Shown: piece after piece, positions 1 through 64,000 of the stretch | Layout of the letters: each line of letters starts with the position of its first letter | Position numbering within the stretch: the first letter of the stretch is position 1 | Notes under the pieces: generated by a model | What the model saw: only the letters and a program-made list of their open reading frames with translations | The model's database searches: none | Told to the model about the DNA's origin: nothing | Position numbers and translations under genes: made by a program | From: Mycobacterium sp. | Lineage (GTDB): Bacteria; Actinomycetota; Actinomycetes; Mycobacteriales; Mycobacteriaceae | Length of the DNA: 64,000 bases | Assembly: GCA_003987775.1 (NCBI GenBank) | Contig: RXJD01000021.1 | Span: forward strand, 221,464-285,463 | Direction: 5' to 3'

Positions 1-1
1 G

Positions 2-466
2 CGCGGACACGACCGGCACGATGCGGAACTCATGGGCAGCGTGTATCTGGAGGACGGCGTGGATGAACACGGCCCAGTGGTCAAGCTCGGCCCGGATTAC
101 GGTGAGTGGGCAAACGACGTGCACAGCAGGGTCTTCGAAGACCATTTGCACAATGTCACCACGCACACGTGTGAGATCAACGGCGACGAAGCGCACGCCG
201 AAAGCTACGTCATCGGCGCCATGAGGGCCAAGGGCGGCAAGATCGTGTCACTGATGGGTGGCCGATACCTCGACCGTCTGGAACGACGGGACGGGGTCTG
301 GAAGATTGCGCTTCGACGCTGCACTGTCGAATGGATGATGACCGGCGACTCGTCGGTGATGGCGTCCGGCGCGGTCAAGGGCTTCATCAAGGGCAAATGG
401 GACCGTACCGACCCGTCCTACGTCAGGCCCCTGCGCCTCGACAGCGAACCCGTCGACCGATGGTGA
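2..466 (+). CDS. NTF2/SnoaL-like protein (5' truncated)
   Basis: The reading frame is open from the first complete codon of the window, so the start lies upstream; about 154 codons are present. The residues before the first internal Met (DAELMGSVYLEDGVDEHG) fit the SnoaL-like / nuclear transport factor 2 family, small alpha+beta barrel proteins that act as polyketide cyclases, hydratases or dehydratases, often as partners of SDR and P450 genes in actinobacterial degradation clusters. The C-terminal half (RYLDRLERRDGVWKIALR) is the usual beta-strand pair of the fold. It is followed 19 bases later by an SDR gene on the same strand, so the two are probably co-transcribed. The substrate cannot be told from sequence. 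Confidence 0.8.
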   Translation, partial: RGHDRHDAELMGSVYLEDGVDEHGPVVKLGPDYGEWANDVHSRVFEDHLHNVTTHTCEINGDEAHAESYVIGAMRAKGGKIVSLMGGRYLDRLERRDGVWKIALRRCTVEWMMTGDSSVMASGAVKGFIKGKWDRTDPSYVRPLRLDSEPVDRW

Positions 467-485
467 ACAACTCCTTGCGGACCCG

Positions 486-1283
486 ATGAAGCTCCGGCGT
501 CGAGTCGCGCTGATAACCGGCGGCGGTTCGGGCATCGGCCGCGCGGCCGTTCAGAGGCTGGCCGCCGAGGGGATGCGCGTCTGCGTGGTGGACGTTGACG
601 GAGACGCTGCCCATGCCGTCGCACAGTCGGTCAAGGGTTTGGCGGTCACTTGCGACGTGTCCGATCCGAACCAGGTGACAGCCGCTTTCACCTCGTGCGT
701 CGAGCAACTCGGTAGCGTTGATCTCGCATTTCTCAACGCGGGCATCACGATTCGTTGGTCCGGAGACATCGCCGGGCTACCACTGGAAGACTACCGCAGA
801 TCGCTCAGCGTCAATCTCGATGGCGTTGTCTATGGTGCCATCGCCGCGGTGCGGGCGATGCGATTACGTCTGGGCGACACTGAGGGGGCCATCGTGGCGA
901 CGGCCTCGCTGGCCGGAATCATGCCGTGGCATCCCGATCCGGTGTACTCACTCGGTAAGCACGCTGTCGTCGGCTTCATGCGTTCCATCGCGCCTAATCT
1001 CGCCCTCGAAGGCATTGCCGCGCATACGATCTGTCCGGGAATAACCGACACCGCTGTGCTGGGTGATCGTCGCGCCCTGGTGGAACGCGCCGGGGTACCG
1101 GTGATGGACGCGGAGACCATAGCCGATGCGGTGATCGTTGCGTCGACGGCACCGATCGAGGCCACCGGGACCTGCTGGGTTGTTCAGCACGGAAAATCGC
1201 CGCGCCCTATGCAATTCGCTGACATACCCGGACCGGACAACCGGCTGAATGTGCCAGTGACGAGTCGCACGGGTTTTGCCTGA
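486..1283 (+). CDS. SDR family oxidoreductase
   Basis: Classical short-chain dehydrogenase/reductase of 265 residues. The nucleotide-binding motif TGGGSGIG is at residues 11-18, and an Asp at residue 36 after the second beta strand favours NAD(H). The NAG motif is at 84-86, Asn110 is present, and the catalytic Ser141, Tyr154 and Lys158 (YSLGK) are all in place. It should oxidise a secondary alcohol or reduce a ketone in the cytoplasm. There is no strong ribosome-binding site; the ATG lies 19 bases after the NTF2-like gene, so translational coupling is likely. Its stop is 2 bases from the stop of the convergent P450 gene. Confidence 0.9.
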   Translation: MKLRRRVALITGGGSGIGRAAVQRLAAEGMRVCVVDVDGDAAHAVAQSVKGLAVTCDVSDPNQVTAAFTSCVEQLGSVDLAFLNAGITIRWSGDIAGLPLEDYRRSLSVNLDGVVYGAIAAVRAMRLRLGDTEGAIVATASLAGIMPWHPDPVYSLGKHAVVGFMRSIAPNLALEGIAAHTICPGITDTAVLGDRRALVERAGVPVMDAETIADAVIVASTAPIEATGTCWVVQHGKSPRPMQFADIPGPDNRLNVPVTSRTGFA

Positions 1284-1285
1284 CG

Positions 1286-2476
1286 TCAACCCATGACGGC
1301 CGGCATGCTGTCCCAGCCGCGTACCGTCGACGTCCGTGCTCGCACGGCTTGTGTCAGATCGACGGTCCAGTCCGGCCAGCGTTGCAAGATCTCCTCCATC
1401 GCGACGCGGCCCTCCAGGCGAGCCAGCGAGGCGCCAAGGCAGAAATGCGCTCCGCGACCGAACGACAGATGATTCGAGCCACGGTGGATGTCGAACGTGT
1501 TGGGGTCGTCGAATCTGCGTTCATCCCGATTGGCCGAGCCCGATATCAGCAGCAACGCGCTACCGGCGGGCACTGTTCGGCCGTAGTACTGAACGTCTTT
1601 CGCCACAAAGCGGGCGATGTGGTGGACCGGCGGTTCGAAACGCAGTACTTCCTCGACAGCACCCGCGATCAGCGACGGGTCTGCCGCCAGCTCGCGTCGT
1701 TGGTCCGGGTGCTCGCCGAGTAGCTTTCCGAGCCATCCGAAAAGTCGACCGACCGTTTCAGTACCGGCGTTTGCAATGACACCGAGAAAGACCAGGAGCT
1801 CATCGATACTCAATCGGCGAACCGTGCGATCGGTGTCTTCGAACTCCACCCGCAGTAGCTCCGTGACCAGGTCATCGGAGGGGTTCCGCTCGCGCCACTC
1901 CACGTAATCGCGAAACATGTCCCCGTTGAAATAGTTGTCCTTGCTGACCGGCAGCGGTTCGCCGGGTGTGTTGCGAAGTCTTCGGCCGGCGACGTGCCGC
2001 ACGCTGCGCTGCAGCGAGTCGGGGATGCCCACCAGATTGCCGATTACCCGCATCGGCATCTCAGCTCCCAGATCCACGGTGAAGTCAAAGCGATCCCCCT
2101 GCGAGAGCGGATCGAGGCACGCGGCGCACGACGACCGCACCTGCGCCTCAATGGCTTTCATTTTCCTGGGCGTGAAAGCACGTGATACCAGGAGCCGGTG
2201 CACCGTGTGCAGCGGCGGATCCTCGTTGATGAACACCCCGGCCGGCATAATCGGTTCGGCTTTCACCACTTCGAGGATGTCGCCCTTGGCCGAGCTGAGA
2301 TTGTCGACGTCGCGGAGCGCGGATTCCACGTCGGCGAAACGGCTCAGCCCCCAGAAATCGAAGCGCTCGTTGTAGTACAGGGGCGCCTCGTCGCGCAGCC
2401 GGCGGTAAGCGGGATAAGGATTCGCGTCGATCACAACGTCGTACGGGTCATAAGAGAGATCATCGGCCACCCACAT
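1286..2476 (-). CDS. cytochrome P450 (paralogue of 8626-9810)
   Basis: Soluble bacterial P450 of 396 residues. Seen: the I-helix oxygen-binding stretch (ANAGTETVG, with Val for the usual second Thr), the K-helix EEVLR (ExxR), and the haem-thiolate motif FGRGAHFCLG near the C-terminus. The ATG at 2476 was chosen because the start of the P450 fold (DPYDVVIDANPYPAYRRLRDEAP) follows at once and AGGAG lies just upstream; the frame stays open further upstream but that part is antisense to the next gene. Close paralogue of the P450 at 8626-9810, sharing many blocks including GVFINEDPPLHT, AKGDILEVVKA and the C-terminal TSTVRGWDSMPA. Expected role: monooxygenation of a hydrophobic substrate, fed by a [3Fe-4S] ferredoxin such as the one at 6764-6961. 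Divergent from the LLM gene. Confidence 0.93.
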   Translation of the reverse strand: MWVADDLSYDPYDVVIDANPYPAYRRLRDEAPLYYNERFDFWGLSRFADVESALRDVDNLSSAKGDILEVVKAEPIMPAGVFINEDPPLHTVHRLLVSRAFTPRKMKAIEAQVRSSCAACLDPLSQGDRFDFTVDLGAEMPMRVIGNLVGIPDSLQRSVRHVAGRRLRNTPGEPLPVSKDNYFNGDMFRDYVEWRERNPSDDLVTELLRVEFEDTDRTVRRLSIDELLVFLGVIANAGTETVGRLFGWLGKLLGEHPDQRRELAADPSLIAGAVEEVLRFEPPVHHIARFVAKDVQYYGRTVPAGSALLLISGSANRDERRFDDPNTFDIHRGSNHLSFGRGAHFCLGASLARLEGRVAMEEILQRWPDWTVDLTQAVRARTSTVRGWDSMPAVMG

Positions 2477-2517
2477 GGTGCTCCTAAGTCCTTGCCGCGC
2501 CAGGCATTCACATATGC

Positions 2518-2534
2518 AGTACGATCGTATAGCA
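2518..2534 (+). promoter_or_regulatory. Putative TetR operator, copy A
   Basis: The sequence AGTACGATCGTATAGCA contains the perfect palindrome TACGATCGTA and the tail TATAGCA. It lies between the divergent P450 (start 2476) and LLM oxidoreductase (start 2558) genes and matches four other sites at 4644, 7790, 8536 and 8569. The TATAGC part may double as a -10 element for the LLM gene, 23 bases upstream of its ATG. Confidence 0.6.
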
Positions 2535-2557
2535 GAAGACCAGGCGAAGGGATATGG

Positions 2558-3412
2558 ATGAAGCTGGGATTCGTTTCCCTCAATACTCCCCGCGACCTGG
2601 CGCCCGGCGTGCTCGGTGTCGAACTTGAATCGCGCGGCTTTGAGTCGATATGGGTCGGCGAGCACCCTCAAATTCCGGTTTCCGCCGACGACCACTTCCC
2701 CGCCGGCTTGCTGGATGCCCAGAAGCAGATGTGGGACCCGTTTATGTCGCTGATGGCCGCAGCTCAGGCAACGACGACGCTGCACCTCGGGACCGCCGTC
2801 GCGCTCCCTCTGGAACGCGAGCTGTTCACGTTTGCGAAGGAGGTGGCGACCCTCGATCAGCTGAGCGGGGGCCGGGTGTCGCTCGGACTGGGCGTGGGTT
2901 TCCGAAGGGAGCTGCAGACGGCTCGCCGCATGGTATGGGCCGACCGCTACCGGGCGCTCGCCGATATGGTCGCGGCGCTCGAATCGCTCTGGAGCAGTGA
3001 GGAGTCGGAGTACCACGGCGAGTTCTACGATTTCGACCCCGTGTGGTCATTTCCGAAGCCGGCCCAGCGACCACATCCTCCGCTACTGGCGGCCGCTACC
3101 GGTACCAAGGCCACGCGTGCTTGCCTGGGGTGGGCGAACGGATGGCTGCCGGGTGACGTCGCTTACCGGGATGTGGCCAGCGCGCTGAGCGAATTCCGGC
3201 GCGCCGCCGAGGAAGTGGGCCGCGATCCGGCGGGGTTGGACTTGACAATCCTGGCATGGGGCGACCCGCCCGTCGACCGGCTGGCGGCCTATCGGGACCT
3301 CGGTTTCAGCCGTGCGGTGGTGGGCGGGGGGCGCCGCGATTCCCGTGATGCGTCGACGACATTGTCTTTTCTCGACCGCTACGGCGCCATGGCGGAGGAG
3401 CTTTCGTCTTAG
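2558..3412 (+). CDS. LLM class F420-dependent oxidoreductase
   Basis: A 284-residue luciferase-like (TIM barrel) protein of the type that uses F420 in mycobacteria. Typical blocks are visible: MKLGFVSLNTP at the N-terminus, FESIWVGEH after the first helix, TLHLGTAVALPL, and LSGGRVSLGLGVGFRREL for the phosphate-binding region. The ATG at 2558 is preceded by AAGGG and by the putative TetR operator, and the earlier open frame is antisense to the P450 gene. The ligand is inferred from family, since FMN-dependent members look alike. It is divergent from the P450 at 1286-2476 and probably co-regulated with it. Likely role: hydride transfer to or from an intermediate of the same degradation pathway. 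Confidence 0.88.
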   Translation: MKLGFVSLNTPRDLAPGVLGVELESRGFESIWVGEHPQIPVSADDHFPAGLLDAQKQMWDPFMSLMAAAQATTTLHLGTAVALPLERELFTFAKEVATLDQLSGGRVSLGLGVGFRRELQTARRMVWADRYRALADMVAALESLWSSEESEYHGEFYDFDPVWSFPKPAQRPHPPLLAAATGTKATRACLGWANGWLPGDVAYRDVASALSEFRRAAEEVGRDPAGLDLTILAWGDPPVDRLAAYRDLGFSRAVVGGGRRDSRDASTTLSFLDRYGAMAEELSS

Positions 3413-3416
3413 CGCA

Positions 3417-3845
3417 TCAGCGCTGCGGCACCGGCCGCACAGCGGAGTTGATCAACTCGACCAACTGCCCCTCCGGATCGCTGACCATACAAGCGAATCC
3501 CCCGCCGGGATCTGCAATCACGCAACCACCCGCGGCCCGCACAGCTTCCTGCGCTGCCGCGACGTCGTCGACGGCAATCGACAGATGCGTCAGCCCGGAG
3601 TGGACCATGCTTCGCTCCGGCTCCTCTGGGGCGGGATACTCCGCAAAGGTGAGCAACTGTAAGACAAACCCGGCATTCTCCAGATAAATCGCTTCGAACC
3701 CGATTGGCGCTTTCAAACCGAGGAGGGAGCCAGCGACGCTGTCCGGAACCATCAACTGTTTCACCTGGGCGAAACCGAGCGCCTCGTAGAAACGCTTGAT
3801 CGTTTCCATATCCCGCACCCGCAGTCCGACATGGCTGACGTTCAT
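3417..3845 (-). CDS. VOC family (glyoxalase/dioxygenase-like) protein
   Basis: A 142-residue protein of the vicinal oxygen chelate superfamily, built of two beta-alpha-beta-beta-beta modules. The first begins MNVSHVGLRVRDMETIKRFY and the second HSGLTHLSIAVDD, and it ends with the typical DPEGQLVELI. His5, the His of the second module (GLTHLSIAV) and the Glu of LVELI are in the positions of metal ligands. It starts inside the stop of the upstream SDR gene (ATGA overlap at 3843-3847), so the two are translationally coupled. Members include glyoxalase I, epimerases and extradiol dioxygenases; this one cannot be assigned further. Confidence 0.85.
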   Translation of the reverse strand: MNVSHVGLRVRDMETIKRFYEALGFAQVKQLMVPDSVAGSLLGLKAPIGFEAIYLENAGFVLQLLTFAEYPAPEEPERSMVHSGLTHLSIAVDDVAAAQEAVRAAGGCVIADPGGGFACMVSDPEGQLVELINSAVRPVPQR

Positions 3846-4615
3846 CAGATTCCGGCGGGTCCGGGGCCACCGTGCATGTACAGCGTCTGCCCCGAGCAGT
3901 AGCTGGATGCGTCCGAGGCGAGAAACAATACGCCGTAAGCGATCTCATCGGGCTCCGCTATGCGGCCCGAGGCATTGGTCTGGCCGATCAAATCGATGTC
4001 GAAGCCTTGTCGCGCGGCGTCGGCTTCCAGGCCCGGCGTACGGATAGCTCCGCAGGCGATGCAATTGACCCGGACTCCCTTTCGAGTCCACGCCGCAGCC
4101 ATCGTGCCGGTCAGGTTATTGAGGCCCGCCTTCGCGGCAGCGTAGACCGGCGCCTGCGGCATGGCCAGCAGGCTGGCGCCGGACGAGATGTTGACGATCG
4201 CACCCTTGCCCTGTTCAATCATCGGCTTGACCGCAGCACGAGACAGGTACCAGGCGCTGCTGAGGTTGAGGTCCAGGACCTCATGCCATTCTTCGTCCGT
4301 CCACTTCATCAACGGCTTTGTCTGGCCGCCACCGGCATTGTTCATCAGCACATCCAGCCGGCCGAACTCGGCCAACGTCTCATCGACCAGGGCTTGGCAT
4401 TGGCCCGCCTGGGTTACGTCGGTGGGAATCACGATTGCTCGACGCCCGAGCGCCTCGATCTCAGTCGCAACGGACTTAAGGGGGTCTGGCCGTCGCCCGG
4501 CCAACACGATGTCGGCACCGCGTTCGGCCAGCACGAGCGCCGACGCACGACCGATCCCGGTGCCAGCGCCGGTGATCACCGCAACCCGCCCCTGCATCGA
4601 AAACCTGTCCTTCAC
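3845..4615 (-). CDS. SDR family oxidoreductase
   Basis: Classical SDR of 256 residues. TGAGTGIG is at residues 15-22; the Arg-Arg pair at 41-42 after the second strand favours NADP(H), in contrast to the Asp-bearing SDRs nearby. NNAGG, the catalytic Ser in NISSGAS and YAAAK are present. A GTG start at 4615 is chosen because GGAGGG lies nine bases upstream and the resulting VKDRFSMQGRVAVITG is the normal family N-terminus; an ATG at 4597 is the alternative. Transcribed from the region holding operator copy B and coupled to the downstream VOC gene by a 4-base ATGA overlap. Divergent from the nitroreductase. Confidence 0.9.
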   Translation of the reverse strand: MKDRFSMQGRVAVITGAGTGIGRASALVLAERGADIVLAGRRPDPLKSVATEIEALGRRAIVIPTDVTQAGQCQALVDETLAEFGRLDVLMNNAGGGQTKPLMKWTDEEWHEVLDLNLSSAWYLSRAAVKPMIEQGKGAIVNISSGASLLAMPQAPVYAAAKAGLNNLTGTMAAAWTRKGVRVNCIACGAIRTPGLEADAARQGFDIDLIGQTNASGRIAEPDEIAYGVLFLASDASSYCSGQTLYMHGGPGPAGI

Positions 4616-4643
4616 AACCGCAATCCCTCCATCGCGCGTCGCT

Positions 4644-4660
4644 TGCAATACGACTGTACA
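4644..4660 (-). promoter_or_regulatory. Putative TetR operator, copy B
   Basis: Read on the minus strand the site is TGTACAGTCGTATTGCA, matching copy E (8569) at 16 of 17 positions. It lies 28 bases upstream of the GTG of the SDR gene at 3845-4615 and in the intergenic region shared with the divergent nitroreductase gene. Confidence 0.6.
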
Positions 4661-4723
4661 ACATCTGGGCGCAGGACAGTAGCCGCTCTCGACATCTCCG
4701 TTCTCGTCGATTACACAGATTGC

Positions 4724-5395
4724 ATGCGGCACTCGACCAATGACGTTTGGGAAGTCTTGTCCACTGCCAGATCTATTCGCCGGTTCACCGACGAACCGGT
4801 TGATGAGGTGACACTCAACCGTTGTCTGGAGGCCTCGACCTGGGCGCCCAACGGCGCCAACGCACAATTGTGGCGCTTCGTCGTCCTCGACGGTCCCCCA
4901 CAACGCCTCGCCGTCTCGGAGGCAGCCCAGATATGTCTTCGGACGATCGAGCAGGTTTACGGGATGACCAGGCCCGCCCCTCAGGACGACAGCCGCGCGG
5001 CTCGGAACAACAGGGCCACATACGAATTGCACGATCACGCCGGAGCACATACATCGGTGCTGTTCACCGCTTTCAGGAACGAGTTCGCTTCTGAGTTCCT
5101 GCAAGGCGGTTCCATCTTTCCCGCGATGCAGAATTTCTATCTCGCGGCGCGCGCCCTGGGCCTAGGAGCGTGTTTCACCAGCTGGGCGTCCTACGGAGGT
5201 GAGAGCGTACTGCGCCAGGCAGTCGGGGTTCCCGACGAGTGGTTCCTGGCCGGCCATGTCGTCGTCGGCTGGCCGCGGGGCCATCACGGTCCGGTGCGGC
5301 GTCGTCCCGTTGCCGACGTCGTCTTCCACGATCACTGGGATCCAGAACGCGCCGACATCGTCTATGGCGGAGGTGCCCGACCCAAGCGGGGCTGA
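4724..5395 (+). CDS. Nitroreductase family protein
   Basis: A 223-residue FMN-binding nitroreductase-fold protein. The FMN phosphate-binding start (LSTARSIRRFTDEPVDE) and the segment ASTWAPNGANAQLWRFVV are typical, as is the C-terminal AMQNFYLAARALGLGACFTSW block. Such enzymes reduce nitro groups, quinones, flavins or enones with NAD(P)H, usually as dimers. The ATG at 4724 is chosen because the family fold starts directly after it; there is no clear ribosome-binding site, so a leaderless message is possible. It is divergent from the SDR-VOC pair, sharing the promoter region with operator copy B, and converges on the P450 at 5417-6760. Confidence 0.88.
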   Translation: MRHSTNDVWEVLSTARSIRRFTDEPVDEVTLNRCLEASTWAPNGANAQLWRFVVLDGPPQRLAVSEAAQICLRTIEQVYGMTRPAPQDDSRAARNNRATYELHDHAGAHTSVLFTAFRNEFASEFLQGGSIFPAMQNFYLAARALGLGACFTSWASYGGESVLRQAVGVPDEWFLAGHVVVGWPRGHHGPVRRRPVADVVFHDHWDPERADIVYGGGARPKRG

Positions 5396-5416
5396 CCGGA
5401 AGTCGCTTACTCCCAG

Positions 5417-6760
5417 TCACTCCCGGATGTCAGCTACTTCCTTACGCTCGGTGATGGGACGAGCCAGCTGCTGCTCGTCACAAATCTGCTGTAACCGATC
5501 CAGCGTCGCTTCCAAGCCCGGCCCACTACGCCGGCCCGGCGTGAACGTCGCCGGCAGATGGCGCATCCCCTGGATGACGCCGATACTGTCGTAATGGGCC
5601 GTACCCTGCGGATCGCACTGGTAGTCCGGAAGGCGCTCAAGCACCGCGGTGATCATCGATTTGAACACGGTGCGGGCGACGTTGGAGCCGGCGCAGCGGT
5701 GGATTCCCAATCCGAAGCTGAAGTGCCGGTTTGCCTTTCGCTCAAGGATCACCCGGTCGGGGTCATCGAAAAGTTTCGGATCCCGATTGGCCATCGCCCA
5801 GGACAGCCACAATCTCTGTCCTTCCTTCAGGGCAACACCGTTCAACTCGATATCGTCGGCAATCGTGCGCCCGTCTCCGGGTGCTGGGGTGAAGAATCGC
5901 AGGAATTCTTCGGTAGCGGCATTGAGCAGTGTCGTGCGATTCTGACTCAGTCGATCCCGCTCGTCGGGGTGTTCTGAAAGCCATTCCAGCGCATGGGCTG
6001 TCAGCGCAGTGGTCGTATCGAAACCTCCGCCGATGAGGAGGTTGAGCATACCGAGCAATTCGACATCCGAAGGCGCTTCACCGTCGATGCGGAGGCGGGC
6101 GAGTGCGTCGATGATGCCGGGGCGTGGGTTTTCACGGATTTCCGCCAGATTGGCGAACAGGTCCATGCCCATTGCGAGATAGAGTTCCCGCACCCGGGAG
6201 ACCTCCGGGGAGTCCGGCGGCGTGTAAACCGAGGCGTGCGCCGGCTCGTTGTAGATTGTCCACTTCTTCAGCGGGATTCCCAGCATGGCCAGCGTGAGCA
6301 CCGCAGGTACCACATTGGCCATATCATCCACGAAATCAATTCGCCCGCTTTCGATGCGGTCGTCGAGACACGCTCTCACCAACTCATCGACGAAAGGTTC
6401 CCATCGTTTGACTGCCGCCGGCGAGAGGTACGGGTTCAACGCATTGCGGTAGTAGCGGTGTTCGGGATCGTCCATCTCGAGCATGCCCCCACGGATGTTC
6501 CGCGCCTCGATCATGGTGGGAATCGAGATACCCCGATAGCCCCGCCGGGCACCGTTCACGTCATGATCATTCGATACATGCGGGCAGCGGGCCAGTTCGA
6601 ACACTTCCTGCCCGCCCGCGGCCACCCAATGCCCACCGTAGGTATCGGTCCAGGCGATGGGACAGCGCTGTTGCATCTCATGGGTGATGTCGAGAAATGC
6701 CCGGCGGTAGTCAGGGCTGTGACGGTCGAAGTCATAGCGGACACCCTCAGGCGCGGTCAC
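5417..6760 (-). CDS. cytochrome P450
   Basis: A 447-residue P450, longer than the 396-residue pair in this window and from a different subfamily. Seen: I-helix GGGFDTTTA, K-helix EEFLR, and haem ligand motif FSFGLGIHRCAG. The N-terminus (VRYDFDRHSPDYRRAFLD) is that of a soluble enzyme. A C-terminal tail of about 45 residues after the fold (LEATLDRLQQICDEQQLA) is unusual and may be a helix. It is the last gene of an SDR-ferredoxin-P450 operon: the ferredoxin stop is 3 bases upstream of this ATG, which makes that ferredoxin its likely electron donor. Regulated, by inference, from operator copy C upstream of the SDR. Confidence 0.93.
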   Translation of the reverse strand: MTAPEGVRYDFDRHSPDYRRAFLDITHEMQQRCPIAWTDTYGGHWVAAGGQEVFELARCPHVSNDHDVNGARRGYRGISIPTMIEARNIRGGMLEMDDPEHRYYRNALNPYLSPAAVKRWEPFVDELVRACLDDRIESGRIDFVDDMANVVPAVLTLAMLGIPLKKWTIYNEPAHASVYTPPDSPEVSRVRELYLAMGMDLFANLAEIRENPRPGIIDALARLRIDGEAPSDVELLGMLNLLIGGGFDTTTALTAHALEWLSEHPDERDRLSQNRTTLLNAATEEFLRFFTPAPGDGRTIADDIELNGVALKEGQRLWLSWAMANRDPKLFDDPDRVILERKANRHFSFGLGIHRCAGSNVARTVFKSMITAVLERLPDYQCDPQGTAHYDSIGVIQGMRHLPATFTPGRRSGPGLEATLDRLQQICDEQQLARPITERKEVADIRE

Positions 6761-6763
6761 CGT

Positions 6764-6961
6764 TTATGCCCCGTCAATCTGGATCGCCTGCTCGGGACAT
6801 GACTGTGCTGCTTCGAAGATCCGATCTAGCGACTCGGCGGGCACATCGCCACCAACGAAGGAGGCATGCCCGTCAATATCGCTGAGAACGAAGAACTGTG
6901 GTGCGTTCATGGCACACAGCGTGTGCCCCTGACACCGAGCGGAATCAACTGTCACCTTCAC
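6764..6961 (-). CDS. [3Fe-4S] ferredoxin
   Basis: A 65-residue single-cluster ferredoxin. Cys10, Cys16 and Cys55 form the CX5C...CP pattern of a [3Fe-4S] cluster, and the residue at the variable position between the first two Cys is His13, as in mycobacterial P450-linked ferredoxins. The GTG at 6961 is preferred to the ATG at 6994 because a GAGAGGGG ribosome-binding site lies just upstream and the start fits the family (VKVTVDSARC). Lies between an SDR (37 bases upstream) and a P450 (3 bases downstream) on the same strand, so it is the expected electron carrier for that P450 and possibly for the two paralogous P450s nearby. No ferredoxin reductase gene is in the window. Confidence 0.92.
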   Translation of the reverse strand: MKVTVDSARCQGHTLCAMNAPQFFVLSDIDGHASFVGGDVPAESLDRIFEAAQSCPEQAIQIDGA

Positions 6962-6998
6962 TTGGTCCCCTCTCTCTCGCGGGCCGGCGAGCATCTCG

Positions 6999-7742
6999 TC
7001 AGATCACTCCGCCGCCGTTGACGCCTATTACCTGCCCAGTGATATAGCCCGCAGCATCCGAACACAGAAAGCCACACAACGCCGCCACGTCGCCCCCGGT
7101 GCCGAGCCGTCCTGCCGGAATTGCCTGCGCGAGAATCTCGGCGGGTGGCAGCCTTTCCGCACGCTGCTGCTCACGTAACATCGGAGTGTCGATGACAAAT
7201 GGCGGTACCGAGTTGACCGTGATGCCCATCGCCGCGTAATCCCGCGCAACAGATTTCGTCAATGCGATCACACCGCCCTTGGACGCCGAATAGTGCCCCT
7301 GCCGGGACGCGCCCTGCTGCCCGGCAGCAGACGAAATGGTGACAATGCGGCCCCACCCACCGGCAGCCATGTCCGCCAGAGCGGCTTGCATACACAGGAA
7401 GGTCCCGGTGAGATTTACCGCCAGATACCGATTCCACTCCACTAACGCGATCTGATCGAATCGGGTGAAACCGGCGATGGCCGCGCTGGTGACCAGAATC
7501 TCGACAGGGCCAAGGCCGGCGCGCACTGTGTCGAAAGCCGTTTGCACAGAGCCAGAATCGCTCACGTCGGCTGCCAACCCGACGGCCTGCGCACCTTCGG
7601 CATTGATCGCGGCGGTTACCCTGGAGGCCGCATCGCCGTCAATGTCGAGAACCGCAACCCGGTGTCCGTCGCGGCCCAGTTGCATCGCGATTGACTCACC
7701 GACTCCCGAGCCGCCACCGGTCACCATCGCTACCCGACTCAC
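6999..7742 (-). CDS. SDR family oxidoreductase
   Basis: Classical SDR of 247 residues: TGGGSGVG at 8-15, Asp33 for NAD(H) preference, catalytic Ser in TISSAAG and YSASK further on, and the C-terminal DAAGYITGQVIGVNGG typical of FabG-like enzymes. First gene of an SDR-ferredoxin-P450 operon. The intergenic region upstream holds operator copy C. Likely oxidises a hydroxyl group introduced by one of the P450s; this is inference from context. Confidence 0.92.
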   Translation of the reverse strand: MSRVAMVTGGGSGVGESIAMQLGRDGHRVAVLDIDGDAASRVTAAINAEGAQAVGLAADVSDSGSVQTAFDTVRAGLGPVEILVTSAAIAGFTRFDQIALVEWNRYLAVNLTGTFLCMQAALADMAAGGWGRIVTISSAAGQQGASRQGHYSASKGGVIALTKSVARDYAAMGITVNSVPPFVIDTPMLREQQRAERLPPAEILAQAIPAGRLGTGGDVAALCGFLCSDAAGYITGQVIGVNGGGVI

Positions 7743-7789
7743 TCTTGCTGCTACCCCTCACACCAGCAGCCGACCGTATGTCGGCATGC

Positions 7790-7806
7790 CATACATATGT
7801 ATAGCA
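7790..7806 (-). promoter_or_regulatory. Putative TetR operator, copy C
   Basis: On the plus strand the site reads CATACATATGTATAGCA; its core ATACATATGTAT is a perfect 12-base palindrome, so orientation is ambiguous. It is 47 bases upstream of the SDR start at 7742 and just beyond the stop of the TetR gene, so it serves the SDR-ferredoxin-P450 operon. Confidence 0.55.
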
Positions 7807-7845
7807 TAACCGGGCAGCCGGTTGCGCAGGTGCGCATTCAGCCGG

Positions 7846-8487
7846 CTAGCGACGGGTTCGCTGAGTCCTCTTCGCGGGTGTGCGCTTGCGGCGCACCGCG
7901 CCGGGCTCAACTGCATCGAGATAACGCTCAACCGCCTCAACGACTTCGGCGTGGGCCGTCTTGACACCGACGCCACGTTCGAGGTTCAGAAATTTCGGCA
8001 GTCCGGTGATCACCAGCACCACAGCGTCCAACGAGAGGTCGCCCTTCAGGTGCGCCTCCGGCCCGAGCGCTTCGGTCAGGACGTCGATCTGCAGTTTTCT
8101 CATGCGCTCGGTGACCTTGGCAATCTCGGAGCGGATCGATTTCCGGTGATTGCCCAGAGCCATGAACTCGGTGATCAGTGTCCCGCTCGCCTCATTCCAG
8201 CTGTACTCCCACATGGCATGCAGAGGATCGCCCGGCCTCTTCTCCAGATCGGCGCGCAGCAGACCCAGATTGCGATCGGAGTAACGGCGAATAGCGGCCA
8301 GAAAGATGTCATCGAGCGCCGGAAAGTAGTACTGGACCAGGCTCGCCGTCACACCGGCCTTGGCCGCCAGGGCTCGGTAAGTGACGCTGGCGTACCCCTC
8401 CTCGAGCATCAGCGTCTCGACGCAGTCCAACAGAGCGTCGCGCGTTTTGGATGTTTCCGCGCCGACGCGGCGCGGCGATGCTGCCAT
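7846..8487 (-). CDS. TetR family regulator
   Basis: A 213-residue TetR-type repressor. The helix-turn-helix is near residues 30-60 (SVTYRALAAKAGVTASLVQYYF). The C-terminal ligand domain follows and the protein ends in a basic tail rich in Arg and Lys. The ATG at 8487 has GGAGG five bases upstream, which settles the start over longer forms. It lies among the genes carrying the TAC-N4-GTA operators and has two copies in its own divergent promoter region with the P450 at 8626, so autoregulation and control of the whole cluster are likely. The inducer is unknown, presumably the substrate or its CoA or oxidised derivative. Confidence 0.92.
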   Translation of the reverse strand: MAASPRRVGAETSKTRDALLDCVETLMLEEGYASVTYRALAAKAGVTASLVQYYFPALDDIFLAAIRRYSDRNLGLLRADLEKRPGDPLHAMWEYSWNEASGTLITEFMALGNHRKSIRSEIAKVTERMRKLQIDVLTEALGPEAHLKGDLSLDAVVLVITGLPKFLNLERGVGVKTAHAEVVEAVERYLDAVEPGAVRRKRTPAKRTQRTRR

Positions 8488-8535
8488 AGTCACCTCCCTT
8501 TTTGCGTTCCCTGAGCATAATCGCACCCACCTGTT

Positions 8536-8552
8536 TGTACGGATGTATAGTG
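8536..8552 (+). promoter_or_regulatory. Putative TetR operator, copy D
   Basis: TGTACGGATGTATAGTG, the most divergent of the five copies but keeping TAC-N4-GTATAG. It lies 49 bases upstream of the TetR start and 16 bases before copy E, so it is the likely autoregulatory site. Confidence 0.5.
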
Positions 8553-8568
8553 AGACGGATATGCCTAC

Positions 8569-8585
8569 TGTACAGTCGTATAGCA
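8569..8585 (+). promoter_or_regulatory. Putative TetR operator, copy E
   Basis: TGTACAGTCGTATAGCA, the best match to the consensus built from all five copies. It is 40 bases upstream of the GTG of the P450 at 8626-9810; the TATAGC part could also act as the -10 box. Confidence 0.6.
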
Positions 8586-8625
8586 GCCTGATGACTGCGG
8601 TTGGTGCGCCGATCAAGGAGATCAA

Positions 8626-9810
8626 GTGAGCGACCTGTACTACGACCCCTGGGACGTCGAGATCGACCTCGATCCGTACCCGACTTATCACCGGCTGCGC
8701 GACGAGGCGCCGGTCTATTGCAACGAGCGATACGAATTCTGGGGACTCAGCCGCTACGCGGACGTCGACGCCGCGTTACGGGATTCCGCCCGGCTGAGCT
8801 CGGCCAAAGGCGACATCCTCGAGGTAGTGAAGGCGGATCCGGTGATGCCACCGGGCGTGTTCATCAACGAGGATCCACCGCTGCACACCATCCACCGCAC
8901 GCTGGTGTCAAGAGCGTTCACCCCCAAGCGAATTAGGGAAATCGAAGGCAAGGTACGAGCCTTCTGCATCGCGTGCCTGGATCCGCTCGTGGGAACCGGC
9001 CAACTCGATTTCGTCGTCGACCTCGGCGCCGAGTTGCCGATGCGGACGATCGGCATGTTGGTGGGCATCCCTGATGCCGACCAGCCCTCGGTGCGCGCGC
9101 AGGCACACCGCGTCCTGCGAAACCAGCCCGGAAAGCCATTGCCCGTCAATAGGGATCATTATTTCGACGGTGACATGTTCGCCGACTACCTCGCTTGGCG
9201 CGCGAAGAATCCGTCCGACGACCTGATCACCGAATTGCTTGCAGTTGAGTTCGAGGACCAGACCGGCACCACACGCCGGCTCACCACCGAGGAGATCCTG
9301 ATCTTTCTCGCCGTGGTGGCCGGCGCCGGCGTGGAAACCACCGGCCGATTATTCGGCTGGATGGGCAAGGTACTGGCCGAAAACCCGGATCAGCGACAAG
9401 ACCTCGTCGACAACCCGGCAATGATTCCGAATGCGATCGAGGAATTGCTCCGCTTCGAGCCGCCGGGACCCCACGTCGCCCGCTGGGTCGTCGAGGACAT
9501 CGAGTTTCACGGCGAGACCATACCGGCAGGCAGCGCGCTGTTGCTGATGCTCGCCTCCGCCAATCGCGACGAACGTCACTTCGAACAACCCGACCGCTTC
9601 AACATCCATCGACGCCCCAGCGGACACCTCACCTTCGGCCGTGGAGCCCACTTCTGCCTCGGTGCGCCACTGGCTCGGCTCGAAGGCCGCGTCGCTCTCG
9701 AGGAGGTTCTGAAGCGATTTCCCAAGTGGGACATCGCTATCGAAGATGCCCGCCGATCCCGGACGTCGACCGTACGAGGCTGGGACTCGATGCCGGCTCT
9801 CGTCAGCTGA
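8626..9810 (+). CDS. cytochrome P450 (paralogue of 1286-2476)
   Basis: A 394-residue soluble P450. Seen: I-helix AGAGVETTG, K-helix EELLR, haem motif FGRGAHFCLG. The GTG start at 8626 has AAGGAG six bases upstream. The protein aligns with the P450 at 1286-2476 along its whole length without large gaps. The I-helix differs at one informative position: this copy has the usual Thr-Thr pair, the other has Thr-Val. First gene of an operon with a flavin monooxygenase and an SDR, and divergent from the TetR gene with two putative operators between them. Substrate unknown; the operon suggests sequential oxidation of one compound. Confidence 0.94.
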   Translation: MSDLYYDPWDVEIDLDPYPTYHRLRDEAPVYCNERYEFWGLSRYADVDAALRDSARLSSAKGDILEVVKADPVMPPGVFINEDPPLHTIHRTLVSRAFTPKRIREIEGKVRAFCIACLDPLVGTGQLDFVVDLGAELPMRTIGMLVGIPDADQPSVRAQAHRVLRNQPGKPLPVNRDHYFDGDMFADYLAWRAKNPSDDLITELLAVEFEDQTGTTRRLTTEEILIFLAVVAGAGVETTGRLFGWMGKVLAENPDQRQDLVDNPAMIPNAIEELLRFEPPGPHVARWVVEDIEFHGETIPAGSALLLMLASANRDERHFEQPDRFNIHRRPSGHLTFGRGAHFCLGAPLARLEGRVALEEVLKRFPKWDIAIEDARRSRTSTVRGWDSMPALVS

Positions 9811-9833
9811 CTGTACGGCGAATGGAACTCCCG

Positions 9834-11222
9834 ATGACAAAGCGGATGATCTTCACCCTGTTGGTGATGGACTCGGTCGGCCACAATTTCCACGGCATCT
9901 GGCGCCATCCCGACGCACGCAACCGGGACTACAAGACCTTCGACCTGTGGGTAGACCTGGCCAAGAAGGCCGAACGGGCCAAGATCGACGCGTTCTTCTT
10001 CACCGATGTGCTCGGAATCCAGGGTGAGTTCAACCGGTCCCGGGACATCGTCTTCGAACAGGCGGTCAATGTGCCCATCGGCGATTGCACCACGCTAGTT
10101 CCCGCCATGGCCCGCGAGACGTCCGACATCGGGTTCCTCTACACCAGTTCGGTCATCGCGCATCACCCGTTCATGTTTGCCCGGCATATCTCCACCCTGG
10201 ACCACCTGACCGGCGGCCGGATCGGCTGGAACATCGTCACGTCGGCCAACGAACGCGCCTTCCGCAATTTCGGGTTGCCGGCCAACCTGACGCACGACCA
10301 GCGCTACCAGTGGGCCGAAGAGTACGTCGACGTCGTGTACAAACTCTGGGAAGGATCCTGGGACGACGGCGCGATCATCGACGATCCGACGCGCGGTGTC
10401 TATATCGACCCGTCCAAGGTTCACGACATCCGACACATCGGGGGGCGATACAGCGTCGAGGGCTTCAACCTGATGGAGCCTTCCCCGCAACGCACTCCGG
10501 TACTCGCCCAGGCCGGCGGATCACCGGCCGGCCTCGACTTTGCCAGCAAGCACGCGGAGTTGATGTTCCTTTCGGCCTACACACCGGAAACCATTGCTCA
10601 GCAGATCAATACGGTGCGGAGCCTGGCCCGCCACCATGGCCGGCGGGACGGCGACATCCTTTTCCTTCAGGGCCTGATGTTCGTGGTGGGGTCCACGGAC
10701 GAGGAGGCATACCGCACATGGCAAGACCTCGAGCAGTTCCGTAGCCAGGAAGGGCAGATCGCCTATTTCGCAGGCCTGTCAGGTACCGATCTCGGCCGCT
10801 ACGACCCACAGACCCCCCTGGAAGGCCTAGTGGACGAACTGCCTGGCATCCAGGGAGCGTTCCGGTCGGTCATCAATGCCTGGCCTGCCGGCGTCAAACC
10901 GACCGTTCATGACTTCCTGACCACCCTGTCCCTACCGCAGATGGTCGTCGGCTCACCCGAGACGATCGCGACCCGACTCATCGAGTACCAGGACGCCGGT
11001 GTCGATGGAGTACAGATCATGAACATTCTGATGCCGCAGAGCTACGACGAGTTCTTCGAGCACGTCGTACCGGTTCTGCAGGCGAAAGGATTGATGCAGC
11101 GAGAATACCGACCGGGAACGCTGCGACAGAAACTATTTGGCAATGAGGCCCCCGACGTCTCGATACGCCACCCCGCCTTCGGTTACCGGGGCATGTTTCA
11201 ACGCAGTGAGGATCTCCCGTGA
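9834..11222 (+). CDS. NtaA/SnaA/DszA family FMN-dependent monooxygenase
   Basis: A 462-residue member of the two-component flavin monooxygenase branch of the luciferase-like superfamily (nitrilotriacetate, pristinamycin and dibenzothiophene sulfone monooxygenases). Typical blocks: MIFTLLVMDSVGHNFHGIWR, KIDAFFFTDVLG, ARHISTLDHLTGGRIGWNIV, and AGGSPAGLDFA. These enzymes need FMNH2 from a separate flavin reductase, and no such gene is adjacent. The ATG at 9834 is used; another in-frame ATG lies at 9822. It follows the P450 by 23 bases and overlaps the next SDR start by 4 bases (GTGA), so the three genes form one operon. Likely reaction: oxygenation or C-heteroatom or ring cleavage of the P450 product (inference). 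Confidence 0.9.
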   Translation: MTKRMIFTLLVMDSVGHNFHGIWRHPDARNRDYKTFDLWVDLAKKAERAKIDAFFFTDVLGIQGEFNRSRDIVFEQAVNVPIGDCTTLVPAMARETSDIGFLYTSSVIAHHPFMFARHISTLDHLTGGRIGWNIVTSANERAFRNFGLPANLTHDQRYQWAEEYVDVVYKLWEGSWDDGAIIDDPTRGVYIDPSKVHDIRHIGGRYSVEGFNLMEPSPQRTPVLAQAGGSPAGLDFASKHAELMFLSAYTPETIAQQINTVRSLARHHGRRDGDILFLQGLMFVVGSTDEEAYRTWQDLEQFRSQEGQIAYFAGLSGTDLGRYDPQTPLEGLVDELPGIQGAFRSVINAWPAGVKPTVHDFLTTLSLPQMVVGSPETIATRLIEYQDAGVDGVQIMNILMPQSYDEFFEHVVPVLQAKGLMQREYRPGTLRQKLFGNEAPDVSIRHPAFGYRGMFQRSEDLP

Positions 11223-12037
11223 CGGTCAACCTGACTCCCGAATCACTCGGCACTGCCCCCGGCCGCGGTCGGCTCACCGGCCGACGCATCGCGATCGTCG
11301 GCGCCGGCACCCGGCCCTCCCAAGATGCCGACGCGCCGATAGGCAACGGGCGAGCTATTGCCGTCCTGTGTGCACGAGAGGGAGCGGAAGTTGCGTGCGT
11401 CGACATCGACCGCGAGGCTGCGCAATACACCGCGGAACTGTGCTTACAGGAGGGCGGACGGGCACTGGCGGTCCAAGCGGACGTCCGTGATGCCGAGGCA
11501 TGCGCGCGTCTGGTACGTGACGCGAGGGGCGGTCTCGACGGTCTCGACGGTGTCGTGGCGAATGTCGGCTTCGGCGCGGGAGGCGGCTTGTCGGAGACCT
11601 CACCAGAACTGTGGGACGAGATTTTCGCGCTCAACGTACGATCGCACTTCCTGGTGGCGAGAGCCGCTCTCCCGGTCCTGGCGGACGGTGCCGCCGTGGT
11701 CTTCATCGGTTCGGCGGCAAGCCTGCGGGCCGGAACCCGTTTCCCCGCCTACGACGCATCCAAGGCGGCTCTGTTCGGTCTGTGCCGTCACGTCGCGCTG
11801 GAAGGCGCGCCTCGACAGATCCGCGCGAACCACGTGATACCCGGGCCGGTCGACACACCGCTCGGCCGATATGGCAGCGCTAACGTCCAACGACGATCTG
11901 AGATCCGGCTGCCGCTCGGCCGCCAAGCCACAGCGTGGGATATCGCGTACGCGACGGTGTTCATGCTGAGCGGGGAGTCGAGCTACATCACCGGGGAGTC
12001 TCTGGTGGTCGCCGGTGGACTCGGTCAGATGGGCTGA
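11219..12037 (+). CDS. SDR family oxidoreductase with inserted glycine-motif loop
   Basis: A 272-residue SDR. The cofactor motif is split: GAG at residues 28-30 is followed by a polar insertion (TRPSQDADAPI) before GNGRAIA, where a normal SDR goes straight to GxG. Asp62 follows the second strand (VDIDRE), favouring NAD(H). The catalytic Ser (FIGSAAS) and YDASK are present. The GTG start overlaps the stop of the flavin monooxygenase gene (GTGA), so it is coupled to it. The split motif occurs in a subset of SDRs in aromatic and terpenoid clusters, so it is probably a subfamily trait and not damage. Confidence 0.88.
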   Translation: MTVNLTPESLGTAPGRGRLTGRRIAIVGAGTRPSQDADAPIGNGRAIAVLCAREGAEVACVDIDREAAQYTAELCLQEGGRALAVQADVRDAEACARLVRDARGGLDGLDGVVANVGFGAGGGLSETSPELWDEIFALNVRSHFLVARAALPVLADGAAVVFIGSAASLRAGTRFPAYDASKAALFGLCRHVALEGAPRQIRANHVIPGPVDTPLGRYGSANVQRRSEIRLPLGRQATAWDIAYATVFMLSGESSYITGESLVVAGGLGQMG

Positions 12038-12139
12038 GATGCCCTGGCCCGCACAGGCCACTTCTGGCGCGCTCGGACCGTCCGCTTCCTGAACCTGGCG
12101 CAGATACTGGGCGAGAACAGCGGGAGCCGGAGGTGGTCG

Positions 12140-12334
12140 ATGCACGTCACGGTGGATTACGAAGTGTGCGAGGGCCACGGTCAGTGCCTACTGGCCGCAC
12201 CGGAGGTGTTCGACCTTCCGGACGGGGCCGACCAGGTGGTGGTGCTCGACCCGGATCCCCCGGAAGCCCAGCGCCAGTTGGTGATTCAGGCGGCGGCGAT
12301 GTGTCCTGCGCAGGCGATCCGAATCCTCAACTGA
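12140..12334 (+). CDS. [3Fe-4S] ferredoxin
   Basis: A 64-residue ferredoxin with Cys10, Cys16 and Cys55 (CX5C...CP) and His13 at the variable position, parallel to the one at 6764-6961. The middle is more acidic and includes DLPDGADQVVVLDPD. GGAGG lies seven bases before the ATG. It is separated by about 100 bases from the SDR upstream, which is probably read through from the P450 operon at 8626. Its stop overlaps by 8 bases the 3' end of the convergent response-regulator gene. Expected role: electron delivery to the P450 at 8626-9810 or the one at 14427-15698. Confidence 0.92.
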   Translation: MHVTVDYEVCEGHGQCLLAAPEVFDLPDGADQVVVLDPDPPEAQRQLVIQAAAMCPAQAIRILN

Positions 12335-13001
12335 GCCGGTCGGTTTCGGCAACCTCGTCGAGCATCCCGAAGCGCCCGGCGAGCGCCGCGGCGGCAATGC
12401 GGTTGCCCACCCCGAGTTTGTGCAGCAGTGCGGCGACCATACGTTTGGCGGTGCGTTCGGATACCAGCATGCGGTGGGCGATGTCGCCGGTTTCCATGCC
12501 GGTCGCCAGCAGCGTCCAGAGCCGAACATCCTGGGCGCTCAACGTTTCCAGCAGCGCTGACGGAGGCTTACGCGTATTGCTCAGTAGTGCGTCGAGCAGG
12601 GCTCCGTCGATCACCCGCAGTCCCTCGGCGATCGTCCACAACGGGCCGGCCAGCGCCTCGGGGCGCGCCGTCTTGGGCAGGAACCCATCGGCGCCGGCGC
12701 GCAACGCCTCCTCGGCCAGCGCGAGGTCGTCGGTGCCGGACAGGGCCAGAATCCGGGTGCCAGGGTGGCGTGCCTTGATGTGCCGGATCGCAGCCACCCC
12801 GCCCAACGGTGGCATGGAGAGGTCGATGATCGCCACGTCTGCCTTGCACCGGGCGACCAGATCGGCGGCCTCCTCCACGTATGTGGTCTGGCCCCCCACC
12901 GTGAACATTTCGCCCCATTCGCGGGTGAGCAACAGGGCCAGGCCCTGCGCGAACAGCTCGTGGTCGTCGACGATGACCACCACGTACGGCGAGCGGGTCA
13001 T
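12327..13001 (-). CDS. NarL/LuxR-type response regulator
   Basis: A 224-residue response regulator. Receiver domain at residues 5-120 with the acidic pair Asp12-Asp13, phospho-acceptor Asp60 (IIDLSMPP) and Lys110. A LuxR-type helix-turn-helix at about 160-215 (LSAQDVRLWTLLATGMETGDIA) is a little degenerate compared with NarL, with LSAQD in place of LTxRE. The ATG at 13001 has a TAGCAT -10 box ending 7 bases before it, so a leaderless transcript is likely. Divergent from the histidine kinase gene, whose start is only 24 bases away; the two should be a cognate pair. The target genes may be the flanking P450 operons (inference). Confidence 0.9.
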   Translation of the reverse strand: MTRSPYVVVIVDDHELFAQGLALLLTREWGEMFTVGGQTTYVEEAADLVARCKADVAIIDLSMPPLGGVAAIRHIKARHPGTRILALSGTDDLALAEEALRAGADGFLPKTARPEALAGPLWTIAEGLRVIDGALLDALLSNTRKPPSALLETLSAQDVRLWTLLATGMETGDIAHRMLVSERTAKRMVAALLHKLGVGNRIAAAALAGRFGMLDEVAETDRLS

Positions 13002-13008
13002 TGCCGTG

Positions 13009-13014
13009 ATGCTA
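13009..13014 (-). promoter_or_regulatory. -10 element of leaderless response-regulator promoter
   Basis: TAGCAT on the minus strand, 7 bases before the ATG at 13001, fits the mycobacterial TANNNT box of leaderless transcripts. It lies within the 24-base divergent gap to the histidine kinase gene. Confidence 0.5.
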
Positions 13015-13025
13015 GACCCAACCCT

Positions 13026-14324
13026 ATGGTCAGCCGGGTGAGACCGCTCGATCAGCTCAAGACGGAACTCGGCGACGGGGACTACGGACTGGCCCGCACC
13101 GTCGTGGCGGTACGGGTCGCCGTGGTGATCTCGATCGGTGCGCTGTTGGCGATCGGACCCTACTGGGTCCGTGAACACACCGCGGCCACGGTGATGGTGC
13201 TCGGCGGGGCGATGGCCTACGCGGCGGCACTGATGGCCTATCCGCAGCCGGAGGTTCGCCGCACTCGGTACGCGTGGCTGGTCACCTCCTTCGACTCCGC
13301 GTTCACCCTCGCACTCATCGCATTGAGCGGCGGCGTCTACAGCCCGGTCGTGTCGGTGCTGGCGCTCGTGGTCATCGCTTCCGCGGCCCGGTTGTCGTTG
13401 GCTGAAACCCTGCTCGCGGCAGTGCTTTTGGGCGCGGCCTACGTTCCCGTGGCACTCACGTCATCGCCACCGCAGCCCGTCACGGCGGCGCCGGCACTGC
13501 TGGCCGGCTGGTCGGCGCTGTATCTGCTGTTCGTCGCGATCATCACCGCCGGGTTGTCGGCACTTGCCGAGCGGGAACACCGCTCCCGGCTGACGGCGCT
13601 GGTCGAAGCCGAAGCCGAACATGCCGCAGCCGAAGAGGAACGCGACCTGAGGGCGCGTCTGCTGCGCTCCTACCAATCTCAGCAAGACGGACTGCAGGTG
13701 CTGGTACACGAATTCCGCACGCCGGTGACGTCTTTGGAGGCACTGACCGAAGCGCTCACTTCCGCGCAACCGATGTCCGATGATGACCGGGAGACCAGTC
13801 TGCAGCTGGTGGCGCGGCACGTGCACCACATCGGCGACATGCTCGACGCCTTGTCCGACGTCGCCCTGAGCCGGCGCCCGACGTTCTCGACCGGCCGGGT
13901 GCGCCGCGTCGACATGGCTGAGGTGATCCTTGCTGCCGCCGACGCCGTGGGCCTGGCACCACCACGGTTGCGGCTGAGCATCGAAGCCGGTGCCGTGTCG
14001 GCGGACGCGCAGGGGTTGCGGCGCGTGCTGACCAATCTGCTGGAGAATGCCGCGCGGCACGGCCGGGACGAGCCCGTCGATGTCACGTGCGCACGCGACG
14101 GCGAGGAGCTGATCGTCGCGGTCGCCGACCGCGGCCCGGGCATTCCGGCCGACAGCCTCGGCGAGCTGACCACCAAATATGTCAGTCGCGGCGGCCAGCG
14201 CGGCACCGCAGGTCTCGGCCTCTGGATCGTGCAGCAGATCGTCGAGGCGATGGGCGGCCGCGTCGATTTCGCCGCTCGCGAGGGTGGCGGGCTGGTCGCC
14301 ACCTTCCGCGCCCCGGTGGGCTGA
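13026..14324 (+). CDS. Sensor histidine kinase
   Basis: A 432-residue membrane kinase. The first 180 residues hold about five or six hydrophobic segments (for example VVISIGALLAIG, VSVLALVVIASAA, LYLLFVAIITAGL) with almost no extracytoplasmic loop, so it probably senses something in or near the membrane. A charged, coiled-coil-like linker at 182-215 leads to the H-box with His228 (VHEFRTP), the N-box with Asn337 and Asn341, DRGPG at 368-372 and GTAGLGL at 393-399, all intact. Start at the ATG at 13026, with no clear ribosome-binding site; a GTG four codons later is possible. It pairs with the divergent response regulator. Confidence 0.9.
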   Translation: MVSRVRPLDQLKTELGDGDYGLARTVVAVRVAVVISIGALLAIGPYWVREHTAATVMVLGGAMAYAAALMAYPQPEVRRTRYAWLVTSFDSAFTLALIALSGGVYSPVVSVLALVVIASAARLSLAETLLAAVLLGAAYVPVALTSSPPQPVTAAPALLAGWSALYLLFVAIITAGLSALAEREHRSRLTALVEAEAEHAAAEEERDLRARLLRSYQSQQDGLQVLVHEFRTPVTSLEALTEALTSAQPMSDDDRETSLQLVARHVHHIGDMLDALSDVALSRRPTFSTGRVRRVDMAEVILAAADAVGLAPPRLRLSIEAGAVSADAQGLRRVLTNLLENAARHGRDEPVDVTCARDGEELIVAVADRGPGIPADSLGELTTKYVSRGGQRGTAGLGLWIVQQIVEAMGGRVDFAAREGGGLVATFRAPVG

Positions 14325-14426
14325 CGGCGTTGGCCCACGCAGGCCAGTGGTTGGCACGCGCGCCGGTGTCGATCACGTCCCCCTCCGACCAGCATGGGTG
14401 CCATCGGGCGAGAAAGGGACCCTCGG

Positions 14427-15698
14427 ATGACCGCACCCACCACCAACCCCACCTATAAGGACATTGACCTGAGCGCGCGTGCGTTCTGGGCCAAACCCCC
14501 CGAGGACCGCGACGCGGCCTTCGCGGTGCTGCGTGCGGAGAACCCGGTGCCGTGGAGCCGGCCGGCGGAATCGGACCTGCTGCCACCCGAACTCAACAAC
14601 CGGGGCTTCTGGTCGCTGACCAAACAGGACGACATCCGGATGGCCAGCCGGCACCCGGAGATCTTCTCGTCGGCCCAGGGCATCACGATGGAGGACTTCG
14701 CCCCCGAGGCGGTCGAGATCGCGCAGTCGTTCATCGCGATGGACGCTCCCCGGCACACCCAGTTGCGCGGGATCACCACCGAGGCGTTCAAGCCCAAAAA
14801 CGTGCGGCGGCTGGAGAGTTGGATCCGCGGCCACGCGCACGACCTGGTCAGCGAGATGGCACATCTGGGCGAGGGTGACTTCGTCCAACTGGTGTCGGTG
14901 AAGCTGCCCGGCCGGATCTTCGGGAGCTTCTTCGGGCTGCCCGAAGGCGATCTGCGCGACAAGGCCGTCAGCGCCGCCCAGCGCCTGGTGGGCTGGACCG
15001 ACCCGAACATCCGCGGCGAGCAGAGCGAGCTGGAGCTGTTCATGGGCGCCGTGCTGGATCTGCACGCGGTGGCATCGGAGTTGATCCCGCAGCGGCGGGC
15101 CAATCCCGGTGACGACCTGATGACTTGGATGGTGCAGGCCGAGTTCGACGGCAAGAAGATGACCGACGACGAACTGCGGGCCTTCTTCGTTTTGATGGGC
15201 GTGGCGTCCAACGACACCACCCGGCATGCCTCGGCGCACGCGATCGCCGCTCTCTCGAAGTTTCCCGACCAGCGCGCGCTGCTGGTCGAGGACGTCGAGG
15301 GCCGGGTCGGCACTGCGGTGGAGGAGGTGCTGCGCTGGGGATCACCGTTGCTCCACATGCGCCGCACCGCCACCAGGGATGTCACCGTGCGCGATGCGGA
15401 GATCAAGGCGGGCGACAAGGTGGTGCTGTGGTACTACTCCGGCAACCGTGACGAGGACGTCTTCGACGATCCGCACAGCTTCAATATTCTGCGAAACCCC
15501 AACCCGCACATAGCGTTCGGCGGCGGTGGTCCACACTTCTGTCTCGGTGCCGCGCTGGCGCGCACCATGCTCAAGGCGCTGCTGACCGAGGTCTACACCC
15601 GTATCCCCGACATCTCGGCAACCGAACCTCAGTATGCGCTGGCCAATTTCATCAACGGCATCAACAGCCTGCCCGCGACCTGGACGCCGGAACGATGA
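14427..15698 (+). CDS. cytochrome P450
   Basis: A 423-residue P450 from a different subfamily to the others here. Seen: I-helix GVASNDTTR, with Asn replacing the usual acidic residue; K-helix EEVLR; haem motif AFGGGGPHFCLG. The N-terminus (DLSARAFWAKPPEDRDAAFAVLR) resembles mycobacterial P450s of the sterol or fatty-acid side-chain group, but a CYP number cannot be given. GGGAC lies upstream of the ATG. The stop overlaps the start of the alcohol dehydrogenase gene by 4 bases (ATGA), so a hydroxylation followed by alcohol oxidation is the natural reading. The ferredoxin at 12140-12334 is a candidate partner. Confidence 0.94.
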   Translation: MTAPTTNPTYKDIDLSARAFWAKPPEDRDAAFAVLRAENPVPWSRPAESDLLPPELNNRGFWSLTKQDDIRMASRHPEIFSSAQGITMEDFAPEAVEIAQSFIAMDAPRHTQLRGITTEAFKPKNVRRLESWIRGHAHDLVSEMAHLGEGDFVQLVSVKLPGRIFGSFFGLPEGDLRDKAVSAAQRLVGWTDPNIRGEQSELELFMGAVLDLHAVASELIPQRRANPGDDLMTWMVQAEFDGKKMTDDELRAFFVLMGVASNDTTRHASAHAIAALSKFPDQRALLVEDVEGRVGTAVEEVLRWGSPLLHMRRTATRDVTVRDAEIKAGDKVVLWYYSGNRDEDVFDDPHSFNILRNPNPHIAFGGGGPHFCLGAALARTMLKALLTEVYTRIPDISATEPQYALANFINGINSLPATWTPER

Positions 15699-16801
15699 AG
15701 ACAAAAGCCGCGGTGCTGTGGGGACTGCACCAGAAGTGGGAGGTCGAAGAGGTCGACCTCGACGGCCCCAGGGAAAACGAGGTTCTGGTCAAGCTGACCG
15801 CCAGCGGCCTGTGCCATTCCGACGATCATCTGATCACCGGTGACATGCCCATGCAGTTGCCGGTGGTCGGCGGCCACGAGGGCGCCGGGGTGGTGGTCGA
15901 GACCGGACCGGGCGTCACGGAGGTCGCCGAAGGCGATTCGGTGGTGCTGAGTTTCATCCCGGCCTGCGGCCGCTGCGAACCGTGCGCACGCGGCATGAGC
16001 AACCTGTGCGTACTGGGTGCGGCGATCATCGCCGGGCCGCAACTCGACGGCACCTTCCGGTTCCACGCCAGAGGTCAGGGGCTGGGCCAGATGTGTGTGC
16101 TAGGAACGTTTTCCGAATACACGGTGGTCCCGATGGCCTCGGTCATCAAGGTCGACCAGGGCACCGCACTGGACACCGCGGCGCTCGTCGGGTGTGGCGT
16201 CACCACCGGTTACGGCAGCATGGTGCGCACCGGCGAGGCCGGTGACGGCGACACCGTGGTGGTCATGGGCGTGGGCGGCATCGGCATGAACGCGGTCCAG
16301 GGCGCACGTATCGCGGGTGCGCGCGTCATCGTCGCGCTCGATCCGGTCGAATACAAGCGCACCCGTTCGCTCGAGTTCGGCGCCACGCACACCGCGGCGA
16401 CCGTCGACGAGGCGCTGTCACTGGTCAGCGACCTGACCCGCGGGCAGCTGGCCGATGTCTGCGTGGTGAGCACCGACTCGGCCGAAGGCGCCTACGTGGC
16501 ACAGGCATTGAGCCTGGTCGGCAAGCGCGGCCGGGTGGTGATGACCGCCATCCCCCACCCCACCGACACCAGTGTCGCCATGTCGCTGTTCGATCTGACG
16601 CTCTACGAAAAGCAGGTCCGCGGCTCACTTTTCGGCTCCTCCAACCCGCGCCGCGACATTCCCCGCATGCTCGACCTGTACCGAGCCGGACGGCTCAAGC
16701 TGGACGAGCTGGTCACCCGCGAGTACACCCTGGACGAAATCAACGACGGCTACGCCGACATGCATGCCGGGGTGAACCTGCGGGGGCTGATCCGGTTCTG
16801 A
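15695..16801 (+). CDS. Zn-dependent (NDMA-dependent type) alcohol dehydrogenase
   Basis: A 368-residue medium-chain dehydrogenase. Catalytic zinc ligands: Cys40 with His41 (GLCHSD), His61-Glu62 (GGHEGAG) and the Cys of VGCGVTTGYGS. Structural zinc ligands: Cys91, Cys94, Cys97 and Cys105. The cofactor motif is GVGGIGMNA. The sequence is of the actinobacterial NDMA-dependent branch, in which NAD(H) is held tightly and an external carrier is needed. It overlaps the P450 gene by 4 bases and should oxidise the alcohol made by that P450 to the aldehyde. Confidence 0.92.
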   Translation: MKTKAAVLWGLHQKWEVEEVDLDGPRENEVLVKLTASGLCHSDDHLITGDMPMQLPVVGGHEGAGVVVETGPGVTEVAEGDSVVLSFIPACGRCEPCARGMSNLCVLGAAIIAGPQLDGTFRFHARGQGLGQMCVLGTFSEYTVVPMASVIKVDQGTALDTAALVGCGVTTGYGSMVRTGEAGDGDTVVVMGVGGIGMNAVQGARIAGARVIVALDPVEYKRTRSLEFGATHTAATVDEALSLVSDLTRGQLADVCVVSTDSAEGAYVAQALSLVGKRGRVVMTAIPHPTDTSVAMSLFDLTLYEKQVRGSLFGSSNPRRDIPRMLDLYRAGRLKLDELVTREYTLDEINDGYADMHAGVNLRGLIRF

Positions 16802-16827
16802 ACGCGCCAGTTCGCCACAGTTGCCCC

Positions 16828-16875
16828 TTGACCGTAATTCATTCCATATGCAATAGTTGCACTTGGGTCTAATAT
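16828..16875 (+). promoter_or_regulatory. Possible promoter of the small exported protein gene
   Basis: This AT-richer stretch in the gap after the dehydrogenase holds TTGACC at 16828-16833 and TAATAT at 16870-16875. The spacing between them is not that of one promoter, so they may belong to alternative starts. The coding sequence starts at 16988. Confidence 0.25.
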
Positions 16876-16987
16876 GACAAGCGGAGTACCGCCTGAGCAG
16901 CTACGATCCCGAACGTTGGCGCCGCGGCGGCGACGTCAGCTCGTCTGGAACGCCCAGATTGACCCGTCAACTATCAAGGAGTGGTAG

Positions 16988-17287
16988 ATGTCCGAGGAAA
17001 AATCAGCACCCGCGCAGCTTCGGCGAGCGCGCCGGCCGATCCGATTGATCTGGATTGCCGCCGTCATCGGTGGCGTGGCGGTCAGTTTCGGTGCGGCGGA
17101 GGCCCAGACGCTTGGCAATGCACCGACTTCCATCACAGCCACGCCCGAGGACCCCTGCCTGCTGACCAACACCTGCGGCCTGGAGAGCCAGATCGCCGAA
17201 GATGAGCAGCAAGGCAGGGACTTTCAGGCCTACTGCGACGAGCTGAAGCTGAAGAACATCGTGATCCCCGAGTGCGAGCCGGCCTGA
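16988..17287 (+). CDS. Small exported or membrane-anchored protein, unknown
   Basis: A 99-residue protein. A basic N-terminus (RRARRPIR) precedes one hydrophobic segment at about residues 22-41 (LIWIAAVIGGVAVSFGAAEA), which can be a signal peptide with a cut after AEA or a signal anchor. The mature part has four Cys (CLLTNTC, YCDEL, PECEP) and could form two disulfides outside the membrane. AAGGAG lies upstream of the ATG. I do not recognise the family; composition and signal fit other small mycobacterial envelope proteins. Confidence 0.7.
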   Translation: MSEEKSAPAQLRRARRPIRLIWIAAVIGGVAVSFGAAEAQTLGNAPTSITATPEDPCLLTNTCGLESQIAEDEQQGRDFQAYCDELKLKNIVIPECEPA

Positions 17288-17306
17288 TCGCGCACCGGGT
17301 GGCCGC

Positions 17307-18611
17307 CTAGCGGGCGGTCCGTTGCAGCTCGTTCGGCCGGCGGCGACGTCGCGGCCGGGCCGCACCCGACCCGCGGCGCCCGGCCGGCTTAGCCGGTTGC
17401 GGCGCAGCGGCTTTGGGAGCCGGGGCGCGATATGGCGCGACCTCGCCGACCAACGCCTGCACCTCCGCGGAGTCGGCGGTCACGTGCTGCGGCTCGACCC
17501 GGATACCGGCCTTGCGCAGCAGCGCCCGGGTGTCCGTGCGTTGCTCGGGCAGTACCAGAGTGACCACGTCGCCCGCATTCCCGGCCCGTGCCGTGCGCCC
17601 CGAACGATGCAGATAGGCCTTGTGCTCGGCGGGCGGATCGATGTGCACCACCAACTCGACCTCGTCGACGTGCACACCACGCGCGGCGATGTCGGTTGCC
17701 ACCAGGACCCTGGCCTCGCCGTTGCTGAAGGCGGCGAGATTGCGGTCACGTGCCGGCTGAGAAAGGTTGCCGTGCAGGTCAACTGACGGGATGCCCGCAT
17801 CGGTGAGCTGCTTGGCGAGCCGGCGGGCGTGATGTTTGGTGCGCATGAACAGAATTCGGCGCCCACTGCCCGAGGCCAGGCGGTGCACGAGTTCCTTCTT
17901 GGCTTCCGCTCCGGCGACGTGGAATACGTGATGGGTCATCGCCGACACCGGCGCGTTCAACTCGTCCACCGAGTGCAGAACCTGATCACGCAGGAACCGG
18001 TTCACGAGTTTGTCGACGCCGTTGTCGAGAGTGGCGGAGAACAGCAGGCGCTGACCGCCGGCCGGGGTAGCGGCCAGGATGCGCGTGACACCTGGCAGGA
18101 AACCCAGGTCGGCCATATGGTCGGCTTCGTCGATGACGGTGACTTCCACCGCGTCGAGGCTGATCAGGCGCTGCTTCATCAGGTCTTCGAGCCGGCCCGG
18201 GCAGGCCACCACGATGTCGATGCCGGACTGCAGCGCCGCTACCTGCCGATTCTGCGACACACCACCGAAGATGGTGGCGACGCGCAGGTTCCGGGCAGCA
18301 GCCAACGGTTCCAGCGTCGCGGTGATCTGGGTGGCCAGTTCACGGGTAGGTGCCAGGACCAGACCCGACGGTCGTGACGGGCGCCGTTTGGCCGACGACA
18401 GCCGGCTGACCAACGGGATCGAGAAGGCGAGCGTCTTTCCGCTGCCGGTTTTGCCGCGTCCCAGGACATCTCGGCCCGCCAGCGTGTCAGGCAGGGTCTG
18501 AACCTGGATCGGGAACGGGGCGGTGATGCCGGCGGCGGTGAGCACGCCGATCAGCGGCGCGCTCACGCCGAGTTCGGCAAAAGTCTTGTCAGTGCTTGGT
18601 TTTGGAGTCAC
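17307..18611 (-). CDS. DEAD-box RNA helicase
   Basis: A 434-residue DEAD-box helicase of the RhlE-like size class. Seen: the Q-motif region (FAELGVSAPL...PFPIQVQTL), Walker A GKTGSGKT, PTRELA, DEAD as VIDEADH, motif III SAT, and the C-terminal HRSGRTARAG. The last 35 residues are strongly basic (PKPAGRRGSG, RPRRRRRPNE), a likely RNA-binding tail. Start is a GTG at 18611. It unwinds structured RNA with ATP and acts in ribosome assembly or RNA decay, often induced by cold. Unrelated to the catabolic genes. Confidence 0.93.
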   Translation of the reverse strand: MTPKPSTDKTFAELGVSAPLIGVLTAAGITAPFPIQVQTLPDTLAGRDVLGRGKTGSGKTLAFSIPLVSRLSSAKRRPSRPSGLVLAPTRELATQITATLEPLAAARNLRVATIFGGVSQNRQVAALQSGIDIVVACPGRLEDLMKQRLISLDAVEVTVIDEADHMADLGFLPGVTRILAATPAGGQRLLFSATLDNGVDKLVNRFLRDQVLHSVDELNAPVSAMTHHVFHVAGAEAKKELVHRLASGSGRRILFMRTKHHARRLAKQLTDAGIPSVDLHGNLSQPARDRNLAAFSNGEARVLVATDIAARGVHVDEVELVVHIDPPAEHKAYLHRSGRTARAGNAGDVVTLVLPEQRTDTRALLRKAGIRVEPQHVTADSAEVQALVGEVAPYRAPAPKAAAPQPAKPAGRRGSGAARPRRRRRPNELQRTAR

Positions 18612-18958
18612 TTTTCGGTGCCTTTCGGGGCATCGGGTGCACCGGATCGTCGCGAGGAGTTCGCGCAGAGCTGGTACAAGCTGGCGAGATTGCCGGTGGG
18701 CAAAATCGATCGCCGCGAGACCGTAGTGCTTGGTGCACGGATCATCTGAACGCGACGCGCTGAGCCGCTGATCTTGGGCTGGCGCCGGTGGGATGAGGAA
18801 CGTTCCACGACGTGTTGGCGGTAGTGATTGGTGGCCAACGTTGTTCCCAGTCTATCTCACCGACGCCTGCGGCCCTAATACGACGCGAATGGGCCCGCTC
18901 ACGGCCCCGCGGTGCTACTTTCGCCTGGCAATCGGTACAGAGTCGGGCAGGAGGCGCA
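18612..18958. other. Divergent intergenic region
   Basis: A gap of 347 bases between the helicase and the secreted protein gene. On the plus side TACTTT at 18916-18921 is a possible -10 box for the gene at 18959. The minus side would be a long leader for the helicase mRNA, which is common for cold-regulated helicases. No convincing gene was found. Confidence 0.4.
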
Positions 18959-19369
18959 ATGTCGGGCACGGTCAGCAGGTTCGTAGCGGGTCTGGCGATG
19001 TTGGCGGTGCCGGTCGCGGTGGCCCCGGTGGCAGCTGCTGAGCCGGGGCCGGGCAGCGGCGAGACCTTTTTCGTCGACTACATGACGCGTGTGTTCGCTC
19101 CCCCGACCTCAGAAGCGGCGGCACGCGCGATAATCCCGCTGGCACAACAGGTCTGCGACGCCAGGGCTCAGGGCCAGACCGACCAGCAGGCGGCCAACAT
19201 CGTGGTGGCCGGCAACGGCGTCGAAACCATAGGTCTGGGCACGGGATCGGTATCGGGAGACGAGGGCACCGCGTTGAACATCGTCAATGCGGCGACCCTG
19301 GCGTACTGCCCGCAGTACAACGCGACCATCGGTGAACCGGTGACGCCCAATCCCATCCCTGTGGAGTGA
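18959..19369 (+). CDS. Secreted DUF732-like protein
   Basis: A 136-residue exported protein. The signal peptide has a hydrophobic core at about 9-25 and a cut after AAAEP. The mature part follows the DUF732 pattern of mycobacterial secreted proteins: FFVDYMTRVF, a helix leading to AQQVCDAR with one Cys, and the final LAYCPQYN with a second Cys, suggesting one disulfide. AGGAGG lies four bases before the ATG at 18959, which rules out the longer in-frame start. Function in the envelope is unknown. Confidence 0.8.
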   Translation: MSGTVSRFVAGLAMLAVPVAVAPVAAAEPGPGSGETFFVDYMTRVFAPPTSEAAARAIIPLAQQVCDARAQGQTDQQAANIVVAGNGVETIGLGTGSVSGDEGTALNIVNAATLAYCPQYNATIGEPVTPNPIPVE

Positions 19370-19390
19370 GTCCGCGCCTGTCGCTGTGAT

Positions 19391-20242
19391 GTGACTTTGC
19401 CCATAATTGAGGCCATCGCGGTTTCTGACGAGATGGAGCGCTTCACACGCCGGTACGGCAACCAGGTAGAGGTCCAGGGAATTCAATGGTCCTACTACCG
19501 CCTCGGCGCGGGCACACCGGTGCTCTGGTTGACGGGCGGTCTGCGGCGGGCGGCGGCGGCCTCGGCTTTTCTCGAAAGTCTTTCCAGACATCACACCGTC
19601 ATCGCGCCGGACTACGCGCCTGTGCCGTCCATCGCGGAGTTCATGGCCGCTTTCGACGAGATACTGCGCCGCGAATCGGTGGACGCCGTCACCCTGGTGG
19701 GCCAGTCGTACGGGGGAATGTTGGCGCAGGCCTACCTGGCACACCGCCCGCAGGCCGTCACGCGTCTGGTGCTCTCGAGTTCGGGTCCGGTTGCCTACGC
19801 CCGCCGGTGGGTTCCGGCGGCAAAGCTGGGCTCTCTGCTCGCCCGGGTGCTGCCGGAGCGGCTCCTGAAGAAGCTGTTGGCCGCGGGGCTGGCGAGGCTG
19901 GCGCGCCCACTACCGCAACAGGAGCGGGCGCAGATGAGCGAGGTCATTCGGATCCTGCTGCACGAGAAGCTGTCTCGCGCCGATGTGGTGTCCCACTTCG
20001 CCGTCGCCGCGGACGTGATCCGGTCAGGCATGGTCGAACCCGCCGCATTCCGCGGCTGGCACGGCGACGTGGTGGTGCTGAGTGCCGAGAACGACCCGAC
20101 GCAGCGCGACCGGGACATGCCGAAGTACGAGTGGTTGTTCGGGCGCCGTCCGCAGCTGGTCAGCTTGGGACAGCTCGGGCACGCCGCGGTCCTCACCGCC
20201 CCTGACCGCTATGTCGAACTGCTCGAAGGCGCCCTCGAATAA
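19391..20242 (+). CDS. Alpha/beta hydrolase
   Basis: A 283-residue alpha/beta-hydrolase fold protein. The nucleophile elbow is GQSYGG, and the acid and His are probably in ENDPTQRDRD and LGQLGHAAVL. The oxyanion region, usually HGxPG, is LTGGLRRA here. Many family members are esterases, lipases or C-C hydrolases. The GTG at 19391 gives the full fold; an ATG at 19433 (MERFTRRYGN) is an alternative, and neither has a good ribosome-binding site. Not clearly linked to the neighbours. Confidence 0.82.
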   Translation: MTLPIIEAIAVSDEMERFTRRYGNQVEVQGIQWSYYRLGAGTPVLWLTGGLRRAAAASAFLESLSRHHTVIAPDYAPVPSIAEFMAAFDEILRRESVDAVTLVGQSYGGMLAQAYLAHRPQAVTRLVLSSSGPVAYARRWVPAAKLGSLLARVLPERLLKKLLAAGLARLARPLPQQERAQMSEVIRILLHEKLSRADVVSHFAVAADVIRSGMVEPAAFRGWHGDVVVLSAENDPTQRDRDMPKYEWLFGRRPQLVSLGQLGHAAVLTAPDRYVELLEGALE

Positions 20243-20262
20243 CCAGCCTGCGAAGGGTCGGA

Positions 20263-20955
20263 TCAGCTGCCGGCGATGCCGGCGGTTATCAGGACCAGGC
20301 CGACGACCAGGAGCAAGGCGGCGACTTCCATCCGTCGCCGCGAGCCGACCCAGGCGTTCAGCGCCGTCAACGACCGCCGCGTCGTGTGAGGAGCCAGTAG
20401 ATACGCCAGCAGCGACACCTCCACCAACGCAAAGGCGACGATGTTGTAGAGCAACAGCGCCCCAACCTGATTGGTGGCCGCGGCACCGGATGCCAGGATG
20501 ACGGCCAGCGCAGCCAGGTAGTCCACCGACGGCAGCGCGATCCCGAGACCGGCCAGCGCAGCGACCCACAGCTGGCGTCCCGTCAGCAGCTGCCGAAGCC
20601 ACATCTGCAGCTTCTGCACGCGACCTTGGCGTTCCCCGTCGTCGGCGGCGGCTGGACGGTCGCGACGGACGTGGTGTACGGCCGCCCGGACGGCCAGGAC
20701 CGCAGCGACCAGGATCGCCAGTCCGCCGATCAGGACCTGAACCGTGGGCAGCGTGAGGTGAGTGGAGGAGACCAGCCGCCGCCGGAAGACGAAGATGACG
20801 ACCAGACCCACCACCACACCCATGGCGAACCCGCCACACAAGAACGCGCACAGCTGCAGGGCGGGACGGGGCCTGTTCAGCATCAACACCGTCATGCCGA
20901 TGCGGAAGGGCTCGAGGCTCACTGCGAGAGCCATCACCAAGATGGGAATCCACAT
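20263..20955 (-). CDS. Sap/Gap-family membrane protein
   Basis: A 230-residue integral membrane protein with about six hydrophobic segments. The start MWIPILVMALAVSLEPFR, with an EPxRIG motif in the first helix, is the signature of the mycobacterial Gap/Sap family (glycopeptidolipid and sulfolipid addressing proteins), which help carry surface lipids across the inner membrane. A charged cytoplasmic loop is at about 95-115. The ATG at 20955 is taken because the family signature begins there. It is last in a minus-strand run after the STAS gene (35 bases away). No lipid-synthesis genes are next to it. Confidence 0.8.
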   Translation of the reverse strand: MWIPILVMALAVSLEPFRIGMTVLMLNRPRPALQLCAFLCGGFAMGVVVGLVVIFVFRRRLVSSTHLTLPTVQVLIGGLAILVAAVLAVRAAVHHVRRDRPAAADDGERQGRVQKLQMWLRQLLTGRQLWVAALAGLGIALPSVDYLAALAVILASGAAATNQVGALLLYNIVAFALVEVSLLAYLLAPHTTRRSLTALNAWVGSRRRMEVAALLLVVGLVLITAGIAGS

Positions 20956-20990
20956 AGCGTTCCGGTGAAACCGCGCGGGTGCCGGCTGCT

Positions 20991-21311
20991 TCAGTGTCCC
21001 GTCGGCGCGGGTTCGGTGGTGATCAGTTCGGTCAGCCCGCACATGGAAAGAATGGACATCAGCAGCGGATGCGCAATGAGATGGATGTGGTCCGCGTGGG
21101 AGAACAGAGCGTTGACCGCGGCACTGTCGAGATATTCGACGGCGCTGAGGTCGACGGTGAGTTTGCGGTCGCCGCCGGCCGCCTCGGTGGCGGCCTTCGT
21201 CAGAGCTCGGTCGAACGCGTCGATGTTGCTCAAATCGATCTCACCCGTGGCCTTCAGCACGAGTTCACCGTCGTAGCCGTGCGAGGTTTCCAGGGTGAGC
21301 GACGTGGGCAT
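20991..21311 (-). CDS. STAS-domain anti-sigma factor antagonist
   Basis: A 106-residue single STAS domain. The phosphorylatable Ser63 lies in the conserved YLDSAAVNAL. Such proteins bind an anti-sigma kinase when unphosphorylated and release a sigma factor. The ATG overlaps the stop of the upstream GAF-SpoIIE-ATPase gene by one base (ATGA), so both are made together. The upstream protein holds the matching phosphatase and kinase-like domains, making this its likely substrate. Confidence 0.88.
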   Translation of the reverse strand: MPTSLTLETSHGYDGELVLKATGEIDLSNIDAFDRALTKAATEAAGGDRKLTVDLSAVEYLDSAAVNALFSHADHIHLIAHPLLMSILSMCGLTELITTEPAPTGH

Positions 21312-23830
21312 CAGGAGATCCTCGCGGATAGGTGAACCGTGGTTCCGGCAGTGTCGGAGTCGATCGTGACGTCATGCATGAGCGCGCGCATCAGCGAGAT
21401 GCCCCGGCCACGCCGCGGATAGGAATCGGGGTCCGGCGTCTTCCAGGACCCGGTATCGGTGATCGTCAGTTGCACCTGGTCGTCCACTGCCGTCGCGCCC
21501 AGGGTCACGGTGCCCCCCGGGCTGTGACGGTGGCCGTGCTCGATGGCGTTGGCGACCGCTTCTCCGGCGGCGAGGAGTACCTTCGCCGCCTGATCCTGGT
21601 CCATCCGGGCGCGGGACAACCAGTTGCGTAACGCGGAGCGCGACGCCGCCAGGTTCTCCGGGTCGGCGCGGAACGTCATCTCGAGCGGCGCCGGATGGCG
21701 GTAGAGCATGAGGACCACGTCGTCCTGATACCCGTCGTTCGGGGCGAGCCCGGCCATGATCTGGTTCGCGAGGCCGTCGAGTTCGCTGGCGCGGCCGTCC
21801 TGGATGAAGGCGGCGGTGCGGGAGATACCGTGCTCGATCGGCACGCGACGCCGTTCCACCAGGCCGTCGGTGTACAGCGCGAGCGTGGCGCGCGCCGGCA
21901 TCGTCGCGTGCGCTTCCGAGCGCGGCCAGCCGGGCCGCATTCCCAGGGCGATGGTGCGGCCGTCATCGAGCTTCCGGATGGTTCCATCTGCTTCGACGAC
22001 GATGGGTGGGGGGTGGCCGGCGCTGGAATACACCAATTCACCCGTGTCGGGATTGAGTACGACGCAGACGGCGGTCGTGCACGGCGCGCCGGGCAGCCGC
22101 GCGGCGAACCGGTCCATCCCGGCGAGGACCGCGCTGGGGCTGGAGTTGTCGAACAGCAATGCCCGGCAGGCGCTGCGTACCTGGCCCATCACGGTGGCGG
22201 CGGCCAGGCCGTGACCGACACAGTCGCCGACGATCAGCGCAATCCGGCCGTCGTCCAGTTCGACGATGTCGTACCAGTCCCCGCCCACCTGCAGGGGCGG
22301 GCTGGCGGCTTGATAGCGGACCGCGAATCCGTGGGGCAGCTCAGCGGGTCCCAGGATGGCGTGCTGCAGCGCCAGCGCGGTTTCGCGCTGCTGGTCGACC
22401 TGGTGGACCCGCTGCAGACCCTGGCCGAGACGGCCCGCCAGCACCGTGAGCAGGGTCTGGTCTTCGAGTGTGAACGGTCGTTGCGCAGCCAGATCGATCC
22501 ACACGACCAGCACCCCCTCGGGATGCTGCAGCGCGATGCCGGCGGTACCGGGCTTCGCGGTGTTGGGCGTGAGAAGGTCGCCGTCGCGCAACGCGATGAG
22601 CAACGCGCGCTCCTCCGGCGGCAGGTCCGCCCAGTGCGCCGGCTCACCGACGGAGACCACCAGTGGCGCACCGTAGGCAACCGACTTGGTCGCGTCACTG
22701 CGAGCCGGAAAGGTGACAGCCAGCACGCGGCGCGCCCGCCACAGTCGGCGCAGCTCCTCGGCCGCGGTATGCACCGCCTCGTCGACCGTATCCGCTTGTG
22801 CCAGTTCCTGATTGAGCGCGTGCTCGCGTCCGGCCGCCAGCGCCAGGGCGATCGCGGCGTGCCGGGCGAAGTCGCTGACGAGTTCGAGGTAGTCGGTGCC
22901 GAACGCCGACTGCTGCGGGCCGCGCGCGACCGCGATGACGCCGAGCACCGCCTCGTCGGCGATCAGCGGTATGACGATCGCCGAGCGCTCACCGACATCG
23001 GTGAACCCCTCGATCGGATACTGGAAGGAATCGGTGATCAGCGGCAGACCGCGGCGCGCCACGCCGCCCGTGGTGGAGGCATCCATCGGTACCTGCTGAC
23101 CGACCACCTGGGAGGTGTACCGGCCCGCGGTCGCCGCCACCACAAGGGTGTTGACCTGTTGAGCGGGCAGGTCGGGTTCGCCCGGCACCAGCAGGATCGC
23201 CTGCTCGGCATCGGCCAACTCGAGCGCCCGGTTCACGATGAGCTGCAGCGGACCGGTCTGCGGGTCGCCGGACAGCAGCGCCGTGGTGATCTCGCGGCTG
23301 GCGTTGGTCCATCTCGCCGATTCGCGTTCTCGCTCGAACAGGCGCGCATTGTCGATGGCGGCGGCAGCGGCCGTGGCCAATGCCCGCACCGCGCCCTCAT
23401 GAGAATCCGTGAACACCCGACCGGGCCGGTCATCGGCGAGATAGAGGTTGCCGAAATCGGCGGCCCGCACGGTGATCGGTATCGCCAGCAGCGCCCGGAT
23501 CGGCGGGTCGTCCGGCAGCAGTTCCGTGGACCGAGGGGAGGCACTCAGGTCGTCGACTCGAATGCCCTCGCCGACCTGGATGCCACCGAGTCGCTGCGAC
23601 GTGGTGTGGCCGATGCCCTCGTAGATGAACGAGGACAGGGAACCGTCGTTCGCGCGTAGGCCCAACGATCCATATCGGGCACCGGTCAGTTCCATCGCCC
23701 CGTTGACGATTCGGTGCAGTGTCATATCCAGGTCCAGGTCAGACCCGATTTCGACGATGACCCGCACCAATTGCTGCAGTTGGTCGCGAGCCGCCACCAA
23801 CTCGTCGAGCCGTTCGTGGATTCCACTCAC
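21311..23830 (-). CDS. GAF-SpoIIE phosphatase-HATPase sensor
   Basis: An 839-residue cytoplasmic multi-domain regulator. An N-terminal helical stretch leads to three GAF domains (about 25-165, 190-335, 345-490), a SpoIIE/PP2C-type phosphatase (about 500-710; GGDWYDIVEL, VGDCVGHGLAAA, YSSAGHPPP) and a C-terminal RsbW-like ATPase (about 725-835; GEAVANAIEHGH, GRGISLMRALM). The combination can both phosphorylate and dephosphorylate a STAS protein, and such a STAS gene overlaps downstream. It probably tunes a SigF-type stress response to small molecules or light sensed by GAF. A GTG start at 23830 is used; no TM segments. Confidence 0.9.
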   Translation of the reverse strand: MSGIHERLDELVAARDQLQQLVRVIVEIGSDLDLDMTLHRIVNGAMELTGARYGSLGLRANDGSLSSFIYEGIGHTTSQRLGGIQVGEGIRVDDLSASPRSTELLPDDPPIRALLAIPITVRAADFGNLYLADDRPGRVFTDSHEGAVRALATAAAAAIDNARLFERERESARWTNASREITTALLSGDPQTGPLQLIVNRALELADAEQAILLVPGEPDLPAQQVNTLVVAATAGRYTSQVVGQQVPMDASTTGGVARRGLPLITDSFQYPIEGFTDVGERSAIVIPLIADEAVLGVIAVARGPQQSAFGTDYLELVSDFARHAAIALALAAGREHALNQELAQADTVDEAVHTAAEELRRLWRARRVLAVTFPARSDATKSVAYGAPLVVSVGEPAHWADLPPEERALLIALRDGDLLTPNTAKPGTAGIALQHPEGVLVVWIDLAAQRPFTLEDQTLLTVLAGRLGQGLQRVHQVDQQRETALALQHAILGPAELPHGFAVRYQAASPPLQVGGDWYDIVELDDGRIALIVGDCVGHGLAAATVMGQVRSACRALLFDNSSPSAVLAGMDRFAARLPGAPCTTAVCVVLNPDTGELVYSSAGHPPPIVVEADGTIRKLDDGRTIALGMRPGWPRSEAHATMPARATLALYTDGLVERRRVPIEHGISRTAAFIQDGRASELDGLANQIMAGLAPNDGYQDDVVLMLYRHPAPLEMTFRADPENLAASRSALRNWLSRARMDQDQAAKVLLAAGEAVANAIEHGHRHSPGGTVTLGATAVDDQVQLTITDTGSWKTPDPDSYPRRGRGISLMRALMHDVTIDSDTAGTTVHLSARIS

Positions 23831-24082
23831 CAGCTGACGCCCGCGCTGCCTGCTGACTGCCGGTCGTTGTTCATAGTTTTCGTGCCTAGTCGTCGGGTTT
23901 CGTCATTTGTGCGCCGTGCCCGTGTTCTGCCCGTTCAATCACAGCACCCGCTCCCCTACCCGCCAACACCGGTCTGCAAACTCGCCGACGGTCGCGCTGA
24001 ACGGCACTGCGACGGTCGGGCGGCGACCCGCTCGGTGAGGCCCGTGCCGGTAGCCGCGAGTCGGCCGGCCAGCGCGGCCGGG

Positions 24083-24526
24083 TCAGTGTCCGGCCAGTCG
24101 TCCCGGGGGTGGACGCGTCATGCGGGCCATCCCGTCGTGGTCGTCGGAGCGATAAATGCAGGGATCGTCATGTTCGCTGCCGTACGCGACAAAGCCCGCC
24201 AGCGGGCTCACCATCTGCCTGGCGATGTCGGCATCCAGAGTCGGCTCTGATGACGGATCGTCGAACGGTCTGAGTGATGCGATTGTTCGAGCCAGGGGTT
24301 TTCGGTGGTCGGGATCGCCGGTGACGTCCACGACCGGTCTTCCGTTCACAAATAACGTGTACATGTCGTGCTCGGGAAACCCGTAGTTGAATCTGAGCAC
24401 CCACCATTGACCTGATCGTTCAGTGGCATAAGGGAAGTACTTGTATCCCGTTCGCATCCAATGGGGCTGGGCGTCGGCCACACTCGCCGACGGGGGTCTC
24501 TGCCCTGATTCCCCCGCACCGCGCAT
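24083..24526 (-). CDS. Conserved-looking hypothetical protein
   Basis: A 147-residue protein without signal peptide or membrane segment. The middle (FNYGFPEHDMYTLFVNGRPVVDVTGD) and the end (LAGFVAYGSEHDDPCIYRSDDHD) are rich in aromatic and acidic residues and look like a folded domain. I do not recognise a family. The start at 24526 is supported by a TAAACT box ending 6 bases upstream, the pattern of a leaderless message. It stands alone between the regulator genes and tRNA-Cys. Confidence 0.65.
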   Translation of the reverse strand: MRGAGESGQRPPSASVADAQPHWMRTGYKYFPYATERSGQWWVLRFNYGFPEHDMYTLFVNGRPVVDVTGDPDHRKPLARTIASLRPFDDPSSEPTLDADIARQMVSPLAGFVAYGSEHDDPCIYRSDDHDGMARMTRPPPGRLAGH

Positions 24527-24532
24527 ACCGCG

Positions 24533-24538
24533 AGTTTA
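24533..24538 (-). promoter_or_regulatory. -10 element of a leaderless promoter
   Basis: TAAACT on the minus strand with 6 bases to the ATG at 24526 fits a leaderless mycobacterial promoter for the hypothetical gene. Confidence 0.45.
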
Positions 24539-24877
24539 GGTAATCCCTCTTCAATACGGGTGCGGGATCGGTCAACGCGGCTTTGCGCGGCCGTGCTATC
24601 CCGCACCGGTATAGATGCAAAACGTGCGACCGGTAGATAGCCGGCCCCTCTTGCGATCTTCGACGTGGTCAGCGAAAAGACTGGTGCAAACACCGGGAAC
24701 GGGTGAGCTTGGCGACCCAGGCCGCCCGCAGAAGCGGATCCGTGGTGGTCGCCGCGAACGGCACAGTCACCGAGATCGACCGGCCGGCTCAATAACCCGC
24801 GCAGCCCCTTTCGTAACGATCAGAGCGAGGTAAACACTGGGCCGCGGCCGGCCCGGGCTGGCACGGTAGGGGTTCGC
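24539..24877. other. Intergenic region before tRNA-Cys
   Basis: About 340 bases without a convincing gene. A TAAACA at 24831-24836 could be the -10 box for tRNA-Cys. Nothing else could be read with confidence. Confidence 0.3.
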
Positions 24878-24948
24878 GCGGGTGTGGCTGAGTGGCTAGG
24901 CAGCGGCCTGCAAAGCCGTACACACGGGTTCGAATCCCGTCACTCGCT
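24878..24948 (+). tRNA. tRNA-Cys (GCA)
   Basis: A 71-base cloverleaf. The acceptor arms GCGGGTG and CACTCGC pair over 7 positions with one G-U. The D-arm is GGCTGAGTGGC..., the anticodon loop CTGCAAA carries GCA and closes with GCGGC/GCCGT, and the T-arm is ACGGG-TTCGAAT-CCCGT. The discriminator base is T, and CCA is not encoded, as is usual in this genus. Confidence 0.95.
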
Positions 24949-24961
24949 CCGCGCCCCTGCT

Positions 24962-25023
24962 GGCGAGCAGACACAAAAGCACCTTGGAACGCGCGCTCCG
25001 ACGGGATTCTGTGTCTGCTCGCC
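24962..25023. terminator. Long hairpin, probable bidirectional terminator
   Basis: Perfect 14-base inverted repeat: GGCGAGCAGACACA at 24962-24975 and its complement TGTGTCTGCTCGCC at 25010-25023, with a 34-base loop. The loop contains a second imperfect hairpin around GGAACGCGCGCTCC. It lies between the 3' ends of tRNA-Cys and the convergent LLM gene, so it can end both transcripts. From memory, hairpins starting GAGCAGACGCAAAA are common at gene ends in fast-growing mycobacteria, and this looks like one of them. Confidence 0.75.
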
Positions 25024-25032
25024 GTGTAGACG

Positions 25033-25863
25033 TCACCCGCGGTACTGCGCGACCCGCGCCGCATAGTCGTCGAGCAAGCGCAGCGACTCGTCATGCGGTT
25101 TGGTGGGCAGCAGCAACGCCAGCTGACCGAAGCCCAGATCCTCGGCGGCGCGCCAGTATTCGAGATTATTGGGGGTTCCGAACATCGCCAGCGGGACGTC
25201 GTGACCCGCGGCGTTGCGCAGCTGGTCGACGCGCCGGCTGATGTTCTCGATCGGAAACGGATTGGATATCCACCCGGCGCCGTGGCGGACCACCCGCTTC
25301 ACCGTGGCGTCGGAATTGCCGCCGATGTAGATGGGCGGATGCGGCTTCTGCACCGGCTTGGGCCGGCTGTAGGACGGCGGGAAGTCCACGTATTTGCCGT
25401 GGTACTCGGCGGGTTCGTCGGTCCACAGCGCCTTGATCGCCTCGATGCGTTCGTCCAGGAGCGCGCCCCGCGTCTTCGGATCGGTCCCGTGGTCGCGCAT
25501 CTCCTCGAGATTCCATCCGGCGCCGACACCGAATACGAACCGCCCACCCGAGATCAGGTCGATGCTGGCCGCCTCCTTGGCCGTGACGATCGGGTCGCGC
25601 TGGATGAGCAATGCGATACCGGTGAAAAGCTCGATCGTGGACGTCACCGCGGCGGCCGCCGCCAGGGTGACGAACGGATCCAGAGTGCGGTAGTAGATCT
25701 TCGGCAGGTCACCGCCGAGCGGATACGGCGACTCGCGACTGGCCGGGATGTGGGTGTGTTCGGCGATCACCAACGATTCGAATCCGCGCTCCTCGATCGC
25801 CCGCGCCAGCGAGACGGTGTCGATGCTGTCGTCGTTGACGAACGTGGAGATTCCGAACTTCAT
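25033..25863 (-). CDS. LLM class F420-dependent oxidoreductase
   Basis: A 276-residue luciferase-like protein. The N-terminus (MKFGISTFVNDDS), FESLVIAEHTHIP, and the phosphate-binding LISGGRFVFGVGAGWN with NLEEMRDHG are the standard marks of actinobacterial F420-using LLM enzymes (the branch with a TIGR03619-like layout). The loop RPKPVQKPHPPIYIGGNS is likewise typical. The ATG at 25863 begins the fold. No linked pathway; the gene is convergent with tRNA-Cys and divergent from a deazaflavin-dependent nitroreductase gene, with which it may share F420 metabolism. Confidence 0.9.
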   Translation of the reverse strand: MKFGISTFVNDDSIDTVSLARAIEERGFESLVIAEHTHIPASRESPYPLGGDLPKIYYRTLDPFVTLAAAAAVTSTIELFTGIALLIQRDPIVTAKEAASIDLISGGRFVFGVGAGWNLEEMRDHGTDPKTRGALLDERIEAIKALWTDEPAEYHGKYVDFPPSYSRPKPVQKPHPPIYIGGNSDATVKRVVRHGAGWISNPFPIENISRRVDQLRNAAGHDVPLAMFGTPNNLEYWRAAEDLGFGQLALLLPTKPHDESLRLLDDYAARVAQYRG

Positions 25864-25944
25864 CGCGCTACCCCTGTCGGTTCGGCGTCGCATCCCTGAC
25901 ACCAACGACCTTAGGCTGTGTTGGGCCCGAGAGGAGAAACGTCG

Positions 25945-26421
25945 ATGACCAGGCAGCCAGGAACTTCCGCAGCGTTCTCTGCTGCCGGACGCCTACTCAG
26001 CCGACCGGCGATGCGCCCGGTGACCCGCGCGTTCAGCGACCTGCATGCGGCGCTGTACCGGTGGACAGGCGGCAAGGCACAGAACTCCAAGTACCCCACC
26101 ATGTTGCTCACCGTCACCGGCCGCCGCAGCGGCAAGCAGCACACGGTTCCGCTGATCTATGTCCGAGACGGCGACCGGTATGTGATCGCGGCCGCCTATG
26201 CCGGCAGCGACGCCGACCCGGCCTGGTGGCTGAACCTGAAAAATAACCCCCGCGCTGTGGCGCAGGTGCACGACGAAAAGTTCGACGTTGCAGCCGAACT
26301 CGCGCCCACGGAGCGACGGGAGGAGTTGTGGCGGCGGCTGGTCGAGATGTATCCGTACTTCACCGAATACCAGCAGCGCACGAACCGGCAGATACCCGTG
26401 GTGCTACTCCGGCGCGCCTAA
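25945..26421 (+). CDS. Deazaflavin (F420)-dependent nitroreductase family protein
   Basis: A 158-residue split beta-barrel protein of the Ddn family, which binds F420 and reduces quinones or nitro compounds at the membrane. Typical blocks: MLLTVTGRRSGKQHTVPLIY, and YVIAAAYAGSDADPAWWLNL followed by NNPRA. GAGGAG lies upstream of the ATG at 25945. The stop overlaps by 4 bases the 3' end of the convergent TetR gene. Confidence 0.9.
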   Translation: MTRQPGTSAAFSAAGRLLSRPAMRPVTRAFSDLHAALYRWTGGKAQNSKYPTMLLTVTGRRSGKQHTVPLIYVRDGDRYVIAAAYAGSDADPAWWLNLKNNPRAVAQVHDEKFDVAAELAPTERREELWRRLVEMYPYFTEYQQRTNRQIPVVLLRRA

Positions 26422-26969
26422 CCGCGGTCGACCAGGTCTTCCAGCACCCGGGCGGTGCGGTCCAGCGGATCGGTGGACCGCGCGGCCAGACAGAGTATGA
26501 CCGCGCCCTCGATGGCGGCGACGATGGTGGTGGCCAACGCTTCCGACTCGCCAGCCTCGCGGCCCTGGCTCCCTAACCGTTCTCCAATCACCTTCTGCCA
26601 CAGGGTGAATACCTCGCCCGCCGCATCCGCGGCCTCGGGCGACTCGGTGCGCCCGAGCGCGGCCGCGACCACCGGGCACCCCGCGGTGTAGTCGGTGGAG
26701 CGCAACGTGTGTTTCCACGAGCCGACGAACGCCGCCAGCGACTCGCGCACGTCGCCGTCGGGCGAGGCTTTTAACGTCGAGTCCAGCAGCCCGCCTGCCG
26801 CCCGGGTGGCCTCGGCCATGAGTTCAGACTTGCCGCCCGGAAAATTCACGTAGATCGACCGGCGTGCCGTGCCGCTGTGTTGCAGCAGTTCGGCCAGTCC
26901 AGTCCCGGCCACCCCGTGCCGGCGCATCAGGTCGATGGCGCTGTCGATCAGGCGCTCGCGGGCGGTCAT
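26418..26969 (-). CDS. TetR family regulator
   Basis: A 183-residue TetR repressor. The helix-turn-helix is at about 20-45 (GVAGTGLAELLQHSGTARRSIYVNF), of the branch with a short ligand domain (YTAGCPVVAAAL is typical). A GAGAGGGGAG ribosome-binding site precedes the ATG. It is divergent from the Ddn-like gene at 27075, and the shared gap holds a double palindrome that is the obvious operator for both genes. Confidence 0.92.
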   Translation of the reverse strand: MTARERLIDSAIDLMRRHGVAGTGLAELLQHSGTARRSIYVNFPGGKSELMAEATRAAGGLLDSTLKASPDGDVRESLAAFVGSWKHTLRSTDYTAGCPVVAAALGRTESPEAADAAGEVFTLWQKVIGERLGSQGREAGESEALATTIVAAIEGAVILCLAARSTDPLDRTARVLEDLVDRG

Positions 26970-26998
26970 CGGCTCTCCCCTCTCTCGACCGGTTGCAG

Positions 26999-27041
26999 TA
27001 TACCGATTGGTCTACTACGTTAGGGTAGACCGATCGGTATA
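26999..27041. promoter_or_regulatory. Double palindromic operator of the TetR gene
   Basis: TATACCGATTGGTCTA (26999-27014) and TAGACCGATCGGTATA (27026-27041) are inverted copies matching at 15 of 16 positions, separated by 11 bases. Each contains its own palindrome: ACCGATCGGT is perfect and ACCGATTGGT nearly so. Two TetR dimers could bind here and repress both divergent genes. Confidence 0.7.
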
Positions 27042-27074
27042 AACCGGCCACCGAGCATCGAGGCGGAGATTGCC

Positions 27075-27497
27075 ATGACTGATGACCAGAAGACTCTGCA
27101 GAAGTTCCGCAGGGAACGCGCCGTCGGACGCTATGTGCTCAACCCGGTGGTGAAAGGGTTGAGCAGGCTCGGACTGCGAACCGCACTGGCCACTGAACTC
27201 GAAACCATCGGCCGCAAGACCGGTCAGCCGCGCCGGGTACCCGTGTCGGTGCAATTCGACGATCGGGGCGGGTGGCTCATCAGTCAGCACGGCACCCGCT
27301 CCGGCTGGGGCCGCAACATCGTCGACAACCCGAATATCCGTGTGCGACAGGGTAATAGGTGGCGCACCGGAGTCGCGACGTTACGCCCGGACGATGACGT
27401 GGTGGCGCGGGGCCGCAAGTTCGGGCGGCTGGGCGCCACCGTGGTGAAGGCGCTGGAGACGACGCCGGTGTCGGTGCGGATCGATTTCACCGACTGA
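27075..27497 (+). CDS. Deazaflavin-dependent nitroreductase family protein
   Basis: A 140-residue Ddn-like split-barrel protein: TELETIGRKTGQPRRVPVSV and GWGRNIVDNPNIRVR are the F420-site blocks. Shorter at the N-terminus than the copy at 25945-26421 and only distantly similar to it. A GGAG lies just before the ATG. It is the divergent neighbour and probable main target of the TetR gene, so it may be induced by a quinone-like or xenobiotic compound. Confidence 0.88.
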   Translation: MTDDQKTLQKFRRERAVGRYVLNPVVKGLSRLGLRTALATELETIGRKTGQPRRVPVSVQFDDRGGWLISQHGTRSGWGRNIVDNPNIRVRQGNRWRTGVATLRPDDDVVARGRKFGRLGATVVKALETTPVSVRIDFTD

Positions 27498-27503
27498 TCG
27501 AAG

Positions 27504-28643
27504 CTAGGCGTGCGGAGTGACCAGAAACTTCTCGCCGGTCGCCCGCCTGACATATTCGGTGAACGCGTCGGGCTGAAGCATTCCGGCCAGCGACACCTCG
27601 CGGGTGTATTTGCTCGCGAACGTCGTGGTGAGTTCGCCGGCCACCCGCGCCCGCAGCCGGGCGAACGTCTCGCGGCCGGCGCTCTGCAGGAACGGGGTGA
27701 GCAGCCATCCGCCTACGCCCCAGGCCATTCCGAAGTTCCGGGTGAGCACTGTCGGGCTGGTGTCGAGGGCGCCGTAGATGTACACCTGCTTGTGGACGCT
27801 CGAGCCGTAGCGGGAGTATTGCGCCGCGGTTGCGTTGACCGCCTCCTCCATGCCGTTGAGGATCTGGCTCACCAGCGTCCCGCCGCCGATGGCGTCGAAA
27901 GCCAGTGTCGCCGATGTCGCTTTGAGCGCCTCGACGAGATCGCCTTCGAAAGAGGACGCTGTGGAATTGCACACGTATTGTGCCCCGAGCGATCTCAGTA
28001 TTTCCTCTTGCTCGGGCTTACGGACGATGTTGACCAGAGGTATGTCGTCTTTCTGGCACAGCTTGACCAGCATCTGGCCCAGGTTGGACGCGGCGGCGGT
28101 GTGGACCAGAGCCGAATGCCCTTCGCGGCGCATGGTTTCGGTCATTCCGAGGGCAGTCATCGGATTCACGAACGACGACGCTCCGTCCTTGGCCGGGGTG
28201 CCTTCGGGGAGTACCAGACAGGCCGATGCGTCGACCGCACGGTACTGCGAATACATCGCGCCGCCGGCGATCGCCACCGTTCTGCCCAAAAGGGCCTGGG
28301 CGGCCTCCGACGACCCGGCCGCCACCACGGTGCCGGCGCCCTCATTGCCCACCGGCAGGGATTCGTCGAGTCGCGCGGCGAGCGCCTTGACTGCGGACTT
28401 TCCGAGTGGGGCGGTGACGACGGGCCGCTCGGGCGTACCCGAAACCGTCGCCTTGCTCATGTCCGCGCTTGCGACGAGCAGACCCAGGTCTGAGGGGTTG
28501 ATCGGCGAGGCCTCGACGCGCACCAGCACCTCGTTGTCGGCGGGGGCCGGGACGGGCACGTCCTCCAGCGACAGCGTGAGGGTACCGTCGGACGTCACCA
28601 AAGAACGCAGTTCCAGTGCGGTGCCGGGCAGATCTGCGGTCAT
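27504..28643 (-). CDS. MDR-type zinc-less alcohol dehydrogenase / quinone oxidoreductase
   Basis: A 379-residue medium-chain dehydrogenase-fold protein. The N-terminal GroES-like part has DVPVPAPADNEVLVRVEASPINPSD but none of the zinc Cys/His ligands of true alcohol dehydrogenases, pointing to a quinone or enoyl reductase. The cofactor part is ALVHTAAASNLGQMLVKL, with AASNLG where GxGxxG is expected. It resembles trans-2-enoyl reductases and NADH oxidoreductases annotated as zinc-binding dehydrogenases. GAGG upstream supports the ATG at 28643. A tandem repeat lies in its promoter region. Confidence 0.82.
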   Translation of the reverse strand: MTADLPGTALELRSLVTSDGTLTLSLEDVPVPAPADNEVLVRVEASPINPSDLGLLVASADMSKATVSGTPERPVVTAPLGKSAVKALAARLDESLPVGNEGAGTVVAAGSSEAAQALLGRTVAIAGGAMYSQYRAVDASACLVLPEGTPAKDGASSFVNPMTALGMTETMRREGHSALVHTAAASNLGQMLVKLCQKDDIPLVNIVRKPEQEEILRSLGAQYVCNSTASSFEGDLVEALKATSATLAFDAIGGGTLVSQILNGMEEAVNATAAQYSRYGSSVHKQVYIYGALDTSPTVLTRNFGMAWGVGGWLLTPFLQSAGRETFARLRARVAGELTTTFASKYTREVSLAGMLQPDAFTEYVRRATGEKFLVTPHA

Positions 28644-28655
28644 GACGGATGCCTC

Positions 28656-28711
28656 ATTCCTGTGGGGAACTGCTTAATTCCTATGGCGAACTTGATTCCG
28701 ATGGCGAACTG
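28656..28711. repeat. Three degenerate tandem repeats in the MDR gene promoter
   Basis: Three units beginning ATTCC at 28656, 28677 and 28695. Units 2 and 3 read ATTCCTATGGCGAACTTG and ATTCCGATGGCGAACTG; unit 1 is ATTCCTGTGGGGAACTGC followed by TTA. They start 12 bases upstream of the ATG at 28643 and may be regulator-binding sites or a mini-repeat. A similar string occurs at 38485. Confidence 0.6.
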
Positions 28712-28764
28712 ATTGCCAGACCATTGAACTCGCATCGGCCCGCACAATTGCGTGACCGCTGAGG

Positions 28765-29103
28765 TCAGGTCGCGGGTGCCTGGTCGGGCGGAATCGCCCC
28801 ACCGCAGCCACCGGGCGGCGGCGGTCCGGGCATGGGTTCGTCGCCGCTGACGCAGTCGTAGTAGAACTGCGGACCGACCATCCAGGTCTTCATCCATTGA
28901 TGCCAGTAGGACCCGTCGGGGTACTTCTCCCCGTCACACACCGCCAGATTGCCAAAGCCCCACCGGCCGCCCGGGCAGAATCCTTTCGTCATGTCCGGCT
29001 GGTGCGGGTCAGGCGGGTCAGCGCTGGCAACGGCAGGGGAAACCATAAGCGCCGCAGCACAACCCAGCACCGCGGCGCCGCGGCGCGTCAGCCGGAATTT
29101 CAT
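28765..29103 (-). CDS. Small secreted protein, unknown
   Basis: A 112-residue exported protein. The signal peptide is MKFRLTRRGAAVLGCAAAL... with a cut after ASA/DPP. The mature part is rich in Trp, Tyr, Gly and Pro and has four Cys (FCPGG, AVCDGE, YDCVSG, GGCGG), suggesting two disulfides. Start at 29103 because the signal begins there. Similar small secreted proteins with a WxxxxxxxYY region lie at 53926-54249. Function unknown; it is the gene after the ABC permease on the same strand, 159 bases away. Confidence 0.8.
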   Translation of the reverse strand: MKFRLTRRGAAVLGCAAALMVSPAVASADPPDPHQPDMTKGFCPGGRWGFGNLAVCDGEKYPDGSYWHQWMKTWMVGPQFYYDCVSGDEPMPGPPPPGGCGGAIPPDQAPAT

Positions 29104-29262
29104 CTCGGCTTCCGGTGAATCAGAACTGGTCGATGAACCCCTGCGATGACGCATAGCTGAACGGACCTTCCTACGTGGCCTGACCCCGATCAAGAGAGTC
29201 TTGCAGCCCACGACGTCGGCGGGAAGGCTCAAAATTCTCAACGGTCATAGCATCGCTTCCGG

Positions 29263-30120
29263 TCAGTGCTTGTCGGACCACCGGAATACTCCAAGACAGG
29301 CGACCAGCCCGCCGACGCTCCATGCCGTCAGGACGAAGAATATGTTCCAGTGCTCCCAGCTGCCCGCCGGTTCGAAGACGACCATGTTCGACGGCAACAG
29401 CACCGAACGGAAGCCCTGAGCCATCCATTTCACCGGAAAGATGGAGCCGATCGTCAACATCCACGCCGGCAACACCATCAGCGGGACATAGGTTCCCGAG
29501 AGAAACTGCAAGCCCACCGCCGGACCATTGGTGAGGACGGCGGCCGACACCGCATTGCTGGCGAAGTTGCTGATGAAGATGCCCAGCAACGAGCAACTGA
29601 TGATGCCCAGGACGAACACCCACGTGAGCGTGAACCATCCGAATACGGTTGTCGGCAGCCGCAGTTTGAAGATTAGGACGCCCACCGACAGCAACACCAC
29701 AGCCTCGGCGAGACTCGCGATGGCAACCAGCAGAATCTTTCCGATGAAGTAGGAGGTCGCCGTCGTGGGCGTTCCGCGAAGTCGCCGCAGGGCGCCGGTG
29801 TCACGGTCGGCGGCGATGCTGATTCCCAGGTTGATGAAGGATGTCGAGAGGATGCCGTAGGCGAGCATGCTTGCTGCGATCACCGCGCCGGTGCTGGTAT
29901 CGCTGTCGGGGAGTTTCGCGGAGAAGATCGAACCCAGCAAGATGCAGATGACGGCCGGCATCGAAAAGGTCAGCGCCACCTGCTCGGGCCGGCGGTAGAA
30001 CATCTTCAACTCCGGGACGACGCGCGAGAGCCCGATGCGCAGCGGCGACGGCAGCGCCGAACCCGGCGGGGCCGCGCGGTGTCTGGTCGGCCGGGTGCTT
30101 CTGGCGTGGTCGATGGCCAT
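29263..30120 (-). CDS. ABC-2 type transporter permease
   Basis: A 285-residue permease of the ABC-2 (DrrB-like) type. After a basic cytoplasmic N-terminus of about 45 residues it has about six hydrophobic segments (for example VALTFSMPAVICILLGSIFSA, VFVLGIISCSLLGIFISNF). The charged loop DRDTGALRRLRGTPT between TM segments is typical of DrrB/NodJ proteins. The start overlaps the stop of the ATPase gene (ATGA). Together they form an exporter, very probably for the product of the PKS genes just upstream. Confidence 0.92.
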   Translation of the reverse strand: MAIDHARSTRPTRHRAAPPGSALPSPLRIGLSRVVPELKMFYRRPEQVALTFSMPAVICILLGSIFSAKLPDSDTSTGAVIAASMLAYGILSTSFINLGISIAADRDTGALRRLRGTPTTATSYFIGKILLVAIASLAEAVVLLSVGVLIFKLRLPTTVFGWFTLTWVFVLGIISCSLLGIFISNFASNAVSAAVLTNGPAVGLQFLSGTYVPLMVLPAWMLTIGSIFPVKWMAQGFRSVLLPSNMVVFEPAGSWEHWNIFFVLTAWSVGGLVACLGVFRWSDKH

Positions 30121-30971
30121 CAGGCACGACCGATCAGCTGCAGGTAGGCGTCTTCGAGCGTTGGCCGGGTCACGGTCAGCTGACTCAACTCCACGCCGTC
30201 CACGGATCGCTGCCGGATCAGCTCAGTCGGGTGATCCGTCTCCTCCACGTGGACCCGGTCCCCCTCGATCCAGCTGACGGTGGCCGCCGAGTTCACATAT
30301 CCGGTCAGCTGGGCCGGTGAGTCGACCGCGACCAGCCGCCCGTCGGCGATCACTGCCACCCGGTTAGCCAGTGCCGCAGCCTCCTCCAGGTAGTGGGTGG
30401 TGAGCAGAATGGTCGTGCCGTCGGCTGCCAGCAGCCTGATGAGATCCCAGAACTGGCGCCGCGCCTCCGGGTCGAAGCCGGTCGTCGGCTCGTCGAGAAA
30501 GAGCACCTGAGGTTCGGCGATGATGCCGAGCGCGACGTCGAGCCGCCGGCGCTGCCCGCCGGAGAGGGTCCGCACTTTCGAACCCGAGACCGTGCCGAGC
30601 CCCACCAGGTCGAGCACCTCGCCCGGAATGCGGGCCTTCCCATAACATTTCGCGAACATATGCATGGTTTCGGACACTGTGAGCATGCCGAAGTCACTGG
30701 CCTCCTGCAGCACGATGCCGATCTTGGCCCGCCACGCCCGGCCCGCCGTGCCGGGGTCCTCGCCTAGCACGCGCACGTCACCGGAATCCCGTTTGCGGTG
30801 GCCTTCGAGGATTTCGATGGTGGTCGACTTGCCGGCACCGTTGGGTCCGAGGATTGCGAATACTTCGCCGTACGCGACATCGAGGTCCAATTCTCGCACG
30901 GCGTGGATCTGCCCGTATGTCTTGGACAATCCGCGGACGTAGACCGCGGGCGGGCGCTCTGCGGTGATCAC
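30120..30971 (-). CDS. ABC transporter ATP-binding protein (DrrA-like)
   Basis: A 283-residue ATPase: Walker A GPNGAGKST, Q-loop VLQEASD, signature LSGGQRRRLDVALG, Walker B VLFLDEPTTGFDP and the switch His in LLTTHYLEEA. The C-terminal extension is of the DrrA type. A GTG start overlaps the PKS stop by 4 bases (GTGA), so translation is coupled to the synthase, which strongly suggests it exports the polyketide. Confidence 0.95.
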   Translation of the reverse strand: MITAERPPAVYVRGLSKTYGQIHAVRELDLDVAYGEVFAILGPNGAGKSTTIEILEGHRKRDSGDVRVLGEDPGTAGRAWRAKIGIVLQEASDFGMLTVSETMHMFAKCYGKARIPGEVLDLVGLGTVSGSKVRTLSGGQRRRLDVALGIIAEPQVLFLDEPTTGFDPEARRQFWDLIRLLAADGTTILLTTHYLEEAAALANRVAVIADGRLVAVDSPAQLTGYVNSAATVSWIEGDRVHVEETDHPTELIRQRSVDGVELSQLTVTRPTLEDAYLQLIGRA

Positions 30972-33900
30972 GGCTGCGTCCCGTCAGCTTCCTGCCCGGC
31001 GGGTTCGCCTTCCAGTTCGGCCAGCAGTGCCCGCAGTTCGGCATCGGAGAGCTGTTCGAGCATCCGGTCGACGTCGCCGTCGGCGGGCGCATCAGGCTCT
31101 GCGGGCTGATCGGTGAGAGCCTCGGAGCCGGGCAGCGCCAGCTCGGCAAGCACTCGAACAGCCAGCGAGTTGATGCTCACGCCCCGGAGTAGTTCCAGCA
31201 CCGGCAGGTCGATCGCGAACATGGTATTGATCCGAACCCGGAAGTCCATGGCCATCATCGAGTCGAGCCCGATGTCGTTGAGGGTGTCATCGACTCCGAT
31301 GTCGGCGGCCGCGATGTCGAAGACCGTGGCGGCAATCTGACGAACGTGGTCTACGACGACGTCCAGCCTGTCCGCTTCGGCAATTCCGCCGAGGAACTCG
31401 AGTATCGACGCATCCGCATCGGAGGGATCCGGTGCCGTGTCGGCGGTGCCCAGATCCGAGAACATCGACGGCAACTGGCCGCTGAGGCCGACGCTGCGCG
31501 CGCGCTTCCAGTCCGCACTGATGGCGACGACGTTGGCCACCTTCTGGTTGATCAGCCGATCGAGGATCCGGGTGCCCGCGCCCGGCGTGATGAGCTCAAT
31601 CCCCCGCTGCGCGTACAGCTTTTCCAGCTTGAGTTCTTCGACCATACCCACCGACCAGGGACCCCAACCGATGGTGATCGCGGGCAACCCTTGGGCCTGC
31701 CGGTAGTGTGCGAACGCGTCGAGGAAGGCGTTCGCAGCGGCATAGTTGCCCTGCCCGGGCGAGGCGATGACCGATCCGGCCGACCCGAACATGACGAAGA
31801 AATCAAGGTCGCGACCGGCAAAAGCGTTGTGCAGCACCCGGGTGCCGTCGATCTTGGGAGCCATCACCTTGGCGAAGTCGGCTTCGCTCATGTTCACCAG
31901 GAGCTGGTCGTCGACAGATCCGGCGGCGTGGACGATGCCGCGGACCGGTCGGCCTGCGGCCCGGGTGTGGCTGCTCAGCCACGACTGCACCTGGTCGGCA
32001 TCGGTGATATCGACACTGGCCGTGATCACCTGCGCGCCAAGGCGTTCGACTTTCCGGATGGTGTCGACGGCCGCATAGTGCGGGCTGTCCTCGGTCAGCG
32101 TGGGCCAATGGTCTCTCGGGGGGAACTCGCTGCGGCTCAGCAGTGCGATATGGCGCGCCCCGCGCTCGGCGAGATAGGCGGCCACGGTGCGCCCGAGCGC
32201 CCCGGCGCCACCTGTGACGACGTAGGTCGCGTCCTGCCTCAGTTTGGTGGGGAAGGGTTTGGTCAGGTTGGCGCACAACCGAAGCCGCGGAACGAAGGTG
32301 GTGTCGCCGCGCAGCGCCACCTGGTCCTCGCGGTCGGTCGTCAGGAGGTGATCGCAGATACGGCCGGCTGTCGGGACCAGATCGTCAGCATCGTCGATGT
32401 CGATGAGGCCGCCCCATTGACCGGCGAATTCCTGATGGCCGATGACGCGGCCGAGGCCCCAGATGGCGGCCTGGTCGATGGCCAGGCTCTGGGTGCCGGG
32501 TGCCGGTTGCGCGTTCGCGGTGACCAGATACAGGCGCGGTCGCGCCGTGTCGAGTTCAGCGATCGCCTTGACCAGGTGCAGGACTGCGAAAACGCCTATC
32601 TCGTTGTTCGTCTCCGCCGCGTCGTCAAGGTCCAACGGCCAGCAGTTGACGACGCCGGCGAGGTCACCGTCGCTTTGCTGGTGCGTCGTGAAGAGCTCGC
32701 GGAGCTGCTCTGGCCGTCGATGATCGACCGCGTATCCCCCGTCGATCGCGGCGAGTGCGCCGACATCGCGGCGCACCACCGCCTGAACACGCTGGCCACG
32801 AGCGCGGAGCTGTTCGACAAGCGCGTTCCCGACACCACCGTTGTCGACGAGAACAAGCCAGGACAGCGCATCAGGCGCATGCTCGCCCTCTGCCAGGATG
32901 TCTTCGCTTGTCACCCATTGGATTTCGTAGAGCCCCTTGTCGATGCGTTCCGCCGTCATACGCGATGAGGCAGTAAGCGACTCGACGGTGAAGCCCTTGA
33001 AGACCGCCAGCGTCTCACCGAAATCGTCGGTGACGGTGATGTCGCTTTCGATCTGTTCCCTGGTGGCCGACACGACGTGGACGTGAGCGGTCATATTCTC
33101 TTGCGGCGGACCGTAGATGACGCTCTGCCGGATCCGGGTCGGCAGGAACGGGCTGTCAGCCGCCTCCTGCCCGACGGAGTTGGCGCCGAACAAGGTCTGG
33201 AAGGCACCGTCGATGAGTGCCGGATGGAATCGGAACCGGCCGATTTCCTCGGCGATCGGGGGCCGGACGGTGATCTGGGCCTCGGCCCAGCCATCACCGC
33301 ACCTGACCTTGCTGACGGACTGGAACGCATCGCCGTACGCGAACCCGATCGCCTGGGTGCGGGCATAGAAGTCCTCGCCACTGAGCGTGGTGATGAGTTC
33401 CGCATCCTGCGGAATATCGCCGCGCGCAGCGGACTTCGGCAGCGTGTTCAGCTCCGCGGTCGCCGTCACCGTCCACTTCACGTCCCCGTCGGCTGTTGCG
33501 GTGAACGCGGCGAACTCGAGGGCGCCGGTGTCCTGGTTGAGGGTGGTCCGCAGAATCGGATCACAGGTTTCGTCGAGGATCACAGCGCGCTTGAGCACCA
33601 GGTTCTCGACACAGTGGTCGGTCGATCCGTAGGCCTCCTCGGCCGCCGCCAACGCCATTTCGATGAACACCGCGCCGGGCACAATGGTGCTGCCCTGCAC
33701 CTGGTGGTCGGCCAGGAACGGGACTGCGGTGGTGCTCAACTCGGCTTCCCAGGTGGGGTGCACGGCGCTGACCGGTTGTCCCAGCAGGGGATGCACCGGG
33801 TTGTAATGCAGGTCCTCCACCGCTTCCTGGGTTTCATTCCAGAAGCGTTTGGACTGCCACGGGTAGGTGGGCAGTTTCAGCAGGCGCGCTCCCCCTCGCG

Positions 33901-36514
33901 GGTAGAGGTTGTCCCATGCGATGGAGTGGCCGTGACTGTGCAGTGCGCCAATACAATTCATCAGCGTGTGCGCGTCGTCGTCGTCGCGCCGCTGGGACGC
34001 CATGACGACCACGTCGGTCCGGTTCTCGGCAGACTGGGTTCCGGCGATCTCGATGATCGAGGAGGCCAGCACGGGATGCGGACCCAATTCGACGAAGTGG
34101 GTGTAGCCATCTTCGAGCATGCGCCGCGCCGCGGGTTCGAAAAGGACGGTGGCTCTGGTGTTCTGCCACCAGTAGGCGGCACCGGCCGCGTAGCCGTCCA
34201 GGCGCTCCCCGGTGACCGTGGAGTACAGCGGCACGGTTCCCGCGCCGGATGACAGCCCGTCGAGGGAGTTGTAGAGGTCGTCTTTGACCGCGTCCATGTA
34301 GTGGGTGTGGTACGGCACCCGCACGTTCAGGAACCGGTTGAAGACCGTGGCTTCCTCCAACTGTGCGGCGATGTCCTCCAGCACCTCGCTGTCGCCGGCG
34401 ATGGTCACCGCCGAGGGGCTGTTGATCGCGGCGATGGAGACCCGCCGGCCGATCTCGTCGCGGGCCTTATCGTCGATCGTCTGCATCAGCACATCGGCGC
34501 CCAGTCCGACTGCGAGCATCCGGCCCAATCCGCTGGTGCGTTGCTGCAGACGACTCCGGTGGTAGATCACCTCCACGGCCTGCTCGAAGGTGAGCAGACC
34601 CGCGAGGTGGTGGGCCGCCACTTCGCCCGCGCTGTGCCCGACTATCGCGTCGGGGGTGATCCCGAATTCTCTGAGTTGTTCGGCAAGCGCGACCTGGATG
34701 GCGAAGTTCGCGGGCTGGGCGAACTCCGTCTCCGCCATCCGGGAGCCGGCTTCGTCGGCTCGCAGTTCGTCCAGCAAAGACCAGCCGGCGTGCCGGGACA
34801 GCTCGCGATCGCTTCGCCTGATGCTGTCGGTGAAGGCGGGGAAGACGTCCAGCAAGCCCCGGCACATCTTCCACCACTGCGGGCCCATGCCGGTGCAGAC
34901 GAAGGCCAGCTTCGGTGTGCTCGGCTGGATGCGGTTGGCCGCGATCTGCCCTCCGTCGGCGAGCGCCTGCAGCTGCTCTCGGGCGTCGCCGACGCTGCTC
35001 GCGACAAGGGCGCGGCGATAGTTCAGATGCGACCGGCGCCGGCCGAGGGTGTAGCCGAGATCGGGCAGCGTCACGTCGGGATGGACGCTGAGGTGCTGCG
35101 CCAGATTGCGTGCGGTCGCCAGCAGGGCCTCTTCGTTGCGCGCCGAGATGGGTAGGACCGCCAGCGGCAGGCGCGCGGGTTCGGCGGGCACTGTGGCCGG
35201 CGCCGGGGGCTCAGCCAACACGGCATGGGCGTTGGTACCGCCGAAGCCGAACGAGTTGACCCCGGCCAAGCGCCGTTGGCTCGCGGGGAACTCGCGACCG
35301 GTCCGTGGGATGTCGATCTTGAGTTCGGCCAGCGGGGTCGGCCCACTGGGATTCTTCAGGTGCAGGTTGGCCGGAATGAACCCGTGCTTGAGCACCAGCG
35401 CCGCTTTGATCAGCCCGGCCACACCGGCGCCCGCCTCGAGGTGGCCGATGTTCGTTTTGACCGAGCCGATCAGCAGCGGGTCGGTCGCCGGCCGCTCAGC
35501 GGCGAGCGCGCCGGCCAGCGCCCGCATTTCGACCGGGTCGCCGACCGGTGTGCCCGTGCCGTGCGCCTCGACGTAACCGATCTCGTTCGGATGAACGCCG
35601 GCCCGTTGCAGGGCGGTGACGATCGCCGCCTGCTGCGCCTCTTCGCTGGGGACGGTGATGCTGTCGGTGTGGCCGTCCTGCGAGACCGCCGTACCGAGGA
35701 TCTGGGCATAGATCTCGTCCCCGTCGCGCAGTGCCTGTTCGAGGGGTTTGATGACGACGACGGCACCGCCTTCGCCGCGCGCGTAGCCGTCCGCGGACGC
35801 GTCGAAAGCCTTACAGCGTCCGTCGGGACTGAGGAACCCGCTCTTGGACTCGGCGATCGCCGTGTTCGGTCCGATCATGATATTGACGCCGCCGGCCAGC
35901 GCCAGATTGCTTTCACCGTTCCAAATGCTCTGCGCGGCAAGGTGTACCGCCACGAGTGAGCTCGAACACGCCGTGTCCACCGTCATGCTCGGACCGCGGA
36001 AGTCGTAGGTGAACGAGATCCGGTTGGCGAGCATCGTCATCATCATTCCGGTGGCGGAATGCGTCTTGAACCGGTAACGGCTGGTGCGCCCCTGATTCTG
36101 CAGGAGTTGGTAGTCCAGCGTGAAGCCGCCGATGAATACGGCGACGTCGGTGCCGGCCAGCTCTTCCGCCGGAATCCCGCCGTCCTCGAGGGCCTCCCAC
36201 GTGGTCTGCAACATCAGCCGCTGCTGCGGATCGAGCAGGTTCGCCTCGCGTGGCGAGATGCCGAAGAATTGGGGGTCGAATTGGTCGATCTCGCTGAGGA
36301 ACCCACCTCGGCGGGTGACCATCTTCCCGACCTTCGCCGGATTGGGATCGTAGTATTTCGCGGCATTCCAGCGTGTTTCGGGAACGATACGGGTGGCGTC
36401 GGTGCCGCTGCACAGTAAGTTCCAGTAGTCTTGCGGAGTATTGGCACCGCCCGGAAAGCGGCACCCGATTCCGACGATCGCCAGAGGTTTTCGAGTGCCT
36501 TGTTCGGCGCGCAT
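30968..36514 (-). CDS. Type I polyketide synthase, KS-AT-DH-KR-ACP
   Basis: A single-module, 1848-residue synthase. KS about 10-435: Cys183 (DTACSSS), His318 (EAHGTGTPVGDP), His358 (KTNIGH). AT about 537-830: Ser628 (GHSAGE); at the specificity site it reads VPYHTHYMD, neither HAFH nor YASH, so the extender is not predictable. DH about 905-1185: His937 (HQVQGSTIVP) and Asp1102 (HPALIDG), both intact. KR about 1428-1610: GGAGALG, Ser in FGSAGS, Tyr in GQGNYAAANA; VDD at about 1534 suggests a B-type KR. ACP about 1715-1790 with Ser1752 (IGLDSMMA). There is no ER, TE or release domain. A C-terminal acidic helix (LEQLSDAELRALLAELEG) follows. The order is that of 6-methylsalicylate-type iterative synthases, so iterative, partially reducing work is likely (inference). 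Start at 36514, with AAAGG 9 bases upstream; ATG at 36520 is the alternative. Confidence 0.95.
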   Translation of the reverse strand: MRAEQGTRKPLAIVGIGCRFPGGANTPQDYWNLLCSGTDATRIVPETRWNAAKYYDPNPAKVGKMVTRRGGFLSEIDQFDPQFFGISPREANLLDPQQRLMLQTTWEALEDGGIPAEELAGTDVAVFIGGFTLDYQLLQNQGRTSRYRFKTHSATGMMMTMLANRISFTYDFRGPSMTVDTACSSSLVAVHLAAQSIWNGESNLALAGGVNIMIGPNTAIAESKSGFLSPDGRCKAFDASADGYARGEGGAVVVIKPLEQALRDGDEIYAQILGTAVSQDGHTDSITVPSEEAQQAAIVTALQRAGVHPNEIGYVEAHGTGTPVGDPVEMRALAGALAAERPATDPLLIGSVKTNIGHLEAGAGVAGLIKAALVLKHGFIPANLHLKNPSGPTPLAELKIDIPRTGREFPASQRRLAGVNSFGFGGTNAHAVLAEPPAPATVPAEPARLPLAVLPISARNEEALLATARNLAQHLSVHPDVTLPDLGYTLGRRRSHLNYRRALVASSVGDAREQLQALADGGQIAANRIQPSTPKLAFVCTGMGPQWWKMCRGLLDVFPAFTDSIRRSDRELSRHAGWSLLDELRADEAGSRMAETEFAQPANFAIQVALAEQLREFGITPDAIVGHSAGEVAAHHLAGLLTFEQAVEVIYHRSRLQQRTSGLGRMLAVGLGADVLMQTIDDKARDEIGRRVSIAAINSPSAVTIAGDSEVLEDIAAQLEEATVFNRFLNVRVPYHTHYMDAVKDDLYNSLDGLSSGAGTVPLYSTVTGERLDGYAAGAAYWWQNTRATVLFEPAARRMLEDGYTHFVELGPHPVLASSIIEIAGTQSAENRTDVVVMASQRRDDDDAHTLMNCIGALHSHGHSIAWDNLYPRGGARLLKLPTYPWQSKRFWNETQEAVEDLHYNPVHPLLGQPVSAVHPTWEAELSTTAVPFLADHQVQGSTIVPGAVFIEMALAAAEEAYGSTDHCVENLVLKRAVILDETCDPILRTTLNQDTGALEFAAFTATADGDVKWTVTATAELNTLPKSAARGDIPQDAELITTLSGEDFYARTQAIGFAYGDAFQSVSKVRCGDGWAEAQITVRPPIAEEIGRFRFHPALIDGAFQTLFGANSVGQEAADSPFLPTRIRQSVIYGPPQENMTAHVHVVSATREQIESDITVTDDFGETLAVFKGFTVESLTASSRMTAERIDKGLYEIQWVTSEDILAEGEHAPDALSWLVLVDNGGVGNALVEQLRARGQRVQAVVRRDVGALAAIDGGYAVDHRRPEQLRELFTTHQQSDGDLAGVVNCWPLDLDDAAETNNEIGVFAVLHLVKAIAELDTARPRLYLVTANAQPAPGTQSLAIDQAAIWGLGRVIGHQEFAGQWGGLIDIDDADDLVPTAGRICDHLLTTDREDQVALRGDTTFVPRLRLCANLTKPFPTKLRQDATYVVTGGAGALGRTVAAYLAERGARHIALLSRSEFPPRDHWPTLTEDSPHYAAVDTIRKVERLGAQVITASVDITDADQVQSWLSSHTRAAGRPVRGIVHAAGSVDDQLLVNMSEADFAKVMAPKIDGTRVLHNAFAGRDLDFFVMFGSAGSVIASPGQGNYAAANAFLDAFAHYRQAQGLPAITIGWGPWSVGMVEELKLEKLYAQRGIELITPGAGTRILDRLINQKVANVVAISADWKRARSVGLSGQLPSMFSDLGTADTAPDPSDADASILEFLGGIAEADRLDVVVDHVRQIAATVFDIAAADIGVDDTLNDIGLDSMMAMDFRVRINTMFAIDLPVLELLRGVSINSLAVRVLAELALPGSEALTDQPAEPDAPADGDVDRMLEQLSDAELRALLAELEGEPAGQEADGTQP

Positions 36515-36694
36515 GTTCATCCTTTCCCGCCAACAATCCGTCGCGAGCAGGCCGCCGCGGGAGGTTGGTTCTGTGATCTGTGGTTCGCTTGCGGACGTCT
36601 GCCGCTTACCGGAGCAGTCGGCGATGGAGTGCACTGACAACCGTGCCTTCCACGCCGTAAGCCACACCCCATGCTGCGCGGATCCTCAATCGGT

Positions 36695-38464
36695 TCAACT
36701 GAATTCGAGTGCGGGCGCGGCGCCGACGATCCAATCCCGGCCGATCGGGTTGGTCGGCTGCTCGTGGCGGTAGACCGATCGGAGCTCCCGCAGCAGTGAA
36801 TCCCGCTGCCAGGCCTGCACTTGTTGCATGACGTCGTCGTCGGAGAACCTCTCCGACTTCTCCGCGATGACCGTCTCCACCAGCTGCCCGGCCACCTGGC
36901 GGAGCAGTCGGGTGTTCGCGTCGAATTGAGCGGTGAAATCGGCGGCTCGTCCCATCATCGCGGTGTGCAGCGAGACCATGAAATTGTGCGGCGCATACAA
37001 ATCGACAAACGCCGAAGAAGGGTGCCAATCCTCGACCGCCGCCCATTCCCGGAAGAAGCTCTGCATGCGGTTGCTGAGGGCGATCATGCCTTCCAAATGC
37101 GGGACCACCCCGGGATCGTCGGCCACACTGACGAACCGACCATTGCTGTAAAGCAGACCGATGAAGCCCCAGTAGAAAGCGATATCCCAGATCACTTTGG
37201 CCGACATGACGGCCGGAGATCCCATGAGCGGATATTGATCGCAGTAGATGTTGAGCCACATGTCGGTCAGCGACCGGAAGAGGGAGTCGCTTATCCCGGC
37301 TCGTGCGGCGACATCTTCGCCATCCAGTTCGCGGGAAATCATGTCGGTGATCAAACCATTACCGATGGCGATGAGGTCCAGACCCGAGGAATACAGCGGG
37401 TCGAGGAATACTCCGGCATCGCCGGTGACACACCACCGCTCGCGACCGTCATATACCTTGGTAGCGCCGTGGCTGTAATTCTTCATCACCCGGAAGTCTT
37501 TGATCAGGTGATCCAACTCGGCCAGGACATCCGCGCACTGCGGTTCGTGCCGGCGCAGCCAGGCTTTTGCTTTCGCGAGCGTATTGAAGTCGTCGAATGC
37601 ATGAAATGCGGGGTCGGCGACAATGCCGACGCTGGTGGCTCCGGAGGCAAGTCTGATGAGCCATACCCAATATCCCTCGCCCATCAAATGATTGGTGGAC
37701 AGTGACCGGTCGCCTTCAACCAGGCGCGCTTGCCAACTGGGGTCATCGCTCCACTGGCCGATATCGATGTCGGCGGCTACGCGCAGCCACACGGCATTAC
37801 AGTTGTGCTCGTTGGGCCGCCGCAGCTCCAGTTGCCGGGGCAATGCCCGATTTCGCCCCGACGCGTCGACAACCCAACGAGCAGTCTTCTGAGTGATCGC
37901 CTCACCGGTCTGGAAAGAAATGGTGTGCGGCTGACTTCCCTGGCCGAATTCGACGGATCGCACGCGCCCATTCTCGATATCCACACCGGCGGACTGGCAG
38001 CGCCGATTCAATTCGTTTTCCAGCCGGCCGCGGTCAATTTGATAGGTGACCTGCGGCACGAAAGACGAGCTGCCCAGCTCCATCCGCCGAGCGATATCGG
38101 TGTTGGTGTCATGCGAGAAAAACATGCGCAGACCCATTTTCCGGAGCTGCGCGGTGTGTAAGTGATCGGCAAGGCCGATGCGTTCCCGCAGGTAGTGCGC
38201 GGAAATCTCGACCGTGGACTCGCCCACGGTGTGGGTGATCTCCGGGACGGGGCGAACGTTGGGCTCGATGATGATCACCCGGGTCTGCGGGCGGGCGCTG
38301 CGGAGCTCCAGCGCGAGCGTCATGGCAGCCGTGCCGCCGCCGATGATGGCCACGTCGTGGTCGGAGGTCGCATCGTTGGCCTGTGACAGCTGGGACTTGA
38401 TCTTCTGAGCGAGGGCCTCCCGTGCCTCCGAGCTCAGTTGAGACAGCTGCGCTCGCACGTCCAC
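36695..38464 (-). CDS. Flavin-dependent halogenase-like oxidoreductase
   Basis: A 589-residue FAD enzyme. The FAD motif is IIGGGTAAMT (GGGTAA at 42-47, where halogenases have GGGTAG). HTVGEST follows at 78-84 and Lys109 (LRKMGLRMFF) stands where halogenases have their catalytic Lys. The WxWxIP site reads WVWLIR, so the Pro is replaced. The second FAD block is TGDAGVFLDPLYSSGLD. Family: tryptophan-halogenase-like, which covers both true halogenases and flavin hydroxylases. The first 30 residues are a charged helix (LSQLSSEAREALAQKIKSQL) resembling PKS/NRPS linker helices, suggesting a carrier-bound substrate. A GTG start at 38464 follows GGGGGA. It lies 180 bases upstream of the PKS and should tailor its product. 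Confidence 0.85.
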   Translation of the reverse strand: MDVRAQLSQLSSEAREALAQKIKSQLSQANDATSDHDVAIIGGGTAAMTLALELRSARPQTRVIIIEPNVRPVPEITHTVGESTVEISAHYLRERIGLADHLHTAQLRKMGLRMFFSHDTNTDIARRMELGSSSFVPQVTYQIDRGRLENELNRRCQSAGVDIENGRVRSVEFGQGSQPHTISFQTGEAITQKTARWVVDASGRNRALPRQLELRRPNEHNCNAVWLRVAADIDIGQWSDDPSWQARLVEGDRSLSTNHLMGEGYWVWLIRLASGATSVGIVADPAFHAFDDFNTLAKAKAWLRRHEPQCADVLAELDHLIKDFRVMKNYSHGATKVYDGRERWCVTGDAGVFLDPLYSSGLDLIAIGNGLITDMISRELDGEDVAARAGISDSLFRSLTDMWLNIYCDQYPLMGSPAVMSAKVIWDIAFYWGFIGLLYSNGRFVSVADDPGVVPHLEGMIALSNRMQSFFREWAAVEDWHPSSAFVDLYAPHNFMVSLHTAMMGRAADFTAQFDANTRLLRQVAGQLVETVIAEKSERFSDDDVMQQVQAWQRDSLLRELRSVYRHEQPTNPIGRDWIVGAAPALEFS

Positions 38465-38484
38465 AGATCCCCCTTCGCAGTGCG

Positions 38485-38510
38485 TATGGCGAAGTTGCTT
38501 AATAGTTAAG
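38485..38510 (-). promoter_or_regulatory. Possible operator upstream of the halogenase-like gene
   Basis: CTTAATAGTTAAG at 38498-38510 is an inverted repeat (CTTAA-TAG-TTAAG) of the MarR-like kind, 33 bases upstream of the GTG at 38464. The adjoining TATGGCGAAGTTG (38485-38497) matches the repeat unit at 28682-28694 at 12 of 13 positions. Confidence 0.35.
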
Positions 38511-38605
38511 GAGGTTACACGAAATCAAGCTCCGGCAAACCGAGAAGCCGAGGTAGCGCACGGAACTGGACGGGTAGTACAGCAACCGCAGCAAGGTGCG
38601 CGACA

Positions 38606-39904
38606 TCAGCCGGTGAGCTCTGCGGTGTCGTCCGAGGGGCTGGTCGACGCCGCGTCCGGGGCGGGCAGGTCGTCGACGCGGTACCTCCCGTAGACCCACT
38701 CGAATATCGGGGTGGCCATGAGGGTGGTGACGATGGCCACAAGTACCAGAATGGTGAAAAGCGCGGGCGTGATGATGCCCGCCTGCAGGCCGATATTGAG
38801 CAGAATCAGCTCGATCAGTCCGCGGGCGTTCATCAACGATCCGAGTGCGACCGATTCTCGCCACGGAACCTTCTTCAGCCGCGCCGCGACGGAGCATGCG
38901 ACGCCTTTCCCGGCGATGGACACCAGCAGAATGCCCAGCGTCACCGCCCACAGTGTCGGGCTGTTCAGCAGGCCGATCTGAGTATTCAGACCCGAATAGA
39001 CGAAGAACAGCGGCAGCAGAAAAGTGGTGACCAGTGGCTCGAGCATCGCGGTGAGCCGGTCGGCGAAAAAACCGGACGGCATGGCCACGCCGAGGATGAA
39101 TGCGCCGAATATGGCATAGATGCCGATCGTGTCGGTGAACCACGCACACGCCATGAGCAAGATGAGGACGGTGGTGAGCACCGGCGGGGTGATCGTATTC
39201 TGCCGTTCGGACATGGTGCCGAGCACACTGAACATTCGTCGTCCGAATGTCAGCAATAACACGCTGTACAGGATGCCGCCGATTATCGCGACCGCGGCCA
39301 ATACCGGATTGCCCCGGTGAATGGCGAGCACTATTGCCAGGATGCACCAGGACAGCGCATCGTCGGCCGCACCGCATGCCAAGGCGAGTGTGCCCAGCGG
39401 CGTTCCGGAAAGGCGTTGTTCGAAAATGATTCGGGCAAGCATCGGGAAGGCGGTGGTCGCAATCGACGCGCCGAGAAACATCATCGCCATGACCAGGGTG
39501 ACGCTTTTGTCGAAATAGATTCCGGCCGACAAGAGCGGCATGGCGAGCAACGCTCCCAGAGCGAGCGGCGTGAAAATGCCCGCCGCGGAGACCGCAACCG
39601 CCGTGCCCGCCCGGTGTTTGATGAGGTTGACGTCGAAATTGAGCCCGATGAGAAACATGTAAAGCACCAGGCCGATCTGCGCCATGGTGTACAGCACCGT
39701 ATTCGCCTGCCCAGCCGGAAATATGTGGTGTTGTATTCCAGGAGCGATGCGACCCAGCAATGACGGTCCCAGCAGCACGCCGGCGATCATTTCGCCCACG
39801 ACCTGGGGTTGACCGATGCGCCGGGCCAAGAACCCCACCAACCGGCACGTTCCGAGAATGACGGCCAGTTCCAGGAAGAAATGAATGGCGGTGGCTGCGG
39901 GCAT
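38606..39904 (-). CDS. CPA2 family cation:proton antiporter
   Basis: A 432-residue membrane protein with about 12 or 13 helices. The ion-binding Asp181-Asp182 (CGAADDALSW) and the unwound-helix region (GEMIAGVLLGPSLLG) are those of the KefB/NapA-type CPA2 antiporters. There is no C-terminal TrkA-N domain, so it is the short form. The ATG at 39904 has GAGG upstream. It is the first gene of the minus-strand run that leads to the halogenase-like enzyme, PKS and ABC genes. Such antiporters occur with polyketide clusters as self-protection or proton-driven export parts; the role here is inference. Confidence 0.9.
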   Translation of the reverse strand: MPAATAIHFFLELAVILGTCRLVGFLARRIGQPQVVGEMIAGVLLGPSLLGRIAPGIQHHIFPAGQANTVLYTMAQIGLVLYMFLIGLNFDVNLIKHRAGTAVAVSAAGIFTPLALGALLAMPLLSAGIYFDKSVTLVMAMMFLGASIATTAFPMLARIIFEQRLSGTPLGTLALACGAADDALSWCILAIVLAIHRGNPVLAAVAIIGGILYSVLLLTFGRRMFSVLGTMSERQNTITPPVLTTVLILLMACAWFTDTIGIYAIFGAFILGVAMPSGFFADRLTAMLEPLVTTFLLPLFFVYSGLNTQIGLLNSPTLWAVTLGILLVSIAGKGVACSVAARLKKVPWRESVALGSLMNARGLIELILLNIGLQAGIITPALFTILVLVAIVTTLMATPIFEWVYGRYRVDDLPAPDAASTSPSDDTAELTG

Positions 39905-40114
39905 GAATCAGGACCTCGGGTGCAGGGCGCGGACGGCCTGTCGGTTCTTGCGTGTCCCGAAACAGGTATCAGGCATATGGTTTCAACTCCGCGGTGTCAG
40001 GGAGCATGCGCGACCCTCGGAGCGCCCGATACTGCACTGGGTCTTGAGGGTCGGCGGTCTCGGTTGAGGCTACGTTACGCGAACGGAGAGCGCCGCCCGG
40101 CGGGGTGACTGCCG

Positions 40115-41140
40115 TCAATCAGGGTTCGGGCGCTTGATTGCCGTGTCGCGCAGATACTCCCGCGGCGACATTCCTTTCCAGCGGCGGAAAGCGGCGGTGA
40201 AAGCGGGCGTATTGCTGTAGCCGACACGCCGCGCGGTTTGTTCGACGGTGACCCCATCGGCGAGCAGGTCCTCAGCCCGCTGCGCACGCACCTCGTCGAG
40301 CACCTGACGAAACGACGTCTGCTCGTGAGCCAGATGTCGCCGCAGAGTCCGCGAGGTGACATGCAACTGGGCGGCGACGTCCTCGATCGTCAGCACGTCC
40401 TCACGATCGAGTGCGTCACGAACCCGTCCGGCCACACCGGCCCGCGCCGCACGGCCCTCGAGCAGCCGGCGGCACTCGTCGGCGGTAGCGGCCGCGGCGT
40501 GCGGGTCGGCCTGCGGTAGACCATGGGCGAGCAGCACCACGGGGATCGCGAAGACATTCATATCGGACCCGAACACCGGTGTCACACCGAAGAATTCGAC
40601 GAAAGGTTCGGTGGCCGCCGGCGCCGGTTGACGCAGATACGTGACTGCGGGTTCGGTGAGCAGGCCGGTGGCCTCGCGGGCCACGGTGACCGTCGAAGTC
40701 AGTTCCCGTAGCGCGAGAAACTGACGCACATCCGCGGGCACCGCCCGATCGTCGAAGACGATGCGAACCTCGTCTTGACCGGAGTCCGCCACGACATCAC
40801 AAAAAGCCCAGGTGAGCTGCACGAACCGTAGACCCGCCTCGAGCGCATCCCAGCCGGTGCGGCTACTGGCGAGCGTCGCGCCCCACGCGCCGTGGGTGGT
40901 GAGGTGGTACCGGCGCCCGGCGTCCAGGCCCAGCCACTCGACGCCGGGCAACAGCCGTTGCAGATTGCGAATGATGCGCAGCTCGTCGGCTGCCGAGATC
41001 GAGCTGTCCGGCTCGGCGATCTCCTCGGCACTCAACCCGGTGCCCGTCAGACAGGCCGGCGCGGACAAACCGTGGTCAGCACCCACCCGCAAAAGTACTG
41101 CGGCACCGGCGGATGCCCGCGGGTGGTCCCATCGAACCAA
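40115..41140 (-). CDS. AraC family transcriptional regulator
   Basis: A 341-residue regulator of the OruR/ArgR-like AraC branch: a large N-terminal ligand domain (SAPACLTGTGLSAEEI, HGAWGATLASS) and a C-terminal double helix-turn-helix at about 240-335 (TIEDVAAQLHVTSRTLRRHL, RVGYSNTPAFTAAFRRWKGMSP). TTG start at 41140 with GGAG nine bases upstream. It lies between the PKS run (same strand) and the divergent epimerase gene; in this family the divergent gene is the usual target, but the PKS operon is also possible. Confidence 0.9.
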   Translation of the reverse strand: MVRWDHPRASAGAAVLLRVGADHGLSAPACLTGTGLSAEEIAEPDSSISAADELRIIRNLQRLLPGVEWLGLDAGRRYHLTTHGAWGATLASSRTGWDALEAGLRFVQLTWAFCDVVADSGQDEVRIVFDDRAVPADVRQFLALRELTSTVTVAREATGLLTEPAVTYLRQPAPAATEPFVEFFGVTPVFGSDMNVFAIPVVLLAHGLPQADPHAAAATADECRRLLEGRAARAGVAGRVRDALDREDVLTIEDVAAQLHVTSRTLRRHLAHEQTSFRQVLDEVRAQRAEDLLADGVTVEQTARRVGYSNTPAFTAAFRRWKGMSPREYLRDTAIKRPNPD

Positions 41141-41262
41141 GTGACATTACTCCAGAACTCGCGTGTCCGAAGATCGTAACTTGTTGTCCCGTGCGGGAGT
41201 AGTGCAGGCGAGCACCGGCGGCCGAGAATGGGTCCGGCGCAGTTGACAACGGGGGTGGGCAC

Positions 41263-42228
41263 GTGACGCGGATCTTCATTACTGGCGCAAACGGTTTCAT
41301 CGGGCGGGCTATCTGGCAGCGGTGGAATGCGGCGGGACACCGGGTTACCGGCGTGGACATCGCCGCCGACCCCGCGCGCGGTGTGCTGGCCGGGGACGTG
41401 TCGCGCCCCGGGGAGTGGCAGGACGCGGCCGCCGACGCGGACTGGGTCGTCCACACCGCGGCGCTGGTGTCCAACAATCCGACGCTCGACGAAGCATGGC
41501 GGGTCAATGTCATCGGCACCCGCAACGTGCTCGACGCCGCAGCCCGCGGCCGCTGCAGTCGTTTCCTGCACCTGTCCTCGGTGCGCGTGTTCTCCGATCT
41601 GTCCTTTCCCGACGGCGTGGGTGAGCACCATCCGGTCCGCACCGACGGCAATCCCTACGTCGATACCCGCGTCACTTCCGAACACGTTGCGCTGCAGGCT
41701 CATTGCGCTGGCGAGTTATGTGTCACCGTGGTACGTCCGGGTGACGTGTACGGTCCCGGGTCGCGTCCGTGGACGGTGATCCCCATCCAGATGATCAAGG
41801 CCAATCGATTCGTGTTGCCGGCGATGGGGAATGGCGTTTTCAGTCCCATCTACATCGACGATCTGGTCGAGGGCATAGTGGCGGCCACGGAATCGCCGGC
41901 GGCGGCAGGACAGGTGCTGGTGCTCAGCGGCGGTGTCGGCGTACGGTGCCGCGACTTCTTCGGCCACTACTACCGCATGCTCGGCAAGCGGGGTCCCGTG
42001 GTCGTCCCGACCCCGGTCGCACTGTCGCTGGCCCACGGCATGCGCGCGGTGTCCCGGATCACCGGCGAGGACAGCGAGGCCAGCGCGACCTCCGTCCGCT
42101 ACCTCGCCCGCACCGGTACGTACTCAATCGCCAAAGCCCGCAAGCTGATCGGATTCCAGCCGAAGGTCGCGCTGCCGGAGGGCATGCGGCGCACGAGGAC
42201 CTGGCTGGCCACCGAAGGACTGATCTGA
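41263..42228 (+). CDS. NAD-dependent epimerase/dehydratase (extended SDR)
   Basis: A 321-residue extended SDR. TGANGFIG is at residues 7-14 and Asp25 (GVDIAAD) fits NAD. The usual YxxxK is not obvious: the segment where it is expected reads NPYVDTRVTSEHVAL, so the Lys is replaced by Ser or shifted. This is odd and could make it a non-classical member such as a 3beta-HSD-like enzyme. GTG start at 41263 with GGGG upstream. Divergent from the AraC gene and 39 bases before an MBL hydrolase. Confidence 0.82.
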   Translation: MTRIFITGANGFIGRAIWQRWNAAGHRVTGVDIAADPARGVLAGDVSRPGEWQDAAADADWVVHTAALVSNNPTLDEAWRVNVIGTRNVLDAAARGRCSRFLHLSSVRVFSDLSFPDGVGEHHPVRTDGNPYVDTRVTSEHVALQAHCAGELCVTVVRPGDVYGPGSRPWTVIPIQMIKANRFVLPAMGNGVFSPIYIDDLVEGIVAATESPAAAGQVLVLSGGVGVRCRDFFGHYYRMLGKRGPVVVPTPVALSLAHGMRAVSRITGEDSEASATSVRYLARTGTYSIAKARKLIGFQPKVALPEGMRRTRTWLATEGLI

Positions 42229-42267
42229 CGTGCCGCTGACCCATCCCGACAACCCAGGAGCCCGACC

Positions 42268-43395
42268 ATGACAACCGTTCACGACACACTGACACCGATC
42301 GGCGCCCGTCCGATCCCCGAATTCGAGGGCGTGCACGAGGTGTGGCCACGAGGACGGCGGCTGAGCGCTGTCCGCGAAGCCGCGGTGGCCTACAAGAAGC
42401 GGTTCGTCACTCAGGGGCAGGTGAAAGCGGTCAAGTCGGTCGACATCGCCGCCGCCCCCTACCCCGTCGACTTCGCCTTCCACGGCGCCGTCAACGTGCC
42501 TCACCTCCCCCTGATCGCCATGATCAACCGGATGATCGTCGTGCAATATGACGATTTCGACGGGCGGCAACGCACGCTGGTGTTCGAACCCACCGTCCCC
42601 GCCGGGTCCGCCGAGGCACCGTTCTACGCCCGGCTCAACCGGCTCGTGTCCAGAATTCCCGGTGGCGACACGATCTCCCGGGCTTTGCTGGTGAAGTACT
42701 ACAACGAACCGGGCGATGTGCTCAACCGGCTCGGCCTCACCCCGCAGGACATCGATTTCTGCACATTCGACCATCTGCACGTACAGGACCCCCGGATGAT
42801 CCTGGGCAGCAGTCGCATCATCGACGGTGAAACCTCTCCGCGGCAACCGTTGTTCGGCGACGCCAAGATGCTCGTCCACCGCCGCGAGCTGGCGACATTG
42901 GAATCGCTGCATCCCATGCAATGGGCCTGGTATGTCGCCGACGGATTGGACGGTGTCGACCCGTCCGCTTTCGTCACGTTCGACGGAGACATCGAACTCG
43001 GCGTCGGCGTCACCCTGCTGTGGACACCCGGACACACCGACGGCAACCACTCGCTGGTGGTGAACACCGCGGACGGCGTCTGGGTTTCCTCGGAAAACGG
43101 TATCTCGCTGGACAATTGGCAACCGGAGCTGTCAGGGATTCCCGGCGTGCGCAAGTATCACGAGATCTACGGGCGGGAGGTCTGCCCGAATGCGAACACG
43201 CTGGAAGACTCGCTGGACCAGTACGACTCGATGGTGAAAGAGAAGATTCTGGCGGACCCCTGCCGCGACGACCCCCGGTGGCTGCAGATACTTCCGTCGA
43301 CCGAGCTGGCCGACTGGAAACGCTTCTGGCCGGTACTGCCCAGCTACGTCCACGGCGGCATCGACTACGGAACCCTCACCACCCCAACGCATTAG
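42268..43395 (+). CDS. Metallo-beta-lactamase fold hydrolase
   Basis: A 375-residue MBL-fold enzyme. The first metal site is HLHVQD (His169, His171, Asp174, the HxHxxD pattern lacking the final His) and the second is TPGHTDGNHS near 253. A long N-terminal part of about 80 residues before the fold is not typical of lactonases. AGGAG lies upstream of the ATG. It follows the epimerase gene by 39 bases, so the two are probably co-transcribed under the AraC regulator. Could be an esterase, lactonase or thioesterase. Confidence 0.82.
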   Translation: MTTVHDTLTPIGARPIPEFEGVHEVWPRGRRLSAVREAAVAYKKRFVTQGQVKAVKSVDIAAAPYPVDFAFHGAVNVPHLPLIAMINRMIVVQYDDFDGRQRTLVFEPTVPAGSAEAPFYARLNRLVSRIPGGDTISRALLVKYYNEPGDVLNRLGLTPQDIDFCTFDHLHVQDPRMILGSSRIIDGETSPRQPLFGDAKMLVHRRELATLESLHPMQWAWYVADGLDGVDPSAFVTFDGDIELGVGVTLLWTPGHTDGNHSLVVNTADGVWVSSENGISLDNWQPELSGIPGVRKYHEIYGREVCPNANTLEDSLDQYDSMVKEKILADPCRDDPRWLQILPSTELADWKRFWPVLPSYVHGGIDYGTLTTPTH

Positions 43396-43410
43396 CCCGG
43401 CGGCCGACGA

Positions 43411-44310
43411 TCAGCGGGAGGACGCTCCCCGTGACCCGCGGGCGCGTTGCGCCGCCTGCACGTCAGCGTTGGCCAGCGTTTGCGCCTGGGCGGCCAGCGC
43501 CGAGGCCTGGTTGGCATGAGCAACGGCGTCGCGCTCGTTGGTGGCTGCCGTCGCGTGCGCCGCGGACAGGTGCCGTTTCGCTTCCTCGAGGCGGGCCCTG
43601 GCGTCGGCTCCGACGATCTGGCGGTACTTCGTCGTGTAATCGGAGATCTGGCGCATCCGGGCATCCGCGGTGGACAACGCACCCGCCGCTGAATTGACGG
43701 GACCCTCGACGTTCACCTGGCCGCTGCCGGCTTCGATCTGCCGCGCCGCACGGCGGCGCCGGTGCCGGCGATAGAGCAGAAACAGGACCACCACCAGCAC
43801 CACCGCGGCCACGCCGATCGCGATCAGCAGCCACGTCCGCTTCGACGACGTGGCCGTCGTCTTATTCAACCCGTCGGCCGCCGCGACGGCGGCGCCGCTC
43901 CAGTTCTTGGCGGCGACCGCCGGGGCGATTTGGGTGTTCTGCAGGTTGGTCACCTCGTCCGTGGGGAACCCCGGCGCGCTGAACGCGTACAGCTTGGTGT
44001 TCGTGGCCACGGCCAGCAACACGTCATGGCCACCCATGCTGGTGGCTTCGCGGGTTCGGTCGGCCCAGTTTTCCGGCTTGAACCTGGAGAAGTTGTCGAC
44101 GTACACCACCCACAGCTGAATGTGCTTGTCGCGGTAAAGCCGGTCGACCGCCGAGCTGACCGCCGCCCGGTCGGAATTCGTCAGCGCGCCCGTGGTGTCG
44201 GTGATGTGATCGGTGAGTTTCGACGGCGGTTGTGCCCCCGCCGGGGTAGCCAGCAGTAAAGCGGCGGCGAGGATCGACAGGACCAGACCGAACAGGCGAA
44301 CAATGCGCAT
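43411..44310 (-). CDS. TPM-domain membrane protein
   Basis: A 299-residue exported protein. Signal peptide with a cut near AGA/QPP, then a TPM domain (about 30-150: DTTGALTNSDRAAVSSAVDRL, LWVVYVDNFSRF), one TM helix at about 160-180 followed by RRHRRRR, and a C-terminal cytoplasmic region of Ala-rich coiled coil. Mycobacterial homologues such as Rv2345 are about twice as long by memory, so this is a short form. TPM proteins may act in membrane protein or photosystem repair; the function here is unknown. The start is supported by a TAGATT box 6 bases upstream. Confidence 0.82.
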   Translation of the reverse strand: MRIVRLFGLVLSILAAALLLATPAGAQPPSKLTDHITDTTGALTNSDRAAVSSAVDRLYRDKHIQLWVVYVDNFSRFKPENWADRTREATSMGGHDVLLAVATNTKLYAFSAPGFPTDEVTNLQNTQIAPAVAAKNWSGAAVAAADGLNKTTATSSKRTWLLIAIGVAAVVLVVVLFLLYRRHRRRRAARQIEAGSGQVNVEGPVNSAAGALSTADARMRQISDYTTKYRQIVGADARARLEEAKRHLSAAHATAATNERDAVAHANQASALAAQAQTLANADVQAAQRARGSRGASSR

Positions 44311-44316
44311 GCGGGT

Positions 44317-44322
44317 AATCTA
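44317..44322 (-). promoter_or_regulatory. -10 element of a leaderless promoter
   Basis: TAGATT on the minus strand, 6 bases before the ATG at 44310, fits a leaderless promoter for the TPM gene. Confidence 0.5.
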
Positions 44323-44413
44323 GCCCGCCGCGAACGGCTATCTTTTAAAAGCACGGTTGTAGATATTCAGCGGCCGTGGCGGCGTTTCGACCGCAATGCG
44401 AAGGAGACCGCAA

Positions 44414-44683
44414 ATGCCGATATTCATGGTCGAACGAAACTACGCCGAAGAGCTAGAACCGAGCCTGGAAGCGGCCGACGGCATCACCCGGATCAACGAC
44501 GAAGAGGGTGTTCGCTGGCTGTACTCGTTTCTGTCAGCCGACAAGCGCAAGACGTACTGCCTCTACGAGGCGCCGACACCCGAGGCGATCAGATCCGCGG
44601 CGGTGCGCGCCGGCCTTCCCGCCGATGTCATCGTCGAAGTCTCCGGCCGGGTCCTACCGACCGGCGGACTGGCTGAGATCTGA
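44414..44683 (+). CDS. DUF4242 protein
   Basis: An 89-residue DUF4242 (SCO4226-like) protein: MPIFMVERNYAEEL, LYSFLSADKRKTYCLYEAPTPEAIRSAA and a final Val-rich strand are typical. Small ferredoxin-fold dimers of this family bind metal such as nickel. AAGGAG eight bases before the ATG fixes the start. The stop lies 3 bases before the stop of the convergent LAL regulator. Confidence 0.88.
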   Translation: MPIFMVERNYAEELEPSLEAADGITRINDEEGVRWLYSFLSADKRKTYCLYEAPTPEAIRSAAVRAGLPADVIVEVSGRVLPTGGLAEI

Positions 44684-44686
44684 TCG

Positions 44687-47590
44687 CTATCCCAGCAATT
44701 CGTGGTCGGCGGCATACATGGCCGCCTGGGTACGGTTGGCGGCACCGGTCTTGAGCAGAATGCTGCGCACATGGTTGGCGGCCGTATTCGAGCTGATGTA
44801 AAGGCGTTCACCTATCGCCCGGTTGCTCAATCCCTCGGCCAGCAGCCGCAATACCTCGACCTCCCGCTCGGTGAGGCCGTCCGGACCGTCGGCGGCCACC
44901 AAGACGTCCAGCAGGTCGATGACGCGAGTCTGGCCGATCGGCTCGGCGATGGCGCGCGCCTGCGCGGCCCACTGCGCGGCCGGCCCGGTGCTGCCGTGCG
45001 CGAGCGCGAACTCCGCGCGTCTGGCGAGCGTCTCGGCGACGTGCACCACAGACCCCATGCGCCGGTCCATCTCCAGTGCTGTGCTGAAATACGCCTCGGC
45101 AGCGTCGATTTCGCCGGAGAGGGCCGCGATCCGGCCGAGGTATCGGTCCGCGCTCCCGAAGATGGCGACGAATTGTCCGGCCATGACATTCTTGCCCTGG
45201 TAGCGGGCGACGAACGGACGCAGCGTATGAACCGCTTCCCGGTTCTCCAGCGCCAATGCCGCCTCCACCATGAACATCAATTCCATGGGCCACCGCGCCG
45301 CCTCGGTTCGTTCCCCGAGATTGCGGCTGAGCAATTGGTTGAGTGCCCGGGTCATGCCGCGCTCGCAGTCGAGCTCGGTATACAGGGCCAGCAGCCCGGG
45401 CAGCCAGCGACCGGCGAAAGTCTCACTCCCGTCGACGAATCCGCTGAATCTCTTGAGGGCGCCGGTCTCCCGCCGGATCATGAACATCTGGACTCCGTAG
45501 GAGCCCTCCGTCGTGTCGCTGCCGAGCAGTCCTCCGGTGCGTACGGCCATCTCGGCCCACCGCTCGGCGCCTTCGAAGTCGCCGCGCAGGTAGGCCAATC
45601 CGCCATGGGCACACGCGCCGACAAAGCTGAAGAACGGTTGCCCGCACGTCTGCCCCGCGCGTTGCATATCGGCCGCCGCCGCGGCCAGGTCTTCGGGCTG
45701 CCCGGCCTGATAACTGGCGAGGGCCCGGAAGTGCGCGGCCGAGCCCAGCGCCTCGTAATCCCGCCGTGACAACGCCATCCGCGACAGTTCGGTCGATCGG
45801 TCCAACTGGTGCTCACACATCTCCGGCGTCAGGCCGTGCCAGAGACTGGTCTCCAGGGCGTGCAGCAGCACCGCTGGATCGTCCCCGGTGCGCGCGTAGT
45901 CGATGGCAAGGCTGCTGACGTCCCGGGCACGCGCGGTCTCACCGGCGAACGCGAGCGCACGTCCGAAACTGCCCAGTGCCCGCACATAGCGCGGATCGCC
46001 GGCGTCCAGACCGCACGATTCCAGCGCTGAGGCCAGCAGGTCGGCCGCCTTCGAGTCGGCCAGCCCAGGACGCCAATTGGCGTCTTCGTAGCCAATGGCC
46101 GCCTCCAGCCGCACCATCGGGTCCTCCGAAGAGCTGATGTCCTCGTACATGCCGCGGGCGCGCGCGAAGTCACCGGCGCGGACGTGATTCGCGGCGGACC
46201 TGAGTTGCATCCCGGCCCGCTCCGCGCGGCTGAGTTCGGGTAGCGAGGCGGCCCGCTCGTACCAGGACGCGGCGTCTTCGTAGGCCAGACTGTGCTCGGC
46301 GATTCGCGCTGCCTCCTGCGCGTACCGCAGGGCTTGCTCGTGGTAGCCGAGCACGTGGGCCAGCAGGTAGTGGTTGGCCAGGCGAGGGATAACCGACGGA
46401 TCCGCGCGGCCCTCCAGTGCCTTCGCGGCCCGGGCGTGCAGTATCCGCAGCCGCGATGCCGCCATCCGGGCGACCACGGCCTCCCGGGTCAGCGCATGCA
46501 CGAAGGAGAATTCGACGTCGGATCCCTGCACCGCCCTGATCAGGCCCACACCCTCGGCGGAATCGACAGCAGCCAGCGTCACCGCCAGATCGGCATCGCT
46601 GCTGGCGATGAGGGCGGGCAGGTCGAAAGTCTCACCCAGCACCGCGGCCTGTTCGACGATCTCCCGCACGCCGGTGCCCAGCCCGGCCAGCCGGCCGGCG
46701 ATGGCATCACCGATCGAGCTGGGGACCGACCGGTGCGAGCTCAACGCGGCGACGCCGCCTCGCCTCTCCAGGTCTTTACAGAGCTCGGTCAGGAAGAACG
46801 GGTTGCCACCGGTTTTGTCTCGCAACAAGGCGGCGGCGGTGCGCAGCGCCGAGCGGGTCAATTGCTCAGTGCCGCGCACGAATTCAGCGATCGCTTCGGT
46901 GTCGAGCCCCTCCAGATCCAAGCGGCGTACGCCGTCGAACCGATGCATCTCCGCCATCCGGGTGACCAGTTCGTCAGAGCGGTCCGGCGCCGTCGTGCGA
47001 AACGTCGCCACCACCAGCATGCGTACGTCGGCGCAACCGGCCAGCACGTGTTCGAGCATCGCCAGTGTCGGGAGCTGGGCCCAGTGCAGATCTTCGAGAA
47101 TCAGCGCGATCGGGCGATCCTCGGCCAGCCGGCGGAAGAAACCGGTCAACGCATCCAGCAGTAACCGTCGGCCGGTGCCGGCATCGTCGGCAATCGCCGC
47201 CTCCGCAAGGTGCGGTTGCACCTGAGCGGACAACCGGCTCAGTTGCTGGCCGGCCTCCGCCAACGGTTCTGCCAATGATCCGGCAGGACTTGCCGACAGC
47301 AGACGGTCCAGGGCCTGCGCGAAGGGTTCGTAGGGGACGCCGGCGTCGGCGGTGCAGCTGCCTACCAGGACGGCGACACCGTGCTGGGCCAGCGATCCGG
47401 CGACCTCGGCGACCAGCCGCGACTTGCCTGCCCCCGGTTCTCCGCCGACGAAAATCGCCTGTCGGTCCCCGTTCTCGACCCGCTCCCAGGCCTGCTCGAG
47501 GGCGGCGAGCTCACCGGTGCGGCCCACGAAAGATCCGCGGCGACGTACGACGACTTCGGCCGGAAGTGGTGGTGGCACCCACTGCGCCAT
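44687..47590 (-). CDS. LuxR family ATP-binding regulator (LAL)
   Basis: A 967-residue large LuxR-type regulator. After a short lead the AAA/STAND ATPase starts at FVGRTGELAAL; Walker A is GGEPGAGKS (about residue 50) and Walker B ALILEDLHWAQ. A long TPR-like helical region follows. The LuxR HTH is at the end (LTEREVEVLRLLAEGLSNRAI, YISSNTAANHVRSIL). Such proteins sense a ligand and activate transcription, often of secreted or catabolic genes. TACCTT 6 bases before the ATG suggests a leaderless message. It is divergent from an FAD oxidase gene and the shared gap holds a 17-base palindromic element, probably its own or the oxidase's operator. Confidence 0.92.
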   Translation of the reverse strand: MAQWVPPPLPAEVVVRRRGSFVGRTGELAALEQAWERVENGDRQAIFVGGEPGAGKSRLVAEVAGSLAQHGVAVLVGSCTADAGVPYEPFAQALDRLLSASPAGSLAEPLAEAGQQLSRLSAQVQPHLAEAAIADDAGTGRRLLLDALTGFFRRLAEDRPIALILEDLHWAQLPTLAMLEHVLAGCADVRMLVVATFRTTAPDRSDELVTRMAEMHRFDGVRRLDLEGLDTEAIAEFVRGTEQLTRSALRTAAALLRDKTGGNPFFLTELCKDLERRGGVAALSSHRSVPSSIGDAIAGRLAGLGTGVREIVEQAAVLGETFDLPALIASSDADLAVTLAAVDSAEGVGLIRAVQGSDVEFSFVHALTREAVVARMAASRLRILHARAAKALEGRADPSVIPRLANHYLLAHVLGYHEQALRYAQEAARIAEHSLAYEDAASWYERAASLPELSRAERAGMQLRSAANHVRAGDFARARGMYEDISSSEDPMVRLEAAIGYEDANWRPGLADSKAADLLASALESCGLDAGDPRYVRALGSFGRALAFAGETARARDVSSLAIDYARTGDDPAVLLHALETSLWHGLTPEMCEHQLDRSTELSRMALSRRDYEALGSAAHFRALASYQAGQPEDLAAAAADMQRAGQTCGQPFFSFVGACAHGGLAYLRGDFEGAERWAEMAVRTGGLLGSDTTEGSYGVQMFMIRRETGALKRFSGFVDGSETFAGRWLPGLLALYTELDCERGMTRALNQLLSRNLGERTEAARWPMELMFMVEAALALENREAVHTLRPFVARYQGKNVMAGQFVAIFGSADRYLGRIAALSGEIDAAEAYFSTALEMDRRMGSVVHVAETLARRAEFALAHGSTGPAAQWAAQARAIAEPIGQTRVIDLLDVLVAADGPDGLTEREVEVLRLLAEGLSNRAIGERLYISSNTAANHVRSILLKTGAANRTQAAMYAADHELLG

Positions 47591-47596
47591 CTGCTC

Positions 47597-47602
47597 AAGG
47601 TA
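47597..47602 (-). promoter_or_regulatory. -10 element of a leaderless promoter
   Basis: TACCTT on the minus strand, 6 bases before the ATG at 47590 of the LAL gene. The 17-base element at 47626-47642 lies 23 bases upstream of it, close to where a -35 region would be. Confidence 0.5.
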
Positions 47603-47625
47603 ACGGCAGCGCGGGCGCCCAGTCG

Positions 47626-47642
47626 ATAGTCAGATCTGACCA
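47626..47642. promoter_or_regulatory. Palindromic element, copy 1
   Basis: ATAGTCAGATCTGACCA, with the perfect 12-base palindrome GTCAGATCTGAC at 47629-47640. An identical 17-base string is at 63195-63211. It sits between the divergent LAL and FAD-oxidase genes. Confidence 0.6.
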
Positions 47643-47742
47643 TTGGTGGGCGGCAAGCCGAATGCTCTGTTGTGGTCATGACGGGCGGCACCGGCCAGTC
47701 GTAGCGTCAGCACATCGATTCCGGAGACGGGGAGGTGGCGAC

Positions 47743-49116
47743 ATGTCCACTGCGAGTGCGGTCAGCCGGCCGAATTTGTTGGGCGGGAGAGTGATTCTGC
47801 CGCACGACGCGGAGTACGACGACGCGCGCGCCGTCTACAACGCCATGATCGACAAGCGGCCGGCGATGATCGCGCGGTGCCGAACCGCCGAGGACGTCAC
47901 CGCGTCACTGGGCTACGCACGGAAGTCCGGCCTGCCCGTCGCGGTCCGCGGGGGCGGCCACAGCGGCCCCGGTTTCGGCGCCGTCGACGGCGGCATGGTC
48001 ATCGACCTGTCACCGATGGACCGCATCGACGTCAACCCCGACGCGCGGACCGTTCGGGTGCAAGGCGGCGCCACGTGGGGTCAGGTGGACGCCGCCACCC
48101 ACGCTTTCGGGTTGGCCACCCCGTCGGGCATCATCGCCACGACCGGTGTCGGAGGGCTCACCCTCGGCGGCGGCCACGGCTATCTGTCGCGCAAGTACGG
48201 CCTGACCATCGACAACCTGCTCGAAGCCGAGGTGGTGCTCGCCGACGGCCGGGTGGTCGTCGCCTCGGCCTCGGATCATCCCGACCTGTTCTGGGCGCTG
48301 CGCGGCGGCGGCGGGAACTTCGGCGTGGTCACCGCGCTCACATTCCGGTTGCATGCGGTGCAATCGGTGATCTGCGGGCCGACAGCGTGGCCGGCCGCCG
48401 CCACCACCGACATCCTGTCCTGGTTCCGCGATTTCATACCGGCCCAGGACGACGACCTCTACGGCTTCTTCGCGACGATGACCGTGCCGCCCGCGGATCC
48501 CTTCCCGACGGACTTCCACCTGCAGAAAGTCTGCTCTGTCGTGTGGTGCTACACCGGCGATCCGGCGCGGGCCGACGAGGTCTTCGCGCCCGTCCGGCAG
48601 ATGCGGCCGGCCTTCGACGGCATCGGCGCGGCACCGTACCCGGCGCTGCAGTCGACCTTCGACGGGTTGTATCCCAAAGGGCTGCAGTGGTATTGGCGTG
48701 GTGACTTCTTCCGGACGATCGACGACGGCGCGGTGGCAGCTCACGCCCGGTTCGCAGCAGAGTTGCCGACCATGCATTCCTCGATGCACCTGTACCCGAT
48801 CGACGGGGCGGTGCACCGGGTCGGGCAGACCGACACCGCCTGGGCTTACCGCGACGCGAACTTCTCCCAGGTCATCGTCGGTGTCGATCCCGATCCGGCC
48901 AACGGTCCTGCGCTGCGGCGGTTTACGACCGACTACTGGCAGGCCACGCACCCGTACTCGGCGGGCGGCGCCTACATCAACTTCATGATGGACGAAGGTC
49001 AGGACCGGGTCCGCGCCACCTACGGGGCGAACTACCGCCGGCTCACCGAGATCAAAGCGGAATTCGACCCCGACAACACTTTTCGTATCAACCAGAACAT
49101 CGTGCCTGCGAGGTGA
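47743..49116 (+). CDS. BBE-type FAD-binding oxidoreductase
   Basis: A 457-residue enzyme of the berberine-bridge / 6-hydroxynicotine oxidase type. The flavin domain has VRGGGHSGPG with His73, which can link FAD covalently, then GGLTLGGGHGYLSRKYG and LRGGGGNFGVVTAL. The C-terminal FDPDNTFRINQNI is the family end. GGGGAGG lies upstream of the ATG at 47743. No twin-arginine signal, so it is cytosolic. It lies 8 bases before an mddA-like gene on the same strand. Confidence 0.92.
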   Translation: MSTASAVSRPNLLGGRVILPHDAEYDDARAVYNAMIDKRPAMIARCRTAEDVTASLGYARKSGLPVAVRGGGHSGPGFGAVDGGMVIDLSPMDRIDVNPDARTVRVQGGATWGQVDAATHAFGLATPSGIIATTGVGGLTLGGGHGYLSRKYGLTIDNLLEAEVVLADGRVVVASASDHPDLFWALRGGGGNFGVVTALTFRLHAVQSVICGPTAWPAAATTDILSWFRDFIPAQDDDLYGFFATMTVPPADPFPTDFHLQKVCSVVWCYTGDPARADEVFAPVRQMRPAFDGIGAAPYPALQSTFDGLYPKGLQWYWRGDFFRTIDDGAVAAHARFAAELPTMHSSMHLYPIDGAVHRVGQTDTAWAYRDANFSQVIVGVDPDPANGPALRRFTTDYWQATHPYSAGGAYINFMMDEGQDRVRATYGANYRRLTEIKAEFDPDNTFRINQNIVPAR

Positions 49117-49123
49117 CCGAGAC

Positions 49124-49951
49124 ATGAGCAATACACCGAAATACTTTGTCAACGTTGAAGATCGACACACGGGATGCCCTGCGCTCCCCCGTGCCGGGGC
49201 AGGGCGGCAGAACGGATCGAGGTTGCAGCGCGTCGCGTTCGTGGCGTACGGCGCCCTCAGTTACCTGCTGTTTCTCGGCGCCTTCCTGTATCTGGTGGGT
49301 TTCGTGGTCGGCGTCGCGGTGCCCCGCACCGTCGATGACGCCATCGACGCCCCGCTCGCCCGGGCAGTGGTGATCGACCTTGGACTGCTGCTGGTGTTCG
49401 CGCTGCAACACAGCGTGATGGCCCGACCCGCCTTCAAGCGATGGTGGACCCGATTCGTGCCTGAGCCCATCGAACGCAGCACCTATGTGCTGGTGTCCAG
49501 CGCAGCTTTCGCGCTGTTGTTCTGGCAGTGGCGTTCGATCGACATCACCGTCTGGCACGTGAACTCCGCACCGGCCCGGATCGCGATCACGGCGCTCGGT
49601 GGTCTCGGCTGGCTGATCGCCCTCGCGTCCACCTTCATGATCGATCACCTGGAGCTCTTCGGCATCCGCCAGGTGCTGCACAACCTACTGTCAAAGCCTC
49701 TCGTGCAGAAAGGCTTCCGGGTCGTGATGCTCTACCGGCTGGTGCGTCATCCGTTGATGCTGGGGTTCCTGATCGCATTCTGGGCCACGCCGACCATGAC
49801 GGCCGGGCATCTGCTGTTCGCTGCGGCCAACACCGTTTACATCCTGGTCGCGCTGCAGTTGGAGGAGCGCGATCTGGTGGCGGTGCTGGGCGAGCAATAC
49901 CGGCGGTACCGCGTGCGGGTGCCCATGCTGCTGCCGCGCCCATGGCGCTGA
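49124..49951 (+). CDS. mddA: Methanethiol S-methyltransferase (MddA-like)
   Basis: A 275-residue membrane protein with about five hydrophobic segments. The C-terminal block YRLVRHPLMLGFLIAFWATP, then MTAGHLLFA and LEERDLVAVLGEQYRRY, matches the MddA/NnrU-isoprenylcysteine-methyltransferase-like family that makes dimethyl sulfide from methanethiol with S-adenosylmethionine. A soluble N-terminal part of about 35 residues precedes the first helix. Follows the FAD oxidase by 8 bases. Confidence 0.8.
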   Translation: MSNTPKYFVNVEDRHTGCPALPRAGAGRQNGSRLQRVAFVAYGALSYLLFLGAFLYLVGFVVGVAVPRTVDDAIDAPLARAVVIDLGLLLVFALQHSVMARPAFKRWWTRFVPEPIERSTYVLVSSAAFALLFWQWRSIDITVWHVNSAPARIAITALGGLGWLIALASTFMIDHLELFGIRQVLHNLLSKPLVQKGFRVVMLYRLVRHPLMLGFLIAFWATPTMTAGHLLFAAANTVYILVALQLEERDLVAVLGEQYRRYRVRVPMLLPRPWR

Positions 49952-50062
49952 CTCGTCACCCCGGCGATTCCTGCGGCGGAAACAGGTTGGTTGTCCATGG
50001 TGGCAACGGTCGGTCGCGGCCGTCGTGGCCGTCATGAACAAATCGGACAGCATCCGTAGTGC

Positions 50063-50068
50063 TAGCGT
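50063..50068 (+). promoter_or_regulatory. -10 element of a leaderless promoter
   Basis: TAGCGT, 7 bases before a GTG at 50076. This supports the GTG, and not the upstream ATG at 50034, as the start of the peroxidase gene. Confidence 0.5.
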
Positions 50069-50075
50069 CGACGCC

Positions 50076-50564
50076 GTGACCCTCAAAGACATCGCCCTGA
50101 CCACCCTCGACGGGAAGGCCGCGACGCTAGCTGAATTGTCCAGCGGCGCAACGCTGGTCGTGAACGTCGCCTCCAAGTGCGGTCTGACGCCGCAGTACGC
50201 GGCGTTGGAGAAGCTGGCCAAGGACTACAAGGACCGGGGCCTGACGGTCGTCGGTGTCCCCTGCAATCAGTTCATGGGCCAGGAACCGGGCACGGCAGCA
50301 GAGATTCAGACGTTCTGCTCGACGACCTACGGCGTGACGTTCCCCTTGCTGGAGAAGACCGACGTCAACGGCGAGCTCCGCCACCCTCTCTATGCCGAGT
50401 TGACGAAGGCCGCCGACGCCGACGGCCAGGCGGGCGACATTCAGTGGAACTTCGAGAAGTTCCTGCTGGCACCCGACGGCCAGGTGGTCAATCGGTTCCG
50501 GCCCCGGACCGAACCCGACGCCCCCGAGGTCATCAGCGCCATCGAGGCCGTGTTGCCCCGGTAG
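50076..50564 (+). CDS. Glutathione-peroxidase-like thiol peroxidase
   Basis: A 162-residue thioredoxin-fold peroxidase: peroxidatic Cys35 (NVASKCGLTPQY), VVGVPCNQFMGQEPG with a second Cys, and WNFEKFLL. Cys in place of selenocysteine and the family pattern point to a thioredoxin-dependent enzyme that removes hydroperoxides. The GTG start is chosen for the leaderless -10 box and the family N-terminus (VTLKDIALTTLDG). Confidence 0.88.
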   Translation: MTLKDIALTTLDGKAATLAELSSGATLVVNVASKCGLTPQYAALEKLAKDYKDRGLTVVGVPCNQFMGQEPGTAAEIQTFCSTTYGVTFPLLEKTDVNGELRHPLYAELTKAADADGQAGDIQWNFEKFLLAPDGQVVNRFRPRTEPDAPEVISAIEAVLPR

Positions 50565-50580
50565 GCGGCGCGCTTGCCGC

Positions 50581-50586
50581 TAAGGT
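50581..50586 (+). promoter_or_regulatory. -10 element of a leaderless promoter
   Basis: TAAGGT, 7 bases before the ATG at 50594 of the DUF389 gene. Confidence 0.5.
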
Positions 50587-50593
50587 GCGGTGA

Positions 50594-51526
50594 ATGCTCC
50601 ATCTGCGGGTGATCGCGCCGACCGAGTCCCGTGATTCGGTGCTCGAAGTCCTTCGCCGCGAGGTGGGGGTGACTCACATCGTCGTGCACCGCGAAGCAGC
50701 ACTCGATCCTCCGGGCGACGAGATCACCGCGGATATCGCGCGCGAGAGCGCCAACGACGTCGTCGACCAACTCAAGGCGCTCGGGCTCAAACGGCGGGGA
50801 GCGATCACCCTCGACGTGGTCGACACCGTGGTCTCCACCGCGGCCTATCGCGCCGAGAACGAGGCCGACGGCGACCCGGCCGATGCCGTCGTGTGGGACG
50901 AATTGGCCGAGAGATCGCGGGAAGAGTCGACCCTGAACGCCACCTTCCTGACGTTCCTGACACTGGCCTGCCTCATCGCAGCCGTCGGCGTTGTGACGGA
51001 CTCCCCGGTCACGGTCGTCGGCGCGATGGTGGTGGGCCCCGAGTTCGGTCCGCTCGCCGCGCTCGCGGTCGCGATCGTGCGACGCCGCGGCTACCTCGCG
51101 CGGCGGGCGACGCTGGCGCTGCTGGTCGGTTTCCCGGTGGCGATGTTCGTCACGGCGGTCGCTGTGCTGGGCGGTGAAGCGGTGGGCTGGATCAAGCTGG
51201 GTACCATTCGGCAGCTCAATCAGGTCGACTTCATCTTCCAGGTCGGACCGCTGTCGTTCGTCGTCGCGCTGTTCGCCGGCGCGGCCGGCATGCTTTCGCT
51301 GGTATCTGCGAAATCCGCTGCGCTGGTTGGTGTTTTCATCTCGGTGACGACAGTGCCAGCCGCCGGGTTCGCGGTGGTCGCCGCCACCGTCGGCGACTGG
51401 CAGGTCGCCGAGCAGTCGGCGATACAACTCGGGGTGAACCTGACGGGGATCGTCCTGGCCGGGGTGCTCGTGCTGTGGGTCCATCTTCAGACCAGCTCAC
51501 GGCACCGGGCCAACCGGCCCGGGTAG
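50594..51526 (+). CDS. DUF389 membrane protein
   Basis: A 310-residue protein with a soluble N-terminal ferredoxin-like part of about 80 residues (MLHLRVIAPTESRDSVLEVL) and a membrane part with about six helices, starting after NATFLTFLTLACLIAAVGV and DSPVTVVGAMVVGPEFGPL. These blocks are the DUF389 signature. Function unknown in mycobacteria; the domain occurs in putative transporters. It ends 9 bases before the stop of the convergent small secreted gene. Confidence 0.88.
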   Translation: MLHLRVIAPTESRDSVLEVLRREVGVTHIVVHREAALDPPGDEITADIARESANDVVDQLKALGLKRRGAITLDVVDTVVSTAAYRAENEADGDPADAVVWDELAERSREESTLNATFLTFLTLACLIAAVGVVTDSPVTVVGAMVVGPEFGPLAALAVAIVRRRGYLARRATLALLVGFPVAMFVTAVAVLGGEAVGWIKLGTIRQLNQVDFIFQVGPLSFVVALFAGAAGMLSLVSAKSAALVGVFISVTTVPAAGFAVVAATVGDWQVAEQSAIQLGVNLTGIVLAGVLVLWVHLQTSSRHRANRPG

Positions 51527-51535
51527 TGCGAGTCA

Positions 51536-51850
51536 CTATCCACCCCCGGATTGATTGGCGATGCAGGACCGGTAGGCCTGCATACACTGCGCGACAGCGT
51601 CGGGCGGCACATACCGCTCCCCGTAGATTCCGATCTGCACGCTCGCCGACATACAGGCCTGCTTCTGGCTGTCGCAGCTGGTAGTCGGTGAGCCTGGCGC
51701 CGGAATCACGTCTGTCGGGTCGACATCGTCACCAGTATTCACGCACGGCGTGGTCTGCGGTTCGGCTGCCGCGGGTCCCGCTACGGCGCCGGCGACCGGG
51801 CAGAGAAGAACTGTTGCAAGCGCCAACCGGGCGACGACTCTGGGAAACAT
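51536..51850 (-). CDS. Small secreted Cys-containing protein, unknown
   Basis: A 104-residue exported protein: signal peptide MFPRVVARLALATVLLC... with a cut after AAA/EP; the mature part has five Cys (TPCVN, TSCDSQKQACMS, AQCMQAYRSC). Related short proteins of this window (53926-54249, 28765-29103) share only general traits. GAGGAG precedes the ATG at 51850. Divergent from the next secreted gene. Confidence 0.78.
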   Translation of the reverse strand: MFPRVVARLALATVLLCPVAGAVAGPAAAEPQTTPCVNTGDDVDPTDVIPAPGSPTTSCDSQKQACMSASVQIGIYGERYVPPDAVAQCMQAYRSCIANQSGGG

Positions 51851-51977
51851 CGTTGGCTCCTCACGGCATTGGGTCAGAGACTCAGAACGTAAGTCCGGGT
51901 GTTTCCCGTGCGTAGGGCATTTAGGCGCAGGCGTCAGGGTAGAAAGTCCCTGTCGCAATACCGGTCGCGAGTCGAGC

Positions 51978-52640
51978 ATGAGTTCCATGCGCCGCGCTGT
52001 CTCCGTTGCCGCACTCACCGTGGTGGCCGCCCTCGGTGTAGCTCCCCGTGCCGGTGCGGACCCCGCGGCCGACCTGGTGAGAATGCTGCCGGCCGGCTAC
52101 GGCAGCGACTCCTGCACAGCGACCAATCCGAAAGGCGCGCTGGCCGCCGTGGAGTGCCGCACCAATTCTTTGCCCGGCGGTCCGACGTCTGCGACCTATT
52201 CGCTGTTCCGCGATTACACCGGGATGTATGACGCCTTCACCAAGAGCCTGAAGGATCCGGCATGGACGCCCGCGCCATGCCCCGGCAAGCAATCGCCGGA
52301 ACCCACCGTCCTGCTGGGATCGGACGGCCGGCAGTTGGGTTTCGCCGCCTGCGCCCACGGCGAAGGCCCCGACTGGCAAGCCAGGGACGGAGCGTTGGCG
52401 TGGACGCGCAACGCCGAGCACTTCCTGGGCGTGGCATACCTCAGGTACGAAGGTCAGCTGTATCCGGCCGGCCTGTTCAACTGGGTCAGGGGACCGCAGA
52501 TCGAAAGCGACTGCGCCGCGGCCGGCGGCAAGTACACGGCGTGGCACGGCGACGCCGAAATCTACTATTCGAACTGTTGCTTCAAAGACCACTGCGATGA
52601 ATACGTCGACGGGGACTATCAAGGACGCTCCCAGCCATGA
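51978..52640 (+). CDS. Secreted protein, unknown
   Basis: A 220-residue exported protein. Signal peptide MRRAVSVAALTVVAALGVAP with a cut after AGA/DP; the mature part has several Cys (DSCTAT, VECRT, APCPGK, SDCAAA, CCFKDHCD) for disulfides. No enzyme motif is visible. It overlaps the next gene, a lipoprotein, by 4 bases (ATGA), so they are coupled and may act together in the envelope. The ATG at 51978 is used, with another three codons on. Confidence 0.78.
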   Translation: MSSMRRAVSVAALTVVAALGVAPRAGADPAADLVRMLPAGYGSDSCTATNPKGALAAVECRTNSLPGGPTSATYSLFRDYTGMYDAFTKSLKDPAWTPAPCPGKQSPEPTVLLGSDGRQLGFAACAHGEGPDWQARDGALAWTRNAEHFLGVAYLRYEGQLYPAGLFNWVRGPQIESDCAAAGGKYTAWHGDAEIYYSNCCFKDHCDEYVDGDYQGRSQP

Positions 52641-53812
52641 ACCATTCGCACCGGTGCCGCAATCACGTCGTCGCGCGCTGGATCGTCACGCTCGGGGCGG
52701 CGGTCGGTTTGGTCGCCGGTTGCACCCATCCTGCCGCTCCGCCTGCGACATCCTCAAAGCCGTTGGCGCCGAGCCTGTCTCCGGGAACCCACTCCACGCT
52801 GTTCTATTCCAAGGCCGGCTCGCTGTACATCAGCGACCCCGCCGGCGCACCGGGCCGCAAACTCACCGACGGACCGGCCGATACCGAGCCGGCGCCCTCC
52901 CCCGACCTCGCGCACGTGGCCTTCATCCACAAGGCCGACAACGCCGACTATGGCGGCGAGCTGTGGGTTCTCGATCTCTCGCCCGCCCATGACCCGCTCG
53001 GCGCACCCCGGCGCCTCGTCGACCCGGGGGCGCTCCCGCCGGGGTTCGGAACCCCGGAGGCCGGGGATGGGCCCCCGCGGGTCGTGCACCCGCGCTGGTC
53101 CCCCACCGGCAACCAGATCGCCTTCCTCGAGGCCGGCGAAGGGGGCGGCATGCTGCTGGTCGCTGACGCCACGGACGGCCGGACCGTGCCGCACCGGCAG
53201 CGGATGTTCGCCGACGACAACTACGCGTGGGCGCCCGACGGCCAGCACATCGCCTGGACGGGCGGACGCAGCGACGTGTCGCCCGTCGACGTCAGCGTCC
53301 TCACCGTCGGTGCGACCTCGACGTCGGTGGTGAAAGGTGCCAACGCCTTCTCCGTGGCGTATGACGTTGCCGGCCAGTCTCTTTGGTTCAGCAACGGCAA
53401 CGCCTCCGGCGAACTGTTCGACGGGATCCCGTTCCTGCTCCGCGACGGCGGCATCTATTCCGTCGCCACCCCCGGCGGTGCACCGGCCAATCCGTCCGTT
53501 GTCCCGACATCGCTGGTCAAGGGAAAGTCCTTGTACGGCGACGTGGCGCCGCTTGGTTCCGGCGCCGTTGCCTTCACGGTAGCGAGTGCGGACGGATCAT
53601 CGAAGAGCATTCAGATTCTCGATGCCCACGCGTCGGCGGCCCGCACGATGGTCGGCAACGTGCCGGCCGACAGTCCCGGCCCCGTGTGGGGGCCGGGGGA
53701 CCTCCTCGCCTATGTCGACACCGGCAAGCACTTGGTGGTGACGGACGCGAATAACCGCGCCCCCAAGCAGATTGACGCGGGTGTGGACACCTTCGCATGG
53801 CCGCCCCGGTGA
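52637..53812 (+). CDS. Lipoprotein with TolB-like beta-propeller
   Basis: A 391-residue lipoprotein. The signal ends with the lipobox LVAGC (Cys29). The mature protein has repeated YW-type blades such as GSLYISDPAG, PRWSPTGNQIAFLEAG, YAWAPDGQHIAWTGG and GDLLAYVDTG, typical of TolB/WD40-like PD40 propellers. Likely a surface protein-binding platform. Overlaps the upstream secreted gene (ATGA). Confidence 0.82.
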   Translation: MNHSHRCRNHVVARWIVTLGAAVGLVAGCTHPAAPPATSSKPLAPSLSPGTHSTLFYSKAGSLYISDPAGAPGRKLTDGPADTEPAPSPDLAHVAFIHKADNADYGGELWVLDLSPAHDPLGAPRRLVDPGALPPGFGTPEAGDGPPRVVHPRWSPTGNQIAFLEAGEGGGMLLVADATDGRTVPHRQRMFADDNYAWAPDGQHIAWTGGRSDVSPVDVSVLTVGATSTSVVKGANAFSVAYDVAGQSLWFSNGNASGELFDGIPFLLRDGGIYSVATPGGAPANPSVVPTSLVKGKSLYGDVAPLGSGAVAFTVASADGSSKSIQILDAHASAARTMVGNVPADSPGPVWGPGDLLAYVDTGKHLVVTDANNRAPKQIDAGVDTFAWPPR

Positions 53813-53925
53813 GCACTTGCGGAGTGAGACCGGGCCGTCGCCAATGGGATCCGGTCCCCTCCGGGTACCTCGCCGCCGCTATTCGCCGGCCACGCTGTTG
53901 ACAGTGTCCAGGATTGAACGCGCTC

Positions 53926-54249
53926 TCACAGGCCGGGCAGGCAGATGGGCGATCCGCCGCAGGTGTTCGCCGGGGAAGGGTCTCCCTCGAGAATGTGCGC
54001 ACCAACTTGGATGCCGCCCTCCGTTCCCGGATGTCCGAGGCTGCCGCCGTAGTAGTGGTGACAGGTATTCATGTCCCACACCACATCCGGCATTGGCAGC
54101 GGACTGCCGGGGCACCAGATCCGGCTGCACATGGCCAGCTGATTGCAAATGCCTGTTCCCGGATCGGCTTGTGCGCTCCCTGCGCCCAACCCGAGAGTCG
54201 CCAGCGCAAGGGTGCCAGAGAGCATTGCACCTGCGATGATTCGTCGCAT
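53926..54249 (-). CDS. Small secreted protein, unknown
   Basis: A 107-residue exported protein: signal MRRIIAGAMLSGTLALATL... with a cut after AQA/DP. The mature part has six Cys (ICNQLAMCSRIWCPG, NTCHHYY, NTCGGSPICLPG) and a WDMNTCHHYYGG block resembling the QFYYDC region of the secreted protein at 28765-29103. GGAG lies upstream of the ATG at 54249. Function unknown. Confidence 0.75.
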   Translation of the reverse strand: MRRIIAGAMLSGTLALATLGLGAGSAQADPGTGICNQLAMCSRIWCPGSPLPMPDVVWDMNTCHHYYGGSLGHPGTEGGIQVGAHILEGDPSPANTCGGSPICLPGL

Positions 54250-54405
54250 TTCGTGTTCTCCGTTTCGCCAGGTCCGCCTGTCAGCGGATGTCTTGGCCAA
54301 AGCTAACCCGGCATTCTTGCGAATTTCTGGTGTCCGCGGTCGCGCGGACGATCCGCGGCTGCGCGGTCGACGTGTGCAGCTTTCGCCCAGCCTCGTGCCG
54401 AGGCG

Positions 54406-54843
54406 CTAGCCGACCTGGGTGAGTTGCAAATTCTGGGTCACGCGCGGCAATCCTTTATCGGACCCGCACACCGGCCTCGTTATGCCGGATTCGTTCTTGC
54501 CCGCAAGAGTGCCGGGGTCCCACGTGGCGTAGCTGGCGTAAGCGCCGGGCACCCGAGTACCCGACGGGCAGAATGCGTCGGAGTGCCAGGCCAATGTCCA
54601 TTGGCCGTCGAATATCCGCGCTTCGCCGAAACCTGGCCCCCCAGGTGCATTGGCCACCGATGCGCATCCCGCACCGCATGGCGTGAAGTACCAGTCGCTC
54701 GTGGTGGTCTCACCGGATGCCGAGATCACGGTCGAGACGTAGTGGCCGCTCATAGTCGGATCAGCCGACGCGGTAGCGGCAGACGCGACAGCCAACGACC
54801 CGGCAATCGCGGCGACAGAAACAATGCGGCGCGGAACGGTCAT
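54406..54843 (-). CDS. Secreted protein, unknown
   Basis: A 145-residue exported protein: signal MTVPRRIVSVAAIAGSLAVA... with a cut after ASA/DP. The mature part (TMSGHYVSTVISASGETTTSDWYFTPCG) looks like an all-beta domain, with two or more disulfides possible. Resembles a class of short mycobacterial secreted proteins that I cannot name. Stands between another secreted gene and the divergent amidase gene. Confidence 0.75.
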   Translation of the reverse strand: MTVPRRIVSVAAIAGSLAVASAATASADPTMSGHYVSTVISASGETTTSDWYFTPCGAGCASVANAPGGPGFGEARIFDGQWTLAWHSDAFCPSGTRVPGAYASYATWDPGTLAGKNESGITRPVCGSDKGLPRVTQNLQLTQVG

Positions 54844-55112
54844 GTTCTGATGTCCTCTCCCATGGTGACAACCGCCATAAATTGGCTATAGCACAAAAGA
54901 CGGAAGATTTGGGCTGCTCGATTGCCGCGGACTTCCGGATTCGGCCGGCGGGCCATTGGGCGCAACGACAGGCCTGGAAGCGAAAAATGGCGGCGGGGCG
55001 GGGCCTCAGGGGCGATCTCCGGTCCGCGACAATTTCGGCGCTACCGGGAATCCGCTGCGCTCAAAGGACTTCCACCGCGGCGGGTCGCGCCGCCAATACC
55101 GTCGACGCGAGT

Positions 55113-55118
55113 TACCGT
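55113..55118 (+). promoter_or_regulatory. -10 element of a leaderless promoter
   Basis: TACCGT with 6 bases to the GTG at 55125. It supports that GTG as the start of the amidase gene. Confidence 0.4.
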
Positions 55119-55124
55119 GTTGCC

Positions 55125-56342
55125 GTGCCAGATTGGTGCGGGTGCGCGGTGACACCCGCTATTTCACGTCGCAGTGCCCTGAAATATGTTGCGGCAGTGC
55201 CGGTTGCGCTGGGTTTGGGAACCGTCGCATCGGGGCTGGCCCGGCCTCCGAGCGCTGCGGCAGACCCGATCCTGGTCGCGGCGGTCGAAGCTCCCGGACA
55301 GGCACCCAATATTGTCAGCCGTGCGCAGTGGGGCGCCGACGAGTCGCTCCGCAGCCGAGCACCGGTGTATGACAGCGGCATCCAGGCCGGCGTCGTGCAC
55401 CATACCGCCACGGTGAATGACTATGCGCCGCAGGATTCGGCGACGATCGTGCGGTCGATCTACGCCTACCACACCCGGAACCTGGGGTGGCCGGACATCG
55501 CCTACAACGCCCTGGTCGACAAGTACGGTCAAGTCTTCGAGGGCCGGTTCGGCGGGATGACCAGACCGGTGCAGGGCACCCATACCGGCGGCTTCAATCG
55601 CAACACCTGGGCGGTGTGCATGATCGGAGAGTTCGACGCGATGGCGCCCACGCCCGTTCAGGTGCGCACCGTCGGTCGCTTGCTCGGCTGGCGACTGGCC
55701 ATGGACGGCGTCGACCCCAGGGGCAGCACCTCTCTGACATCGGACGGGGGCCCGTACACGCGTGTCCCGCGCGGCACGGCCGTGAATCTCCCGTCGATCT
55801 TTGCCCACCGCGACGTCAGCGATACCGATTGCCCAGGCAAGATCGGGTACGTCCTGATGGGTCAGATCCGCGACGTCGCGGCGCAATTCACCAAACGCCC
55901 CAGCGCCGCGGACCTGGCTCAATCGCTGCAGGGCACCGCCATCTATGACCGGTGGCAGGCGATGGGCGGCATGAACAGCGCACTGGGCGCTCCCAAGTCA
56001 CCGGAATCGCAGGGCACCGGAAACGCGCGCTACGTGATCTTCGACAAGGGAGCGATGTACTGGTCCCCGGCCACCGGAGCACAGCCCGTCACGGGCTCCC
56101 TCTACGCCGCGTGGGGTGCCCTGGGCTACGAACACAGTGCGCTCGGGCTGCCGACCAGTGCCGAAATCCAGGAGCCCGAGTGGATCGCGCAGAACTTCCA
56201 GCACGGCACCCTCAATCTCGACCGTCACAGCCGGACGGTCACCAGCGTGATCGACGGTATCGCCGCCCTGGTGCCGCCGCCGTCAGCGGAGGGGCCGCCG
56301 ACACAGCTCGAGCGGTTCTCACCGGCGCGCAACCGAGTTTGA
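55125..56342 (+). CDS. Tat-exported N-acetylmuramoyl-L-alanine amidase with LGFP repeats
   Basis: A 405-residue exported protein. A twin-arginine signal (SRRSALKYVAAVPVALGLG) near residues 14-32 leads to a PGRP/Amidase_2 domain: zinc ligands His92 or 93 (VHHTAT), and His and Cys in HRDVSDTDCPG, with the substrate block WPDIAYNALVD. C-terminal LGFP repeats (for example MNSALGAPKSPE, YEHSALGLPTSAE) bind cell-wall arabinogalactan by family knowledge. It should cleave the stem peptide from MurNAc in peptidoglycan. GTG at 55125 is chosen; another GTG at 55149 is possible. Confidence 0.88.
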   Translation: MPDWCGCAVTPAISRRSALKYVAAVPVALGLGTVASGLARPPSAAADPILVAAVEAPGQAPNIVSRAQWGADESLRSRAPVYDSGIQAGVVHHTATVNDYAPQDSATIVRSIYAYHTRNLGWPDIAYNALVDKYGQVFEGRFGGMTRPVQGTHTGGFNRNTWAVCMIGEFDAMAPTPVQVRTVGRLLGWRLAMDGVDPRGSTSLTSDGGPYTRVPRGTAVNLPSIFAHRDVSDTDCPGKIGYVLMGQIRDVAAQFTKRPSAADLAQSLQGTAIYDRWQAMGGMNSALGAPKSPESQGTGNARYVIFDKGAMYWSPATGAQPVTGSLYAAWGALGYEHSALGLPTSAEIQEPEWIAQNFQHGTLNLDRHSRTVTSVIDGIAALVPPPSAEGPPTQLERFSPARNRV

Positions 56343-56351
56343 CGCGCGGCG

Positions 56352-59099
56352 TCACGCCACCGGGACGGTGACAGCCGGCGTGTTGTGCCCGGTGACTCGG
56401 ACCCAGCGCGCCGGTGACCCCTGGTCTGCGGCGGTTCCCCGGATCTCCACGGTCTCGCCCGGGAACACGGTCACGTAGTTGTCGTCGTATTCGACCGGCA
56501 GCATCTCGTCGCCGTCGCGCGACGACAGGATCTCGGCACGTTCGAAGAACGCGACATTCCGCGTGGGATTGTGCAGTCGCACGACGACGCCCCCACCGGC
56601 CGGCCGGGCAGTGACGTCCAGCGGCACGCGCGGCATGTCGTTCAGCGCGGTCAGGTCCGCCCAACTGGCTTGCATCGAGTCGAACGCGCGGTCATTGTCC
56701 GGGTCTCCGACGTCATCGGGCTGTTGGGACTGCCAGTAGACGTTCTCCGCGAGGACCTCGCCGGTCTCACGCGCCAGTTGTGCGCGGACGAAGAAGACCG
56801 GTGAGGTGGCGAGCCCGCGGGGCATGGTCATGGCTTCCGTGGCGCCGCCCGCGGAGACGTTGGTGCGCTTCGAGATTCGATCGGCCTGCAGCGTTCCCTG
56901 CAGGTCATAGATGCGGACCCGGACGAGGAGGCCGTGCTCGTCCTGTCGAGTCTGGTTCACGACGCTGATCCGCGCCGGACTGCCGTTGCCGCCGGCGTAG
57001 GAATCGAAGACGACGGACAGGGGCCGCAAGCCCTTCTTGGCTCCGAAGTAGGCGCCGCCCGGGCGCAGGTAGTAATCGAAGAGCTGGCCGAAGAAGGACG
57101 GCCAGTGACTGTTCAGCATCCAGTAGATGGTCATCTTGTGACGGTCCCATCCCGTGGCGGCGAAGGCCTCGAACTGCGCACGGGCGGACTCGTACTGCGC
57201 CAATTGCGCTTTGGCGGAGAACATCTCGGCACTGTCGGACGAACCGTAGCGCAGGCCGATCGATCGCTGGGCGCTGAGCAGAGCACCGTTCTTCGGCTGG
57301 CCGCCGGCGTGGAAGTACCAGGTGTCATTGATCGGCCACAACTGGTCCGGCGGGATGAATCTTCTCAGGCTGGCGAACGGCGGAATCTGTTCGTTGCTGC
57401 CCTGTTCGGCGGATGCGCCCCAGGTGGCACCGTATCGAAGGCTGAACCAGTAGCTGGGCGGCCGCCAGGTATACGGTCCCGTCATGTCGATTCCGTCCCA
57501 TTGCGCTACGCCGTCGCCGTCGCGCGCCTGCAGCGATGCGGTGTCGACGGTGGCGTTCTGCCAATGTAATTCAGCGAGAATCGCCCGGTATCGCGAGCGG
57601 ATGTCCGGCGGCGGCAAGCCGTCGCTGCCATTGGCCCAGATGAACGCGGACGCGTGGGATCGAAGGACCTCGATCTGTGAGCGCAGACTCGCCATCGCCA
57701 CGCGGTCGTCTTCGTGGTCCCACTGCTCCCATTTCTCCCACTGGTTGCAGCACATCCAGCCTGCCATGAGTGGAATGCCGAGCTCGTCGGCCTTCTCGAC
57801 GAGGTGTTCGCTGGCAAGTTTTCCCTCGAGCCGTAACATGTTCAGACCCAGATCCTTTGCGTACTGCAGGATTGCGGTCTCCCGGTCGGGGTCGTAGCGG
57901 TAGAGCAGATCGGGCGTGTACGCCGCGCCGCGAATCGGAAAGTGCTCACCGTTGACGTCGAGATAGAAGTCTCCGCCGTCGCCGGAGAAGCCTTCGTCGC
58001 GATGCTGCGCGACGGTACGGATACCGAATCGAAGATCTTTGCTGTCGCTGGGCCGGTTGTCGACCCGGAACTCCAGCCGCAGATCGTGCAGAGTCGGCCG
58101 ACCCATGGTGTACGGCCACCAGAGATCCGGACGCTGGACATTCAGTTGCCCGAATTCGTCTGCGGTCAATGTGATTTCGCGATCCTCGCCGGGCCCGAGG
58201 GTGACCGCCTGCTCCACGTGAATCGTGGATTTGTCCGGGCGGGTGATCGTGGCGCGCAGAACTCCGCGTGCCCGGCCGGCGGAGTAGTTGTGCACACCGG
58301 CCCTGATCGTCAACCGCGCACTGTCGGTGCGGGGTAACGGAAGTTCCGAACCGACGGCCGCAGTACCGATTCCGACGGTTCCCAGCGATTTCAGGTATAC
58401 CGGCTTCCAGATACCGGCATTACGGTCAGCCACAAACGACGTTCCGCGCCGGTCCGGATCGTTGTTGGGCGACGGCAGACCAAGGTAATCCCAGTTGATC
58501 CAGTCGTTCCAGCTGTCGGCCAGCTCCACACCGTCCACATCTTGAAGCGCGCGCTCGGGCGTCACCTTCACTGCCAGAACGTTTGACTGCCCGGGACGGA
58601 TCCACCGCGTCACGTCCAATTCGTGGGTCACGTACATACCGACTATGTGCGTGCGGTCGGCCACCAGGTGTCCGTTCAGCCAGATTTCGCCGCGGTAATT
58701 GATGCCGGGAAAAGCCAATACGTAGGTCGTCCGGCCCGGTGGAGCGGTGAACTCGGTGCGGTACCACCAATCCTGTCGATAGAGATCCTGCGGGACGCGG
58801 TCTCGAAGATTCTTGCCTACGTAGAGGTCCCGGTAGACACCGTTTTCCCGGAGTATCTCCAGCACCGTGGCCGGCATGCGGGCGACTTTGTACCATGCGG
58901 TGGCGTCATAGCCGGTCACCGACAGGGCGTCGCCGTTGAGCGAGGTCGTGGTCGCGGGAGACAGCGTCCAATTGTTCGACAGCTCAAGGCGGTCCGGTGC
59001 AGCGGACAGAGCATGAGTGGCGACTGGCGAATACGCTGCCGCACATAACGACAGCGAAGACATCGCCAGCACGATGAAGATCTTGACGGCGACCTTCAT
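56352..59099 (-). CDS. Glycoside hydrolase family 2, exo-beta-glucosaminidase-like
   Basis: A 915-residue exported glycosidase. A signal peptide (MKVAVKIFIVLAMSSLSLCA) leads to the GH2 sugar-binding domain, an immunoglobulin-like domain, the TIM barrel (GAAYTPDLLYRYDPD, LGLNMLRLEGKL) and further beta domains. Where beta-galactosidases have Asn-Glu it has NGSDGLPPP, with Asp493 as the acid/base, and Glu565 (ASAEQGS) as the nucleophile; this GSD pattern is that of exo-beta-D-glucosaminidases and endo-beta-mannosidases. GAGGAG precedes the ATG at 59099. Substrate unknown; chitosan-like polymers or glycans are the family targets. Confidence 0.85.
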   Translation of the reverse strand: MKVAVKIFIVLAMSSLSLCAAAYSPVATHALSAAPDRLELSNNWTLSPATTTSLNGDALSVTGYDATAWYKVARMPATVLEILRENGVYRDLYVGKNLRDRVPQDLYRQDWWYRTEFTAPPGRTTYVLAFPGINYRGEIWLNGHLVADRTHIVGMYVTHELDVTRWIRPGQSNVLAVKVTPERALQDVDGVELADSWNDWINWDYLGLPSPNNDPDRRGTSFVADRNAGIWKPVYLKSLGTVGIGTAAVGSELPLPRTDSARLTIRAGVHNYSAGRARGVLRATITRPDKSTIHVEQAVTLGPGEDREITLTADEFGQLNVQRPDLWWPYTMGRPTLHDLRLEFRVDNRPSDSKDLRFGIRTVAQHRDEGFSGDGGDFYLDVNGEHFPIRGAAYTPDLLYRYDPDRETAILQYAKDLGLNMLRLEGKLASEHLVEKADELGIPLMAGWMCCNQWEKWEQWDHEDDRVAMASLRSQIEVLRSHASAFIWANGSDGLPPPDIRSRYRAILAELHWQNATVDTASLQARDGDGVAQWDGIDMTGPYTWRPPSYWFSLRYGATWGASAEQGSNEQIPPFASLRRFIPPDQLWPINDTWYFHAGGQPKNGALLSAQRSIGLRYGSSDSAEMFSAKAQLAQYESARAQFEAFAATGWDRHKMTIYWMLNSHWPSFFGQLFDYYLRPGGAYFGAKKGLRPLSVVFDSYAGGNGSPARISVVNQTRQDEHGLLVRVRIYDLQGTLQADRISKRTNVSAGGATEAMTMPRGLATSPVFFVRAQLARETGEVLAENVYWQSQQPDDVGDPDNDRAFDSMQASWADLTALNDMPRVPLDVTARPAGGGVVVRLHNPTRNVAFFERAEILSSRDGDEMLPVEYDDNYVTVFPGETVEIRGTAADQGSPARWVRVTGHNTPAVTVPVA

Positions 59100-59193
59100 T
59101 TCCCGGCTCCTCGACACGTGTGTTCGGCTCATCATGCCGTCGACCGTCAGCCGACGCCAACAGAGCGGGGCGCCGGCAGACGTCGACGAAAGT

Positions 59194-59199
59194 TATATT
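59194..59199 (+). promoter_or_regulatory. Possible -10 element
   Basis: TATATT 44 bases before the ATG at 59244, in the divergent region between the GH2 and Cdh-like genes. Confidence 0.3.
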
Positions 59200-59243
59200 G
59201 CTGGTTCAGCACGTCTTCTGATTCTGATCAAGGAGCAGTAACC

Positions 59244-60089
59244 ATGGGGGATTCAACGGTCGACGGCATCGGCAAAAGACGTAGGAGTCCTGCTGCAGGT
59301 CTGCTCGGGGTAGTTGTCGTCATCGCCGCATGCCTCTTGGGCGTTGGCCTCTCGGCCGCTGGGACCTCATCGTGGACGGCTCTTGCCGACCCGGGTTTCC
59401 ACCCGCCCGACAACTGCGGATCCCCGAACGACAGCGGACCCAGACTCGAACTCTGGAAGTCCGTCAAAGACCACTATCCCCCGCCGGCCAACCCGGCGCC
59501 CAACATCTTCGTCAATGACTCCTGGGCACTCAAGGACGGCGGACAGGGCAAACACGACCTCCTGGCGATACCGAGGGCCCGCGTCACCGGAGTCGAATGC
59601 CCGGAGATCTGGGGCCCGAAGGCGTTCAACCTCTGGAAGCCCGCCTGGGACGAGGCGGTCAAGCGGTTCCAGGGTGTCGACATCATGTTGGGAATCAACT
59701 CTTTCCACGGCCGCAAGCAGGATCAGTTGCACATCCATCTCACGGGCTTTCAGCACCAGGCCAGGAACGACTTGAACGGCCTCAAGGGGATCCCGACGGA
59801 TCTGTCGAAGTGGAACACGAGTCTTTATGTCGTGATGGGCAATGTTTACCGCATCGTGCGAGTCAACGACCTCGACACGAACGTCTTCAAATTGGTCAAG
59901 GACAACATCTCTCAAAACGACATGTTCCAGCAGTCCATAGCTGTCGTCTCCGCCGCACCCAACAAGGGCTTCTACATCCTCAGCACGCAGGGCAAACCCG
60001 ATCCCGGGGAAGCCGAGCACAACCCTGAACTGCGGATCGGCAAGGACTTCGGCACCCAGGCAATCGACGGCCTCATCTGGCGGGGCTGA
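59244..60089 (+). CDS. cdh: CDP-diacylglycerol pyrophosphatase (Cdh-like)
   Basis: A 281-residue protein anchored by one N-terminal helix (AAGLLGVVVVIAACLLGVGL) or exported. The Cdh-family blocks are present: NCGSPNDSGPRLELWKSV, AIPRARVTGVECPEIW, and the HIT-like catalytic QLHIHLTGF. Cdh hydrolyses CDP-diacylglycerol to phosphatidate and CMP. AAGGAG lies upstream of the ATG. Divergent from the GH2 gene. Confidence 0.85.
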   Translation: MGDSTVDGIGKRRRSPAAGLLGVVVVIAACLLGVGLSAAGTSSWTALADPGFHPPDNCGSPNDSGPRLELWKSVKDHYPPPANPAPNIFVNDSWALKDGGQGKHDLLAIPRARVTGVECPEIWGPKAFNLWKPAWDEAVKRFQGVDIMLGINSFHGRKQDQLHIHLTGFQHQARNDLNGLKGIPTDLSKWNTSLYVVMGNVYRIVRVNDLDTNVFKLVKDNISQNDMFQQSIAVVSAAPNKGFYILSTQGKPDPGEAEHNPELRIGKDFGTQAIDGLIWRG

Positions 60090-60150
60090 CAACGTCGAAC
60101 AGCTGGGGGCCGGTGTCCGAGGGGTTTCGGATCTCGGCCGCCGGATGCGG

Positions 60151-62907
60151 TTACGCCTTGCCGTTGTTTCCGTTGTTGCCGAGTAACAGTCCGCCGGTGC
60201 CGCCGGTACCGGCTGTACCGCCGGCCTTGCCGGCGTTGCCGCCGTTGCCGCCGTCGCCGACGAGCTGAGCGTTGCCGCCGTTTCCGCCTTTGCCGGCGGT
60301 GGTGGCACCGAATCCGCCGGCCCCGCCGTCACCACCGTTTCCGGTGATCCCGGCCTTGCCGCCGGTGCCGCCGGCCCCGCCCGTGCCGTTGCCGTTGGCG
60401 TTGGCGCCGGAGCCGCCGGCCCCGCCCGCGCCGCCCGAGCCGGCGAGCAGGCCGGCGCTGCCGCCGGCACCGCCGGCGCCGCCCTGTTGCGTGCCGCTAC
60501 CGCCGGCACCGCCGTGTCCGCCGGAGCCGCCCGCGCCGCCGGAACCGAACAGGAGGCTGGCGTTGCCGCCGGCTCCGCCGGCCCCGCCGGTCAGGGTGCC
60601 GGCCCCACCGGAGCCGCCCGCGCCGCCGGTACCGAAGGACAGTGCGCCGGCGTTGCCCCCGGCTCCCCCGGCCCCGCCGTTGTTGCCCCCGGAACCACCG
60701 GCACCCCCGGTGCCGCCGGCGCCGAACAGCCCACCCGTTCCACCGGCCCCGCCGTTGCCGCTGAGACCGCCGGAGCCGCCGGTTCCGCCGTCGCCGAATA
60801 CCAGGCCCGTCCCACCGGCCCCACCCGCGGCGCCGGGCCCGCCGGCTCCACCGACTCCACCGTTGGCGAACAGGCCGCCGGTACCGCCGGCCCCGCCCAC
60901 CCCGGTAGGCCCGGCTCCCGCACCGTGCCCACCGGTGCCGGCGGCGCCGGACAGGAAGCCGGCGTTGCCGCCGCGCCCACCTGCCCCGCCCTTGCCGGCA
61001 TTGATGGCCTGCCCGCCGTCACCGCCGGTGCCGCCCACCCCGTTGAGCAGGGCTGAGCCGCCCGCCCCGCCGGCACCGCCGATTCCGCCGGCCCCGTTGG
61101 CGATGCCGCCTGCGCCACCGGTACCGCCGTTGCCGAACAACACGCCGCCGGCGCCACCGGCCCCACCCGCGCCACCGGCCCCGCCGGCGGCCGTGTTGGT
61201 CGCGCCGTGCGCGCCGTTGCCGCCGTTGCCGAACAACCAGCCGCCGTCCCCGCCGGCTGCACCGGTGCCGGGAGTTCCGTTGGCGCCGTTGCCGATCAGC
61301 GGTCGCCCGGTCAGCGCCTGGACGGGCTGATTGACGATGTTGAGCGCGTCCTGCTGCAGGACGTGAATCGGGTTGGCGCTCAGGGGCGCATTGAAGCCGT
61401 CTGCGCCGAGCAACACGCCGCTGATGCCACCGAGGCCCGCCTTGCCCCCGGTCACCCCACCGGTCCCGCCGCTACCGGCGTTGCCGCCGTTGCCGATCAA
61501 CACACCGTTGCCGCCGGCCCCACCGTTGCCGCCGGTGGTCACACCGGCACCGCCGTTACCGCCGTTGCCGCCGTTGCCGAACACTGCGGACTTGCCGCCG
61601 GCGCCGCCGGTACCGCCGGTGGTGACGGCAGCCCCGCCGCTGCCGCCGGTGCCGCCCGAGCCGAGGAGCTGTCCGGCGTTGCCACCGGCGCCACCGGTGC
61701 CACCGGTGGTGCGGCCCAGGCCGCCGGCCCCACCGGCCCCCCCGTTGCCGGTGAGCAGGCCGGCGTTTCCGCCGGCACCGCCCGCGCCGCCCGCGGTCTG
61801 GCCGTTGTTGAGGCCTTCCCCGCCGGCCCCACCGGCGCCGCCATCGCCGAAGCTGAACATGCCGGCGTTGCCGCCCGATCCTCCGGCCCCGCCAGTGCTG
61901 CCCAGGCTCGAACCGCCGCTACCGCCGGTTCCGCCGGCGCCGAACGTCCCGCCGGCACCGCCGGCGCCACCTGCCCCGCCGGTGGTACCGGCCGTGGTGG
62001 ACGTGCCGGTTCCGCCGGCTCCACCCGTGCCGCCGGTGCCGAACGTCCCCCCGTCGCCGCCGGACCCGCCGGCACCACCCGAGGCGCCGGCCCCGCCGGA
62101 CCCTCCGACGCCGCCGTCGGTGAACAGCCCACCGGTTCCACCGGCGCCACCGGCCCCGCCGGTCGCGTTGCCGAAGGTGAATCCGCCCGCGCCACCGTTA
62201 CCCGCAGCGCCGAAGAGCAGTCCGGCATTGCCGCCGCGGCCGCCGGCCCCACCCGCCGCGCCGCCGCCGTCTGTGGAAGCGCCTCCGACGCCGCCGGAAC
62301 CACCAGACCCGATCAGCATGGCGTTGCCGCCGGCTCCGGCCGCCCCACCGGCCTTGCCGGCCGTGGTGGCGATACCACCTGCGCCACCGGCTCCCCCACT
62401 GCCGAACAGACCCGCGGCACCTCCGGCACCGCCCTTACCACCGTCGGCGCCCGCGGTCGACGTTCCCGACCCGCCGGCCCCGCCGTTGCCGATCAACCAT
62501 CCCCCCGCGCCACCGTCTTGTCCCGTCCCCGCGGCCCCGTTGGCGCCATTGCCGATCAACGGGCGCCCGGTCTGTGCCACGAATTGGGCGTTCACCACGT
62601 CGATCAGGCCCTGTAATGGTTGCGCCGCAGCGGATTCGGCCATCGCATACGAGTTGGCGCTTCCGGTCAGTGCCTGCACGAACTGCTGTTGAAACGCCGC
62701 CGCCTGCGCGCTCGCGCTCTGATATCCCTGACCGAATGTCCCGAACAGTTCGGCAATGGCGACCGAGACCTCATCCCCGGCGGCAGCCAGCAGACCCGTC
62801 GTATGAGCCGCCGCGGCCGCGTTGGCCGACTGGATTGCCGAGCCGATGCCAGCCAGATCTGTTGCCGCCGTTCCTATTACATCCGGCAGCGCGATGACAA
62901 AGGACAT
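60151..62907 (-). CDS. PE-PGRS family protein with two GRPLI linkers
   Basis: A 918-residue PE-PGRS protein. The PE domain (residues about 1-93: [20 protein letters not shown]) is followed by [11 protein letters not shown] at about 113, then about 390 residues of Gly-Gly-Ala/Asn repeats. A second linker ([32 protein letters not shown]) lies at about 510-545 and starts another PGRS block to the C-terminus. PE domains direct ESX-5 secretion; GRPLI marks the start of the PGRS region in most family members. The second linker copy is unusual and suggests a fusion of two genes. The promoter side (62908 on) has a shared palindrome. Confidence 0.93.
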
Positions 62908-63454
62908 GTCGACACCTTTCTGCGAGTCATGACCGAAGCGTCACGACGGGTGGTTTGATCGCCAGATCACGGATCTGGTGAGCTTTGTGAAAATGCGGCG
63001 CTACGGGCCCGCTCGATCGCCTCGAGCGGGCGGTTCAGGCGACTCTGTCGCGCGTCGTTGTCATCCTTTGCGCCTCTGCGGTTTTGACGTCTCCACCCAA
63101 CCGGCCGCGCCCATGCTGGGTTTCATACCTGGACGTTATTGGTCGAAGCCGGGGCGCGTCATGACCACAACTAGGCATCTTTCGGCCACCGGCAATAGTC
63201 AGATCTGACCAATCGGCCAACGGATGGCCGCACGTGCGGTGAGCTGCCGTCACACCTGCGGTACAAGGCACGAAGCACCACGGTGCGCCCAGGAACATGA
63301 GATGGCTCCAGATGCCAATTGTCATGTTTCATGGGCTGATTGTTGGCCCGGGATGCGCGTTGGTGCATGGGGCAGATGCCTCAAACTCGGGCGGCGTTAT
63401 GCGCGAGTGCCGGTGCAGTCCGGCACCGTTGTTCCGCAAGCCTTGCCCGGGCGG
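62908..63454. other. Intergenic region upstream of PE-PGRS
   Basis: A 547-base gap with no convincing gene. It holds copy 2 of the 17-base palindromic element at 63195-63211, about 290 bases upstream of the PE-PGRS start, so a long leader or a distal site would be needed. No other clear signal was found. Confidence 0.4.
63195..63211. promoter_or_regulatory. Palindromic element, copy 2
   Basis: ATAGTCAGATCTGACCA, identical over 17 bases to 47626-47642. The palindrome core is at 63198-63209. Confidence 0.55.
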
Positions 63455-63820
63455 TCAGCTCATTTCGCGCAGGGCGTCGAGGCGCTGGTTCACCCGCGCG
63501 AGCGCCTCGTCGAAAACCGCGACCTTCTCACCACGTCTCTCGTTGGCCGGCTGCGCGGCTCCGCGCGCACCTTCGGACTCCACCCGGGCCGCACCTTGAC
63601 GCCGCAACAGGCTGAAGTTCTTCTCCCGCGCCGTCCTGAGCCGGCTCTGCAGATCTTTCAACTGCTTCTCATTCATGCGCTCCACGCTGTCCGCGTGGCT
63701 TTCGCCGATCAGCGAGGTCTCCTGCAGAGTCAGGTTCACATGGTGGTTGCTCACCGTAATGTCATAGCCCGCGCGGGCCGGGCCCGTACGACAAATGCGT
63801 GCGGCACCCCGAAACGTCAC
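63455..63820 (-). CDS. Small hypothetical protein
   Basis: A 121-residue soluble protein. The N-terminal part (ICRTGPARAGYDITVSNHHVNLT) looks like a beta domain; the C-terminal part from MNEKQLKDLQSRLRTAREKN is strongly charged, helical and probably coiled coil. Start is a GTG at 63820. I do not recognise a family. Codon and residue use fit a real gene. Confidence 0.6.
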   Translation of the reverse strand: MTFRGAARICRTGPARAGYDITVSNHHVNLTLQETSLIGESHADSVERMNEKQLKDLQSRLRTAREKNFSLLRRQGAARVESEGARGAAQPANERRGEKVAVFDEALARVNQRLDALREMS

Positions 63821-63925
63821 GGCCGAGCCATCTTTGGTTCACTCCCCCGCATCTCCCACGCCGGCGGCGCGGCCCCGCCTCGTCGCACCGAGGCCGATGT
63901 CGTACCCCGCTGGGAGGATGGGGTT

Positions 63926-64000
63926 ATGTCGGTGACGGCCTTGGCGGGCTCTTTTCAGAGGCCTGCGGTGAAGCGTGTGGATGTGTTGTTTGAGGAGTTG
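63926..64000 (+). CDS. 5' end of a probable 13E12/DUF222-type gene (truncated)
   Basis: The first 25 codons are in the window; the residues after the start include VKRVDVLFEEL, which resembles the start of actinobacterial 13E12 repeat / DUF222-HNH endonuclease proteins (a VDVLFDEL-like motif). A GGGAGG lies upstream. The gene continues past the window end, so the call rests on a short stretch. Confidence 0.45.
   Translation, partial: MSVTALAGSFQRPAVKRVDVLFEEL

Follow-up and report, generated by a model that had tools for sequence, protein, structure and literature searches.

The PoTeM iPKS/NRPS clusters (ikarugamycin, HSAF, frontalamide) produce polyene chains, as the available text of PMC11724479 describes, and their gene content is outlined there and in the accessible part of PMC5705629. 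Among flavin-dependent halogenases (FDHs), PltA and Mpy16 are classed as carrier-protein type and CmlS as free-substrate type in the available portion of PMC8407142, which, together with sections of the preprint PMC12871659, also covers the roles of the FDH signature motifs. For polyether ionophores, the accessible passages of PMC10863045 report that an ABC pair confers tetronasin self-resistance and that mutations in antiporters are considered to offset the effect of ionophores, one such mutation lying in nhaA of Mycolicibacterium aurum.

The locus analysed here lies in a 64,000-nucleotide stretch of a Mycobacterium sp. contig (the window). ORF reading and Pfam bore out the five genes, the shared strand and the gene order given in an initial annotation, and all five ORFs of the run (29263-39904) are open:

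38606..39904, minus strand: CPA2-type cation/proton antiporter, 432 aa, membrane domain only (Na_H_Exchanger PF00999, 190 bits; no second Pfam domain)
36695..38464, minus strand: HAL, a flavin-dependent-halogenase-like enzyme, 589 aa (invariant motif residues; profile matches to PltA, CmlS and ChlB4)
30968..36520, minus strand: single-module polyketide synthase (PKS), KS-AT-DH-KR-ACP, probably of iterative type, 1850 aa (Pfam domains, start codon, KS tree, active-site residues)
30120..30971, minus strand: ABC transporter ATPase, DrrA-like, 283 aa (TIGR01188, 238 bits; cut-off 312)
29263..30120, minus strand: ABC-2 permease, DrrB-like, 285 aa (PF01061, 81 bits; TIGR01247, 52 bits; cut-off 223)

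CPA2 and HAL are separated by 141 bp, and HAL and the PKS by 174 bp when the PKS is counted from 36520. The 4-base overlaps claimed further down the run hold for PKS and ATPase (GTGA), whereas ATPase and permease share a single base (TGATG). A sigma-70 scan found no promoter, and terminators were no more frequent than by chance (7 vs a shuffled mean of 7.3). Because dN/dS is 0.09-0.17 for all five genes relative to a Mycobacterium gordonae locus (L039), and because the PKS catalytic residues are kept, the cassette appears to be more than a chance assembly. All five genes are present in each of the 49 loci, out of 60, that have enough flank; the other 11, including a MAG contig titled Ilumatobacteraceae (L053), have flanks too short for this count. 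Each family of flanking ORFs (100 aa or longer, E<=1e-20) is limited to 7 of 80 loci or fewer. The five genes form a discrete, self-contained cassette. An AraC gene at 40115-41140 was considered as a cluster regulator and dropped, since no flanking ORF family recurs widely.

The PKS ORF opens at 36667, but translation probably begins at the ATG at 36520, which follows GGAAAGG and gives 1850 aa. From the N-terminus onwards Pfam finds ketoacyl-synt, Acyl_transf_1, PKS_DH_N/PS-DH, KR and PP-binding, in agreement with the domain order read earlier, and no match to an ER domain in the PKS. With residues numbered in the ORF, the domains are:

35198..36490, minus strand: KS domain, residues 60-490 (Cys234, His369, His409)
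33929..34903, minus strand: AT domain, residues 589-913 (Ser679; loop VPYH, not HAFH)
32966..33793, minus strand: DH domain, residues 959-1234 (His988, Asp1153)
31652..32230, minus strand: KR domain, residues 1480-1672 (NADPH motif, Ser1629, Tyr1642, Asn1646)
31160..31348, minus strand: ACP, residues 1774-1836 (Ser1803)

The checked catalytic residues are kept in all 55 synthases that reach 1750 aa, including that of a Pseudonocardiaceae locus (L092) and that of the MAG contig. Enediyne PKSs have the order KS-AT-ACP-KR-DH-PPTase, and cryptic iodination occurs in enediyne biosynthesis; the cassette PKS is unlike them in that its ACP comes last, its DH precedes its KR and it has no PPTase domain.

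In the KS tree the window KS falls in a branch of 15 rows with 100/100 support, made up of eight cluster KSs, two of PoTeM type, one of the source genome's own (L002) and four others. The PoTeM-type label of the two Streptomyces plasmid PKS-NRPSs comes from their domains (KS-AT-DH-KR-ACP-C-A-PCP-TE) and neighbours, and the tree holds no experimentally characterised synthase. Several members of the group have no assigned product, its inner branches are weak (bootstrap 51-56), and the KS of a Tsukamurella PKS-NRPS is slightly nearer in identity to the window KS than the PoTeM-type KSs are; the Eleftheria (L123) and one mycobacterial (L079) sequence were left out because the KS was too short. The AT loop follows the same grouping, reading VPYH or VPFH in group members where it is readable and HAFH or RAFH in readable loops outside. 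No loop of this pattern was detected in L003, L005, L006, L007, L008 or one of the three L125 ATs, and none could be read for L004 or the planctomycete synthases. The gene content of the loci L122, L123 and L124 fits PoTeM clusters (by Pfam for L122 and L124 only); the paired FAD oxidoreductases beside the PKSs of plasmids L122 and L123 were considered as signs of halogenase clusters and rejected, as there is no HAL match there. PoTeM-type synthases have the KS-AT-DH-KR-ACP order, the KS group and the AT loop in common with the cassette PKS. Unlike PoTeM clusters, the cassette has a halogenase and an antiporter and lacks an NRPS part, a thioesterase and a phytoene-dehydrogenase-like or sterol desaturase gene; the PKS ORF and the neighbouring ORFs scanned contained no fused NRPS part and no phytoene-dehydrogenase homologue.

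The order KS-AT-DH-KR-ACP is also that of 6-methylsalicylate synthases, an analogy drawn in the initial annotation, and an identical order is what would recommend an aromatic synthase of this type with a halogenated salicylate as product. The order is not diagnostic, because two PoTeM-type PKS-NRPSs of the same KS group share it ahead of their NRPS part. Those KS relatives whose cluster type can be recognised are PoTeM-type, in a tree that holds no 6-methylsalicylate synthase sequence, and we consider such a product quite improbable.

Many mycobacterial PKSs make lipids, and mycobacteria use DrrAB-type pairs to export lipids of the envelope. On these grounds the chain could instead be a pigment or lipid that stays in the envelope, flipped outward by the ABC pair, with CPA2 merely tuning pH. 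The window KS, however, stands apart from modular KSs and from the two Pks2/MAS-like synthases of the source genome. Against the Pks2 model (cut-off 2400) the window PKS scores 1005 bits, and among the source genome's L002-L008 only L003 (2269) and L005 (2520, above the cut-off) are Pks2/MAS-like by score. The PKS_plus_SDR model NF045894 (cut-off 1740) was uninformative, since all seven other PKS stretches scanned in the source genome match it too (E<=1e-200, 917-1404 bits). Pfam named no FadD, Pap, MmpL or thioesterase family in the 30 further window ORFs scanned, no ER domain was matched, and HAL occurs in only 56 of 198 genomes. An envelope product is quite unlikely on this evidence. The initial annotation had described a secondary-metabolite cluster and not an envelope-lipid locus, and had asked whether the KS lies within modular lipid PKSs; it lies outside them, and the evidence supports a cassette of secondary-metabolite character that brings its own transporter.

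That transporter consists of an ATPase matching ABC_tran and a permease matching ABC2_membrane, for which no solved chain was matched at E<=0.01. As neither reaches the DrrA or DrrB cut-off, the pair is DrrAB-like only. An ATPase and a permease likewise make up TnrB2/TnrB3 of tetronasin self-resistance; unlike polyether ionophore producers, the cassette has a single-module PKS, and no epoxidase or epoxide hydrolase gene was seen in it.

HAL matches Trp_halogenase in Pfam with 42.7 bits (cut-off 21) and Lycopene_cycl about equally (42.1 bits). Residues K109, W266, W268, I270, D355, P356, S359 and G361 are invariant in all 24 aligned rows, the window's included, and F353 is kept in at least 90% of them. 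In 60 further loci the invariant residues are kept in 59-60, the gaps falling in contig-truncated rows: WxWxI is found in 60/60 and the F-D-P-S-G motif (Fx.Px.Sx.G) in 59/60 with one gap, as is K109, whose position we take to be that of the catalytic lysine of FDHs. In PltA and ChlB4 the lysine follows the Glu of GES by 27 residues, as in HAL, counted by eye where the HMMER alignment is gapped. The window and 53 of the 60 loci have GxGxxA as their flavin motif, six have GxGxxG, and one shows a gap; GxGxxA is also given for FDHs in the available text of PMC12871659, according to which WxWxI may prevent monooxygenation. Searched against solved chains, the HAL family profile best matches PltA (7.5e-32), CmlS and ChlB4. 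HAL shares motifs with these and with Mpy16, and differs from all four in its 589 aa, in the change of IP to IR and in adjoining CPA2 in 56/56 HAL genomes. WxWxI, the F-D-P-S-G motif and the lysine support the halogenation that had been suggested as possible.

An alternative is that the HAL family are oxygenases (epoxidases or hydroxylases), so that the product would be an oxygenated polyene and the antiporter unrelated to halogen. The proline of WxWxIP is replaced by arginine in 59/60 copies (WxWxIR), which would fit, as would the NCBIfam scores: the CmlS model (69.7 bits, cut-off 900) and the QhpG monooxygenase model (63.9 bits, cut-off 240) score about alike and far below their cut-offs, just as Lycopene_cycl comes near Trp_halogenase. 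The near-complete retention of WxWxI, the lysine and F-D-P-S-G argues the other way, as do the solved chains at E<=1e-10, of which 14 of 17 are named halogenase (the others being CmlS, named 'alkylhalidase', ChlB4 and one flavoprotein), and a haloalkane-dehalogenase-like hydrolase in two larger relatives. We regard an oxygenase as rather unlikely.

The antiporter is the constant partner of the halogenase, a point missed by the initial annotation. In the Mycobacterium sample (198 genomes, one per species), all 56 HAL-bearing genomes have CPA2 near HAL, 37 upstream of it (23-318 bp) and 19 beyond the permease (7.1-7.5 kb), never both, and trees show that the upstream and downstream copies belong to two unlike antiporter lineages. 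In the 142 genomes that lack HAL, 18 CPA2 matches of 25-40% identity were found, along with one 70-residue piece, which is a deletion scar of the cassette. Since the source genome has seven genes of the Na_H_Exchanger family, adjacency to HAL by chance should be rare. Such constancy hints that the product disturbs the producer's own ion balance, although the role of CPA2 could be in pH or supply and not in protection. The window's CPA2 scores 138 bits against TIGR00932, below the cut-off of 238, and its nearest solved chain is a Na+/H+ antiporter (5bz2/4bwz). The second Asp of the putative ion-site pair, a position presumed to be the CPA2 ion site, is kept in all 59 aligned copies (36 upstream-type and 23 downstream-type, the window's included), and most copies have the Asp-Asp pair. 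KefB and KefC protect against electrophiles by lowering cytoplasmic pH; Kef-like gating was set aside because no regulatory domain was matched in CPA2.

Larger relatives of the cassette, overlooked in the initial reading of the neighbourhood, occur in Pseudonocardiaceae YIM PH 21723 and Nocardia amamiensis. These HAL/DUF1702 clusters share CPA2, HAL and a KS-AT-DH-KR-ACP synthase with it, in YIM PH 21723 in the cassette's own order, and their KS is sister to the cassette KS (support 99/98). They differ in having four HALs, four DUF1702 genes, MFS genes as transporters and the haloalkane-dehalogenase-like hydrolase, which is below its family cut-off and whose two closest solved relatives are named just alpha/beta fold hydrolase; the DrrAB-like pair was unmatched in the stretches read. 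A short Lentzea aerocolonigenes contig (L098) has three HALs and CPA2, with no PKS within the contig, and a Janthinobacterium plasmid also has the CPA2-HAL-PKS neighbourhood, its CPA2 being 29% identical to the window's. DUF1702 genes are drawn among enediyne cluster genes in the available part of PMC7692728, and their presence in the larger relatives would suit an electrophilic product (halo-enone, haloalkene or alkyne) against which the antiporter lowers cytoplasmic pH, as KefB/KefC do, with no repair of ion gradients. CPA2 membership and weak matches to the NCBIfam KefC/KefB models point the same way. However, the mycobacterial cassette showed no DUF1702 gene, PF00999 is the sole Pfam match of its antiporter, and the Asp-Asp pair and the Na+/H+ antiporters among solved chains also speak against an electrophile, which we think unlikely.

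Our preferred reading of the sequence, to which we give a probability of roughly 0.45, is that the cassette makes one halogenated polyketide, an iteratively built and probably polyene chain that undergoes halogenation while attached to its carrier protein and is exported, with the antiporter protecting the producer. The PKS would work iteratively on malonyl units and, having KR and DH but no ER, would build a conjugated chain (polyene or polyenone). HAL, whose sequence comes nearest to halogenases of the PltA kind, which act on carrier-bound substrates, may halogenate this chain while it is ACP-bound. As there is no thioesterase, hydrolysis or a cyclisation (yielding e.g. a pyrone) might release the chain, and the DrrAB-like pair would export it. 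The product, perhaps a reactive polyene or a weak acid of lipophilic nature, would upset ion or proton gradients, and CPA2 would protect the producer. The KS grouping with PoTeM-type synthases, the AT loop, the HAL motifs, the constancy of CPA2, the persistence of CPA2, HAL and PKS in relatives with MFS transporters, the Janthinobacterium neighbourhood, the self-resistance and ionophore-compensation precedents and the dehalogenase-like hydrolase of the four-HAL relatives favour this reading; IR for IP, GxGxxA, the sub-cut-off CmlS/QhpG scores, the weak inner KS branches, the slightly nearer Tsukamurella KS, the sub-cut-off score of the dehalogenase-like hydrolase, the 29% identity of the Janthinobacterium CPA2, a possible role of CPA2 in pH or supply and the failure to see a flavin reductase gene among the cassette's genes count against it.

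No paper describing this cassette was among the top-ranked literature results, in a search that most subscription papers fell outside. More than one in four of the Mycobacterium species sampled carry the cassette, for which this analysis found no product. If the preferred reading is right, Mycobacterium, whose known polyketides are mainly lipids, would gain a halogenated one, and HAL would represent a new clade of flavin halogenases that work on chains bound to a carrier. Self-protection by an antiporter would then be an immunity principle, which the strict co-occurrence of antiporter and halogenase makes directly testable. A CPA2 gene adjoining a halogenase offers a handle for genome mining. 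A broader proposal, which we hold to be doubtful, is that mycobacteria have their own family of halogenated polyene protonophores or ionophores, which the producers survive only by means of a dedicated, interchangeable antiporter, and that the same HAL family drives the larger DUF1702/dehalogenase-like clusters, maybe towards alkyne or enediyne-like products. If true, an ion-exchange immunity gene would be part of a natural-product cassette.

The five genes form one uninterrupted run, listed here with two further stretches of the window.

Features of the window
29263–39904, minus strand: cation/proton antiporter of the Na_H_Exchanger family (CPA2), flavin-halogenase-like enzyme (HAL), single-module KS-AT-DH-KR-ACP polyketide synthase (PKS), ABC ATPase and ABC-2 permease, consecutive in that order
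1286–15698: four cytochrome P450 ORFs, a nitroreductase-family ORF and a luciferase-like monooxygenase ORF
60151–62907: PE family gene with PGRS repeats, within a 77% GC stretch

The initial annotation had described the run in this form, and all of its members are present. It had also joined the PKS and ABC genes by 4-base overlaps, which is correct for the synthase and the ATPase, but the ATPase and permease overlap by 1 base. The synthase most likely starts at position 36520. The genome containing the window is 7.29 Mb, and its same-genus relatives and nearest named loci belong to Mycobacterium. Comparison with the M. gordonae locus L039 gave dN/dS values of 0.086, 0.110, 0.165, 0.105 and 0.097 for the five cassette genes, values that indicate purifying selection on every one of them.

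A scan of named genomes retained 80 of 106 stretches, those encoding a HAL relative, and 60 loci were counted as mycobacterial. One of these, L053, is titled as an Ilumatobacteraceae MAG; it carries a mycobacterial-type cassette with 75% HAL identity and is probably a misbinned Mycobacterium contig. Flanks of at least 3.5 kb upstream and at least 9 kb downstream of HAL were available for 49 of the 60 loci, and every one of the 49 encodes HAL, the PKS, both ABC genes and CPA2, the antiporter lying upstream on the same strand in 23, upstream on the opposite strand in 5 and downstream in 21. Since no flanking family recurred in more than seven loci (1,066 non-overlapping ORFs, 80 loci), the five genes are a unit set in varying surroundings, a cassette rather than a chance neighbourhood. 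HAL was found in 56/198 Mycobacterium genomes (E≤1e-30), 16/397 genomes of the order (profile, E≤1e-60; one of 85 genera) and 4/396 genomes of the phylum, the latter two sets being all Mycobacterium. In M. frederiksbergense LB 501T the cassette PKS is broken into several ORFs (L079:11876–17383), through a frameshift or sequencing error.

A tree of 43 KS rows (434 columns, IQ-TREE) puts the window KS in one group with the KSs of six further mycobacterial clusters (support 100/100), which are joined by the KS of the Pseudonocardiaceae cluster (99/98). A 100/100 branch adds two Streptomyces synthases of polycyclic tetramate macrolactam (PoTeM) type, a Tsukamurella PKS-NRPS, Deinococcus and Persicobacter synthases and, from the window's own genome, L002 together with a Nocardia farcinica synthase; branching inside this group is weakly supported (bootstrap 51–56). 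The L002 synthase (L133:7032–13358, G000:C54) has the AT loop VPYH and adjoins an ORF that by eye resembles an FAD-dependent monooxygenase. Streptomyces modular KSs and L003–L008, further PKS stretches of the same genome, fall outside. The window KS thus stands apart from modular KSs and from the Pks2/MAS-like L003 and L005, which supports the earlier view that this is not a lipid-type PKS; a product belonging to the cell envelope is one of the main rival readings. Wherever the AT loop could be read, members of the KS group have VPYH or VPFH, and ATs from outside the group have HAFH or RAFH. In the Streptomyces plasmid stretches L122 and L124 the synthase reads KS-AT-DH-KR-ACP-C-A-PCP-TE, with FAD oxidoreductase genes (amine-oxidase fold family) behind it; L124 also has a sterol desaturase. 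Two papers describe FAD oxidoreductases and a sterol desaturase in PoTeM clusters (PMC5705629, PMC11724479), which both stretches resemble in the former and L124 also in the latter. Given this KS/AT kinship with PoTeM-type synthases, the intact KR and DH residues of the window synthase and the lack of an ER match in it, our best guess from sequence is that the product chain is a polyene, one of the main rivals being an aromatic product of the 6-methylsalicylate synthase type.

The K109 lysine, WxWxI and DPxYSxG are invariant in 24 aligned HAL rows, whose sources include Actinomycetota, Planctomycetota and deltaproteobacterial MAGs. They are kept in 59–60 of the 60 mycobacterial-type loci, the gaps lying in truncated rows, and in 59/60 an arginine replaces the proline of WxWxIP. 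Solved chains ranked highest by the HAL family profile were PltA, CmlS, ChlB4, flavoprotein 3nix and Mpy16 (5buk); PMC8407142 classes PltA, Mpy16 and CndH as carrier-protein type and CmlS as free-substrate type. These motifs, matches and classes make a halogenase the probable identity of HAL, with a carrier-bound chain as its more likely substrate; oxygenase activity in its place is one of the main rivals. No characterised member of the HAL clade was found among the models and structures searched.

CPA2 lies near HAL in all 56 HAL-bearing Mycobacterium genomes. It is upstream in 37 (gap 23–318 bp; 32 same strand, 5 opposite; 70–100% identity to the window's copy) and beyond the permease in 19 (7148–7453 bp from HAL; 45–49% identity). 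Both positions were occupied together in none of the 56, and no complete locus without an antiporter was seen; two carry an extra, distant CPA2 elsewhere (28–29% identity). The window's genome has seven Na_H_Exchanger (Pfam) genes in total. Among 142 genomes without HAL there were 19 CPA2 matches (E≤1e-20), 18 of them at 25–40% identity. The remaining match is a 70-residue piece at 66% identity in genome G034, where CPA2 residues 9–76 abut permease residues 50–284 in different frames (L132:7208–8117), and HAL, PKS and ATPase matches are absent from the 18 kb read; its sequence marks this as a scar left by deletion of the cassette. In a rapidly built tree (SH-aLRT support only) downstream CPA2s, together with those of two Pseudonocardiaceae clusters, separate from upstream CPA2s (support 97–99); downstream CPA2s alone form a clade at only 70. 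Mapping the downstream label on the HAL tree requires four changes, three forced by well-supported branches. From this split and these changes, the cassette either repeatedly exchanged two unlike antiporters or alternately retained one or the other. At the putative ion site the second Asp is kept in 59/59 copies and the first residue is Asp in 25/36 upstream-type and 23/23 downstream-type copies.

Larger relatives occur in Pseudonocardiaceae YIM PH 21723 and Nocardia amamiensis, each with a KS-AT-DH-KR-ACP synthase besides the gene set below.

Large actinobacterial four-HAL clusters
L135–L140 (G584:C35, G586:C77): four HALs, four DUF1702 genes, dehalogenase-like hydrolase, MFS genes, CPA2

YIM PH 21723 has two CPA2 genes, each beside a HAL. 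The haloalkane-dehalogenase-like hydrolases of the two clusters share 63% identity. The hydrolase scores 224 bits against an NCBIfam dehalogenase model, below its cut-off of 466; among solved chains, the closest two carry the name alpha/beta fold hydrolase and those after them haloalkane dehalogenase. DUF1702 is named alongside enediyne cluster genes in a figure legend of PMC7692728. These clusters may encode a related pathway to a halogenated polyene or alkyne. Planctomycete loci (L110, L112, L114–L117) have a large PKS (two KS domains in a KS search) followed by a tandem HAL-family pair. On a Gloeothece plasmid a cyanobacterial HAL-family gene adjoins an HpaB-type hydroxylase (L119:13974–17425); the annotation shows neither a PKS nor a CPA2 within 14 kb. 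A Janthinobacterium plasmid has a contiguous series of genes: CPA2 (29%), HAL (44%), one with a hydroxylase domain, one for a hydrolase and several for large PKSs.

The individual parts of the cassette are of known kinds; no description of the gene combination, the strict antiporter link or the halogenase clade was found in searches of an open-access library. Across the larger relatives and the Janthinobacterium plasmid CPA2, HAL and PKS remain together while the transporters vary, which suggests that the antiporter is linked to the product rather than to the ABC pair. Every step of the mechanism beyond gene content is one that we infer. One of the main rivals is that the antiporter protects against an electrophile. 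A review (PMC10863045) describes tetronasin self-resistance via an ABC pair, and also mutations of antiporters believed to counteract ionophores; because of this account of ionophore resistance and the strict co-occurrence of CPA2, we favour self-protection, in which the antiporter would protect the producer from the cassette's own product.
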